A DNA stretch of 64,000 nucleotides. Origin: Colius striatus. Its lineage: Eukaryota > Chordata > Aves > Coliiformes > Coliidae. This document shows positions 1-64,000 of this stretch, one piece after another. The notes beneath the pieces were generated by a model that was not told the origin of the DNA, ran no database searches, and worked only from the letters and a program-made list of their open reading frames with translations. A program made the translations under genes and the position numbers. The stretch lies in assembly GCF_028858725.1 (NCBI RefSeq), contig NC_084773.1, positions 4,330,350 to 4,394,349 of the forward strand. Direction: 5' to 3'. Position 1 is the first letter of the stretch; every line of letters starts with the position of its first letter.

Positions 1-27
1 CTTTGCCTAAGAGGGAGAGACTATTAT

Positions 28-136
28 CAACAGGTGGCTGGAGTGGGCCCAGTCACTTTCTATGCATGACTTAGACTGTGCTTAGACCATCCTCAACAGC
101 TTGATGGGCTGGGCCCAGTTACTTTATATGCATGAC
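28..136. repeat. short direct repeat, 2 copies, ~66 bp period
   Basis: Positions 28-70 and 94-136 share most of their bases, including TGGGCCCAGT(C/T)ACTTT and TATGCATGAC. It is a simple tandem duplication in intronic DNA; no function is implied. Confidence 0.6.
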
Positions 137-657
137 ATGTACAGATACTCACTAAACAGAATAACAACATGTATTAGATACCATTACAGGAGTTAAATAG
201 CAGTCTGCAAGGACAAAAGGAAGAATGATGAAGAATATATGCAGGAGTGAGAGGAGGTTTTAAAAATTCCTGAACATGAGAGTGATTCATAGGATCACTG
301 CAAAAACCTCATGCAGGAATGAAACCATAAAGCCTGTGAAAGGCCCAACACTGACAGAGATGACCCATCTCTGCATTCCTTTCCTAAGAGGTAATGCTGC
401 AAGTGTCTTGGCAGTCAGCATTCCTTTGGCCCTCCCAAAATCCAGTCAAACAACTAACATAACTCACATGCTCCACTTGCTAAAATCTAGATTCAGCTAC
501 TCAACCCTTCAGGCAAGTATTTACTGCCCAAAGATAGCTGGAGAGAGGGAGTCATACACAAACAGATTCAGACGTTAGAACTGTACCCCTAACTAGGAGG
601 CATAGTGTAAAGCACCATATATCAAAAATATACAAAAAATATAAAAAAGCAGCAGCA

Positions 658-800
658 TAAGAGAATTGCAGAACAGAGGAAGGGACCTCTGGAGATCACC
701 TAGTCCAGCTTCCCTGCTTAAAGCAGGGCCACCTACAGTAGGTTGCTTCAGACCTTGTCTAGTTGAGTTTTGAATGCCTCTAAAGACAGAAGCTCCATAA
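658..800 (-). mobile_element. CR1 LINE 3' fragment
   Basis: On the minus strand this reads as a worn CR1 3' end. The plus strand shows the complementary GGACCTCTGGAGATCACCTA followed by GTCCAGCTTCC and a degraded continuation. It is non-coding and 5'-truncated, as most avian CR1 copies are. Confidence 0.65.
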
Positions 801-2708
801 CCTAAGGCAAAGAGCAGACAATGTGAGAAGATGTTAAACACTCACATTGTGCTTGTATTTACTTTTGTATGTACTGTGGTTCAGTCTTTAGTTTTTATGG
901 AGTGTTCTGTAGCAATACAAATACACTAGAGGTTGGAGCTAAACAATGCCACAGCTGGATTTGTTCCAAGTGACTCAAATGGGCTCTTAAAATATTTCTG
1001 TGATTACTGAAGGATCTTACAACAAGACTTCATTGTAACCAGTGGGGGAGGGGGGAAACGTTTTAAAACACCCTTACTCCCCAAACACGGCTCTAATTTA
1101 GCCAGCTAAGTGCATGCAGTCTCATTTCTCAGGGATTAGTTTGGATATTTTGGCTTCAGCCCACCTTTACATAGCTTCCTGAATTGGATTCAGAGCAGAG
1201 AACATAGGCTGTATTCAATAAAAACAAAACAAAACACTAATTACCTCTAAAAGAATAAACTTACAGAAATGGTTGCCTTATATTTCACCTATTGTCTCCA
1301 AGTCAAATGTAGGTGAAATTAAGCCACTGAGAAAGCTGCAGGTGGGAGCTAGCAGATGTTATAATCAAACCCTCAAATTGCACCCAAGAGCCACAAGAGC
1401 CTACCACACACAGGCACACTCCTATCAGTGATGCTCCCAATGGCATATCCCAAACACCCAAACATCCATCCCAGCCTGAAACTATTGGCAGGTGAATCTC
1501 TCACCTTCAGCACAAAAAGTGCAATCTTAGCCAGCTTTCCCATGGAATGACCCCTCTCTTTCATGGCTCATCATCGAGGCACCCAGCATGCCCACCTCAG
1601 ATAAACACCACTTGATAAGCACCCAGCCATTAACATGGAAATCTGCTGTAGGATCACCATCAGCCCTCCACCACTGGCAAACTTATCTATCTTGTGAAGA
1701 TAAACTTTCAGCAGATGTTGGCTAGCAAAGGTAGTCCCAAGGGAGCCAGACAGCTCTGCTACCTGGACATGGCTCATCCCAGGGCTGAACAACATTCCTC
1801 CCCACTCTCTGTGCTTTAGATAAAGTAGCCTGGGACAAGGCTTATGGTTTTCTCTTTAAGCCAATTATGCCTGTAGCTGTATGCCTGGCATTGCTCCAAT
1901 ATTAATATAGTGAATACAGGAATTACTATGTAACATTTATAAATAAACTCCCACAAGACAAAACATGGCATGTGTGCCCACCTGAAAGCAACAGTTACCC
2001 ATGGGAATCACTAACATTTTAAGAAAAATTACAGGCTTGTAACAATTAGTAGTTTGAAATGTCAACTGAGCCTCCTAACGTTTGTTATTTTACTCCAAGC
2101 CTTCACTTTTGTAGGCTTTTTTAACTAAACTCCTTCATGAACAGAAAGAGGGGAAACTTCAGAATGGTTATGTAACGTACTCTGCTCTCCAACTGCTGTG
2201 ATTTCACAATCAGCAATAGTAACAAAACCAAACCAAAGCCCTGTGGGCTTACAGAGGAACATTTGAGCAAAGACAAGTCAGGAGGCTGGAGTTGGCTGAG
2301 ATCTATCGAATCCAACAACTGCAGTTTCTCCTTCCTGTGTGGAGTGGGGAGCTCAGACAGGCCGACCTCTCTCCCACCCAGCTGTCCAGCCTGTCTGCTT
2401 TAGATTACCCCCAGCCTCACAGTCCATAGCACCCTTTGAGAAAAAAAACACTACAGAAAAGATTTGTCACCTTTCCCATGCTTTGTTCCCTTTAATCTTC
2501 TCAACACAAAGACATTTTAAGACCAAACTGAATTAACAAAAAGATGCATATTATATTAGGAGATTGAATTCAGCAACTGTAATAAGAAGGGATCCGATCA
2601 TCTCATTTTCACTCTTGTTACTCCTCCCCTCATCTTAACTGGCAGCTGTTCAGATCTACATAAGAGAATGATTTACACATTCTTTCATTATATATAAAAA
2701 AGTGAATT

Positions 2709-2772
2709 ATAGAATGGTAGGGTTGGAAGGGACCTCGAGAGATCATCTAGTCCAACCCCCCTGCAGATGCAG
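2709..2772 (-). mobile_element. CR1 LINE 3' tail
   Basis: The plus strand carries TATAGAATGGTAGGGTTGG, then GGGACCTCGAGAGATCATCT and AGTCCAACC, the reverse complement of the standard CR1 3' terminus. Only about 60 bp remain. Confidence 0.8.
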
Positions 2773-5700
2773 CAGATTGAAGGTCTTTTCTTCTTGTGCT
2801 TAGCTATTGTATGCAAAAAAGAAAGACTTGAGCTTTTTCAGTCTTCTCATAATGAGACTGCCAGACATGCATATGTACATACAGAAAGGAATAAAAATAC
2901 AAGTAGCTATCTCCTGTTCTGAGATATTCAGTACACATCTATGCTTTATTAACATCCAATATAAGACAGAAATCTACATTCTGCTATTTGTGTGTCACTG
3001 GGAAACTTGTGTTTACAATTAGCTTTCATGTGCTCAAAGAGACTCCTCAATGCAGTTCACCAAGGTCACATTAAATTAGCCAAGTCCATCCATTCAGTAC
3101 TTAATTGCCTGTACTGTAGTGCAAATGTTAGAGAAAACACAAATCTCATGGACTGTATTTAAGGGAGTTTTAAGAGTTGCTTCAGGGCATTGAGTTTTAC
3201 TTGAAAACCAAGTTTTAGAACTTCAGAATGTATTTCCATTCTCATCAAGGGTAACAAGAAGTAGGAATTCAAAGCCTTAACAGAATTAAAGAAGAAACCG
3301 ATGCTAATTTAAGATTAAATTCCATCACCAAAACATAAAATCTAAAATATCTTTCCTGCAATTTACTTTCTCACGAATTTGATGAAGGAAACATCCTCAA
3401 TAGCCTCATTGACATAGTAAGAAAATTTGTGCTGCTGTAAACTAAGGATGCAAGATGATGGTTTAAAAACTAAGTTTGTCAGTTCAAAAATCAAACGAGC
3501 TATTCCAGTTCCATGAGGTTTTGGGCTGTTTCTGAAAGGAGAGATTTCAACATCCTTCCACTGGTATAAGTTTATTTAAAACAGCTGTGCTCACAGAACA
3601 GCCATTCCCATTTCCTGATTGTAAAACATTCCCAACCAATTTAAAATAAAGGAGGGAGAAAAACAAGACCAAAATCTGGTGCTGCAACTGCAGAACAAAA
3701 TCCAAGTGTTTATGAGGGTGTCTCACTGAAGTTCCACACTGCAGCATGTCTGGTCTCCCACCTAACACCAAGGCACAGCTCCAAGGAAATGCTAACACAT
3801 CATTTTCCTGTTGTGGGGGAGGAAAGGTCATTGCAGCCCTGGTCATTACCTTTCAGAGTCTGTTTGCATTCCCACTAAATCTCCTCGTTTGTAAGTAATT
3901 AGAGCACAACACAGACTACACTTTTCTGCAGTTTTTAGAAAAGCTGCAACAAAAGCTCTTTGACTGCACAAACCTTAACTCCCACTAAACTCAATGCAGA
4001 TACAGAGTTAAGGGCAGGATTTTGAGCATGCATTTGTTTGTCTTAGGGGCTTAGCACTGCAAACATCTGTACAAAGTCAGATGCTCAGTTAACACTTCAG
4101 GAGTTCAAATGCAAAGTCATCTCATGAGTACCACAGGTCTTAAATTATTTGACATTCAAAATGCAACCACTGGAGTCATAGAATTTGTCCTCTTCAGGAG
4201 AGGGGGAGGGAAAACGCAGGGGCAAGTTCAGATACTTTGTAGCCTCTGTGAAAGCACAAAAGGAACAAGTCAACTTAACTCTGAATTCCTCTTGCCTCTA
4301 TCCTCACTCCAAAAAATTGCAAGCGTGATTTTTTGTTAAAGGCACAATTCCTAGTATCTTGACGTTTAAGACTGGCAACACTGCCCACAAACAAGTGGTG
4401 CACAAAGCCAAGATTTCATCTATGAAAAGCTGTATCTGAGGCTAGAGAGGCAGCTTTCTCACATTCATCTCCCTTGAACAGGTTTGCTGCATGAGTGAGG
4501 GCACAGAGCTCAGCACATCCTATGTGAGCTCAGCACATCACAGAAAAGAGGCCTGAATATTTTCATAAGCCCTTCTTGCCTCAATTATTTTTTCTGGCAA
4601 GATTGTTGTAACTCACCTGTGAGACAAAGCCATAGTGGACTGGTCTCTGTTCCACTGGAGTCCCAGAGGATCTCATCGTGAATAATAGATGTTAGAGGGG
4701 TCTTACCAATTTGGAAAAGTAAATGACAATTTTGCCCTATGTCAGCTCTACGTAACCTTTGCAATTGACACGAAGGGACAGTGAGTGTCTTCCTGCTCCC
4801 CTGAAATGAGTATGATCACAAAAATGCCAGGAGGAAAAGGCTACTATATCCTAACAAGCAGCCTGCAAAGAAATCAAAATTATGTTTGCCAAAACCAATG
4901 ACACAAAATCAGAGAGGTTTGGATTTAAAGTAAAATTCTTATTAAAGATGCACAACCATGTCCAGTGTAATCCCTGAAACTGCCATCTCTGGTACCTATC
5001 TTCTCCTTCCCATCAGGAAAGAAAGGCCTCCACAAACCAGACTAAACCTGCCACAGCAAGGGCAATTCCCAATTTAACACAATGTTCTGGTTTTCATGCA
5101 CTTAAAGTTAACTCATTTACACTATTTAAATGCAGATTTCATGTAGCTATACAGTAGCTAAAGATCCCACTTTCACACTAGGCTTACTTGTTATGTACAC
5201 ATAAGACAGATTTTTACATGACAGAATCTCATTCATCTCGAAAACCAACTAGCCATTCAAATTTTAAAACAACCATCCATATTGTTCTGAAAGACTAGAA
5301 AGCTGGCTGGTGGGATTTATTTAAGATCACAAAGCTTATCATTCCATTGTAATTGGGAGAAAAGGAAAACAGCCTATTTTTCTAGAGGACAAGGCCGGGA
5401 CAAAGCCTTCTTAAGGGTACTAACGCTTCACAGAGTGCACAAAGGTTTGCATTTTCTCATAGTTTGTCACACTAAATATGTTGCAGTCTTCGAAATGCAA
5501 ATTAAATTCTACTCTAAAACCCTCTGCCTACCATCACAGCTGTGCAATGTGAAAGAATAGCCCAGTATGGATGACTGACAGGATGAGAACCATTACCAAA
5601 TGTGTAAAATGGACTTTTGCAATGAGAAACATCAGGAGATTGAAGCCACGGAAGTTTAAGGGAAAAAAACCCACAACACATGGAAGAACAGGTATTTGAT

Positions 5701-8700
5701 AAAGGGGAAAATTATACCTCTTCTTACAGGTCAAACCTCACTGTTATTGGCATTACAGTTGTTAAATTATGTATGTGTATATAAAGAGGACAGAAGAAAA
5801 CGTGAGATGGAAATTTATAGATAGATCCCCATTCCCTCACTTCCAGAGAAATTATTTATGTGAAAAATGATTCCCTGATCTTAAGAGCCAAGAATATTTG
5901 ATTTTAATCACTTCTTGGTTAAAAACAAACCTTCACAAAAAGCATCACCATAGAGAGGCCAAGTGAAATTGCTTGCACAGCTGTTGAACACAGTGAACTA
6001 AGATATGAGTCAGACTGAAGCCTTTATTCACATAGATACAAGTCTCAGAGAGCTACTGGATTAAACTGTTCCAGAGAAGAGTTTAAATCAAGACCACTGC
6101 TGAATGATTCCAGCTAAATCAGAGAGGAAATTTTATTTAGAGAAGTATGTTTTGGCAAAATAATCTTTCTTCTTTTGATAGTATGTATCAAAGCTGAGGG
6201 CACACTACATGACACTGCTTTTTTCTACTCATTGCCTCTTGGGGACAGTCACATTCATCCTGCAACAGCTGATTCCCTTTTCAAAGGCTGAATGTCCCCT
6301 CCAAATGACATCAGAGAAAATCACAAAATAATTATACACTGACTGCCTGAAAATCCATTCTCTCTGTTGCCTTCCTAAGGTCATACTGTTGAAAAGTTTC
6401 ATTCACAGCTCCTGGCAGGAAACCCACTGCTGAGCTCTACCACAAGCTAGAGGGCTGGGGGTGGACTACAGACTTGTCACGATATTCAGCCACAATCAAA
6501 TCTTTCCCTGCAAACAGACACAGCCTTGTGTGCAGGAAGTGCAAGAAAACCCCTTCTACTGTAGACTCAGCTGCTCATGCAACAGAACTAACTCCAAACC
6601 AACACAATCTGTTGATCATTTGAAAACAGAATTCTGACCTTGGAAAGCAGCTAAAATCAGATGTAACAAACTGCGGAGGAAGTAAGGAAACCTGTTCGGT
6701 TCTAGCAGGTTAGACAGCAGTTCAAACACCTCTTTTAGTTTGTAGCAATACTGAAGAAATAAGATTATTCATCCATCAGACCAATACACTCCTCTGCCTT
6801 GGCAGAGCTAATCTGCAGGACCAGTTCTGTTCAGCACCAAGACAGGACATGCAGAGAGGGCTCCTGATGAATTCACCACAAAACTGCCTCGCTGCCTACA
6901 GCACAGCACAGTGCTCAGCACCACCACACCTTGGCAGCAATTAAGGGTGAAAGCAAAAGATCTAAGGAGACAAAGGACTGAAGGATACCATGAAGGCCAG
7001 GTCATACAGCAGCCACCAGACACACCACTCATTTCTGCTAGAGCTGTGAAGGTCTTAACAGGGCATGGCCACTCCCTAATCCACATAGCCACAGGACTGC
7101 AGAGAAGCCATATCCATGCCCACACCATTCTTTAACTATGTTTAGGCCAAACATTCCCAATTAGGCCCACGGATCTCAGAGCCAAGCAGGTTTTTTGTGC
7201 TGAAGACTCTCTAGTCACTACACAAGTCCCAGCTTCCAGAGCTTCAGTAGCAAACCCATCTGTTTCGAGGGTGGGACAGGCCACAGCTTTTAGCTGACTC
7301 TTCAAGTCCATCCCATCTACCCCCTCTGAAGAGATGCCAGTCTGTGGGGTGAGCCTGACATATATTAGCAGGATGAAGAGGCAGACACCACTGCCTCGTG
7401 TGTATTACAGCTAGAGTAGGGAAAACAGCTGGGGAGAGAGGAGGGGAAGGAAAGCAGAAGGTGGAAAGAAGAAGAGAGTAGAAGAATGTGAAAACGAGAA
7501 AAAAGTCACAGTTCTGCAGCTATTACACTTAAAACCTCAGATGTTCTCCAACATGGAGGCTCCTGCTTTTGGATGGCAAAGTTTATTTATGTTGCTTCCC
7601 TCTGCTAAGCTTTTGCAGATCATATTTCAAACCCACATTATATTCCTCTGTTGCTGGGTTACTAGATCCGAACAAACAATTCTCTGCAGTCTGCCAAAAA
7701 GCAGTGAAAGAAAGCAAATGAATGCCTAGCGGATGCATCACCCTCTGGAAGTCATCTTACGGCCCCATGCTGCTACAGATTAGTCACAATCTCACATACA
7801 GTAGAGTGAAAGAGGAAATGGTGAATCCATTAACTCCAGGGCAGCACACAGACCTGAGAACTGCTATTCCCCTCCACTTACCCCCTCCTAGGGAAAGCAG
7901 GCAATTTTCCAAATCATTAGAATTTTCTTTCAGATTAGAAGAAAAATGGTCCTCAATCCTAAGGGATCAATTGGGTATTAACATCCCTGCAACTAGCAAG
8001 TTTGTTGCAGCAGCTGTTGAAACAGGGAGCAAGAACTGCGATTTGTGACAAGTCCACAGCAGGTATCAGCATAGCTGAGCCACACCAAAACCCCCACATG
8101 ACAAAACATTGATGACTGCCCTTTGAGACTTTCAGTTTCCAGACAGGACATCTGCATGTCAGGGGCTGTACAAACTTCTGCTCCTGGGATGCAGGAACAC
8201 AGAGCAGTTGCCTGCATAGCAGTGCCCATCAGAAAACTTTCAGGTTCACTCAAGCCCTCAGCAATCCCCCTCTGAAGAAACCTTCCCCTGTAGTACCTGC
8301 AGAGAGGCTGCCGGAGTGCAGCAGTTGGTCTGTTGTTTCTCCTGCCAAGGTCCCCTGCAGCTGACCCTGTCACTGTGCTGCCTCCATCCTACATGCAGAG
8401 CCTTGACTCTCAAGTGTCCTCAGGAGGGATTGTGCACTGAATGATGCCAAATGTGAGTCTCTAATAGGAACAGTTTATTTGGGTGAAGACAAAAAGCATT
8501 GCAAGAGATACTACATCCCAGATAGCCACTAGCCTGACATTAAAGCTGTTGCTACTGCAGTAGGCCCAAGGCTGGGAATTGCCAGCAGCCAGGCAGGATG
8601 GATCCAGGATGCTGCACTGGCTCCAGATGGTGCTGCTCAGGCAGTGGCTGCACCGGTAGGCTCAGCAGAAAGACTCACTTAGAAGGCTCCTCTCACCACA

Positions 8701-11700
8701 TACCAGCTGCTGCTGTGGGCAAGGTGGGACCTGCATGACCACGTACCAAGTCAGGGAACTGATCAAATTTGAAAACAAAAAGAAATTTGCTAATGAAAAA
8801 AGAACTGAGAGGAAAATTTGGCTCAGTTCCACAGGGCAGCTCACTGCATCCCCACCACCAAGCCAGTAAACAGGCAGTGCTGCCACATTTCCGGGGGAAG
8901 GATACATAGTAAATGCACCATTGCTCTCACACTTGTGTGTCATGAAACCTTGGGTTTATTCTAATGTAGAAAATTAGAAACAAATTATCTAATGTTTGCT
9001 GGAGGGTCAGGGACAGCTCTCATTCTGGGCCAAGGCACAGGACAAGCACCACAAAACAAAAACAAAGCAGCATGTTTCACAAAGACTCAGCTCTAAACTG
9101 AGACTGCAGCAAATCAGGGAAAACCACTACTCCAGAAACATGGGGTTTTAGAAATAATTTAGTGCCACCTGAAGGTCCTTACTATTCTCCCAAATACTGA
9201 TGGATGTTCTATTGCATAAAGTACAGTAAATTTTATCAGAAGAAGTCCAAAATGAACATTTCCGTGTGAACTTGACAAATTATCTGAAATCATCACTTTA
9301 AGAATACTATTTCTGATTTTTAAGAAAGGCAGTTCAGGCAACACTGCCAAAGAAAATTAAGTTAGCAGTATGAAGCCTTACAGGTTACTATTTCTAGTAC
9401 AGCAGGAAAAGCTGGAATGTTTAACTTCCCAGACTTTCTTTTTTCCAAAATAAGAACATACCAGATAAGCAGCTTTTCCAAAACACAGCACTAAGTGTCT
9501 GTACCACTGCAGACGTCACGTTAAAATTACAGGTGGCTTTGTCTTCACATAAAGAAAATAGGATTTATCAAAACATAAGAAGCTGACTTTACACAGGAAT
9601 ACTTTGCTTACCCCAACTTTTCAGTCTGACTTTACCCATGAGACAGCACTGCTCTTATTACACTTTGAGTGTGACAGGTGTTGGGGTCCAAGTAGCTGCA
9701 TAAGATGGGTTCAGAAAAGTCTATTTTCCATCAGTATATGTGAAACTGGTATCAGTTCATCATCACCACTCTACTTACTCTAAATTTACATGTGTATAAC
9801 CAGAATTAAATTTTGCCTAAGCTGGCCTAATTAAAAAACCCCCAAACATTTCCTTTGTCTTATGCACTAAATCCTTGGGTTGGAACAGGGATAGACAGTT
9901 CAAAGTCATTTCAAGTGTCATTAAGGTCCTTCCCTTTCAGAAAGAATCAATATAAACAGCTGAATATTTGTTAAGAGGAGGCTGCAGAGATGTACCTGAG
10001 GCCTTTGAACATAATTATTTACCATGATTAAATGGAAAGACCTGGTCAATCCAGCACTGAACTACAAGGAGGATTTAATCCCAGCCTGCCACTGGCTTCT
10101 TAGGTGACTTTAGCCCACCCATTTCTTCCCTCTTTACCCTTCCATTCCTACACACAAAACAAGCACAGCAGTACAGCAGCACAGTTGGTAAAATGCTTTG
10201 GAAGGAGATAAATTGAGTGAGGAAAATCACTGTTCCTTCAGTAACCATCTTATACTGGTGCCTATAAGGCATCCAGCATTGTAGAAGGTACACAGGAAAG
10301 GGAACCATTTCTCCACTTTTGAAGGTGCACAGTAAAACATTAAGCAAGTCTGGATGAGGTATCACATATCCAATTAATTGTTACATATTGAAGTGAATTC
10401 ATCAAAGCAGGACTTCTGTCAGTGATCACAGACACTGCATGTACCTGAGCACTACGTTCAAATAGAGAGCACAAATATTACAGTCTGGATGTATCAGCTC
10501 TGTTGCACAGTACAATTCACTTTAGCTTGATGGGAAATGAAATAGCAAGGTGTTCTTTGAACGTTTCTTTCAAAGACAGCTTCCCAGTGTACCCAGGAAT
10601 CCTCTACAGGGAATTAAGGTCACATCATAAAGTCAATATGCAATCCTTCAAGGCATAAACCAGAGTCAAAGAAATTAAGGGTCATGTACAGACCATTGCT
10701 ACACTTTCCTAGAAGCTTTCTTTCCCCCCTCCCCTCTCCCTTAAAAACCATGTACATCACGTGAACTGTGATGTACTGACACACTCTTTTCAGCTTTAAG
10801 GACAGACACTATCTAATGTCACAAATTTACATTATTATAGCAATAAATAATTCATAACACCCACGTTTTCCAAGGGATTTAAACACAAGTCTACCATCAC
10901 CAATACAATATAACCACGTAATCAGAAAGGAGCTTTGGACAGCAGCCAGTTTCATAACTGAGATAACAGATAGTTATAAGCCTAACTGACAACTCAAAAG
11001 CAGATAACTCCTTTTCCAAGCTAACCTTCCACACCACATTACCCTACAAATCATCAGGAATGCCAGTAACCAAATCCCCAGACAATCACTTTTATGAGCT
11101 GGAGCACACAAAGAGCTGATCCTGGGTGTCTTCCCCCAAGTGCAGAGATCCTGGCTCAGGCAGGTAGGCAACCCTGCAATTTATGCAATTAGCACTATCA
11201 CAGATAAAGGCTCACAGGATGACTTACTAGCTGAACAGAGCCTACAAAAACAGTCCTTTATTACTTAATCTCCTAGAGGGATAAAAACAACAGTAATAAT
11301 TGTATGCATACAATGTGAGATAGTACTTCACTACAAGAAAGCCAGAATCTTATTTCTCTGAACTAGGGAAAACTGTGTTATTTGTCTATAACGTTTAATA
11401 ACAGTTTGAAATCAATTCCCTCTTACAAAAGCAAAGGTGGGATGCAAGATAACGAGTAAGTTTACCTGGAGGAAACAGTTTCTATTTAAGTTTAGTTCTC
11501 TCAAATGAAAGTGATAGAAGAAATGCAGCACAAATTACCATAAAAGACACAAGATGAAGTCAACACATAAGTAGGGAAAAGGACAAACTCAGGAAAGAGT
11601 TGACAATTAATCAAGGAGCCTGACTAAGGAGAGGTTGGTGTGGAACCTCAGAGCAAGGACAGGATAGCTCCTCATTTGCTCCAGGAGGGGCTGAACTGCA

Positions 11701-14321
11701 AATACAGGGTGTACATTGACATCTTTACAAACTGGGGTACAGCTCTGAGGATGCCATTTGCTCTTTACCAAACTACAAAATTCTCACACAGTTGGGGATG
11801 AAGCAAGGTAGGTAGAACCTGGCCAGAAAGCTATGGAAGATGTGATGACTGTGGCAGAAGAGCCAATCCTTGCAACAAACTATTCCCACGCTCAGAGTCT
11901 ATTTACCTGTGGTATGAAAAAGGCCATGATAGGAGGTGCTTCATAACATTAAACAAATCAAAATATATCCAAATCTACAACACCCAGAAGGAAACTTTGC
12001 TGTGGGCCTGCATAGCACTCAGCATAATATGGATTTGTGCTACTGAGGTCTCCAGAGAAGAACAAAACAAGATCTACAGGGACTAGAATTGCCGTGCTTT
12101 AAGAAGCTGTGTGAAGTCACAGTAAAGGAGACACAGAAGGCTCTCCTATTCAAGTCAGACATGCCCCCACCAGTCCCTTGCCTTCCCCAGGAACAACCTC
12201 AGGAAACCCAAGGTGGAGTCCCTTTAGGCTGCAGCTTGACATGTGGCAAGTCTTGTATGCAACACTCTTCTACCTGTGCCTGGGAAAAGCAAGGAGTTGC
12301 ATAAACAGTAAAGATCAGCTCCTCTGAGAACATGCTTCACATATCTACTAGACCAGGTTTGCAAGATCTCATACAGACCAGATTCCTCCACAGCATCAGA
12401 AGAAATCTAGAGGAGCAATTTTTTTTCCCCTGTGGAGGCTAACTAGTCCTGAAGCTGTTCCCAGAATTGTTTGCCTTCCAGGTTTTGACTTAATTACAAC
12501 GGGACATGCACACACAAAGCAAATTCTCCAGAATGTTAAAAGCAAAAAGGAGTGAATCATCATCACTGGTCCTGCCATTTTCATTTTCTAAAAATCTTTT
12601 ACAAGCTTCTGAAGTGTTGCAGCCATAAAAGAATTAAGAGAAGTTATCTTCAAGCCTTTTTTTTTCATCTGAAAGCCAAAACGTGTAATGCCCCAGTGAC
12701 TAAAGTCACTGTATGTGACTGAGCCAACCTGGCTTCCGTTCCCACAGCAAAAAGTTGGTCCCTTCACCTCTACATGCCATGTTTCCCATCCCACCTACCA
12801 ACCTAACGGGTTTACCGGCTTTTCTTTCCCTTTTGCACAACTCTTTCACCATCTTCTTTTCCATATAGCACCTCTGCTACTGTGTGCTGCTGTAACTGTG
12901 CTGGTCTGAAGTAGCTTTAGTTATAGCGGTACATCACTTCAGCTGACATATTTACTTAACCAGTTTATGGACATGTAATTCAAAGTAATTAATCTCCTTT
13001 GCTTATCCTTGTTTAACATAATAAAACCAGAATCTTCTGTCTTGTTTACAAAACCAAGAGATACACAGGATGCAGGAAGTGAGGGCCTTCACAGACTGAG
13101 GTGAATTTCTACCAGTGCATTTACTTTCTCTTTGAAAGACCATATTTTGATGTTACTTCCAACCTGACTCCAACTAACGGAGCTAAACCAAAGAACTGCT
13201 GGATATAGTTGACACTGGTCAAATAAACCCACATACATTCACTTCTTAAGCTGTATCAGGTCTTTTGCCATCAAGTCAAGGCCTAAATCAGTTGAACAGC
13301 AGCACAGGGTTTTCCTCCATGTTAATAGTCACCAAAATAACCAAGGGAGATAGGCAGACAAACGAGTTCCCATGGGACATACTACATAGTAGACTGGCAG
13401 TGGATCAGCTATGCCCCATAAGGAGAGCTAACCATGTGTCTACATATTCTGGCACCTCAGTGCCGCTCCGTGCGTGGGCTCTTCCCAAGGCTTATCCTGA
13501 CTTCTAGACCCGGAGAAGATCTCACACGAGAAAAAATCGTTTTCCAGTCGACCTAAGGAAACTGAACCTCTTCTGACAAACCATATTTCACCGTACAGAT
13601 TAGATATGAAGTTTCTTTTTAAAAATACCGATTGAAGAAAAGGCGAACGTCAGGGAACTGCACCAAAACAAAGCCGCGTGAACTGAGCGTTTCCGCGGTG
13701 GTCCGCATCAATGAAGCCATCAGCACCAGGGCGAGATATCTCCCTCCGTACTACGGCATCCAACAGCTGGTCTCGGGCCCCTCGAAACGCGGCCGCCCGC
13801 CTCTGCCCGCTCGGGCCCCGCCGGGCGGCGTGAGCGCGGCCAGACCGCGGCGCGGGCCCGGGGGCGGCCCCTCCTCGCCGCAGCCCCGAGGCCGGCCTGC
13901 TGCCAGAGCCTGCGGCAAACGGGGACGCGAACAGAACGGAAAGCGCCTCCTCGCTTCCCTCCCGCAGCCCTTGGCACTGGGAACGGGGCAGCGGCAGAAA
14001 GGCTGGTTTGGGTTTTTCCTTCTCGCCAGGGCCGACAGGCAGCGTTCCCCGAGAGCTGTCACTTGGGGAAGGAAGGGCTTACCCGCGCAGCCTGCAGAAA
14101 GGCTGAGGCCTCCAACGTCTGCCGGGGCAGAAGGCGGGGGTCTGACCCTCCGGCCGCCCCACAGCAGCCCCGGGCCTCTCGGCCCACCACCCCCGGGTCC
14201 CACCTGCCCCCAGCCGCCCTTCCCGCCTCGCCCGCAGCCGCCGGGGCTCGGGCTCGGGCCTGGGCCGCCCTGCAGGGCGGGCACCTGCCGCCGGGCCCCC
14301 CGGCGCCGCCCTCGCCCTCAC

Positions 14322-14561
14322 CTCCTTCAGCTGCTCCATCTCGGTGCGGATGGTCTCGTACTCCAGCTCCAGCTCTTCGTACTGCTGCTTCAGCTGCTGC
14401 TTCTCCTCCAGCACGGCCAGCCCATACTCCGCCGCCTGGATCTTCTCCCGGGTGGTCTCGCCCAGCTCCTGGAAGAGCCGCTTGATCTCGCTCCGCAGCC
14501 ACTCGGGCTCCGACTCCATCACCAGCCTGGCGTATTCCTCCTCTTCCATGGCCAGCGACAT
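14322..14561 (-). CDS. BICD2: BICD2-like dynein adaptor, exon 1 (N-terminal 80 residues)
   Basis: The minus strand encodes an 80-residue segment starting [17 protein letters not shown], with [19 protein letters not shown] and [17 protein letters not shown] in the middle, ending at EQLKE. This matches the start of Bicaudal-D homologue 2, the coiled-coil adaptor that links dynein-dynactin to cargo such as Rab6 vesicles and nuclear pores. It is closer to BICD2 than to BICD1, which lacks the [11 protein letters not shown] start. The exon ends in phase 0 at a GTGAGG donor (14321-14316), so later exons lie beyond the left edge. The sequence is heptad-rich and predicted to be helical. The first ATG (14559-14561) aligns with the family start; a second ATG four codons on has a stronger context (GCCATGG). 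The frame stays open past the donor into intron sequence, so the donor, not a stop, defines the end. Confidence 0.9.
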
Positions 14562-14859
14562 GTCGGCGGCGGCGGGGGCGGCAGCCGGCGAAGGCGTGCG
14601 GGCGAGAAAGCGAACGCGCCGCCTCTAGCAGCGCGGCGGGGCGCGGGCGGCCTCGGCAGGGCCGGCCGGGGCTGCCATCAACGCCGGGCGCCCGCTGCGC
14701 TGCGCCGCGGATACCTCACGCCGCCGCCGCCGCCAAACTCGCCCAGAGCGCCGACCGCAGTGAAATCATTCAAAAGGAACGGCCGTCCCGGCGCCGCGCG
14801 GCACCCTGGGGCCGGGAGTTCGTCACTGCCGCCGCCCCGCGCCCAGCGCCGCCCGACGG

Positions 14860-14880
14860 ACTACAACTCCCAGCATGCAC
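14860..14880 (+). promoter_or_regulatory. ZNF143/THAP11-type site (SBS motif)
   Basis: The sequence ACTACAACTCCCAGCATGC lies about 300 bp upstream of the BICD2-like start codon, inside the CpG island. It is a near-perfect match to the known ACTACAA(T/C)TCCCAG(A/C)ATGC element bound by ZNF143 and THAP11/HCFC1 at CpG-island promoters. Binding in this species is inferred. Confidence 0.75.
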
Positions 14881-15299
14881 CGCGAGGGGCGGCGGCGGCA
14901 GGGCCGGAGGAGAGCGGCCCCTGGCGGGGCCAGCGGGCAGCGCCGGCCGTCGGAAAGGGCCGAGAGCGGGCGGCGGTGGCCCCTAAAGCAGCCCCGGCGC
15001 AGCAGCGGGTCCCCGGGCTACCGCCGTGCCAACCGGGCTGCCAGCGCGGCTGGAAGGGCAGAGGCATCGGAAGCAGGTGGATAAAAGGGTCGGCAGGGGA
15101 GATGTAGCGGCAGCCACGCGTGGGGCAGTCACGATGTGGCAGGATGGTTCCCTCTGGCCAGAGCGGAGGGTGCTGCAGGCCGCACGGCATGCAAGGAACA
15201 AAAGGTTACGGTGTAGAAGTCCCCGTGTCAGCTGCAGCCCGCGGCGGGCCCGGACAGCTTCTGCTCTCTCAGGCTGGGTCTGGGAGGAATTTCTTTGCT

Positions 15300-15488
15300 G
15301 ACAGGGCTGTGGGGCATTGGAAGGGGCTGCCCAGGGAGGTGCTGGAGTCACCGTCCCTGGAGGGGTTTCAGAGACGAGTGGATGCTGCACTGAGGGAAAT
15401 GGTCTAGTGGTTGATAGGGCTGGGACAGAGGCTGCACTGCATGAGCTTAAAGGTTTCTTCCAGCTGAAACGATTCTATGATTCTTCCA
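15300..15488 (+). mobile_element. CR1 LINE 3' fragment
   Basis: It reads GGCATTGGAAGGGGCTGCCC, AGGGAGGTGCTGGAGTCACC, then GGTTTCTTCCAGCTGAAACG and a terminal ATTCTATGATTCT. This is the standard CR1 3' end, inserted just upstream of the BICD2-like CpG island. Confidence 0.85.
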
Positions 15489-15489
15489 C

Positions 15490-16398
15490 TGTCTCCCATT
15501 ACCAGTGCAGTTCCTGCTTCAAGTGGTTCTGCATCCATTGGCAGGGAGCAAAACCCACAATCCCCAGCGTCATCCTGAGGATAAGCACATCCATGGGACA
15601 GGGTGCTCATGTACCACTGGCCTGCCTGGTAGCAGGAGGGAAACGTCACAACAAGTTTAACTGGCATAAAGACTTGAGAGATGGTAATACTTGGGCAACT
15701 TGACTACACTGCTTGAAAAAGGAACAGGAAAAGGTTGCTACATCATCTGTTGCTACAAGTTACAAATCAGACAAACATGGTGGCAAAGGCACAGAAATTG
15801 GGATACTTATTTCTCTACCACGGGCAGAAGTAATTTATAAAACATAATGTAGTCTAAACAGAGCCAATCACTTCTCTTAGTTGGACCATTGTAGTTCCCA
15901 AGCAGCTCCATAATGGCAGTGCAGATGTGTCCCTGCTTTACAGGGAAACAACTGCTTCACTCCCTCTCAGCAGGAGAGCTTGCCTGGCTCCCCTCCTGCT
16001 TACCCCTCCTTTGCTGCAGCAAATGCAGCTCAGAGTTTCTTCCAGGATCAAAAATAACTGGTAATGTTATAAGCAAATGCCAAACATAATAAAACCAATT
16101 ATGTGTTTGAGCACTCCACAAGGTCTAGAACACAAAGCAACATATTTGCTCACAGCTGCAGCAGTTTTTCAAGCTACTTTCAGCCTCTGCCTGGGCTCTG
16201 CATGCTCTGTCCTGGTACATACAAACCTATATCCCGTTAATAAACTCTATAATGGCTGAATATGGCCTCTTCAGTCATGAAACACCCTCTGCCATTTTCT
16301 TCTCCAGAGCCCTGGCATTGCTTGCCCCATGCCTAACACACAGGGGTGTGTTTGTCCTCTGACCACCAATGCAGCACTCAGTCACCTGGATCTAAGTA
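15490..16398. other. intergenic, nothing recognised
   Basis: Unique-looking sequence between two CR1 relics. Only short ORFs without recognisable composition are present. I see no exon, RNA gene or clear regulatory motif. Confidence 0.5.
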
Positions 16399-16399
16399 G

Positions 16400-17236
16400 T
16401 GGCTGGTCACCAGTGTGTTCCCCAGGGCTGAGTTCTGGGGCCTGTTCTGTTTAACATCTTTATCAGTGCTCTGGACAAGGGAATGGAGTGCACCCTCAAA
16501 TTGCTTATGACACGAAGCTGTCTGTGTGCAGATCTCTGTGAGGGCCTTGGCCAGGCTGGAGCCATGGGCTGCCCAGAGGGAAAGAGCCTGGGAACGTTGA
16601 TGACAGCATCTGAATATGAGCCAGCAGTGTGCCCAGGTAAGCCAAGAAGGCCAGTGGCATCCTGGCTTGTATGAGAAATAGTGTGGCAGCAGGAGCAGGG
16701 CAGGGATTGTGCCCCTGTGCTGGGCACTGGTGAGGCTGCAGCTCGAATGTTGTGTTCAGTATTGGGCCCCTCACTGCCAGAGGGACACTGAGGGGCTGCA
16801 GCGTGTCCAGAGCCAGGCAGCGGAGCACAAGGGTGATGGGGAGCAGCTGAGGGAATGGGGGTATTCAGCCCAGAGAAGAGGAAGCTGAGGGGAGACATCA
16901 GCACTCTCTGATGCTCCCTGACAGGAGGTTGTAATGAGGTGGGGATTAGTCTCTGCTCCAAAGTAATGAGTGCTAAGACAAGATGAAATGGCCTCAAGTT
17001 GCACTAGAAGAGGTTTAGATTATAACTGAGGAAGAACTTTTTCCCTGAGAGGGTTGTCAACTCCTGTGCCAGGCTGCCCAGGGAGATGGGGGAGTCCCCA
17101 GCCCTGGAGCTGTTGCAAAGCCGTGGAGCTGAGATGCTGAGGGCCATGGGTTAGTGCTGGGCTTGGCAGTGTGAGAGGAGGGGTTGGACTCTGTGAGCTT
17201 AAAGGTCTTTTCCAACCAAAACAATTCAATGATTCT
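16400..17236 (+). mobile_element. CR1 LINE, 3' part of ORF2 plus 3' UTR
   Basis: It starts in the end of the reverse transcriptase (degraded GVPQGSVLGPVLFN-like and GIECTLSKFADDTKL-like coding: CTGGACAAGGGAATGGAGTG, then CACCCTCAAATTGC). It runs through the conserved TGCCCAGGGAGATGG region to a 3' end reading CTTTTCCAACCAAAAC and CAATGATTCT. Frames are broken throughout, so it is a dead copy. Confidence 0.85.
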
Positions 17237-17239
17237 CCA

Positions 17240-20200
17240 AGTTGATGTCCTCAGCCTATGGTGTAGCTATTTTCAGAATTACTCAGGGAGGGGGTTTGGG
17301 TTTGGTTTTTTTTCTTAATAGCAAATAAATACCTGCTTGACCTAAGCCACAAAATAGCCACATACTCACTCTGTTAGCTATGTGTTGGCATTGGTATAGT
17401 GTCAGGGTTTTTATCTTCATCTGAAGCCATGTCCACTGTATGTACCAAAGCTCATTTAAAATCCACAGCTGTTACTTTTAGGCACTACCTGGGGCTGCCT
17501 GTGACCTCACATCATTTTCAACCGGTGGAAAACAGGCTAGCACTCTCAGCAGATCTGAACCATGGAGCTGCAGGACTGTAAAAACCTCCAGGCAATCCCG
17601 TTCATTTCCTGTGAAACTATTGCATTGTGCTTCTCCTATGTTACCCCTAGGAGAACTGGCAGGCTGGTAGCAGCCAAGGAGAGCACCTCTGCCTTGTTGC
17701 AGCCCAGCTGTGGACTGCTGGGAAGCGGGACTGCTAGGAAGAGGCACAGCTGGCAGGCACAACTGTTCACGTGGGCTTTCCCTTCTGGTTTCTAACTCCT
17801 ATCTGAAACCTGAGACTTCAGCTGGGTTGGGTTTTAAGGAATGTGCTGAACTGGCAAATTCTAGTATTACACCCCAAAGGGATCATTAAAATCCAGGTAG
17901 TCACTTCATCACAAACTGTGCAGATTTCTCCTCAGTGGGAGAAGGTGCATCTGATGAGAAACAGAGTAAAGAGGTAGGCAGAGTGCCACTGAGGGCCACT
18001 TAGAGTCAGGAGTATTTCCTCAGAGTATTCCTCAACTCAGGTGCCCCTGGGAGCTAATGTGCAATAGCCACTGTGCTAGAAAGGCAGAAAAATGGATCAT
18101 AAATGAGGTGTAAATTAACAAAATCCTCTTCTTCCAACCCAAACCACACTACAGCTCTGTGGTGGGAATCTTGCACCAGCTCAGAATACCTTGAAACACA
18201 CTGGAAGGGAGTGGTGAGTGACATGGAGGCAGCCCAGTGCCTGGCAGGGGACCTGCACCAGGGCTCACCCCCATAACTGCTGCCCCAAGCACGGGCAGAT
18301 AAGGTGGCAGAGACATCTCCTGCTCTTGGTCTGCTCAGGTTCTGGTGGCCTTCAAAACAGTGCCTATCCCATGGATTTATGGAGAAATGCCAACATTAAA
18401 ATGGAAGTAGCTACACTTCACCACTTCCAGGTTAAATTAATGTGAAAACAAAAGCTGAATGCTATTTCCATAAAGCTGATTTCTCGTGTAAAGGTGTCTT
18501 CCCTCCCCTGCCCTGTATTGACGCTGCTGTACCACCACAACAGTCACTGTGTAATGTAGGATGTTTTTAGGAGGTTTAAACATCCTGATTATTTGTTAAA
18601 CCCAAGTGAAGAAAATAAACCCATTTTCTCTCGGGTTCTCCTTCACACTATGGTTTTAGGTATTAGGATTTTGTCTCAGATTTGTTGCCTTTTATGTTTT
18701 TCTTTTGTCTGCCCCTGCTAGGCAGCAGTGCTAATCCCACCCATTCACAATTGATTCATCAATAAGACAGTTTTAATAATAAATAGTGGCTTGGGGTTTT
18801 TTATTGCTTCATACTTTCTCAGCCTTTATTGTGCTCAGGTTTTTCCCTGCAACTCTGGACTTGAACAAATTAGCTACCCTTCAGTACTCCTCCCTTTCTG
18901 AAACTGAAATCTGCATGTAATGACTTGCTGTCAGGACACAGAGCTTCAGTTCACATCCTGAATATTGCTGGGCTTTCAAGTAAATTGTGAGACCTGACCA
19001 GTTTTGGGGATTAATAGAGATAAGCTGATCAACTCATGGTAGCACAAGTGACTTCATTGGATAATTATCTGTTTTCTAGGTCATTCTTAAAAGTAGGATC
19101 TGTTGCTAGGTTTCACACTTTGTTATTTTGATAAACTGCCCAAGATGCAAAGGCAAATATCCAGCAGCAATTATAAATATCACACTAGCTATTTCAAAAG
19201 CATTTCTGCACAGTTTTACAAAACTGGAGTGTTCCCATCAGCATAATGCAGCATAATAAAAGCTTGCAATGAGTGCAGGAGCACAGCCTGGCCCCTGCCC
19301 ATCATCTCCTGGGCACGGCCAGAGGCTGTGGCCCAGTCTGGGCATTGTTCCCTGGCCCCAAACTCCATGAACAAACTCCAGACTCCCCCCACTGATTCCA
19401 GGTGTCCCAACCAGGTGTGCTTAGGGTGCTGTAAGCCTTATGCAACAGGTAGAGAAGGCATAGTGTCAGTCTTTCTGTCCTGCTGAGGTTTTAAAGCTAA
19501 CCACTCAGTACCAGGTGACAGAATGACACAGGAAACATCCTGAATTCTAAAGTTGGACAGTGTTTCTTTGCGAGGGAGTTAACCCACAGAAAAACATTTA
19601 CCCAGTGGAAACATCACAGCAAAGGCAAAGCCCTGCAATGCTAGCTTTATTTAACCTGAGTCCAAGCCCCAAAGCACTTAGGCACTCTAATCCAATGCTG
19701 CAAAACATACAGGTACCTGCAGGCAGGATCAGCTTCAAACAAGCTGAGTTTCCTGACAGTCTCCACCTAATGAATGTGGAAAGCCAGCTTAAGCTGTGCC
19801 TAAAATTGGGATGACTGCAGACATGAGAAGCCATAAAAATGCCTTTCTTTTTATACCTTACTTTGGATTAGTGCAAACATATAAAAAATAAGGTGGCATG
19901 GCACATCATTGTTTCATTCTCCTTTTATCCAATGTATTTGTGTACAGCTCAGCTATGGAAAACATCAGAACAGAAGGAAAAAAAATCTTTAAACTGGCCT
20001 TAAAACAGGCACAAAAACCCCCTGGTGAGCAGTGCCCAATTCTTTCTCTAGCTTTCTATTTAAGAAAAAAATTATTGAGGGGAAAAAACAGTTAGGGGCT
20101 CACTAGATGTTTAGGTAAGGTATGGGAATGACTGTTCTTAAACAAAACATGTTCCAAAATAAGAACCTGAAAGGCTCAAGTGGCTTGACAAGTTCCTGGC

Positions 20201-23200
20201 AGATATCTGCTGGAGGTAACATCTGCATGCAAGAAATGAGCAGAAGAATTAAGAGATGTTTGTCATGAAACCGAATTTGTCAGATGTCTAAACATCAAGA
20301 GAAAGAGGTGACTTCGCTTTGGACACTTGATGGAACGCCTGGGCTGGATTTGGGAGCGTAGGACAAGGGTGGGAATTGCTCCTTGACCCCAGCAGCTGGA
20401 TATCCAGCCTGGCAAGTGCTTGGCCCACTGCCAGGAGGAGGAATGGCTGGAGGGCACAAGTAACACATGTCTGGCACACCATCTGCTAGGCGTAGCAGGG
20501 AGCAGATGCTCAGGATACTTCCTTACTCTGCCAGGAGGGAACAAGCCTGCGAGGAAGGGAGGATTTTTTCCCCCTCAGACATGTCCCTGTTTCCTCCTCC
20601 TCCTTGCTGCATTGCAAGCCCAGCACCTCCCTCAGAGCAGCTTCTCTAGACCTTGCAGTGCCCTCTTTGCTTTTCAGCATTTTCTTCCTTGGTCTCATGC
20701 TGGTGAGGAAGCCTCTCCTGTATGTCTGCAGAAAGGGCCAGCTCATCCCAGACAGTTAGCCTCTTCTCAGCTGCACTGCAGCAAAGGCCCAGGTTTATGC
20801 TACAGGCTGCTGAAAATGTTTCCTTTTCAATGATCTTTGCAAATCTGGTTGACAAGCAGTAAATGAGCCACCATTACTCACTCACTTTTGATGAGGTAAG
20901 CACACCCTTATTTGGATTAAAACCAAGCCTGTTTAATTTTAGATAGATCATTTAGGCACATGTTTAAACTGAAGCAAAACAAGAGCCTGCACAGTGGGGT
21001 GTACCAGCATAACCAAGCAGGTCATTGCAATGCTATTTCTCTCTTCACCATCTTCATTTTCCTATTATAACTCAAAGGGTCCCAGGTGCCCAAGGTCACC
21101 TACAGCAGAGTAACATGGCACAGAATGCTCCACCTACTTCAACAGGAACAGATTCTGCTTTTCTCTGTACATGTAAAAACTACTTCTACTTACTTCCACC
21201 AGTGTGAGAAAAGAAGTTTATGTATTTTCCCTCTTTTCATAAGCTCTGAAGAGCAACAGGCATAGCCAGAGCCTGCTTTGGGCTGCACTGTTGGATGCAG
21301 CAGTTTTGCTGAAGTCAGTTGAGTTACTCCATAACTGATGGGACAGGGGTAAAATCAGCGGGTCAGAGCATTGGCCCCAGAGAGGATGCTCTTATAACAC
21401 CAATGGGACACAGCAGCTTTGAGGCCTTTAATTTGCGTCTCTACAACCCTTTGCAATGTGCTGGAGTCCCAGGAGGCTGCTGGAACCTCCTCCTTCATCA
21501 TTTTTGCTGAAGAGCTAATCACAGAGAAACAGTGAGGCAGCATTTCTGCAGTCAGATGATTTCCTTGCTGCCAGAACATCTTCCTAGCAATGCCAGTTGT
21601 CCTAATGTAAAGCAAGCCCCTGGCAGGTGCATCAGATCTTTCCATCCAAGACAAGGCTCATGTAAAAGTCACTTTCAAAACCCTCTCTCTGCTTCCAAGC
21701 AAGCATATTTCTGTGACAGCTCACCTGGGCCAGAATTTGACCTATTTTGGATAACTTAGTGTCACTCCATAGATGACACATGCTTAAAACAGGACATTTT
21801 CCCCACATCAGGTGAGCCAAACTGTAAATTACATCTCTTGCTGATGCATTCACATACCCATTGTGCTGCTGAGTAGCTCAGCAAGGTGAGAAACAGCTGT
21901 TAGTCCTTCTCTTTTGCCCTGTTCTAAACACAGTATTCCTCAGTGCCAATTTTCTAGATTACATTAAGGAAAACCTTTTTTAAAAACCCCAACAACCCAA
22001 ACTGAACTGTGGCATTAATTGTATTAATTTAAAAGCTAATCAACTAAATAACTCACAGTAGGTCTGAGCTCTTTGTTATTTTCCTGTGTTATATAAATAT
22101 CAAGGCCCTCAACGACAAGAGCATCAGGTTTAAATAAAGCAAGCTCAGAAGGCTGGTGAGGCTGTGCAGGCTGACAGTGAAGCAGGCCCTGCATTTTGGA
22201 AAGAGGCAGAAGCACACAGAGAGGGGACAGCAGGCAGGGACAAAGCTGCCTGCCAGCCAGCTCACTGAGAGCCTGTACTGAAGGCAATGGGGTATGATCC
22301 AGGGCACAGCTGCATTAGTTGGTTCTTTAAGGACTAGACTAAGGAGTTAGGGAACAGATGGTTATTTCCACTCACGTGTCTTGGGAATTCAGAGATTTCA
22401 CTGGCATCTGCTGTGATTCCTTTATTAATTCCTAATAACTTGAATTTGTATTAAATTCCTGTTATTCCTATTTTGCATGAAAGCAAAATGCACCATTGTG
22501 GTCAATGTCAGGAGCCAGTAACTGAGGCAGGGCTCAACTTTAGCACTTGGAAATATCACTGTGTGGATTTAAGATTGTAACAGTAGGTTCCTATTTCATA
22601 CATCTGGTTAGAAAGAAATAGACTTATACTTCAGTCTTTGATGTATGTCCCTCTGCTCTGTTCTTCAGATAATGCTGCCTTTCCAGAACTGATTAAAAAC
22701 ACCTGCCATAAAAAAGCCTCAACATCCCAAACCCAAAAGAAGGCAAAGCCAGGCAACTGAAACACATCAGACGTCTAAAAGGGATAACTCTAATGTGTTG
22801 GGATAACTCTAATGTGTTGATATGGGCAGTGTTTTCACTGGATGTTATAAAATCCACAATTAAGATATAATAAAATGCCTCACTGCTTGGCTCAGAGCCC
22901 CCTTGGGAGGGTTCAGGAAAACAAGGGAACAGAGCACCAAGCTAATTGTACCTTGTTAAATGTAACCATTTAAATAACCAGGCCTTAATGGGGAACTTTC
23001 TGTAGCTACAGTAGTTTCATATGTCTGAACTGTTTTCCAAAGCAGCTTTTGTGCATCTGCAAACACAAGGGTGTGTTAGTGCAGGGTGTACACTCCCAGG
23101 CTTGTGTAGCAGGCGTCTGTTCACACTACTCACAGACATATACAGATGTGGTGTCTTCACTGAAGAGCAAGTCAGGTCTCTCCTTCAGAGAGACTTGCTT

Positions 23201-24008
23201 AAAGAGCAAGAATGAGCCTGCACTTACACCGACAGAGGACCAGAGATGCAGTACTTCAGAATCACATGCCTAAACTTGTCAGGCAGACTCTCTGCTGCTA
23301 TAAACATGATTAATTCCATAGGAAGATGAAAGCAGATGTGCTGCAGCTCTTCCTAAGCCATGTCTGTGAGATGAGCTGCTTCCACCTGTAGCGTCAGCAT
23401 ACCAGACTGGCTGCAGGGACCCTGCAAGGGCAGAGATGCACTTTCATCTTCTTCCTTTTGGTAGCTGACCAGGGCTCCCCATATGATGATGGACTGTCAA
23501 GACCACATTAAAGACAAGGAAAACTGTTGGCACAATTACAAACAAGAATACAAATATATTTTCCCCTTCTTCTTCTGTCAGGATACATCATTGTATCTGG
23601 AAAAAGACCTGTAGTTGGAGGGGAAGAACTGGAAGCCAGAGACATCCTGATTTGAAACCCTATGCAAAGAATGTCACCCTTTATCACTCTGACAGGAAGA
23701 AATTCACCCTACTATATACATGTAGCACCGACAAAAGCAATGTTAGTGGTCCTACTCTTGACTGGAGTACTTGCAGTTCTTATAGGCAGTAATGAATGTA
23801 ACTCATGTGGCAACTGTAGCTCATCATAACAATAAGAAGGTCCTCTGACAAAGTGCTACCCTAAATAAAAACCCACATCAGGTATGATGCCAAGCAGACA
23901 GCCAGCATTCTCCTGTTTCCATCTAAGCCCACCTTCCACACAGATATCCCATAGGTATCCCAGGTCTGTCACACTAGAAAATTAATTCCACATTATTTAT
24001 CACTCCAC
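17240..24008. other. intergenic desert, no gene recognised
   Basis: About 6.8 kb of moderately AT-rich sequence. The ORFs here are short and overlap freely in several frames and on both strands, the pattern of chance ORFs. One small item is a 19-bp perfect tandem duplication (GGATAACTCTAATGTGTTG) at 22782-22819. No CpG island, splice-flanked exon or known repeat family was recognised. Confidence 0.5.
22782..22819. repeat. 19-bp tandem duplication
   Basis: GGATAACTCTAATGTGTTG occurs twice in direct succession with no mismatch. Confidence 0.85.
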
Positions 24009-24703
24009 TGAAACTAGCTGTGGTTTTTATGTCATTGTGGCCATCAGGTTTTGAAGAGTACAGCATTTGCCACTGTGTCACCCATACATTTTGCTCTTGC
24101 TGCCTCTGCTTCTCTCCCACCTTCCTGAGCTCTTCTTGCTTCTCCTCCTTACCTCAGCACAATGGACTAGGTTTCCATCACTTGGAAAGCTCCTTATTGT
24201 CCCAAAGGTGCCTGGTCCCTGGCACAGTGCAGTGCCACTCACAACACTGCTAAATCCATCAGCCTCATCTTTACTTGTTAGCACTGAGTATGAAACTCCT
24301 CCTGCGTAGAGCTTTTGCAGATGGGCAAGTCCTGTCACATTGCTTCCTGAAGACATTCCTAGGGAGAGAAGAGTAAACCAAATGCTTTACTTGGCCAGGT
24401 GACTGTGTACTGCTATGTAACATCTTGAAAATGGCAATTTATTCTAAGCATAGAATCACAGAATTGTTTTGGTTGGAAAAGACCTTTAAGCTCATTGAGT
24501 CCAACCCCTCCCCCAGCAGTGCCATGGCCACCACTAACCATGTGCCCTGGCACCACAGCTTTGTAATCCCTCCAGGGATGGGGACTCCACCACAGCCCTG
24601 GGCAGCCTGGGACATCATCAAGTTGGTCTTTGAACATGTGTTTAGGAATGAGATGTCAGAAAGTAGGGCCAAGCTAGGACCAAAGAAGGCAAAATTTCTG
24701 CAA
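24009..24703. repeat. segmental duplicate, copy 1 of 2
   Basis: Nearly identical to 28892-29643, about 4.9 kb away in the same orientation. Both begin AAACTAGCTGTGGTTTTT and run through the same non-coding sequence and a shared reverse CR1 tail. Copy 2 has an extra ~80 bp near 29486-29568. Both copies keep a 92-codon minus-strand ORF (24078-24356 here), which I do not recognise. Confidence 0.85.
24451..24612 (-). mobile_element. CR1 LINE 3' fragment (within duplicate copy 1)
   Basis: The plus strand shows CATAGAATCACAGAATTG, TTTTGGTTGGAAAAGACC and TTGAGTCCAACCC, the complement of a CR1 3' end. The same insertion occurs in the second copy, so it predates the duplication. Confidence 0.85.
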
Positions 24704-27372
24704 ACAGTTCTGTATTTTAATCACTTCAAATATCTTATTGGCATGAGTAAAATTCCTTACCCAAGTATCTGCACCATCATACAGGAGCCAGCATGGCTGG
24801 AAAATTGTTTACTTTGCTCCTTAGCTATTGCTAGTCCAGTGATGAAGGGGATACCATCTCCCAGTTCAACACAACCAGACAGAACCACATTAACATGACA
24901 TATGTCATAGCATTTAACTTAAAACTAAACCAGCCTAAAGGAAATTGTATAACTCAGTGTGCCTTGTTTTATTACATCACACACCCAAATGAAATGCTAC
25001 TGCAGGACTGGCTTTTTTATTGTTTGGATGCTAACTCTTGTGCTCTTTGCAGCATGTCCTGTGCATTCCGTTCTCATATAATGTGTATTATAGGGAAGGT
25101 GGTGTTCAGAGCATGAAAGAGTCCCTCTTACCATACAGGACATTTGGTTTTGACAGTGGCCAGTAAGTACACCTTGTCTTTCACGGAAAAGGTGAGTGAG
25201 ACCCATGAAATACAAACCACAGGTAAAAACGCCCTGAAAGCAAATGATCTGGCAGCAGGTACACTTTGCATTTGTGTGACAGACTTCAGACCAGGTTCAT
25301 AGAACCATGTGATGATCATTTGATTGTTTGATGTAGATAAGTCCTATTTACATTACCTGATATCTGTATGGATAGCCATGTAACAACTATGAAGTGTAAC
25401 ACCTTTCAAATAGGAGCATATATTCATTTCTGGGAATGGCTCTGGATTATGGGTGCTTTGTGTGTTGAATTCTCCCTCTGCTCTCAATGTTCAGTGGTGC
25501 TTAAGCCAGTGGAAGCTGCAGATACAGAGTAAATCCCATGAATGTAGGGATGTGCCTTCTTCCCCTTCTCTATAGCACAACACATTTCCCACACAAGACT
25601 TTTGGTGTGATGAAAACAGTTGAGGAGTAACTCAAAGTGGTGCTCACCAACAACTCACCCACTCAGGCAATGCAGCCCAGCTACCTGAGGGGGAAGCTGG
25701 CCAAAGTCAGACCCTGCTGCTTTTTGTATTGAGTGACCCAGACACCCCTGAAGCCTGTACAGTAAGAGAGAAAGGTTTAAACAGTAGAGGGAGAAATGGG
25801 ACCTGGTGCAGTACCTTTGAAAATCTCTCCCCAGAGACATAACTCAAAAAGCCATTCATAGGGTGGAGAGCTTTCATTACTCAAAGCATGTTTATTGCAT
25901 GGCTTTCCCCTGAGGAAAACAGCACCCAGCTGTGAAATGGAAGGCAGTTAATGGATTGCAGCAGCAGGAACAGGAACTAAAGATATTTTCTTCTATAAGT
26001 ACAAAAGAAAGAAGAAAAAGGTCAGCACAGGCACTACTCACGGAGGCTAACTGCTGCCCCAGTTCCCCAGACAACACATCAGTTTTACACCTTCCCACAG
26101 AGCTTTTTATGTAAGATGCTCTGTCCCCGGAGGATTATTCCTCCCTAACACTGGCTAAAAGACTCACATTGAACAGCTGTGCACAGAGATATCTGAACAG
26201 GCTGGAAGGGACTTAATGGTCAAGGGATGGAGGACTTTGACAGACACAGGTTTTCTGTGGCCATCTCTACAGCCTTTCCTGTGGGCATTCTTAAGTGCCC
26301 AGCCCCAGGTCATGGAAGGATGCATCTGGAGGGCCACAGTCTAACATCCCACTGGAAGATCAAGTCTCCCATAGGTTGGTTCAGCTACTCCCAGCCTCTC
26401 TGGGTAACATCTGCCACTTTGCTGCTTCACTCCGTTTGGGTAGAATTGCTGGTGTGCAGTCCTCTACCAATTGCCCAACTGTGATGACAGATGATCTATA
26501 TCTCTAAGGCACCTCCAGGCAGCACATTTCATTTCTTCCACTTGGCCTGTATAGAAACCTGCCCTCCACCACCCCAAACCAGCCCCTAATATAAGCAAAT
26601 GTGCCCCGGTGCTGAGCACTGGCCATTAGCAAAGAGGCACACCAGGCTGCAGGCTCACCACTGGCCTCACTTCCATGGCTCCTGCCAAACAGCTCTACTG
26701 CCTAGCAGGAAAGAGCAAACAGAGGAAAAAGAGCATCACCCTGAGCCTGGCACGTACCATTTCTGTATCTTGTTCTCTACAAATTCTTTCCAGCAGAATA
26801 AAGCCAGGGAATCCCCTAACTGAACAATGCAGCTGTGGCTGTCACTCTGATGCTGCAGCACAAACAGAAAGGAATTACTGAAGTGTCAGTGTAGGAAGGA
26901 GAAAGGAGAATGCATTCCCCACCCAAGTCTTGGAAGGTGAAGCAAAGCCAAGAGGATTCCCACTTTTAGAAGACTCATACACACTTTAACAAACTGGCAT
27001 GTACAGGAACTGTTATGGGGTATCTTGAGTTCTTCTGCTGACTTGGAAGATACTGAACAGAACATTGGAAGCTGCAGAGAGATGCTGGCATTTATTCCAT
27101 TAGAAAAGAGCTGAGATTGAATCATGAGCACCTTTACCCTGGGAACCAACACTGCTCTGAAGGAAATACTGCAGGACATGGGAGAAGGAGACAAATGGAT
27201 TGGAGAAACATAAACCTCATGGTCTTTACATGCAAAGTCAGAATAAGACTTTGAGGTGAAGAGTCTGTTTTAACTGCTCCTGAAAAGAAGCACATACACT
27301 GTCAGCTCCAGGCTCACTGGAGAGTACGTGCTGGCTTTAGACAGCTATGTCTGTGCATACCACTGCTGCCTT
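24704..27372. other. intergenic, nothing recognised
   Basis: About 2.7 kb between the duplicate and the next CR1. Only chance-like short ORFs; no exon, RNA gene or promoter-like CpG cluster seen. Confidence 0.5.
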
Positions 27373-27867
27373 TCTGGGCTCCTCAGCTCAAGAGGGACAG
27401 GGAACTGCTGGAGAGAGGCCAGTGCAGGGCCACCAAGATGATCAGGGGACTGGAACATCTTTCATATGAGGAAAGGCTGCGGGACCTGGGGCTGTTTAGT
27501 CTGGAGAAGAGGAGACTGAGGGGAGATCTTATTAACATTTACAAATATCTAAAGGGTGGGTGTCAGGAGGATGGAACATCCCTTTTTTGTATAGTAGATA
27601 GTAACAGGACAAGGGGTGATGGGATGAAGCTGAAACACAAAAAGGTCCACTTAAACATAAGAAAAAACTATTTCAGTGTGAGGTGAGGGAGCCCTGGCAC
27701 AGGCTGCCCAGAGGGGTTGTGGAGGCTCCTTCCTTGGAGGTCTTCAAGACCCACCTGTACATGTTCCTGTGTGACCTGATCTAGGTGACCCTGCTTCTGC
27801 AGGAGGCTTGGACTGGATGATCTCTAAAGGTTCCTTCCAACCCCTACCATTCTGTGATTCTATGATC
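27373..27867 (+). mobile_element. CR1 LINE, ORF2 end plus 3' UTR
   Basis: A readable in-frame remnant of the ORF2 C-terminus is present ([20 protein letters not shown], then [12 protein letters not shown]). It is followed by GAGCCCTGGCACAGGCTGCC and a 3' end CCATTCTGTGATTCTATG. It is one of the better preserved CR1 tails here, truncated at the 5' side. Confidence 0.9.
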
Positions 27868-28891
27868 ACTGTTACAGATTATTCTATGCCAGTGATTCAG
27901 CCTGGACAGAAGCTGAAACTTCCAGATTTCCCAAATACTGACAAAACAAAACAGCAAAAGAAAGGGATGATTTTCCCCAGCTTTTCTGCCTGGTTCTACA
28001 GGAGGCTGTGGTTACAGTGCAATTTTCCAATGGGGAGAAATGAAGTGAGAATGAGAACTAAGAAAGTCAATCAGAAAACTGAGATTTGTGAGGTACTCTT
28101 GGAAATACCTCACTGAGACTTCACACTGTGGCCTCCTCATTCCCTACTTCAAGACCCTGTGCTCTACTAAACTATTTGTAGTCTATATAAACTGAGTGGA
28201 ACTACAATGTTGTGAGAAACAGATGCTGAGGCTGACCATTCCTGACTCTCCACTCCTGGCAGACAGATGATGTGTTCAGTGAGACTGATCCTGTAAAACT
28301 ATACTTGTGGGGTTGAATTTCTCTTCTATTCAGCTTTTTTTCCCCCTACCCTTCCCCCATGGTGCTTGCCTGGCCAGTAAACCTTTGAAAGGCCCAGCCC
28401 CACCTTTAGATTAAACACTTGCAGATGACCACAACCTCCTTTACTAGAGCTTTGTCATCAAAGCCCTTAGTTGCAGTCCTGCCATAATTCTTTCTCCTGT
28501 GTGTTTACATTCCTCGTGTTCCCACTTCAAACTCTTCAATGCATGACCCCTGCTCTGTGACCATACCTGGGCTATAGAAATATCTCAGGGCAGGCGTGTT
28601 CTTTGCAGGATGTGTGTCTGCTGTAGCTGGAACAGGAGGAGCAGTGGGGTGAGCAGGTCTGCAGTGTGAAGCTTTGAAATACATCCTCAGCCTTTTGCTT
28701 GGGCAGCACAGGGGGAATTGCTGCCTCGTGCTCTCTGCAGTCAGACCTTCTGGACTTGTGCATGTGGACAAATCATGTTTTCAAAGCTTTTGCACTCTTG
28801 GGAGCTGGACTGTCTCTCCATGTGATGTGGCAGCCATCCCCTACTCCACTCTCTGTCCTCAAATTTAGTTGTGCTGATATTACAGTAGGAA
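27868..28891. other. intergenic, nothing recognised
   Basis: About 1 kb between a CR1 tail and the second duplicate copy; I see no supported feature. Confidence 0.5.
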
Positions 28892-29643
28892 AAAACTAGC
28901 TGTGGTTTTTGTGTCATTGTGGCCATCAGGTTTTGAAGAGTACAGCATTTGCCACTGTGTCACCCATACATTTTGCTCTTGCTGCCTCTGCTGCTCTCCC
29001 ACCTTCCTGAGCTCTTCTTGCTTCTCCTCCTTACCTCAGCACAATGGACCAGGTTTCCATCACTTGGAAAGCTCCTCATTGTCCCAAAGGTGCCTGGTCC
29101 CTGGCATAGTGCAGTGCCACTCACAACACTGCTAAATCCATCAGCCTCGTCTTTACTTGTTAGCACTGAGCATGAAACTCCTCCTGCGTAGACCTTTTGC
29201 AGATGGGCAAGTCCCGTCACATTGCTTCCTGAAGACATTCCTAGGGAGGGAAGAGTAAACCAAATGCTTTAGTTGGCCAGGTGACTGTGTACTGCTATGT
29301 AACATCTTGAAAATGGCAATTTATTCTAAGCATAGAATCACAGAATTGTTTTGGTTGGAAAAGACCTTTAAGCTCATTGAGTCCAACCCCTCCCCCAGCA
29401 GTGCCATGGCCACCACTAACCCATGTCCCCTGGCTTTGCAATCCCTTCAGGGATGGGGACTCCACCACAGCCCTGGGCAGCCTGGGACAGGACTGGACAG
29501 TATAATTCAGTGCAAATAAATAAACAGTAAGAAACATTAAATAAACCAACTGGAATTGTCAAATTGGGTTCTGAACATGTATTTAGGAATGAGGAGATGT
29601 CAGAAGGCAGGGCCAAGCTAGGACCAAAGAAAACAAAGTTTTT
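28892..29643. repeat. segmental duplicate, copy 2 of 2
   Basis: Direct-orientation copy of 24009-24703 with few substitutions. It carries an ~80-bp AT-rich insertion after GGGCAGCCTGGGACA and a short deletion around 29430. Homology resumes with GAACATGT(G/A)TTTAGGAATG and ends near 29643. The 92-codon minus-strand ORF is kept at 28960-29238. Confidence 0.85.
29332..29483 (-). mobile_element. CR1 LINE 3' fragment (within duplicate copy 2)
   Basis: Orthologous copy of the reverse CR1 tail at 24451-24612, with a short internal deletion. Confidence 0.85.
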
Positions 29644-32600
29644 TACCAGAATAATCTGTCTCAAACTACTAAGAGAGAGAAGGCAACAATTTTTCACAAA
29701 TTGAGTGGGCAGCAATTAGGAAGTTTACAAAAGCAGCAGCTGCTGGTGGGCTCTCACCCATTTCCCTTCGTAACCAAGTACCACGCACATGCTCCTAAAA
29801 CCATTTTGCTCTTGTTAACATTCTTGTTGCCAGTGCCAGAGCTTCTGTGTTTCACTGTCATTCCAGCTACACTTATATTTGTTTTTCTGTCTATTTGGAG
29901 ACAGGCATAAAGTGACAGCAGTTCCCCCAAACCAGCCACCCCAGCTGCCAGGACGGGTCCTCCTGAAGCTGCCGGGTCATCCAAAGTAGTGGAAATTGGA
30001 GAAGCCAACATCAGAGAGGACAAATCTTGGTGCTGCATGCTCAGAGAGGGAACTGGGGCTCCTGGGGATGACCTGTCATCACAGGGGAACACGAGTGGAT
30101 AGATGGGGCTCAGCAGAGCAGCGTGGGAGCGAGGGGACCTGACTGGTGAGCCACAGCTGTGTTGGAACAGAGAGGCCTCCACACCTACTTCGTTGGCAAC
30201 TGGTAAGTCTTGCATCAGTATAAATGGGTTTAATCATATGCTCAAGTGCCAAATAATTCCTCCAAATATTAAGTTATTAAAAAAATCATAATAATCCAAG
30301 AAAAGTTTGTGGGTGTGAGGTGCTTCAGAGCAAACTCGCTGAGCTTAGTCCTCACCGGCTGTGTGAGGACGGGCCTTTTCTACCAGGACAATGTCATCCT
30401 TCAAAGTGTTTTGCTAACATTTTTGACCTATTGCTTAATGCTTCTCTCTTGAAGGCAGTTACATCTGTCCTGCCAATTACTAAGGAAATAGCAGCTATAA
30501 CAGATGTCTGCCTTAGCTCAGTGACGGTGTCAGTTGTACATGGGTACGGCTCTTGATCCTACAGTTTTGTTCCAGTTATGACACTTAATGTTGTTTCAAG
30601 CACAGTTTTAGCAGGACATGGTGTTCTTCTGTAGTAAAGAACCAGAGATTTTGTTTTGGTCTGGATTTCCTTTTTTTAGAATAAAGGCAGAATAAGATTT
30701 TAAAGGGATTTGCCCAGGTTTTGGACAAAAATCAGCTTTTCTGAGGCAAATTCTATTTGAAGCAAAAATGTCATACAGTAATTCTTCCCTTTCCTTATAG
30801 CATCATTGATTCAATACACATTCACCTGGCTTCTTAAGAACATTAAGTGTCATTTCTTCGGAGTAATGAGATTTAATCATCCCTTTCATAATTACACACA
30901 CTCCCCAGCCTCAGGGCATTTCCAGTTGAAGGTAAACATGATCAAACCTGAGACAAGAGCACAGGAGAAAGAGGGTGTGGAGACTATTAGCAGAGACAAA
31001 GGTAAGAGCAACTGCTCAAAAAGCTGAGCTTTTCTGGAAGGATTATGAAAAAGGAAAAATAATTAAAGTGTGGGAATGCAGCACATGCCAGGAGAGCACA
31101 GGGCAGCTATGGCAGAAGAAGCTACTGTGCAGTTCCCAGAGGTGGCTTTAATAACAAAGACAAGGTTGATACAGTACTTGATCTTTCGGAAGATGAGAAA
31201 AAAAAGAGGTCAGGAATTAAGAAGTAATTGGGGAGAGGATGGTAGGAACAGACCAAAGGGAAAAAACTGTCTCTTGGATGGTGGGGATCAGCTCATCTGG
31301 GAGAAAAGCTCTCAGGTTTCTACCTGAGTATCCAAATTCCAAAAGTTTGCTTTGACAGCATGGGTTGCTGTGGATGTGATGCCTTAGATGCTTCATCCAG
31401 GAATGCTACACTGGGGTTTAGGTAGGGCTGAGAGGCTTGAATAGGTTTAAAACATAAGCCAGATCATTTCCAAACCTAATTCCAGTTTAGATGAAGAAGT
31501 AGATCAGATTCACGACCCACAGGCTAAGTAAAAATGAACTTAAAACCTGTGCTATTCAGTAGCCTATGCCAGGGAAAAAACCCACACTCTTTCAAAACGT
31601 TACAACACATTCTGGAGAAAAGATGAACTTCCCAAACACCTTGGAAATACCCAAAGGGGATTTTAAGAGAAGCTTCTCCCATCTCTTCTACACAAGAACC
31701 ACGGTAAATCTTAGAGAAACAGTGTGTCAGCATCAACGTCCTTAATGCAGATTGTAAGTTGAGTTGGATGCTCTTTCCCTGCTTATCACAGCTGTGAAGA
31801 TTAAAAATTAACATGCTGTTGCTAGGTACAGTTTGTATTTCTGAAGTCTCTCCTGTTTCAAGCCATAGACTGCCAACTCACAAAACCAAATATCTAAATC
31901 TCAGTCCATGGAGGAAACCAAACACTAAAATCCCAGTCCCTGAAGGCAGCTAAAGTCTCCATCCTCTGGTTTCCAAACAGCCTTTTATCAGAGTGAATCT
32001 GACAGTTGACTTAAGGTGACCTCTATCATCTGCAAGGAGAATTCTCAAGCAAAGAGCTGAATCAGCTGATGAATTAGCACAATGTCTCAGATTACTTTGT
32101 CTTGCAAAGGGACCAGGGAAAGGTAGGGAGGGGAAAGACAGAAATTTACTCCATTACTCGAATACATCTGAATTGCCTTCAAACTTACAGCTGCTTCAAC
32201 TACAGCTGCCATTTTAAATGCTGCTCTTCCCTTTACAGAAAACAGGATATAACTACATTGCCCTCAAAGTTGCTGTGGTCTCAAATGCAGAGTTCATGAG
32301 CTTCTTATTCTACCCTCAAAATAGGCCAGAGAAGCGTGAGAGAACAATTTGGGATGATACTGGCTGGAATAACTTGCTGGGTGTTTTGAGCACATTTATG
32401 CTGATTTCTATACTGGTGGGAAACAGAGGAGCAGTGTATATTTAGCATAACTCTAAGACAGAAATTATCTCTCATCAAGTTTTGAGTTGATTATTAAGAC
32501 CTGAAGGCTGTTTACACAAGCGAAAACCTGGAACAAGTAATTTTAAAGCATGATTCAAACAGCTGCTGCATCCTTTCCCTGCACTTCAGCTCCTGGATGC

Positions 32601-35600
32601 TGCTGCAGACAGCCCATGCGAGCAGGGAGCACCAGCTTGGCAGCTCACTCAGATGGATTTCAAGAGGACCACAAAGTAATGAAACAGGGAAGGTGTGAGA
32701 AGAGACGTGTCATTTGTCCAGCGTGGATGAGCTTCCAAAATCCATGCCAGAACTAACCAAGTTCAGATGATTTGTGGGAATCAAATGACACAAAGGTTTC
32801 TCACCCTCCTCTTATAAAGGTTTGCCCCAAGCAGTAAGTAGCTTGGAGAGACACAGTTTATGCTTCTCTGTCACAACCTGCAGAGGCAATCAGTGTGTTC
32901 CCCTCTGACAAATGACTGTGGTAAGTACAACGGAGGCTGATGACCCAATTTACAGACCAGCATTGCTGAAGGGATGCTGCAGAAAAGTGCCTAAGAAGAG
33001 CTCCACAGGAAGGTCCAGAGGAGCTGGCATCAGGTTAAAAGATTAACTCCTTGCTGGCAGAGGTGCACAGGGGGTCTGCCCATATGAGAAGCAGTGGGAG
33101 GGTTCCTTACATCCTAACACATGTTCTGAAGAGTCTAGCCAGAGATTTTTTTGACCTGGGCATCCAAAATGAAGATTAAAACACTCCCCTTTGCCTTAGC
33201 TTCTTATCTCTAAAACAGGGGACAAAATATCCTCTCCCTCCACAGGGCTCAAAATAAAACACAAAGCACCAGTGTGCCATAGCTAGAAGGGTCTGGTAAG
33301 CCTCAACAGTCACGATGGATGCAGGAGATAAGACTTGAGTCAATTTATTTGAGAAAATAAATTATTAATGACTTGGTGAGGGTTACCTGTTGCTGCTCTG
33401 ACTGGACCAGTGACAGGCACCATGCTTAGGAGTTCTGGAAAGTAACACGATGTACCACAGCTGAAGGAAGTGCCAGGAAAGAGTATTTGCAAGAGAAGTT
33501 ACCAATCTCACAGCCTTCTCTGCATCATAATTTCCAAGGAAATACTATATATAGGGTTCTGGAATGTAGATAAAGTCCCAGGATCTGGTGGTTTTTAATG
33601 GCTGATGCCTTTCCTTCAGCTGTACAAATTGTCCTCTGACATATCTATACTCCACAAGGATCCTTCTTCCCAGTAACTAGAGAGCAATGCCTGCTGTGCC
33701 TCTTGGAAAGCAGATGCCTTGGTTGAGAAGTGTCAGAGAGGGGAACAGAAAACCTGTAGCTATGACAGAGTTGTTGCCATTATGGGGTTAATTGGGCATT
33801 AACAACTGAGGCACAGGGTGCATTTTCTGGGGATTAATGACCATCTGGGAGAAACTGATGGCCCAGGAAACCCTGATTATTAGTGTTTAGAGCTTGTCCT
33901 TCCTCAAGGTCATTAGTAGAGCTGAAAACGGAGTTCATGTGCCTATTCAAAGGCCACTCCAACCCCCAGAAATTCTGTCCCTGGCTCTGCAGCTTGTGGT
34001 TTGCAGCCAACGGCCGATAAACTGACACGGGTGAGAAGGTTTCTAAAGCATTCAGAGACCATTGTCTGCGTGAAGGGTATAAGGTTCACTGATCAGTTGC
34101 ATTTTAATCTTTTCAGTTCATACTACTCATCAGTTAATTTGTTTCACAGTAACAATTTTTCCCTCAAGCTCATAAGCTGCTATTTTGCTGGTGTCATTCC
34201 CCAAAAGCACAAGTACTGTGGTGCCTCAGAGTTCTACCTGCCATACCTGCCACAAAAAGGTGGGAAATGCAGGACAATCCACCTAAATGGGGAGATTTTC
34301 TTGCTTTGGTGTGAAATGGGAAGGTTCCTATCTTCACTGTTTTTATACAGACACTTCATCTATAGACACAGGAGTATATGGATACAGAAAGAGAGAGGAA
34401 GACAGGAATGCTGTAAAGGCAATGAGGCCCAGTGCCCAAATAACATGGCTCTGTATCTCTTTCACTCTTAACTAATCTTCAGTTCTAGGTAATTTTGTGT
34501 CTTCCTTCTCAGCTCTTGGCTGAGTTATGTGACAGGACCTCTGCTCCAGCACACAGACACATGGTACAAAGCTGCTGATGCCTTCCCTCTGGTGCTGAGC
34601 TCATCTGCTTCATTAGGGTGCCCTAAAAAGTTCTGGAGGCGTTTATGGAGGCAGATGAGTTCCCTCAGCTGCCCTTCCTGTCCTGCTGGAGATTAGGCCT
34701 CTTGTTCCCCTTTTTATAATAGAATTAGCTGAAATGAATATGCTCTGGCTTTTCACCTGCCTCCATCAAGTGCTGCATTAACTGAGGTACCAAATTAGTT
34801 CATCCCAGCAGGACTCTCCAGAGATTACCTGCAATTGCTTCTTATTTGACTACTTTATGTCTCTCATCACTTCCAGTCAGGCAATTTTCCAAGCTTTTTT
34901 GCAAAATCAGATATATTTTATTTCATTTTTTAATCCTTTAGCCCTTTATCTTCTATTTTGTCATTCAGAATTTGTTTCAGAAGTGTTTCACCTTGCCCCA
35001 CCCAGAGGCAGAGCCACTGCTGGGCACTGCCATCCACACAACACAGCACAGCCCTGAAGCAGTAAGGAGTCCTGAACTGTGGGTAAGAAACATGACAGTT
35101 GCCAAGAGGGCTGTCAGCAGTTAAACCCCATTAACTCCTGTCTGCTGGTGCCTGCCAAAAATTGCATGTGTAGACTGAACAACCCCATTTTCCATCCCAA
35201 TGAAGAAAGAATGGTTGGGAAAAGTGAATAATGAGTGTGTAACTTACATTTGCTCACGTTACAAGCAGCTGTGCAGCGTGATGTTTTCAGAGCCCATTGC
35301 TGTTTGATCAGAAGCAGCAGTGGTTTCAGAGATAATAACAGATCACATCAAAAGCAAACCCCCTAACTCTTTTTTTTTTTTCTTCCCCAGCAGAAATGAC
35401 CAATTGAGTTTTGAATAGCTCCAGACTTTAGCAAAGTGTGTATTTGTCCATTATGTGGCTTCAGCCTCTAGACACAGACAAGTCCATACTGAAGCCCAAG
35501 CCATGCATTCAGCCAGCATCCTGGTCCATCTTTATTCACTCCATCTCTTATCTTCCTCACCAGCATTTGCACAGGTATTGAAAAATTCTTTTATGATCAC

Positions 35601-35734
35601 TTCACAAAAATACCTGAGTTTGATTGGTTAAAAGCCAGGGCTCTTCAGTACATCCTGGCTACTGCCAACACAGCTGAACACAACCATCCTCTGCTCAGTA
35701 GCTCCCAGTGCCTGACAATCTACCAGTAATGCCT
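29644..35734. other. intergenic desert, no gene recognised
   Basis: About 6.1 kb without a supported gene. The longest ORFs (about 150 codons at 29754-30215 minus and 34001-34471 plus) lack family resemblance and flanking splice signals in a coherent pattern, so I treat them as chance. At 33787-33806 there is a loosely palindromic GTTAATTGGGCATTAAC, which may be coincidental. Confidence 0.5.
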
Positions 35735-36474
35735 CCCATGTTCCAGTACAGGCAGGGGAATGAACCCGTAGAGAGTTGTGTAGGGGAAAGGGACCTGGGG
35801 GTGCTGGTGGGCAGCAGGATGAGCATGAGCCAACAACGTGCCCTCATGGCCAACAAGGCCAATGGCATCCTGGGGTGGGTTAGAAGGACTGTGGGCAGTA
35901 GGTGGAGAGAGGTTCTGCTCCCCCTCTATTCTGCCCTTGTGAAACCACATCTGGAATAATGTGTCCAGTTCTGGACCTTTCAGTTCCAGAAGGACAGGGA
36001 GCTGCTGGAGAGAGTTCAGTGCAGGGACACAAAGATGATGGAGTGGAGCATCTCCCTTGTGATGAAAGGCTGAGGGAGCTGGGGCTCTGCAGCTTGGAGA
36101 AGACTGAGGGGTGACCTCACTCATGTTTACAAATATATAAAGGGAAGGTGTCAGGAGGATGGAGCCAGGCTGTTCTCAGTGATGGCCAAAGGTAGGACAA
36201 GGGGCAATGGGTACAAGCTGGAACTTGAGAAGAGGTTCCAAAACAAGAAGAGGTTCCAAAGAAACACAAGGAAAAACTTCAGTGTTGAGGTGAGGGAGCA
36301 CTGGAACAGGCTGACCAGATGGTTTGTGGAGTCTCCTTCTCTGGAGATGTTCCAAACCCACCTGGACAAATTCCTGTGTGACCTACTCTAGGTGCTCCTG
36401 CTCTGGCAGGGGGGTTGCATTGGATGATTTTTTGAGGTCCCTTCCAACCCTTAACACTCTGTGATTCTATGAGA
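35735..36474 (+). mobile_element. CR1 LINE, ORF2 end plus 3' UTR
   Basis: It contains degraded ORF2 (GACCTGGGGGTGCTGGTGGG region, later GGCTGAGGGAGCTGGGGCTC) and ends TCCCTTCCAACCCTTAACAC followed by TCTGTGATTCTATG. Several frameshifts make it non-functional. A local partial duplication of GAAGAGGTTCCAAA is visible near 36226-36258. Confidence 0.9.
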
Positions 36475-38764
36475 AGCCCAGGCACGGGCAGGCCATGCTC
36501 AGGGAGTGAGGACCCGAACCTTTCGCTGGTAACAAGCTGCTGTCATCAGATAATCTGAGTGCTTGGCATATGTCCATAGGGCCATTTAAGTGTTCTCTCC
36601 TTCAATGTACAGAGTATGTCCTAAAACCCTTAAAGGCTTAACCAAAACCCTACATGCTTATGCTGTTTCTCCATGAAGCTGCTGAACACAAATTGCTTTG
36701 TTGTGTTATCCATTACAAATCCGTTAAAGCAAATCATTATTTTCAATATTATAGTACTTAAAGCTTTTCTCATTTCTATTTTGATTGCTCACTAGAAGTC
36801 CTTAGAAGTAAAAAGAGAAAGAAGGAGAAAGGGCAAACAGCAATACAACTAACCCAAACACCTCCCCAGGGAGGCATCCTGGCCCTAGGAAACACACATC
36901 AAAAATTCCCATTGTTTCAAGTGGACGCTTTTCCAGCCTTTGTCTTTATGGGCTGAATTAAATTGTAACTCTTTAACTAAGCATAGAAAATTACAGCAAG
37001 TTCTGACTCTGAGTGCCTCATATTAAGTCTCATTGTGTCCCTTTGTTTATATAAAAATATCAAGAAATGGGTGTTTTAAGAACACAGGCTGACTTAGCTC
37101 ACAGGTTTTTCCCTGATCCTGGCAGAAAAAAGAGATTTACTACCTCATCTCTTTATATCTTGTCTACTATGTCAAGGTCTTGGTCATCCCTGCCAGTCTG
37201 CATGCTTTCCTGAGAGCCCTGTTTGCCTAGAACATCCTCAATTGCATTGACAGTCTGTTTAGAGCAATCAAATTAATTTGTGACAAAGGCAATTGCTCCA
37301 AATGACAACAAACAAACCAACCCCTTAATGTTCTGGAGCTCATTTATTTTATTTGTTTACATTGAGCACATTCAAATCATAGTAAAAGTCTTTGTGTTAC
37401 TGTAAGAGGAGTAAGAATAGTGAACGTTTTTCTTCCCATTCAGTCCTTTCCAGTTTGTGGTCCAAGCATCTACCCGTGGGCACAGCCACGAAAACGCAGC
37501 AACTGCCGTTTGCTCACTGGGTTGGGCAGAGGAAATGGGAGGAGGGCTGGGCTAATCCTGCATAGCACAGCTCTCCTTACTGAACAGACATGCTGCTGTG
37601 CACAACAAAGCAGTTCAAGCCTTGATTTTGGCTTTCTTCTCCCAGTTATTCTGAAGTTAAGCAGACTTAACTGAGGTCTGTCTAAGCAGCAACATTCAAG
37701 GTGGTGGTTGCAGGTGACCCTTCAAAGTTAATGTCCCTTTACCATTGATTGAATTAACATGATTAGCCACAGGAGCTTGTATTTAAATAACTTAAAGCCT
37801 CCTTTTATTTTGTTTTTGGATATGCAAAGCTGATGTTCAAGCACTGCTGTTCCCTTGCAAGGTAATTTGCAAGTTTCTAGGGACTGGGGCTCACAAAGGG
37901 GAACAGCGCTTTATGATGCCCAGTGCCCCCTGACAAGCTTGGTCTGTGGCTATTGTAGTGTTCTGATCAAATTTGGTTGAGGCTGGTAATCCAGGAGCTA
38001 TGGTCAAAAGGCAGCACAGCTGATTCAACTACATAGTGCAGAAGATAATTTCTTTTTAGTTATCACATGGCACACACTCTACCTAGCTGGCCACAGGTCT
38101 GGTGCCTACCCTATAGCACACTTCATTCTGTTCTCACACATCATGCCTGCATTAACTCTTTCCCCTTGTGCAGCTCCAACTTTTCTCTGAAGCATAAGAA
38201 GGTGAAGAACAAGCTACTTCTCTGCTGCAGATCTCCACTGCAGGATCAGTGCTGCATTTGCCTGAGGTAAGCTCTTGCATATGCCGATTTAGGTTTCATT
38301 CTTTGGTATGAAATTATTGCCGAGTGAGGAGATGAGAACTCAACTTGAGACCCATGAGTGTGTCACTTATGCTCTCTGAAAGCTCATGTTTCTCCCTACT
38401 CAGTTGAAATTTGATCACTTTGACCCTTTCTGGCCCTAAGATGTAGCAGCACACAAAAATGGAACTAGAAATTAAAGACACTTAGAAAAAGAGACAGATT
38501 ATTTGGGATCCTATTTCAGTCACATCGATTTGCACTGCAGCAGTTGAAAAAACAGAAGTCTATGCTGAAGCAAAAATACCTTTCTACGGTCCCTATTATC
38601 ATACCACCTTTAATAAATTATCTATTTGAATAAAGAGTCACAGCTGAGTGCAGTGCTTTCAAACACCAGCAGTCTCAGGCTTTTTCCTCAGGTCTCTGGG
38701 ACCACTGCCCCAGGCTTGGTTACAGCCACAACGTTGTGCTGAGCAAAGAAACAGGAGGAAACAC
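36475..38764. other. intergenic, nothing recognised
   Basis: About 2.3 kb of AT-rich sequence between two CR1 copies. No supported exon or RNA gene. Confidence 0.5.
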
Positions 38765-39830
38765 AAAAATCATAGAGCAATTTGAGTTGGAAGGGACATT
38801 TCAAGGTGTAGTCCAGTCCCCTGTAATGAGCAGGGACATCTTCAAGTACATCAAGTTGCTCACAGCTTCATCCGACCTGACCTTGTATGTTTCCAGGGTC
38901 AGGGCACCTACCACCTCTCACAGCAAACTCTGCCTGTTGTTTCACCACTCTCATCATAAAAAAAGTCTTTCTTACATCTAGCCTGAATCTCTCCTCTTTA
39001 AAACCATTACCCCTTGTCCTAGTGCAACAGGCTCTGCTAAAACCTCTGCCCAAAACTCTGCCCTATCTTTCTTTGAAGCCCCTTTTCAGTCTTGAATGGC
39101 TGCACTTGGGTCTCCCCAGAGCTGTCTCCTCTCCAGGCTGAACAGCCCCAGCTCTCTCAGCCTGAGGTTTTCCATCCCTCTGACCATTTCTGTGGCCCTG
39201 CTCTGGACCCTCTCCAACAGGTCCATGTCTCTCCGGTGCTGAGGACCCCAGAACTGGAGTCAGCACTGCCAGAGCAGAGTCAAGGGGCAGAATCCCCTCC
39301 CTTGACCTGCTGCCCACCCCACGCTGCTGGTGATGCAGCCCAGGACACAGTTGGGCTTCTAAACAGCAATGCATGTTGCCAGTTCATGTCCAGCTTTTCA
39401 TCCACCAGCATCCCCAAGTCCTTCTTAGCAGGAGAAGCTCTCAATCTCTTCATCTCTTACCTGTATTGATACTGGGGATTGCCATGACCTTGATGCAGGA
39501 CCTTGCACTTGGCTTTGTGGAACCTCATGAGGTTCACCTGGGCCTACTTCTCAAGCTAATCTAGGTCCCTCTGGATAGCATCCCATCCCAAAGGCAGGTC
39601 AACCACACCACTCAGCTTGGTGTTGTCTGAAAACTTCCTGAGGGTGCACTCAATCCCAGTGTGTATGTCACTGACGAAGATATTAAACAGTGCTGGTCCC
39701 AGCACAGACCCCTGCAGGTCACTGCTTGTCACCAATCTCCACTCACACAGCTCAGCACCTGAAAGAGCTAGGGATGCTTTCAGCCTGCTGGCAGCAGCTG
39801 CTAAGAAGAGCCACCTCCTGGTCAAGTTGC
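38765..39830 (-). mobile_element. CR1 LINE, reverse orientation, RT remnant plus 3' UTR
   Basis: Read on the minus strand, it has the end of the reverse transcriptase ([31 protein letters not shown], around 39560-39760), then the ORF2 C-terminal region and 3' tail ending near 38770. The RT active-site triplet region reads SDNT rather than the usual ADDT and the frame is broken downstream. It ends about 100 bp from the orphan CpG island. Confidence 0.9.
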
Positions 39831-39929
39831 TTCCCGGGCCTGAGGAAAATACCAGAACTTCACTGCTTCTGTGCTGCTCTACCTTAGGCGACTATTTTAC
39901 CACGAAGCACAACAGATGCATGTCTAGGT

Positions 39930-40640
39930 GCCTACCTGTGCGCGGTCGGGAGGGAGCCCGGGCGGTGCCCGGCCCAGAGGGCGGTGCGGGGACAGGGAAG
40001 CCCGCAGCCGCCTCTCCGGCATCCGCCCGGCACCCGGTGACGTCAGGAGGAGCGCGGGCCGCCATTGGCCAAGGGGCAGCGGCACGGCCAATGACAGCGC
40101 GGGGAGGGGTTGCGCCGCTGTGGGCCGGGCCGGGCCTCTACCTAGCGCCCGGTGACGTCAGGCGCCGCGCGGGCGGCCGTTGGCGGTCCCTCAGTGGGCT
40201 CGATCGGGCGCCGGCGGACGGGGTGAGCGGCGACGGGCGGCGGCCCGTGCGGGGACAGGGCCTGCGCTCGGCGTCACGCCGGGGTATCCCAGCCTGCGGC
40301 CAGAAGCGCAGCGGCCATGAGAGGGGGAGCCGAGCCATCCCCCCGCAGCCAGTGGATCCGCGGGGCCGCGGCCCTGACGGCCGGGCCGTGGGGGTGGCCC
40401 AGCCCGGGGCCCAGCCGCCTACCGCTGCTGCCCACGGCACCCGGCCCACCCTTCGTGGCACAGAATCCCGTCAAACGATCCCGTCTTTGCCGCCCCGGAG
40501 CGCGTTTGTCGCTGGATTTCCCTCTCGGTCCCACGGTCGGCCGCCTGCCCAGGTTCCCTGGGCTCCCAGGCTGTGTGCTGGCCCTGCACCTCCGCTGCCG
40601 CCATCCCCCAGCCCCAGGGACCCGCTTCTGGTGCTGATGT
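39930..40640. promoter_or_regulatory. orphan CpG island with duplicated CRE/CCAAT module
   Basis: A dense CpG island with two perfect CREs (TGACGTCA at 40038-40045 and 40153-40160), forward and reverse CCAAT boxes (40062-40070 and 40087-40092) and no TATA box. It looks like a genuine promoter. Plausible first-exon donors exist in both directions: GGG|GTGAGC on the plus strand near 40222 and CAG|GTAGGC on the minus strand near 39937. I found no coding exon to attach on either side. CD1 gene A is on the minus strand and ends at 41027, so its own start is 3.3 kb further right. A non-coding RNA or distant gene is possible. Confidence 0.65.
40031..40185. repeat. tandemly duplicated promoter module (~115 bp period)
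   Basis: The block CCCGGTGACGTCAGG, then GCGCGGGC(C/G)GCC(A/G)TTGGC, occurs at about 40034-40069 and again at about 40149-40184. Both copies keep the full CRE; the second has lost the perfect CCAAT complement (GTTGGC). Confidence 0.75.
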
Positions 40641-40859
40641 GCCCCTGGAAAGGTGTGTGTGGGACGCTGGTTCTGCCATGTGGCTGCCCCAGCCTGCAGA
40701 GGCGCTGGCTGGGTTCTGCTGCTTCACGGGAAGCCCAGTGCCCCCAGGGACAGGGACACCCAGTCGATGGGTCAGTGTCAAGGGCTTGTCTCAACCAGGG
40801 ATGAGGAATGTGGGCGCGAACACTGGAGGTCCCATGTGCACAGGGGTGTCAATTCATGG

Positions 40860-40865
40860 TTTATT
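40860..40865 (-). terminator. poly(A) signal of CD1 gene A
   Basis: AATAAA on the minus strand, about 165 bp past the gene A stop codon. It is the only canonical hexamer close downstream. Confidence 0.6.
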
Positions 40866-41026
40866 GCCAAGGAGATACGGGGGAATAGCGTGGCCTCGGG
40901 GACACCCTGCAGTGTGCTGTGTCATCTGCTTTCAGCTCCTGCAGGAGATGGGTGAGGCTGGTCAAGGGCAGGCAGCTACTGTACCCTGGAGCTGAAGGGG
41001 CTGGTGCAGCTGGGTGAGAGGAGACC

Positions 41027-43894
41027 TCACTTATGCCTGTAGTGCCGGATGGCTCCGGAGAGGCCTACAGCCACAATCAGCAGCACCACTATAGTGATGC
41101 CAACAGCAAGACCTATATTGGAGCTGTCTGAAGGGGAAAGAAGAGAGAGGGCTTGTGTGAGTGCATGAGAGGCCAGGACTGGAGCTGCCATTGCAACCTG
41201 GCCCACTAACCTCCAAGGAGGTCTGTAGGGCTACTGTACCCCAGAGCCCCAGGTGCCACATACCCCAGGGCACGAGGAGGCTGCGGGTGCCCAGGCTGCT
41301 GTGGCGCACACGGCAGGCGTAGCTGTGCCCATCGCGGGGGGCCACAGCCAGGACGCTGCGCAGCTGGTAGGTGAGGTCGGCGTTGGGCAGGATGGCGCTG
41401 GTGCTGAGCGCCGGGCCCGGCAGCACCTCCTGGCCGTCCCGCAGCCAGGCCACGCTGATGGGCCGTGGGTAGAAGCCGGTGACGTGGCAAACGAGCAGGA
41501 GCTGGGCTGGGCTGGGCGTGCGGGCGAAGACCGTGGCCACGGGGAGCTCTGGAGGGCGAGAGCCAAGGGGTGTGGGGAGGCTCGGTGGGGCACTGCTTGG
41601 CCCTGGTTTGTTGGGGGCTTTGGGGTGTCCGTGGCAGAATCAGGGAGGTCTCACCTTGTCTCTCCAGATCAGCCTTCCCAAACTTGATGAATTTCTTCAT
41701 GTGGTCAACACAGGTCACATTGAGGAGGAACTGCAGGGTCTGAGAGATGCCAGTGTAGCTGCTGAACTCTTTCTCAACTTGTGCTGCCAGCTGACTGTTC
41801 TGCTTCCTCTCCCAGTGCCTGTTGTCTACATTGAAGCTGAGGAATTCATGGGCATTGAAGGCAAGATGGCCAAATCTGGTGTAGGAGCCATTGGGATACA
41901 AGTCGCAGCCGGCTGTGGCCTGGATGACAAAGGGGTCTGGGAGAGATGGTGGGTGTTACGAGCACAGGTCGAGCTGGAGGATGAAATGGCAGCCTGGCAC
42001 CCACTGCTTTAGGCTCAGCTCCTGACTGTTTTCCCAAAGCCTGTCAGTGTTCAAGAGGCATTTGGACAGTGCCCTTGATAATTTGCTTTAAATTTTGGCC
42101 ACTCCTGAAGGAGTCAAGTAGCTGGACAAGATGACCATTGTGGGTCTCTTCCAGCTGAACTATTCTCTTGATTCCATTGCATTCCCCCATGTCACTGCTC
42201 TGCTTTACACCAGATGGAAACTGCAGGTGAGAAACGTGTCCTGAGCTCACTGTCCTTGAGCTGCCCCTGCTCACAGCAAGGTCAGGAGCCACAGCAAAAT
42301 GGGCAGCACTGCTTTGGGGGAGCGAGAGCATATTGGGGGTGTGTGAGGAGGAGGAGGACAGTGGCACTCTATCTGTGCCCTGCTCTTGGATCAGCACTGC
42401 TACACCAGTGCCAGACGCTTGCTCTGACTCTCCCCTCTCACTGACCTTCTACTCCACTTCCTCAGATTACTTCTGCAATGAGGTTTGTGGTGTATGCAGA
42501 GAATAATAGCAGGGCCTGGTTAAGCAAAACTAAACACAGCCAAGGCTTGTGGGGGGCACCACGGTGGCCCTGTGTGACCTTTGTACAGGACAAGCTGTTT
42601 TGGGGGTTTAGGATTGGGTTTACTGGTGCAGGACGAAGCCCTTTCCCTGCCTTCCTGCCAGGCCCAGTTTGGTAAAGCTGTTGGTGGCTCTTAGCAACTT
42701 CTCCTAGCTTCCTGCCGTGAGCAAGGAGGAGTTGGGCATCTGGTACTCACAGGGCGTCTGTAACTGGCTAGCATCAGTGGAGAGGGACAATATGAAGTTC
42801 TGAAAGTAGATCTTGAACATGTTTATCAAGTTCTTCCACTGTGCATTAGGCAGGGCTGGATAGACCCATGGGTAGCAGTAGAGGACGCTGTTGTTGTGTT
42901 TCTGCCATCTAACAAAGATCATGTCCTCCAGGGTGGCCCAGGCTGAAAAATCTACAAAGCTGGTGTTGTGGAAGATCATGGTTTGGAAAAGGTGGAGTTT
43001 ACAGGAGCCTGTGCGGAGAGTGGGGAGTAGAAGCAGCATTAGAGTGGATGACGAAGAAGGAGGAGGCCAGAAGACTACTGGCCCCATCCTGGTAGATAGC
43101 TCTTGGAGGAACGGTGGCTGCAGCGTCCCTGAGGACAGGCAGCACCCACAGCCTGGGTGCAGGGGCCAGGGGGGCTGTGGGGAAGGGGCATTCCCTCCCC
43201 GTTTAGGGATCCAGGCAGTGCTCAGGACCAAACCCTAACAGGAGGCAGGACAATGAGTTTGGTGCTGCAGCGCCAGGTGAGGCTCTGGTAGTGAGCAGGG
43301 CAGGGTGAGGCTGGTTTTGGAGCAGTGGGTGAGCATCTGCCCTAAAATGGGAATCATGGGCTGGGGATGCAGGGGAGAGGTCGTGGCAGGTGCAGGAGGA
43401 GCCTTCTAGCATTGTGTCACTGAGGTTCCAGGGACCATTTGATTACAAGGGAAGTGGTGTGGCAGGCTGAGGGCAGTGCCTAGGAGCTGCTGGAGGGGCT
43501 GGAGCCCAGCAAAGGGCTACTGTGCCACAAGGGGCCGAGCACCCCTTCCAGTGTGGTGCCTGTGGTTGCTCCTGCCCCTTTGGGGGCACCCCAGGCCTGG
43601 CTGAGGCAACCCTTGGCCCTCAACTGCTCATGTGTCTGAACCCTGGCGCCAGTGATGCTGGGCTGGGCAGGATGATGTGGGGCAGGGAACCCCGAGCATC
43701 TGGGCAGGGATGGGGCAGCTTTGGGCACTGTGGGTTAGGGGGTGCCCCCTGTGCCACTCCCACCAGAAAGTGGATCCCACAGCTAAGGGATAGGAGCAGG
43801 TGGGGGTGAGCCCAGGCTTCCACTTACCCTCTGGATCTGCCGCCGTCCCAGGGAGCAGAAGGAGAAGGAAGAGGAGGAGGCGAGCGGGCTGCAT
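41027..43894 (-). CDS. CD1 heavy chain, gene A
   Basis: Complete five-exon CD1 gene. Exons in coding order: 43828-43894, 42751-43008, 41655-41936, 41264-41548, 41027-41127. All borders are GT-AG and phase 1, giving 330 residues. Exon 1 is a signal peptide (MQPARLLLFLLLLLPGTAA). Exon 2 is alpha1 (LHLFQTMIFHNTSF; glycosylation sites NTS, NNS). Exon 3 is alpha2 (YPFVIQATAGCDLYPNGS, with a Cys pair to NVTCVDHMKK). Exon 4 is the Ig-like alpha3 (LLLVCHVTGFYPRPISVAW, paired Cys in YACRVRH). Exon 5 is a hydrophobic span and a tail of about six residues (RHYRHK). The protein should sit at the cell surface with beta-2-microglobulin and present lipids. The tail has no YxxPhi sorting motif, so deep lysosomal sorting is not predicted. 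CD1 identity is firm. Which chicken CD1 it corresponds to is not decided. Confidence 0.92.
42040..42175 (+). mobile_element. CR1 LINE 3' end in intron 2 of CD1 gene A
   Basis: It reads GTGTTCAAGAGGCATTTGGA, CAGTGCCCTTGATAA, then GTGGGTCTCTTCCAGCTGAA and CTATTCTCTTGATTC. It sits at the same intron position as the ORF2 relic in gene B and probably comes from the same ancestral insertion. Confidence 0.8.
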
Positions 43895-44013
43895 GGTGCC
43901 AGCAACAAGTGTGCAGGAGCAAGTGTAGCAGGAGGAGGAAGAGGCTGTGAAGCCACAACCACACATTTCTCCCCAGGGCTGCTCTAGCAGTGCCAGCGGT
44001 GTGCCGCAGCCCC

Positions 44014-44026
44014 GGCAGCCAATGAG
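44014..44026 (-). promoter_or_regulatory. inverted CCAAT/Y-box-like element, gene A promoter
   Basis: CTCATTGGCTGCC on the minus strand, about 125 bp upstream of the start codon. The same element occurs at equivalent places in genes B and C. No TATA box or recognisable class II X box is beside it. Confidence 0.6.
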
Positions 44027-44883
44027 ACCAGTGGGGAGGCTTTGGGGGTGGCCAGGGCAGGTGGGCTCAAAGGGAGCTGTGGTGGCTGGTGGAGGGCTGG
44101 GGCACTCGGGCTGCGGGCTGTCAGTGCCAGGGGAGTTTGGGTGGGTATGAAGTCATCACTCCTGGCTGCTGCAGCACTCTGATACCCAGGGGAATATGAG
44201 CAGAGCCTGACCTGTGGTGGCCTTTGCCTGCTCATGTGGAAACCCCCAGTGCTTTACTCTGTAATCCCCTGTCAGAGGGTACCAGGGTTACGTGGCTGGG
44301 ATTTGGTAGCAGGTGGACTGCAGAGGTCATGCAAGATGATGCCAGAAGCTTTGCCCATGTCCAACACAGCCAGTTTCAGCCATCTATGGCCAAGGCTGCA
44401 CCAGTGATGTTGGTAGTGCCTCTGGGACAGTGTTTAAGAAGGGGCAAAAGTGCAACAGCAGCTGTGAGAGAGGAGTGAGAATATGTGACACAAGCATGGA
44501 AGCACCAAAGTCAGTGATGAAGCAGAGGAGGAGGTGCCCCAGGCTCAGAGCAGAGGCCTGTGGTTTGGCCTATGATAAGGCTCTGCCCCTGCAGCCATGA
44601 GGACCCCATACCAGAGAGAGTGGGTGCCCAAGGGAGGCTGTGACCCAGTGGGAAGCCCATGCTAGAGCAAGTTCCTGGCAAGACCTGGAAACCCACAGAG
44701 AGAGGAGCACGGCTTCTGTCAGTACTTGTGACCCTATGTGAGATTCACCCTGGAGCAGTTTGTGAAGAACCAGAGCCCATGGGAAGGAACCTCGTTGAAG
44801 AAGTTCTTGAAAGGCTGTTTCCCATGGGAGGGACCCCACACTGGAGCAGAGTGAGGAGGAAGGAGCAACAGAGACAAGAGGGA

Positions 44884-45544
44884 ATGACAAGAGAGGTGGT
44901 CACCTAGTGAGTAGCCCAGGTCAACCCATCACACCACACCACAGCACACCAGCCTTCTTGGAGGCACATTGCTCAAAGCCAGAGTCCCCCAGACCCTCTG
45001 CATGGGTCTTTCATGGCTCTCAGGTGTATTGGGAGGGTGAGTGTCCCTCACCCTCCAGCTTTTGCAGGGGAAGAAGTCAGGCATGGGGGCAGGGACAAGG
45101 AGTGGTGCAGATCCTGTCCCAATGCCGTTGCAGACAAGTGGTGGTGTCAGCACTGGTTCCAGAGTGGCTTTGTGCCTGCTGCAAATGCTTCCCTGCCTCA
45201 GGGTCCTGGAGATATCACTTGGCTCCTCCCTTCCCCTCCTCTCCCCAGTGAAACAGCTCAGGTCTCTCCATCATCCCCTGGTCTGTGGCCACTCAGTGGC
45301 CTCGTACTGGTCTGATCCCACATTGTCACTGCCCCTGTACTCAGGACAGATGCTGGCCATGGAGATGGTGAGATGTGAGGGAGGTTGGTGGGGAATTGCT
45401 GGCCGGGGAGTTGGGTCAGTGCCCAGAAAAAGAGAGAGTTTTCCTGGCTGCAGTGGGAGGTCTGTGCAGTGCAGAGGGAGTTTCCTGGGGGGAAGGTGGG
45501 CGAGAGGCACAGGAGTCACATGTGGATGGGGAAGTTTGTAGCTG
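44884..45544. other. spacer between CD1 genes A and B, nothing recognised
   Basis: GC-rich unique sequence between the two duplication blocks. ORFs of 100-166 codons occur in overlapping frames on both strands, typical of GC-rich non-coding DNA, and none resembles a known protein. Confidence 0.5.
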
Positions 45545-45550
45545 TTTAAT
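45545..45550 (-). terminator. possible poly(A) signal of CD1 gene B (ATTAAA)
   Basis: Variant hexamer on the minus strand about 425 bp past the gene B stop codon. No AATAAA was found nearer, so this is the best candidate but weak. Confidence 0.35.
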
Positions 45551-45601
45551 GTGATCCTTTTCCAGAGCAAACCCTCGTTGCTTGGTGGGTCAAGGACAAG
45601 T

Positions 45602-45862
45602 TGTGAGATGAGCAGGGAGAGACAGTGGTGAAGGAGCCCGTTGCTGGGTGGGCAGATCGGCCTCACATCATGAGTTCTGTGGACTCATCGCTTTTCCTGC
45701 ACTGGCAGGAAAAGATGAGATGAGATGAGATGAGATGAGATGAGATGAGATGAGATGAGATGAGATGATCAAGGAGAGCCAGTGGTGAAGTAGCTCGTTG
45801 GACAGATAGACCTCAAATCCTGAATTACTGGGCTTCATCGCTTTTCCTGTATGGACAGGGGC
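45602..45862. repeat. two-copy ~160-bp repeat with (GATGA)n expansion
   Basis: Two diverged units (about 45602-45712 and 45760-45862) share GAGATGA(G/T)C, CAGTGGTGAAG, CATCGCTTTTCCTG and GGACAGG-like segments. Between them lies an uninterrupted pentanucleotide array at 45714-45768, about 11 copies of GATGA, apparently expanded from the GAGATGA that opens each unit. It lies just past the 3' end of CD1 gene B and may be in its 3' UTR. Confidence 0.8.
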
Positions 45863-45974
45863 CACCATGAGCTGCACTGAGGGCCGGCAGCTTCATCCCT
45901 GCAGAGCTGCTACTGCAACCCCTGCGCAGAGCCATCAGCCCATTGACCCGAGAGCAGCTGGTGGGAGGGGGAGC

Positions 45975-48900
45975 TCACCTGTGCTTCCACCACCAAAACC
46001 CCCCGGCACAGGCTGCGGCCACGAGGAGCAGCACCATGACAGTGATGCCGATGGTCAGAGCTGAGCCGCGCCTTTGTATTTCTGGTTCAGAAAGGGAGAG
46101 GAGTTGGCGGCCGTGTGAGCGTGGAGCAGCGGGCAGAAGCTGCCGCTCATGGGGCCAGCTGCTGCCAGCCACACCCTGCTCCCCAGAGCCCCAGGTGCCA
46201 CATACCCCAAGGCACGAGGAGGCTGCGGGTGCCCAGGCTGCGGTGGCGCACGCGGCAGGCGTAGCTGTGCCCGTCGCGGGGGGCCACGGCCAGGACGCTG
46301 CGCAGCTGGTAGGTGAGGTCGGCGTTGGGCAGGATGGCGCTGGTGCTGAGCGCCAGGCCCGGCGGCACCTCCTGGCCGTCCCGCAGCCAGGCCACGCTGA
46401 TGGGCCGTGGGTAGAAGCCGGTGACGTGGCAAACGAGCAGGAGCTGGGCTGGGCTGGGCGTGCGGGCGAAGACCGTGGCCACGGGGAGCTCTGGAGGGCG
46501 AGAGCCAAGGGGGGTGGGGAGGCTCGGTGGGGCACTGCTTGGCCCTGGTGTGTGGGGGGCTTTGGGGTGTCTGTGGCAGGGTCAGGGAGGTCTCACCTTG
46601 TCTCTCCAGATCAACCTTCGCATACTGAATGAATTTCTTCATGTGGTCAACACAGGTCACATTGAGGAGGAACTGCAGGGTCTGAGAGAAGATAGTGAAG
46701 CTGTTGAACTCTTTTTCAACTTCTGCTGCCAGCTGACTGTTCTGTTTCCTCTCCCAGTGCCTGTTGTCCACATTGAAGCTGAGGAATTCATGGGCATTGA
46801 AGGCAAGATGGCCAAATCTGGTGTAGGAGCCATTGGGATACAAGTCGCAGCCAGCTGCACCCTGGATGACAAAAGGGTCTGGGAGAGATGGTGGGTGTTA
46901 TGAGCACAGGTTGAGCTGGAGGATGAAATGGCAGGCTGGTACCCACTGCTTTGGACTCAGCTCCTTTCCCCCTTCCCTCTACACCCTGAGTCTTCCTCAG
47001 GGAGAAGTCACAAAAGGCCAAAGCTCAATTAGAGTTGAAACTGACCAGTGTTGTGTCAGAAAGGAAGAAAGCCTTTTACAATTACATTGATAGCAAGAGG
47101 AGGTCTGAAGAAAATATTGGACCGATACTTGCTGAAGGTGGTCACTTGACTGATAGGGATGAAGAAGCAGCAGAGGCATTCAATGCTTTTTCTGCCTGTC
47201 TTTGCTAATACTGACAGACCATGGGCTGCTGGTGACCTGAGTGGCAGGACCATGAGTGCAGGAGCAGTGACTTTTGCAGACACTGACATTGCCAAGGACC
47301 AGCTGCACCACCTGAGTGTTCACAAGTCCATGGGTCCTGATGGCATTCACCCTGGAGCACAGAAGGAGCTGGTGGATGTCATGGCAAGACCCCTCTCCAT
47401 CACCTATCCAAGGTCACAGGAATATGGGGAGGTTCCCACTGACTGGGCAAGAAGGGTATGAGGGAAGACTCAGGGACCTAAAGACCTGCAAGTGTGACCT
47501 CAGCCCCTGGAAAAATGGTGGAGAAGCTGAGAGCAGGGCAATCATGAGCATCATGAAATGAAACAGAAACACATGCTGGCTGTCTCTCCTGGGGTGGAGT
47601 GACACTGGGTACGAATATGAACTGTGAGGGGAGCGGCCCTGCAGAGGGTGCCAAGGATGCAGCTCACCATTTAGTCATTGCATTGCATTCCCCCATGTCA
47701 TTGCTTTTCTTTACACCAGCTGGAAACTGCAGGTGAGAAACCTGTCCTGAGCTCACTGTCCTTGAGCTGCCCCTGCTCACAGCAGGGTCAGGAGCCACAG
47801 CAAAATGGGCAGCACTGCTTTGGGGGAGCGAGAGCATGTGGGGTTGTGTGAGGAGGAGGACAGTGGCACTCTGCCTGTGCCCTGCCCTTGGGTCAGCACT
47901 GCTGCACCACTTTGTGGGGCCAGAAACTTGCTTTGACTCTCCCCTCCTACTGACCTTCTACTTCACTTCCTCAGTTGACTTCTGTGGTGGGATTCGTGGT
48001 GCCCAGAGAGCAATAGCAGGGCCTGGTTAAGCAAAACTAAACACAGCCAAGGCTTGTGGGGGGCACCAGGGTGGACCTGTGTGACCTTTGTACAGGACAA
48101 GCTGGTTTTCAGGTCTTGCTGGTGCAGGATGAAGCTCATTCCCTGCCTTCCTGCCAGACCCAGTTTGGTAAAGCTGTTGGTGGTGGCTCTGAGCAACTTC
48201 TCCTAGCTTCCCACCTTGGGCAAGTACAAGCTGAGCATCTGGTACTCACAGGGTGTCTGGGTCAGGTTGACATTGCTGGATAGGGATGGAACGAAGCCAT
48301 GAAGGTAGTTCTTGAACACATTTATCAAGTTCTTCCACTCTTCTTCAGGCAGGGCTGGATAGACCCATGGGTAGCAGTAGAGGATGCTGTCGTTGTGTTT
48401 CTGCCAGCTAGCAAAGACCATGTCCTCCAGGGTGGCCCAGGCTGAAAAATCCGCAAAGCTGGTGTTGTGGAAGATGACGATTTGGAAAAGGTGGAGTTTA
48501 CAGGAGCCTGTGGGGAGAGTGGGGAGTAGAAGCAGCATTAGGGTGGATGATGAAGAAGGAGCAGACCAGAGACTGCTGGTAGGAAGCCCTGGGGACAGGC
48601 AGGGCAAGATGGAGCAGCACGGGGGAGATCCCCTGTTTTCATGCAGTTTGCTGTTTCCTTCCATGGCCTCTCAGAGCCTCTCCCTGCTTCACCTCTAATT
48701 TCCTTTCCCTACCCATCTGCCACCCTTGTGACCCTCTGGGAGCTGCCACTGAGCCATGGGGAAGGGATGTCAGGGGGATGTCAGTGCTGCTTCGGGCCGT
48801 GCTTTGCTCAACAGGAGCAGCCATACCAGCAACCACAGCCTGAGTGTAGGGGCCAGGGGGGCTGTGGAGAAGGGGCATTCCCTCCCTGTTTAGGGATCCA

Positions 48901-49582
48901 GGCAGTGCTCAGAACCAAACCCTAAGAGGAGGCAGGAGATCGAGTTTAGTGCTGCAGCGCCAGGTGAGGCTCTGGTAGTGAGCAGGGCAGGGTGAGGCCG
49001 TTTTTGGAGCAGTGGGTGAGCATCTGCCCTAAAATGGGAATCACGGGCTGGGGATGCAGGGGAGAGGTCGTGGCAGCTGCAGGAGGAGCCTTCCAGCATT
49101 GTGTCACTGAGGTTCCAGGGACCCTTTGATTGCAAGAGAAGTGGTGTGGCAGGCTGAGGGCAGTGCCAAGGAGCTGCTGGAGGGGCTAGAGCCCAGCACA
49201 GGGCTGCTGTGCCACGAGGGGCCAAGCGCCCATTCCACTGTGGTGCCTGTGGTTGCTCCTGCCCCTTTGGGGGCACCCCAGGCCTGGCTGAGGCAGCCCT
49301 TGGCCCTCAGCTGCTCAGGTGTCTGAACCCTGGCACCAGTGATGCTGGGCTGGGCAGGATGATGTGGGGCAGGGAACCCCGAGCAGCTGGGCAGGGATGG
49401 GGCAGCTTTGGGCACTGTGGGTTAGGGGGTGATCGCTGTGCCCCTCCCGCCAAAACTGTGGGTCCCGGAGCTAAGGGATGGGAGCAGGTGGGGGTGAGCC
49501 CAGGCTTCCACTTACCCTCTGGATCTGCCGCTGTCCCAGGGAGCAGAAGGAGAAGGAAGAGGAGGAGGCGAGCAGGCTGCAT
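45975..49582 (-). CDS. CD1 heavy chain, gene B
   Basis: Complete five-exon CD1 gene and tandem paralogue of gene A. Exons: 49516-49582, 48250-48507, 46597-46878, 46206-46490, 45975-46081, all GT-AG and phase 1; 332 residues. The signal peptide is identical to that of A. Alpha1 is close to A in its first half but differs clearly in the helix (EEEWKNLINVFKNYLHGF against NAQWKNLINMFKIYFQNF). Alpha2 and alpha3 are nearly the same as in A. The membrane exon is different (EIQRRGSALTIGITVMVLLL, ending in GGFWWWKHR), with a Trp-rich membrane edge and a two- or three-residue tail without sorting motifs. Intron 2 is longer than in A (1371 against 814 bp) because it holds a CR1 fragment, and intron 1 has about 190 extra bp near 48605-48830. 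Expected role is lipid presentation with beta-2-microglobulin. No disabling change is seen. Confidence 0.92.
46990..47480 (+). mobile_element. CR1 LINE ORF2 fragment in intron 2 of CD1 gene B
   Basis: Degraded reverse transcriptase-region coding on the plus strand. One frame gives VSERKKAFYNYIDSKRRSEE and another HKSMGPDGIHPGAQKELVDV, then GEVPTDWARR, all typical of avian CR1 ORF2 before and at the start of the RT domain. Frameshifts separate the pieces. Confidence 0.85.
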
Positions 49583-49701
49583 GGTGCCAGCAACAAGTGT
49601 GCAGGAGCAAGTGTAGCAGGAGGAGGAAGAGGCTGTGAAGCCACAACCACACATTTCTCCCCAGGGCAGTTCTGGCAGTGCCAGCGGTGTGCCGCAGCCC
49701 C

Positions 49702-49714
49702 GGCAGCCAATGAG
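49702..49714 (-). promoter_or_regulatory. inverted CCAAT/Y-box-like element, gene B promoter
   Basis: CTCATTGGCTGCC about 125 bp upstream of the gene B start codon, identical in sequence and spacing to gene A. Confidence 0.6.
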
Positions 49715-50583
49715 ACCAGTGGGGAGGTTTTGGGGGTGGCCAGGGCAGGTGGGCTCAGGGGGAGCTGTGGTGGCTGGTGGAGGGCTGGGGCACTCGGGCT
49801 GGTGGCTGTCAGTGCCAGGGGAGTTTGGGTGGGTATGAAGTCGTCACTCCTGGCTGCAGCAGCACCCTGATACCCAGGGGGATATGGGCAGAGCCTGACC
49901 TGTGATGGCCTTTGCCTGCTCATGTGGAAACCCCCAGGGATTTACTCTGTAATCCCCTGTCAGAGGGTACCAGGGTTACGTGGCTGGGATTTGGTAGCAG
50001 GTGGACTGCAGAGGTCATGCAAGATGGTGCCAGAAGCTTTGCCCATGTCCAGCACAGCCAGTTTCAGCCATCTATGGCCAATGCTGCACCAGTGATGTTG
50101 GTAGTGCCTCTGGGACAGTGTTTGAGAAGGGGCAAAAGTGCAACAGCAGCTGGGAGAGAGGAGTGAGAATATGTGACACAAGCACGGAGGCACCAAAGTC
50201 AGTGATGAAGCCGAGGAGGAGGTGCCCCAGGCTCAGAGCAGAGGCCTGTGGTGTGGCCTGTGATAAGGCCCTGCCCCTGCAGCCATGAGGACCCCATACC
50301 AGAGAGAGTGGGTGCTCAAGGGAGGCTGTGACCCAGTGGGAAGCCCATGCTGGAGCAGGTTCCTGGCAGGCCCTGGAAACCCACAGAGAGAGGAGCCCAT
50401 GTCAGAGCAGGGCTCCTGTCAGTACTTGTGACCCTGTGTGGGATTCACCCTGGAGCAGTTTGTGAAGAACTGGAGCCCATGGGAAGGAACCTCGTTGGAG
50501 AAGTTCTTGAAGGGCTGTTTCCCATGGGAGGGACCCCACACTGGAGCAGAGTGAGGAGGAAGGAGCAACAGAGACAAGAGGGT

Positions 50584-51040
50584 TTGGGACCAGTGCAGAT
50601 GTGTCAGTGCTGGGGACCTGTGGGAGGGAGAAAAGCCAAAATAAGGTCTCAAATATGAATTGCCATGACAGACTGGGGCTGGGGATAGCTTGTTCACGAG
50701 GAGATAGTACAGAAAAGAGGCCCAGGAACTACCCAAGCAGTGGGAGAAAACAGGTTCCCCCGACTCTCCCTCCATGCGGATGGTGCCTTGTGCTGATCCC
50801 CGTTCTTGGTTGCATCACACCCAATGAAGGTGATGACAACTCTTGGGTTTCAGCCCTGACAGGAGAAAGACAGCTGCTGTCCCCTCAGCTCTTGCATGGG
50901 GAGAAAGGCTGCTTTGGATCTCACTGGCACCTCCAGCTCAGGATCCTCCTGTACCAGCTGCCTCACCCCAGGGATGGGGCTCCTCAGTGAGTAGGTGGTG
51001 AGCAGTTTGTGCCCAGCTCACAGCTGCCAGAATAGTGGTG
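50584..51040. other. spacer upstream of the CD1 A/B-type block, nothing recognised
   Basis: About 450 bp separating the end of duplication block 2 from the next duplicated segment. No exon or motif recognised. Confidence 0.5.
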
Positions 51041-52010
51041 GGGAGCTCCAAGTCTCCCAGGACTGGGCCTGGGTCTGGGCTGCAGCATGGCACTCCCCTT
51101 TCCTTCCCATCATCTTTGGTGGGGAACCTCATCCCCCTCCCCAAGTGCCCCTGGGCATGGGAACAGAGATGTTGGGGATCAGCCCCCTGCTCTGTCCCAT
51201 GGACACCAGTGCCCAGTGCTGGATGGACAATGGGGTGGCCTCACCCCCACAATGGCCTCTGCCCCCTGCTTCTCCCTGGCTGTCCCCTGCCTCCCCCCAC
51301 CCCACTGCAGTTTCCCTTCCTCTTTCCTGGGTGTGTCTGCACTGGGGGCAAAGGCAGAACCGAAACCACAGCCAAGGGGAAGTTTGAAGTGGGGTCTGTG
51401 GTGACCTCCAAACACAAACAGGGCCGAGGCATCCCCTCTGCAGTGTGTCAGGGCTCTGTGTGACCCCTCCAGGTGCAGCAGGGACCGGGTGTCCCTGCTC
51501 CACGTCTCCCCTCAGGTGTCCCCAGCTGTGGTGGGCACACGGGGAAGGCCCGTTCGCGGCTGCTGTGGGCTGAGCTCCCACGCCCCGTGACACTGAGTCA
51601 GAGATGGGGATACAAGGACACCAAACCCCTTCCTTTCCATGGAGCTGTCCCATGGAGAAGTAGGGATGCTGTGGTAGCCTGGTGGGCCCACAAATGGCAC
51701 CAGCTTCCCCAGAAACTCAACTCATCACCCAGGGGATGCCCAGCCATGGCACCACAGTGCCCACATCACTCTGGGCAGGGCCAGCAGTGCTGGGGTCAGA
51801 GGAGAGTGTTTGGCTGGTGAGGTGGCAAAGCACAGCGCTGGATGGCCAGCATGGGAGGGGCAGGGGGGCTTTTGTCCACATAGTCCCAGGAGATGAGCAT
51901 TTGTCCTCACAGTCCCCCCTAAGGTGACCATTGTTCACGTCCTGCTGAGCCATCATGTCCTGGTGGCCATTAGCAGGCCCCTGGCTACCACAGGTGTGTG
52001 CGAGGTCACT
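51041..52010. repeat. ~1 kb duplicated non-coding block, copy 1 (upstream of gene B)
   Basis: Very similar to 57455-58423 in the same orientation, starting GCTCCAAGTCTCCCA and ending at GAGGTCACTG. Both copies keep an AP-1-type TGAGTCA (51594-51600 here). Open frames are present in several registers but none is selectively clean, so I regard it as non-coding. The copy lies about 1.5 kb upstream of gene B; its partner lies about 1.2 kb upstream of gene C. Confidence 0.85.
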
Positions 52011-52510
52011 GGTGGCCAAGTAGCTGATGGAGCTGAGCAGGTCCCTGGCTCTGCACGTGCTTATGATGTGTTCAGACTCCCCTGAATTTTCTCCAGATGT
52101 CTCCCATTGTTGCTGTGGGCCAGACCCTCTGCTTTAGCACTTCCTCATCACTATGGGGTGTACTTGTCCTCATGTTTTGCTGTTTATTTGCACTTATGTT
52201 ACTGTAGCAGAGGTTCAGCTTCTTTCTCCTTGATGTGGTCACTCCCTTTGGTCAGCAAATGGCCAAGGGCAGAAGGTGCTTGTTCATCCACACAGACTGT
52301 TGGTCCTCACAGTCCCTTAAGGTGGACATTGTTCCTCAGATTCACCCCACAGTTGACCACTGGTCACCTGCATTCCCTCGGGTGACACTGATTGTTACAG
52401 GCCTGCTAGGTGACCACTGGTGCTCACTGTGTCCCCCCCCTCTGCCCGGGTGACTGCAGGACTTTGCAGTTCCACCTCAGGTGGACATTGGTCCTCCAGA
52501 CCACTGAGGT
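51885..52510. repeat. degenerate minisatellite-like tract
   Basis: Loose repeats of a motif like GTCCTCACAGTCCC followed by TAAGGTGACCATTG occur near 51901, 52292, 52320, 52350, 52385, 52412 and 52480. Spacing and sequence vary. Only its left end lies in the duplicated block. Confidence 0.55.
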
Positions 52511-52723
52511 AACTGGGGAGGTGTGTTTGGGCAGAGGTGCAGGGCCTTGGGGTTCTGCACTGCTTGTATGGTCACCAGCATTTGCTGGGCCGAAATGTCT
52601 GAAGAGACCCATTGAAACACCGGCTCTGTGTGTGTTACTATAGGGTTTCCTGGGGGCTGTGAACAAACATCTGCCAGCAACTTTGGTACTGGGTGTTTGG
52701 GAGCATGTTACTTACTGTAAAGT

Positions 52724-53288
52724 CTCATGTTCAAAACCTACTCGTATGCATTCCTCTGTGACTTGATCTAGGTGGGACCTGCTTTAGCACACTTCTGGAA
52801 TATTGTGTCCAGTTCTGGGCCCCTCAGTTCCAGAAGGACAGGGAGCAGCTGGAGAGAGTTCAGTGCAGGGACACAGAGATGATGGAGCAGAGATGAAAGG
52901 CTGAGGGAGCTGGAGCTCTTCAGCTTGGAGAAGAGGAGACTGAGGGGTGACCTCATTCATGTTTACAAATACATAAAGGGCAGGTGTCAGGAGGCTGGAG
53001 CCAGGCTGTTCTCAGTGATGGCCAATGATAGGACAGGGGGCAACAGGTACAAGCTGGAACAGAGGAGGTTCCAAAGAAACACAAGGAAAAACTTCTTCCC
53101 TGTTGAGGTGAGGGAGCCCTGGAAGGGGCTGCCCAGATGGGCTGTGGAGTTGCTGTCTCTGAGGACATTCAAACCCACCTGGATGAGTTCCTGTGTGACT
53201 AACTGTAGGTGGTCCTGCTCTGACAGGGGGGTTGGACTAGGTGATCTTTCAAGGTCCCTTCCAACCCTTGAGAGTCTGTGATTCTACA
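52724..53288 (+). mobile_element. CR1 LINE, probably two adjoining fragments
   Basis: A short CR1 3' piece (TTCCTCTGTGACTTGATCTA, about 52728-52785) is followed directly by a longer CR1 3' part ([39 protein letters not shown] in one frame). The end reads CAACCCTTGAGAGTCTGTGA then TTCTAC. The order suggests one CR1 inserted into or beside another. Confidence 0.85.
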
Positions 53289-54600
53289 GTGAGTTCCTCA
53301 GGCCTTGCAGTGCTGGATGTGGTTCTGGCTGCCAGGGAAATTCAGTCCTGCCCACAGCACTGTGGTTCACAGGGTCTGGCCAGGAGAGAACCAGCCCTGA
53401 TGGAGCTGTGGTAGAGGTGGCCACAGGCCAGGTGTGGTTCTTCTGACTCAGGTGATAGTTTGCTCGCACACAGCTGCCAGAGTCATATCCTGTGTAACTG
53501 CTGAGAAGTTGTCCTGTGAAACAAAACCTCATGAAGCCGCGTGTTCAAGCGTGTGATTGATTGGGAAGACACGCTAAATTCCTTCCTATGCCTGTCTGAA
53601 CCCCGCTGACTGTAAAGGGAAACCAGCTTCCTTTCTGTCCTTAACTGTGAGGCTTGAGGCCACTCTGCCCCCGTGTGCTCGTCTTTGTATTTGCATGAAC
53701 TATGTAAGAAGGTGTTTGTACATGCACAAACACACTCTTACTGCTTTTTTTCTTGCCTTGGTGTTTCCTGCAGTTGGCACCAATATTTCAGTGGTGCTCC
53801 AGCTTCTATTTGCAGCTGATCAAAACCTCCCCAAGCCCATCAAACTCGTGAGGAAAGGCACGTGTTCTTATTGAAAACATGAATATTTTAATGTCATTTT
53901 CTACACACCTGCAGCTCCCACAGATTTCATCAGAGACTCAGAGTTACTCAGAACTTTGTAGGATGGTTTATGTCTATGTCAAACAGTTCCGTTTCAGCAC
54001 AAATATTTCTGGAATATGGTTTAAAAAGGCAGCTTTTAGGGAAAAAAAAGTGCTAGAAAGCGACAGTAGCAGGGCACAGCTTACTGCCTACCGATAAATG
54101 CGTCACTACCACAGAAACTGCCATCTGGGCATTGGGGTGCCCTGAAGAGCCTCATAGGATGCTTGATGCAGTGCCATGAGGTAAGAGGTCGTGTGTAATG
54201 GGTGAGGAGGGCTCAGGCTTACATCCTTGTCTGCTTAGTGAGTTGAAGCCCTCCCCAGGTTTCCCCCACTGCAGGTCCAAGTCGAGTTGACCTTGCACTC
54301 AGCACTGCCCAGAATTTTGTCAAAGCAGAAAAAGGTGAGAGTTTGTCCTTGAGAGAGTGGTGGAAGGAAACAGAGGCTGCTGGCTCCCCTTCTGGTCTAA
54401 GTGTCTCTGCTCAGGATGGAGTTCCTGGACTCTGATTCCTCCAGCTGCCGGCGCTTTCTGGAACGGGCAGAGGGGCAGCTCAGGGGTGGCCCACAGAAGG
54501 GACCTCGTGGGGGGCAGCTGACGGGGCCAGAGCAGGGGCTGCGCTGCCGATCTCAGCCATTCCCTGCGGCATTTCACCCCCTCCTCTCCCGCTCTGTGCC
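53289..54600. other. spacer downstream of CD1 gene C, nothing recognised
   Basis: About 1.3 kb between the CR1 and the 3' end of gene C. No gene is supported, and no canonical AATAAA for gene C was found close to its stop. Confidence 0.5.
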
Positions 54601-54617
54601 ATGGGGCAGAACTGGCC

Positions 54618-56285
54618 TCACCTGTGTCTCCACACACAAAGCGCTGTGATGGCAGCCATGGCCACGGCTGCCAGTAGCCCGGCTCCGAGCCCTGCGATCA
54701 GCACCAGCTCCGAGTTCCCTGAGGAACACAAGCAGAGGCTGCCCTGAGCTCTCCTGGCTTTGCAGCTCAGCAGCCCACCCCAGAGCCCCAGGTGCCACGT
54801 ACCCCAGGGCACGAGGAGGCTGCGGGTGCCCAGGCTGCGGTGGTGCACGCGGCAGGCGTAGCTGTGCCCGTCACGGGGGGCCACAGCCAGGACGCTGCGC
54901 AGCTGGTAGGTGAGGTCGGCGTTGGGCAGGATGGCGCTGGTGCTGAGCGCCGGGCCCGGCGGCACCTCCTGGCCGTCCCGCAGCCAGGCCACGCTGATGG
55001 GCCGTGGGTAGAAGCCGGTGACGTGGCAAACAAGCAGGAGCTGGGCTGGGCTGGGCGTGCGGGCGAAGACCGTGGCCACGGGGAGCTCTGGAGGGCGAGA
55101 GCCAAGGGGTGTGGGGAGGCTTGGTGGGGCACTGCTTGGCCCTGGTGTGTGGGGGGCTTTGGGGTGTCCGTGGCAGGGTCAGGGAGGTCTCACCTTGTCT
55201 CTCCAGAGCTGCCATCCCGTAGTGCAGTAACACCTCCGTGTCGTCAACACAGGTTTCGTTGAAGAGAACTTCCACCAGCTCAGTGAAGGCAGTATAGTTG
55301 TGGAGGACATCCCGGACATACCGCGACAGGTTGGTGTCTTGGGAGGGGAGCCAGGTGTAATTGTCCATGTTAAAGCTGAGGAAGTCCTGTCCATTGTAGC
55401 CCACGTAGGCAAAGGCGTGGGAGGTCCTATTGGAGAAAATCGTGCAGCCTGCCATACACTGTGCCACAAAGGGGTCTGGAGGAACAGAGAGGAGAGAGAG
55501 GTTGCATGAGGGGCTGGGACTGCCTTCCTGCCAACGTGGTCGGCATCTCCTGTGCAGTGCCAGCACCGTCTGGTCCTTCCCCACTTCCCAGATGCTGCTC
55601 GGAGAGAGGACACAGGGAAGATCATGTACTCACAGGGCACATCCTTCTGCATGGCACCTTCATTGATCAGGTGGTTGAACTGCTGCAGATAGATCTTGAT
55701 CATGTTCTGAATGGTGTCCCAGTCACTGCGGGGCAGGGCTGGGCGCACCCAGGGCTGGTAGAAGTGGATGGCCCAGGTGTGCTTATCAAGAGAACCAAGC
55801 TCAATGTCTTCCAGCAGGCCCAGCCCCTCTGTCTCCACAAAGGTGGTGTTTTGGAAGACGGAGGTCTGCAGCAGCCGGACAGTGAAGGTCCCTGCATGAG
55901 ACAGGGAGCAACAGGGCGGGAGGAAGTGGGAAGAGATGACTGGGGAAAGTGAAGCAGATGAGAGATGGGTCCTTGGGGTTGCAGGGACCTCTGGGCTCCC
56001 CATAAGTGCCCCGCATCGTTGTCAGCCTTGGCTCTCACCCTCTGTACCCACCTGAGGTGGCTGCATCCCTTGCTGGGCAGAAGGTATGGAGCCAAGGAAC
56101 AAGGAGGGGTGAGGAGGCAGATGCTCAAGGTGGATGGGGAGCAGGGAGATCATGAGATCCCACGGGGACATGGAGCAGATGTGGATGAACCAGGGCTACC
56201 ACTTACCCTCCGGATCTGCCCGTGTCCCAGAGATGAGGAGGTAGAGGAGAAGGAGGAGGAGGAGACAGCAACGAGGGGGCTGCAT
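54618..56285 (-). CDS. CD1 heavy chain, gene C (divergent, compact)
   Basis: Complete CD1 gene in 1.7 kb. Exons: 56207-56285, 55634-55891, 55194-55475, 54803-55087, 54618-54718; GT-AG, phase 1; 334 residues. The leader is MQPPRCCLLLLLLLYLLISG. Alpha1 (TFTVRLLQTSVFQNTTF, then WAIHFYQPWVRPALPRSDW) and alpha2 (YPFVAQCMAGCTIFSNRTS, then NETCVDDTEVLLHYG) differ widely from A and B. Alpha3 differs from theirs by only two or three residues. At least six N-glycosylation sequons are visible (NTT, NRT, NYT twice, NLS, NET). The membrane span (LIAGLGAGLLAAVAMAAITA) ends in a short VWRHR tail with no tyrosine sorting motif. Expected role is lipid-antigen presentation. The divergent groove implies ligands different from those of A and B. 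The sequence resembles classical avian CD1 more than A and B do, so it may be the ancestral type. Confidence 0.92.
54776..55210. repeat. shared intron 3/alpha3 cassette (gene C copy)
   Basis: This stretch matches gene A (41239-41672) and gene B (46181-46614) almost base for base. Similarity begins in intron 4 at CCCCAGAGCCCCAGGTGCCA, covers exon 4 and intron 3, and stops a few bases into exon 3 at CACCTTGTCTCTCCAGA. On both sides gene C is strongly diverged. Confidence 0.85.
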
Positions 56286-56418
56286 GGTCCCAGCAGCAAG
56301 GTCCCAGGCAGCACACCAAATGGGTGCAGCAGCAGGAGGAAGGGGCTGTGAGAAATGTGGCTGCAAACTTCTGCTCAGGGTGGCTCCTGAGGCAGCTCCT
56401 CTGATGCTTGTGGCCCTG

Positions 56419-56430
56419 GCAGCCAATGAG
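56419..56430 (-). promoter_or_regulatory. inverted CCAAT/Y-box-like element, gene C promoter
   Basis: CTCATTGGCTGCC about 136 bp upstream of the gene C start codon, kept although the surrounding promoter has diverged from A and B. Confidence 0.6.
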
Positions 56431-57454
56431 GCTGGCACCAAGGTTTCAGGGAGGGCCTCGAGGTTCCTGCTTGGGGTGTGGTGGGCTGATCTGGGCTGGG
56501 GAATCCTGAGTAGAGCTGTGGGTACTGGGGGAATTTGAGTGGGAGCCAGGCCATCCCACTGGCTTCAGGAGGGGTTCCTCATGTCTGGGACCTTGCACCT
56601 TGACAACTAGGGCAGTGCAGCAACCTGACCCTTCTTTTCTACCTGCATTACAGGTGGAGATGTTAGGAGATGGTAGCTGGGCATAGACTGCATCCACTTT
56701 CCCTGAGAGGAACAACCCTCGTTGCCACTCCTACCCAGCAGCACACACATCTCCATCTGCTCTGCGCTGCCTGGTGAGCCAGGAGTGTTTGTCCAACATG
56801 GCTCTCCTGCAGGTGAGGCAAATGGAGTTCCTGCAGCCTGTGCCCTCAGGCCTCAGGGCAGCTCCAGGCCCACCCGCAGTCAGGTCATACTGAAGCTGCT
56901 GCTGAAACCTGCAGGAGCAGAGCTGGTCCAGGCCAAGGCTGTGGCCATGGACAGCTCTGGGGGACCAGAGTGAGGAGAGCTGGGGATATCCCTGACTTCT
57001 TGGCACCACTTCAGGCACTGGCCTGATCCTGGGAAGGTTTTCCCCAGGGAGGAGGTGATGAGCAGTTCAGGCCAGCCGACAGCTGAGGGCTCAGGGGTGG
57101 GCGCAGGCAGGGCTGGGAGAACACGGCTCCTCTAGGAAATCCTCTCAGGGCACAGGAAGTGGATGGGCTGGAGCTGCTGTAATGGGATGATTCCCAAGGG
57201 GAGAGAGAGGCTGTGGGGACTGCACAGAACTGTTATCCACTGACAGTCATCAGACACTTTGAGCAGTGGCACTTGGCTGGGCAGGATCCCCAAGCTGCGA
57301 TGGCGATGAGACCATGGTTCACCCCTCCTGAACCCATTCCAGTGGGCTGCAGTGGATAAGCAGTCTCCTCATTTCCATGGAGACCTATCCATGCCAGAGA
57401 TGCCATGGAGTGTGAGAAATGCTTCACTGCTTTCCTGCACCTCACAGTGCTGGA
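56431..57454. other. 5' flank of gene C, nothing further recognised
   Basis: About 1 kb of GC-rich unique sequence between the gene C promoter and the duplicated block. Confidence 0.5.
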
Positions 57455-58423
57455 AAGCTCCAAGTCTCCCATAAATGCACTCACAAGCAGGCCTGGGTCT
57501 GGGCTGAAGCATGGCACTCCCCTTTCCTTCCTATCATCTTGTTGCCATCAAGTGCCCTCCGGGCATGGGAACAGGCATGTTGGGGATCAGCCCCCTGCTC
57601 TGTCCCATGGACACCAGTGCCCAGTGCTGGATGGACAATGGGGTGGCCTCACCCCTACAGTGGCCTCTGCACCCTGCTTCTCCCTGGCTGTCCCCTGCCT
57701 CCCCCCACCCCACTGCAGTTTCCCTTCCTCTTTCCTGGGGGTGTCTGCACTGGGGGCAAAGGCAGAACCGAAACTACAGCCAAGGGGAAGTTGGAGGTGG
57801 GGTCTGTGGTGACCTCCAAACACAAACAGGGCCGAGGCATCCCCTCTGCAGTGTGTCAGGGCTCTGTGTGACCCCTCCAGGTGCAGCAGGGACCGGGTGT
57901 CCCTGCCCCACGTCTCCCCTCAGGTGTCCCCAGCTGTGGTGGGCACACGGGGAAGGCCCGTTCGCGGCTGCTGTGGGCTGAGCTCCCACGCCCCGTGACA
58001 CTGAGTCAGAGATGGGGATACAAGGACACCAAACCCCTTCCTTTCCATGGAGCTGTCCCATGGAGAAGTAGGGATGCTGTGGTGGCCTGGTGGGCCCAAA
58101 AATAGCACCAGCTTCCCCAGAAATTGATCTCGGCATCACTCAGGGGATGTCCAGCCATGGCACCACAGTGCCCACATCACTCTGGGCAGGGCCAGCAGTG
58201 CTGGAGTCAGAGGAGAGTGTTTGGCTGGTGAGGTGGCAAAGCACAGTGCTGGATGGCCAGCATGGGAGGGGCAGGGGGGCTTTTGTCCACACAGTCCCAG
58301 GAGATGAGCATTTGTCCTCACAGTCCCCCCTAAGGTGACCATTGTTCACGTCCTGCTGAGCCATCATGTCCTGGTGGCCATTAGCAGGCCCCTGGCTACC
58401 ACAAGTGTGTGTGAGGTCACTGA
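57455..58423. repeat. ~1 kb duplicated non-coding block, copy 2 (upstream of gene C)
   Basis: Partner of 51041-52010, with the TGAGTCA motif at 58002-58008. After GTGAGGTCACTG the two copies diverge at once, which marks the duplication edge. Confidence 0.85.
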
Positions 58424-60160
58424 CACCTATCCTCTCCCTTTCCAGTCTCCACAGTGTTTGTTATATCACAGGTTACCATTACTCCCTTTGATGCAGTGGC
58501 AGCAGCATAGAAGGTTGTGTCCAGGGCACAGCTGTGTCTTTCAGCTACTTCTTATTCCTTAAACTTTTTGTCTGCTGCTCCTCCTGTCTTGGCTGTTTCC
58601 TTTGCTTCAGAAGTGCCAGAAATGCCTCTTGTTGAAAGACAGTGAGCTGACAGGAACCAGCCATCAACAGCACAGGGCACTTCATCATCTCCTTCCATAG
58701 ATGTCACCCTGGTAGCCTCCTCATCCCTCCACAACTAACACCTGGCCAGTTATGCCCAATAAAATTCTTTACAGCAGTACAGCTACTGGATGAGTATTTG
58801 GCTGAGACTTTGGGAGGGTTGATGCATATTCACCATAGTAGGATGAAAGTTACATTTATGACGTACTGCAGTGCACTTGCACCTTTTTAACTGAGCACAA
58901 GGTTGGCTTGCTAACAACTGTCACAAAGACACCGGTAGGAAACTTGGGCATAACCCAACCTCCACTTGGGAAAGGCTTTTTACTGGGTATCTTGTCCTTG
59001 CTTCCCATCTGTGCTACACAGGAACTATGTTGCTCTCTGTGTACCTCCTCATTCCTGGCACCAGTCCTGTCCCATGGGTTTATCAGCATCTCAACTGTCA
59101 CCTCAGGTTTCCTGCGTGACCACTCCTGGTTGATGCTGGTCACAGTCTCCAGACCTGATTCTTACCTTGAGCTTGCTGATTTGACTTCCTGGATCCCAGT
59201 TGATGATGTAGCAACCTTCCTCCCTTGCTGTGACCCTCAGTTCTGAGCTCCCTGTCCCTTGTAGAGCAGACTATCCTTAACACCATAGCTGTTAGTGCAA
59301 CACAGAGGGTTTACCCTAAGACTTCCCAGGGAGATTTTGTGCATGTCTTCATGTGATTTACGTGTACATCTTGTCTACGTGATCCTCGCTGAAGCTACAC
59401 AAGTTGCCCATCAGCTGATACGGGTACAAGTATCATTGGTCAGGCTCAAAACTCCACATACTCCATTTTCATAAGTGTAGAGTGGGCCAGCCCAGCACTG
59501 GCTGCAGGCAGAGCAGAAGGCATGCCAGCACAGCTCCAGGACAGCAGGATGTTGGCAGGGCTGCAGGCAGATGGGCCAGATGATCCCACCAGCAGCTCCG
59601 GGAGGCTCCCGGCGCTGCCGCCTCCTGCCTGGATGCCTCCACGATTGCTGCAGGAACTTGGTGTCTGGGTGTTTTGCCTGCGGCAGGCACGATGCACTAT
59701 TGGTGCCACTTAATGGCTCTGGATGTAGCCCCAGCCCTGCTGGGCCCCACTCTCTTGGTCATGACCCAACTTGCACTCTGCCTCATCTTCCGCCTATTAA
59801 TGAAGGAAGATGCTAAACAGGAGAGGATCCAGTTCTGAGCCCTGGGAGACAAGTTCCTGGCCTCACACTAGACTTGGTGCCACTCAGCAGCTCCCTCAGG
59901 GCCTGGCCGTTCAGCCACCTCAGTCCCACTCGCTCTTGCCTCTGCCAGACCATTTCCGTTTGAGTGACTGGAACTCTGTGTTTCTGAAGCAGAGGCTGCA
60001 CGATGGGCACAGGCAACCCCCCTGCTTGCAAAATCCCCTAACACAAATTTCTTGGACTGGGTATTTCCACCAACTGCCCCGACACCTACAGAGGAGGAGA
60101 CATCCCGTGAATGACACATGCAAGACCAACAAGTGTTTTTTGTTCTGGCTGTGGCTGTGT
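58424..60160. other. intergenic between CD1 gene C flank and USP gene, nothing recognised
   Basis: About 1.7 kb. A plus-strand AATAAA occurs at 58757-58762 but no plus-strand gene ends there that I can see. Short overlapping ORFs look like chance. Confidence 0.45.
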
Positions 60161-60161
60161 T

Positions 60162-60167
60162 TTTAAT
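60162..60167 (-). terminator. possible poly(A) signal of the USP gene (ATTAAA)
   Basis: Variant hexamer on the minus strand about 565 bp past the stop codon at 60732. The intervening GC-rich stretch would be 3' UTR. Confidence 0.4.
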
Positions 60168-60731
60168 TCTGGCTGAACGCGGATTAAAGTTCTTCCTCAG
60201 GGAGCCACGGGCAGGCAGGTCAGCCGGCAGAGCTGTCTGAGTCTCTCAGCTCTTCCTGGCCAGAGGCGGCACTGGGAGGAGGGACAGGGTTGGCTGCTGG
60301 CGCCTTTTGCGCAGCTGGGGTCGTTTTTGCTGCTTCCTGGCTCCATTCTCCATCTCTGGCATTGCAGAAGGCAGATGTGGTGCTCCTCCCTCGCCTGGGT
60401 TGGCAATCTGTCCCCATCGCCACCACAGTACCCTGACTGCTTGTTTGATGGACATCCCCAGGCTGCTGAAACCCTGCTCCTTCTCTTCCCCCTGCAAAGC
60501 TGCCGCAAGGACCACGGCCCCACTCACAGGTGCAGATCTGCTCCCCCCTCTCCGCCTCAGCTGAGTTTGCTGCCAGGCAGCCCTGGGTTTGGGAACCCTC
60601 TGGAGTGCCCTGCAGCTCTTCTGGGAGCTGGGATGCTGGAACCCCTGGGAGCGCAGCCACAGCCACAACTTGCAAGAACAAGTCTCCCCTTCCACCTCCG
60701 CCGGCCTGGTGGTTCCTCGTAGTCCAAGGGC

Positions 60732-63700
60732 TCAGCGACCCAGCTGTGGGGATCTGCTGCGGGTCCTGTCCCTGGCACCGCTGCTGGCGCGGCGGGAAGA
60801 ACGGCTGCGGCTGTGCTGCTGTCTTTTGCTGCCTGCTCTCTGCTGACCCTGCAGCACATCACCAGCTGGCGAGCGCCGGGCTGATCGGGCACGTTGCCTG
60901 ATGCTGGGTGTACGTGGCGGGATGAGGGGCAGATGGCCGGCACGTGCTTCTCCTGCCCCTGCCTGGGCTAGCTGGCTTCTGCTGGCCGTTTCAGAGCAGC
61001 TGCTGTCCCCTGAACACTGCACTGCCGTGTCCTGCAAAGAGAGCTGTGATACCATGCTGCCCTTTCCTCCTGAAAGGACCAGAAGGGTGGGGACTCCCCA
61101 GAAGCTGTGTGAGGGGGCAGCTAAGGGCTTCCTGAAGGCTGTCCTGGAGGGGTACAATGGCAGAAGGGCCAAAGGCCCTTTGCATCTAGGGCTGCATCTA
61201 GGTGGGAGGCTTTGAGAGGGAGCAGCACTGCAGCTCTGAAGAAAGCTGCAGCATTGGAGAGAAAAGACAGCAAAGCAAGATCCCAGAAAGAAAGATGCTG
61301 TCCGTTTGGTGCCCTGGCGCCCCTCCCCAGAGTTACCTTGGTCTGCACAGGTCCCACAGAACCTGCCTGGTTGTTGCCAGCCAACCACTGCTTGACAAAG
61401 GAAGGAAGATACGGTGCCACCAGGGAGGAAAAAGCCCAGTCTCCGGTGTTCAGATCAGAGCTCCTGCATTCTGGGCTGCCTTGGACTGCTTCTTCAGTCC
61501 TTTCCTTGGAGGAGCTTCTACAAAGGAGAGAAGGAATGGGAAATTCGGTTGGAGTCGTGTGACCAGTTCTTGCCCCTGTCAGAGCAAGTCCTCATTTTTC
61601 TACCCACTATGGCCTCCATTGCATAGAAGCATAGAGCCACAGAAGGGTTTGGTTTGGAAGGGACCTTCGAGATCGTGTTCCCACTCTGACATCATCTGGG
61701 ACACCTTCCTCTAGAAGAGCTTGCTCAAAGCCCCATCCAACCTGGCTTTGAGCCCCTCAACCAGGGGATACCCACAGCTCCTCCAGCCAACCTGTGCCAG
61801 TGCCTCACCACCCTCACAGGACAGAATTTCTTCCTAACCAGGAAAAGGAAGCATCTTCCGGACACGTTTTGTCATTACCTGACATAAAACAGTAAATAGG
61901 CCTGCTGCTGGAAAACTGTGCTGATGCTACAAGGTTTCACAGACTCATCGTCCATCTTGTACCACTGCCCATTGCCAGCCTGCAAAGAGAGACACAGACA
62001 TCTGCAGATCAGCTGCACGACTTCTCCACAAAGACAGCGGCAGACAACTGCAGAACCAAGAGGACCACCAAACCAATCCAATCCAGCCCCTAAGGAGACC
62101 TTCTCCCCCAAAACCTGCGCTGCCAGGAACCGTGCCGTGGCACTCCTCCAGGGCACACATTTCTCCCCTGCTGGGAAGGGAGCTCCTCTTTACCTTTGTA
62201 TAGCAGAAGTAGTGTCCTGTGTCACAGGTGTTGCCGCTGTGCACCAGGACAGAGTATAAAGTGTAGAGCGGCGGTTGCGCAGACATCTCAGACATGTATG
62301 GCTGAAGATCCAAGTGCTCGGGGTACCTTACGTGCTGGAGAGAGACCAAGAGGGCTCAGAAATGATCCTGAGCTGCTTTGACAAAACAGCCTCCAACACG
62401 TTGTGCTTTTGGTGGCAGGAAGCCGTCCTTGGCCAAAGCCGCTCTCTCGGAGCAGAGGAGATGCTCGTCTCCCCACGGGGACTCTCGTCTCCTCAGAGGG
62501 CAACGGGAAAAACCCAACATGAACAACATGGGACAGAGCGTCCTGCTTTGGGGAAGCTCCTGCTCCAGGAAGAGAAAGTTGCCCTCCAGTTGTGTACACA
62601 CCTTGCAGATCTTCCTGTTGCTGAAAGGCTCAAAGCGCTTCAGGCACAGTGTGAGAACCTGGGGCTCGTGATGGACCGTGAAGCTCTTGGAGGCAGCCTC
62701 CAGCTTGTTACACCTTGAAAGCAAGCACAGAACCAAATGCCCAAATGCACTCACTCTTCCCACAAGAGGACCAGGCGAGCTTTCATGTCTTACGCAGCCA
62801 TGCGCTACTTGCGGGGCGGTAGGGAGCAGAAAGCCCTGTGACAAACAACCCCCGGCTCATTCCTGTGCATTAAAACCCACGTGGGGGGGTGACTTGTGCT
62901 CCAGGCCATGCAGCACCTTCACATAAAACCAGGAACCAATATGGCATTAGGGATCCTCTTACCTGCCACACCAGAAGCGGTTGTCACCATCCAGCCGCTC
63001 GGGTTTCACAAAGGCCTCCAGAGCCGCGGTGACAGACGAGGCTGCCTGGGGGAGCGAGACAGGAGAGCCCTGAGCTCACAGCAATGCCCTTGCCCAAACA
63101 CTTCACGAGGTGGTGACAAGGAGACCCAGTGTGAGCCCGAAAGCAGTGTGCAGAAGGAGGCAGAAAGAGGGTGAACAGTTCCCCCAGTCCCCAGGGACTG
63201 AGCTGGAAGGGTTCAATCAAGAGCTGGTCTCTGTGGCACCACGCGGTTCAACTGCTGATGGTGTGCAAGGGTCACCCGCAATGAAAACAATATAACCCAT
63301 CGGCCTGGGACCCAGACACTGTGTTGAGGGACGGCAAAAGGAAGAAGGGTGAGAGTACGTCAAGCCTATGCAGAGGAGCATTTGTGCTGTCCCAGCTAAA
63401 AGCCAGTACCCACTGCCATGGCCTCCTCAGGAGGAATCCTCGGGAGGGTTCTGGAGAGCAACAAGGGCTGTGGGAGGCTTTGAAAAACAATGAGAAACCC
63501 TCTTACTTTTATATCCATGGGGATATCCAGGAAGACCTCGTAGGTAATGGAAGCTGCTGTGCAGCTCAAGCACATGACTAGAAGGCAAAGAAAGATGATC
63601 AGCCGCAGGGCAAATGGACTGGCCCTGCGGGTGTCATTCCTTCACACCCACCACCCCAGGCACACGACCAGCTGACCAAGGGCACGGACAATCCCAAGGA

Positions 63701-64000
63701 GAGCAACAGTCATGGCAGAGTACCTCTGGATCTCAGAAGCCCCCCAAATATTTGATGGATGACAGTAGTCCCTTGGCAGCAGGGGTCCAGGCTGGAAAGG
63801 AATAGTAAGGCAGAGAGTTACCTCCTCCATAAGATTTGCTTTGTCCAAAAGCCCTGGGCTCAATGTTTCCCTTAGGGGAGAACATCCAGGAGTCCAAAGG
63901 GCCTGGGAACGTGGGAAAGGGAATTTGCTTGTGCTTACTCGCTGCTTCCCTTCAGACAATCTCTCTGCATGGCCTCCACAGTGCAGCGTAGGAACTCATG
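60732..64000 (-). CDS. USP36/USP42-family deubiquitinase, 3' nine exons (5' end outside window)
   Basis: Exons in coding order: 63939-64000 (cut by the edge), 63724-63791, 63507-63577, 62963-63045, 62602-62713, 62194-62334, 61879-61979, 61337-61517, 60732-61031. All junctions are GT-AG and the frame is open for 372 residues. The order of motifs is that of the USP catalytic fold as in USP36, USP42 and USP17: HEFLRCTVEAMQ, VIHQIFGGLLRSR, zinc CxxC pairs (VMCLSC and WCGRC), VLTLCLKRF, then the catalytic His in CDTGHYFCYTK and the acidic partner in GQWYKMDDESV, ending LLFYVR. The catalytic Cys box is beyond the right edge. It should remove ubiquitin from protein substrates, which are unknown. About 160 residues follow the domain, ending in an Arg/Ser-rich stretch (HSRSRSSRRASSGARDRTRS), far shorter than the tails of USP36 or USP42. 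It is probably a short paralogue; intact, not a pseudogene by anything visible. Confidence 0.88.
61620..61845 (-). mobile_element. CR1-like LINE fragment inside a USP intron
   Basis: The plus strand reads CATAGAAGCATAGAGCCACA, then GGTTTGGAAGGGACCTTCGA, CCATCCAACCTGGCTTTGAG and ACAGAATTTCTTCCTAACC, the complement of a CR1 3' region. It ends only about 33 bp from the splice donor of the exon at 61879-61979. Confidence 0.8.

What the first reader, a model, noticed from the sequence alone, without database searches (positions are those of the whole stretch)
41239..55210. Alpha3 exon plus intron 3 is a homogenised cassette shared by all three CD1 genes
Gene C is strongly diverged from A and B in leader, alpha1, alpha2 and membrane exons, yet ~430 bp covering intron 3 and exon 4 is nearly identical in all three, including intronic bases. 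Coding constraint cannot explain an intron being as similar as the exon, so recent gene conversion is the best explanation. The abrupt edges (CCCCAGAGCCCCAGG on one side, CACCTTGTCTCTCCAG on the other) define the tract. The tract is very CpG-rich, as expected under GC-biased conversion.
Basis: partly seen in the sequence, partly recalled or inferred. Interest (0 to 1): 0.7.

Follow-up and report, generated by a model that had tools for sequence, protein, structure and literature searches.

The report
Shared alpha3 exon in bird CD1 genes
Three neighbouring bird CD1 lipid-presenting genes, two alike and one very different from them, share one nearly identical 430-base block around the exon for the immunoglobulin-like domain, best explained by the genes repeatedly copying that block from each other, a process already known from mammalian MHC genes.

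Summary
Three CD1 genes (minus strand, open frames) share a gap-free 430-bp tract: the last 14 nt of exon 3, all of intron 3 (106 bp), all of exon 4 (285 bp) and the first 25 nt of intron 4. Inside it gene C differs from A at 13 sites and from B at 10. Outside, C is 49-62% identical to A and B in introns 1, 2 and 4 and exons 2-3. Silent divergence is 0.054 in exon 4 for all three pairs, against 0.87-0.92 for A-C and B-C in exons 2-3.

Chicken CD1.1 and CD1.2 proteins show the same pattern: alpha3 95/96 identical, alpha1/alpha2 23-26%. Yet chicken and window alpha3 share only 69-71 of 95 residues. Paralogues resemble each other within each lineage, so recurrent gene conversion within an island of remaining homology is the best reading.

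Added here: a downstream edge shared by all three pairs, an A/B break at that edge, and a second noncoding B/C tract upstream.

The parts
41239..41668 (-). Shared 430-bp tract, gene A copy
   Evidence: 8 of the 18 singleton sites are private to A
46181..46610 (-). Shared 430-bp tract, gene B copy
   Evidence: 5 private sites
54778..55207 (-). Shared 430-bp tract, gene C copy
   Evidence: 5 private sites
41264..41548 (-). Gene A exon 4 (alpha3 domain)
   Evidence: splice sites AG/GTATGT, 285 nt
46206..46490 (-). Gene B exon 4 (alpha3 domain)
   Evidence: splice sites AG/GTATGT
54803..55087 (-). Gene C exon 4 (alpha3 domain)
   Evidence: splice sites AG/GTACGT; C1-set domain in this frame
41549..41654 (-). 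Gene A intron 3
   Evidence: 106 bp, no indel against B or C
46491..46596 (-). Gene B intron 3
   Evidence: 106 bp
55088..55193 (-). Gene C intron 3
   Evidence: 106 bp
43828..43894 (-). Gene A exon 1 (leader)
42751..43008 (-). Gene A exon 2 (alpha1)
   Evidence: Pfam MHC_I_3 32.7 bits, below the cut-off of 35
41655..41936 (-). Gene A exon 3 (alpha2)
   Evidence: Pfam MHC_I_3 46.9 bits
41031..41127 (-). Gene A exon 5 (membrane); end at a GTGAG donor is inferred
   Evidence: tail exons not located
49516..49582 (-). Gene B exon 1 (leader)
48250..48507 (-). Gene B exon 2 (alpha1)
46597..46878 (-). Gene B exon 3 (alpha2)
45979..46081 (-). Gene B exon 5 (membrane); end inferred
56207..56285 (-). 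Gene C exon 1 (leader)
55634..55891 (-). Gene C exon 2 (alpha1)
   Evidence: Pfam MHC_I_3 38 bits
55194..55475 (-). Gene C exon 3 (alpha2)
   Evidence: Pfam MHC_I_3 38.1 bits
54622..54718 (-). Gene C exon 5 (membrane); end inferred
51034..52011 (.). Second B/C shared tract, noncoding, upstream of gene B
   Evidence: 545/560 and 282/289 identical in its two gap-free parts; longest exact run 176 nt
57446..58422 (.). Second B/C shared tract, noncoding, upstream of gene C
43140..44882 (.). 5' part and flank of gene A alike to gene B (48827-50582), 94%

Best explanation
The alpha3 segment of these CD1 genes evolves in concert. Non-allelic (interlocus) gene conversion, possibly helped by unequal crossing-over, repeatedly copies this block among A, B and C. 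Exchange is confined to an island where the genes are still alike enough to pair: exon 4 with intron 3, ending 14 nt inside exon 3 and 25 nt inside intron 4. The likely reason that the island persists is twofold. The alpha3 domain has the same task in every CD1 (it sits with beta-2-microglobulin under the groove; recalled), so copying it is harmless. Copying alpha1/alpha2 would erase the different lipid grooves, and copying the membrane exon would erase sorting differences, so such events are lost and those parts drift beyond pairing range. Shown here: the tract, its edges, the drop in silent and intron divergence, and the same within-lineage likeness in chicken proteins. Inferred: conversion as the physical event, its recurrence, its direction and the selective reason.
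For: Silent divergence 0.054 in exon 4 for all pairs against 0.87-0.92 in exons 2-3 for A-C and B-C; intron 3 95-97% against 49-62% for the other introns of these pairs, and equal length with no indel only in intron 3. In the tract A is as far from B (13 sites) as from C (13), though elsewhere A and B are close. Chicken CD1.1/CD1.2 alpha3 95/96 with alpha1 22/86 and alpha2 22/94; window alpha3 92-93 of 95 within, 69-71 of 95 to chicken. AU test rejects C with chicken CD1.1 in alpha3. All-site run far above 2000 shuffles.
Against: The alpha1/alpha2 tree is unresolved (AU p 0.33-0.35 for four clades). By identity C is nearest chicken CD1.1 in alpha1 (41/86), but in alpha2 chicken CD1.1 is slightly nearer to A (41/94) than to C (39/94), so the duplication order is not settled. 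Support for the A+B+C group in the alpha3 tree is only 61/65. The polymorphic-site runs test is weak for A-C, and for A-B its best segment lies in intron 1 or exon 3, not in the tract. No DNA of a second bird could be compared, so silent sites and intron 3 were not tested between species.
Confidence: 0.85

Rival explanations
1. A single transfer or hybrid-gene event: one old donor copy of the alpha3 block was passed once to the others (by conversion or unequal crossing-over), with no recurrent exchange.
For: All pairs differ by a similar amount (13, 13 and 10 of 430 sites) and share the downstream edge. A and B are alike upstream of that edge and unlike beyond it, as a crossover there would leave them.
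Against: Chicken shows the same domain homogenised, with its own alpha3 sequence, so at least one further event in another lineage is needed. The mean non-crossover tract in zebra finch is about 32 bp (PMC12047795, abstract passage), which suits several events better than one.
Confidence: 0.2
2. No exchange: exon 4 and intron 3 are kept alike by strong constraint (protein, splicing or a regulatory element).
For: Exon 4 is CpG-island-like, and alpha3 is the most conserved domain between species too.
Against: 24-26 of 95 alpha3 residues differ from chicken, so the protein is free to change; silent sites and the intron are as alike as the exon.
Confidence: 0.05
3. The reverse mosaic: B and C are a recent duplication, and the unlike parts of C (leader to alpha2, membrane exon) were brought in from another CD1 gene.
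For: A second tract upstream is 97% alike between B and C in the same order, as expected if both tracts are remains of one duplicated unit.
Against: It needs several separate replacements with ends in introns 4, exon 3 and upstream, and it still invokes exchange; chicken shows the alpha3-only pattern.
Confidence: 0.07
4. Assembly artefact: three similar exons collapsed to one consensus.
For: GC-rich near-identical blocks are hard to assemble (general knowledge).
Against: The copies differ at 18 sites, each private to one gene, 9 of them CpG decay; the window has no N.
Confidence: 0.02

Closest known systems
Exon 4/alpha3 concerted evolution of mammalian MHC class I (Joly and Rouillon 2006, PMC1403747)
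   Same: The same domain is homogenised within a species while alpha1/alpha2 keep gene identity (abstract and section 9 part 1).
   Different: There between class Ia and Ib genes of primates and rodents, by protein trees; here CD1 genes of a bird, with the intron included and edges to the base.
Chicken CD1.1 and CD1.2 (3jvg, 3dbx)
   Same: alpha3 95/96 identical, alpha1 22/86, alpha2 22/94; the identical stretch starts near the end of the alpha2 domain, as here.
   Different: Own alpha3 sequence (69-71 of 95 to the window's); DNA, intron 3 and the downstream edge not seen here.
Human CD1b/CD1e
   Same: alpha3 (82/94) much more alike than alpha1 (46/84) and alpha2 (42/90).
   Different: Less extreme; silent sites not examined; mammalian isotypes are reported to group by isotype across species (PMC5002281 section 4).

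Membership tests
Interlocus gene conversion / concerted evolution | Paralogues alike in a bounded tract including noncoding bases, unlike outside | tested here: met
Interlocus gene conversion / concerted evolution | Silent divergence drops in the tract | tested here: met
   0.054 against 0.87-0.92 for A-C and B-C
Interlocus gene conversion / concerted evolution | Inside the tract paralogues group by species | tested here: met
   C with chicken CD1.1 rejected, p 2.4e-15; protein, two birds, A+B+C support 61/65
Interlocus gene conversion / concerted evolution | Outside the tract genes group by orthology across species | tested here: inconclusive
   alpha1/alpha2: four clades, AU p 0.33-0.35
Interlocus gene conversion / concerted evolution | Significant GENECONV-type runs test on polymorphic sites | tested here: inconclusive
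   B-C 0/10000; A-C 91/10000 or 2353/10000
GC-biased conversion signature | GC/CpG gain over the whole tract and W>S excess | tested here: not met
   CpG excess in exon 4 only; 15 S>W, 3 W>S of 18
CD1 gene family | Leader, alpha1, alpha2, alpha3 (C1-set), membrane exons; best relatives CD1 | tested here: met
   exons in A, B, C; Pfam for A and C frames; first two PDB matches of A and C are chicken CD1 (B not searched)
CD1 gene family | Hydrophobic lipid groove; sorting motif in the tail | not tested
   no model made; tail exons not located

The most novel reading that the evidence does not exclude
The alpha3 exon of bird CD1 genes is itself a recombination-initiating CpG island. In a lineage without PRDM9, exchange starts there, which keeps homogenising this one exon (dragging intron 3 along) in lineage after lineage, inside or outside the MHC, and lets groove and membrane halves be recombined at its edge. 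Gene A, B-like up to 25 nt into intron 4 but different after it, would be such a hybrid.
Probability: 0.25. Interest if true: 0.6.

Novelty: new member of a known kind. Interest (0 to 1): 0.4.

Why it matters
It carries the alpha3-exon homogenisation known from mammalian MHC class I over to bird CD1, with base-level edges and a noncoding partner (intron 3) that separates exchange from protein constraint. It warns that trees of full-length bird CD1 proteins (such as Fig. 3 of PMC5002281, legend seen) mix two histories, so alpha1/alpha2 should be used apart to name orthologues. If the BICD2 neighbourhood means a place outside the MHC, then leaving the MHC did not free these genes from concerted evolution, which bears on a suggestion in PMC1397804 (passage).

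Tried and rejected
Constraint alone: set aside because of silent and intron divergence and the 24-26 of 95 residue differences to chicken.

GC-biased conversion as the cause of the CpG richness: not supported, since CpG follows exon 4 and not the tract.

The upstream B/C block as a mobile element or an enhancer: undecided. Against the rest of the window only three short matches of 19-37 nt were found. Each copy has one AP-1-like and one EICE-like site (recalled consensus, no chance control).

Relatives in prokaryote and viral contigs: none confirmed, as expected for a bird gene (379 pattern matches, 0 confirmed; 29, 0 confirmed).

Print: eight paper searches were made, six of them on CD1 and exchange or on bird CD1 genes. 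Among the listed papers that I opened, none of the passages or sections seen reports alpha3 homogenisation among CD1 genes; I opened nine papers in part (PMC5002281 sections 4 and 5 parts 2-3 and passages; PMC1403747 abstract and section 9 part 1; passages of PMC1397804, PMC4988538, PMC12047795, PMC4705597, PMC8813856, PMC2998441, PMC2907588). Four chicken CD1 papers (2005, 2005, 2008, 2010) are not held, and one of them may state it.
Full report
What is there. The window holds three CD1 genes in tandem on the minus strand, called A, B and C, each with leader, alpha1, alpha2, alpha3 and membrane exons, splice sites of the usual kind and an open frame; exons for the cytoplasmic tail were not located. 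Pfam was run on frames of A and C: MHC_I_3 in A exon 3 and C exons 2 and 3 (A exon 2 falls just below the cut-off), and a C1-set domain in C exon 4. The first two PDB matches of A and of C are chicken CD1.1 (3jvg) and CD1.2 (3dbx). These matches and CR1-like repeats (type recalled; repeat copies) point to a bird. The species is not known.

The tract. All three genes share 430 bp without a gap: the last 14 nt of exon 3, intron 3 (106 bp), exon 4 (285 bp) and 25 nt of intron 4. Coordinates: A 41239-41668, B 46181-46610, C 54778-55207. Inside it A-B and A-C differ at 13 sites each and B-C at 10; all 18 variable sites are singletons, 8 in A, 5 in B, 5 in C. Outside it C is 49-62% identical to A and B in introns 1, 2 and 4 and exons 2 and 3, 43-45% in exon 5 and 79% in exon 1. 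Silent divergence (Nei-Gojobori, own script) is 0.054 for all three pairs in exon 4; in exon 2 it is 0.22/0.90/0.89 and in exon 3 0.14/0.87/0.92 (AB/AC/BC). The intron is about as alike as the exon, so protein constraint cannot be the reason.

Statistics. The best-scoring all-site segment is this tract to within one base (431 columns, 13 mismatches for A-C; 430 columns, 10 mismatches for B-C), with scores of 366 and 380 against at most 38 in 2000 shuffles. A runs test on polymorphic sites only, in the manner of GENECONV, gives 0/10000 for B-C but 91/10000 for A-C, or 2353/10000 for A-C when introns 1 and 2 are left out; for A-B it is 0/10000 but its best segment lies in intron 1 or exon 3, not in the tract. 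That test has little to work with where all copies share the tract; I report it as inconclusive for A-C.

Edges and mosaic. The downstream edge is the same base for A-B, A-C and B-C to within one base, although A and B can be aligned at 85-97% for 3.6 kb of A (4.4 kb of B) on the other side of it. Beyond the edge their membrane exons are only 57% identical. So A and B are themselves joined differently at this point, and the edge looks like a limit of homology rather than the end of one event. B and C share a second noncoding block upstream (51034-52011 and 57446-58422; 545/560 and 282/289 identical in two gap-free parts, longest exact run 176 nt), in the same order relative to the gene. The genes are mosaics of recently shared and long-separated pieces.

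Across species. By protein, chicken CD1.1 and CD1.2 are 22/86 identical in alpha1, 22/94 in alpha2 and 95/96 in alpha3. The window's alpha3 domains are 92-93 of 95 identical to each other but only 69-71 of 95 to chicken. In the alpha3 tree of 7 rows, holding C with chicken CD1.1 is rejected (AU p 2.4e-15); the window group has support 61/65 and the chicken pair 93/91; holding A, B, C and chicken CD1.1 together against chicken CD1.2 is not rejected (p 0.10). The alpha1/alpha2 tree is unresolved: four clades, p 0.33-0.35. By identity C is nearer to chicken CD1.1 in alpha1 (41/86) than to A (35/89), but in alpha2 chicken CD1.1 is slightly nearer to A (41/94) than to C (39/94). So the A/B-C split looks about as old as the split from chicken, without a settled order. 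Zebra finch is listed with CD1 loci of about 3.2 and 1.7 kb on chromosome 12, a placement called uncertain there (PMC2907588 passages); A, B and C span about 2.9, 3.6 and 1.7 kb from ATG to exon 5, which is suggestive only. PDB constructs could be engineered; the two chicken chains carry plain names, while human chimeras in the same list are labelled.

Composition. Exon 4 has GC 0.73-0.74, GC3 0.94-0.96 and 27-31 CpG (o/e 0.73-0.82); intron 3 has 2-3 CpG (o/e 0.20-0.32). Three of the seven CpG-island-like stretches of the window overlap the three tracts. Of the 18 singletons, 15 are S>W and 3 W>S, and 9 are CpG decay (one search printed a 19th, one base outside the edge). This does not show GC-biased conversion. 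It leaves open that exon 4 is a recombination-prone CpG island: birds lack PRDM9 and recombination in zebra finch is enriched at CpG islands, with a mean non-crossover tract of about 32 bp (PMC12047795, abstract and passages). A 430-bp tract then suggests repeated events within an island of homology.

Mechanism. Most likely, interlocus conversion recurs in the alpha3 island because the copies are alike there and exchange is harmless, alpha3 sitting with beta-2-microglobulin in all CD1 molecules (recalled), while exchange in the groove and membrane exons is selected against or no longer possible. Shown: tract, edges, divergences, lineage-wise likeness. Inferred: the physical event, recurrence, direction and selection.

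Known or new. [quoted passage not shown] This is a new member of that kind. Human CD1b/CD1e lean the same way (alpha3 82/94, alpha1 46/84, alpha2 42/90). Whether the chicken case is already in print could not be checked, as four chicken CD1 papers are not held.

Limits. No collection of vertebrate DNA was on hand, and the search of the window's own genome never ran. Comparison of DNA between birds, the decisive test, remains to be done.

Noticed in passing
39761-40710: Strong CpG island (92 CpG, GC 0.71, o/e 0.77) just 3' of gene A; Pfam found nothing in the one plus-strand frame tried there.
   Followed up: partly
14079-14624 (-): Exon for the N-terminus of a bicaudal D homolog 2 (BICD2)-like protein (PDB 6pse, E 4.7e-34) in the CpG island 13551-15320. 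Chicken BICD2 on chromosome 12 is recalled; zebra finch CD1 loci are listed on chromosome 12, so this cluster may lie outside the MHC.
   Followed up: partly
61945-62355 (-): Piece of a ubiquitin hydrolase, nearest USP36 (Pfam UCH; PDB 8bs9).
   Followed up: partly
51034-52011 and 57446-58422: Noncoding block upstream of B and C, as alike as the alpha3 tract, absent upstream of A; nature unknown.
   Followed up: partly
42751-43008 and 48250-48507: A and B, otherwise close, drop to 63-78% identity in 60-column windows in one part of exon 2 (alpha1; columns 540-630 of the alignment).
   Followed up: no
about 45710-45770: Short tandem run of ATGAG units between genes A and B, seen in the sequence.
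   Followed up: no
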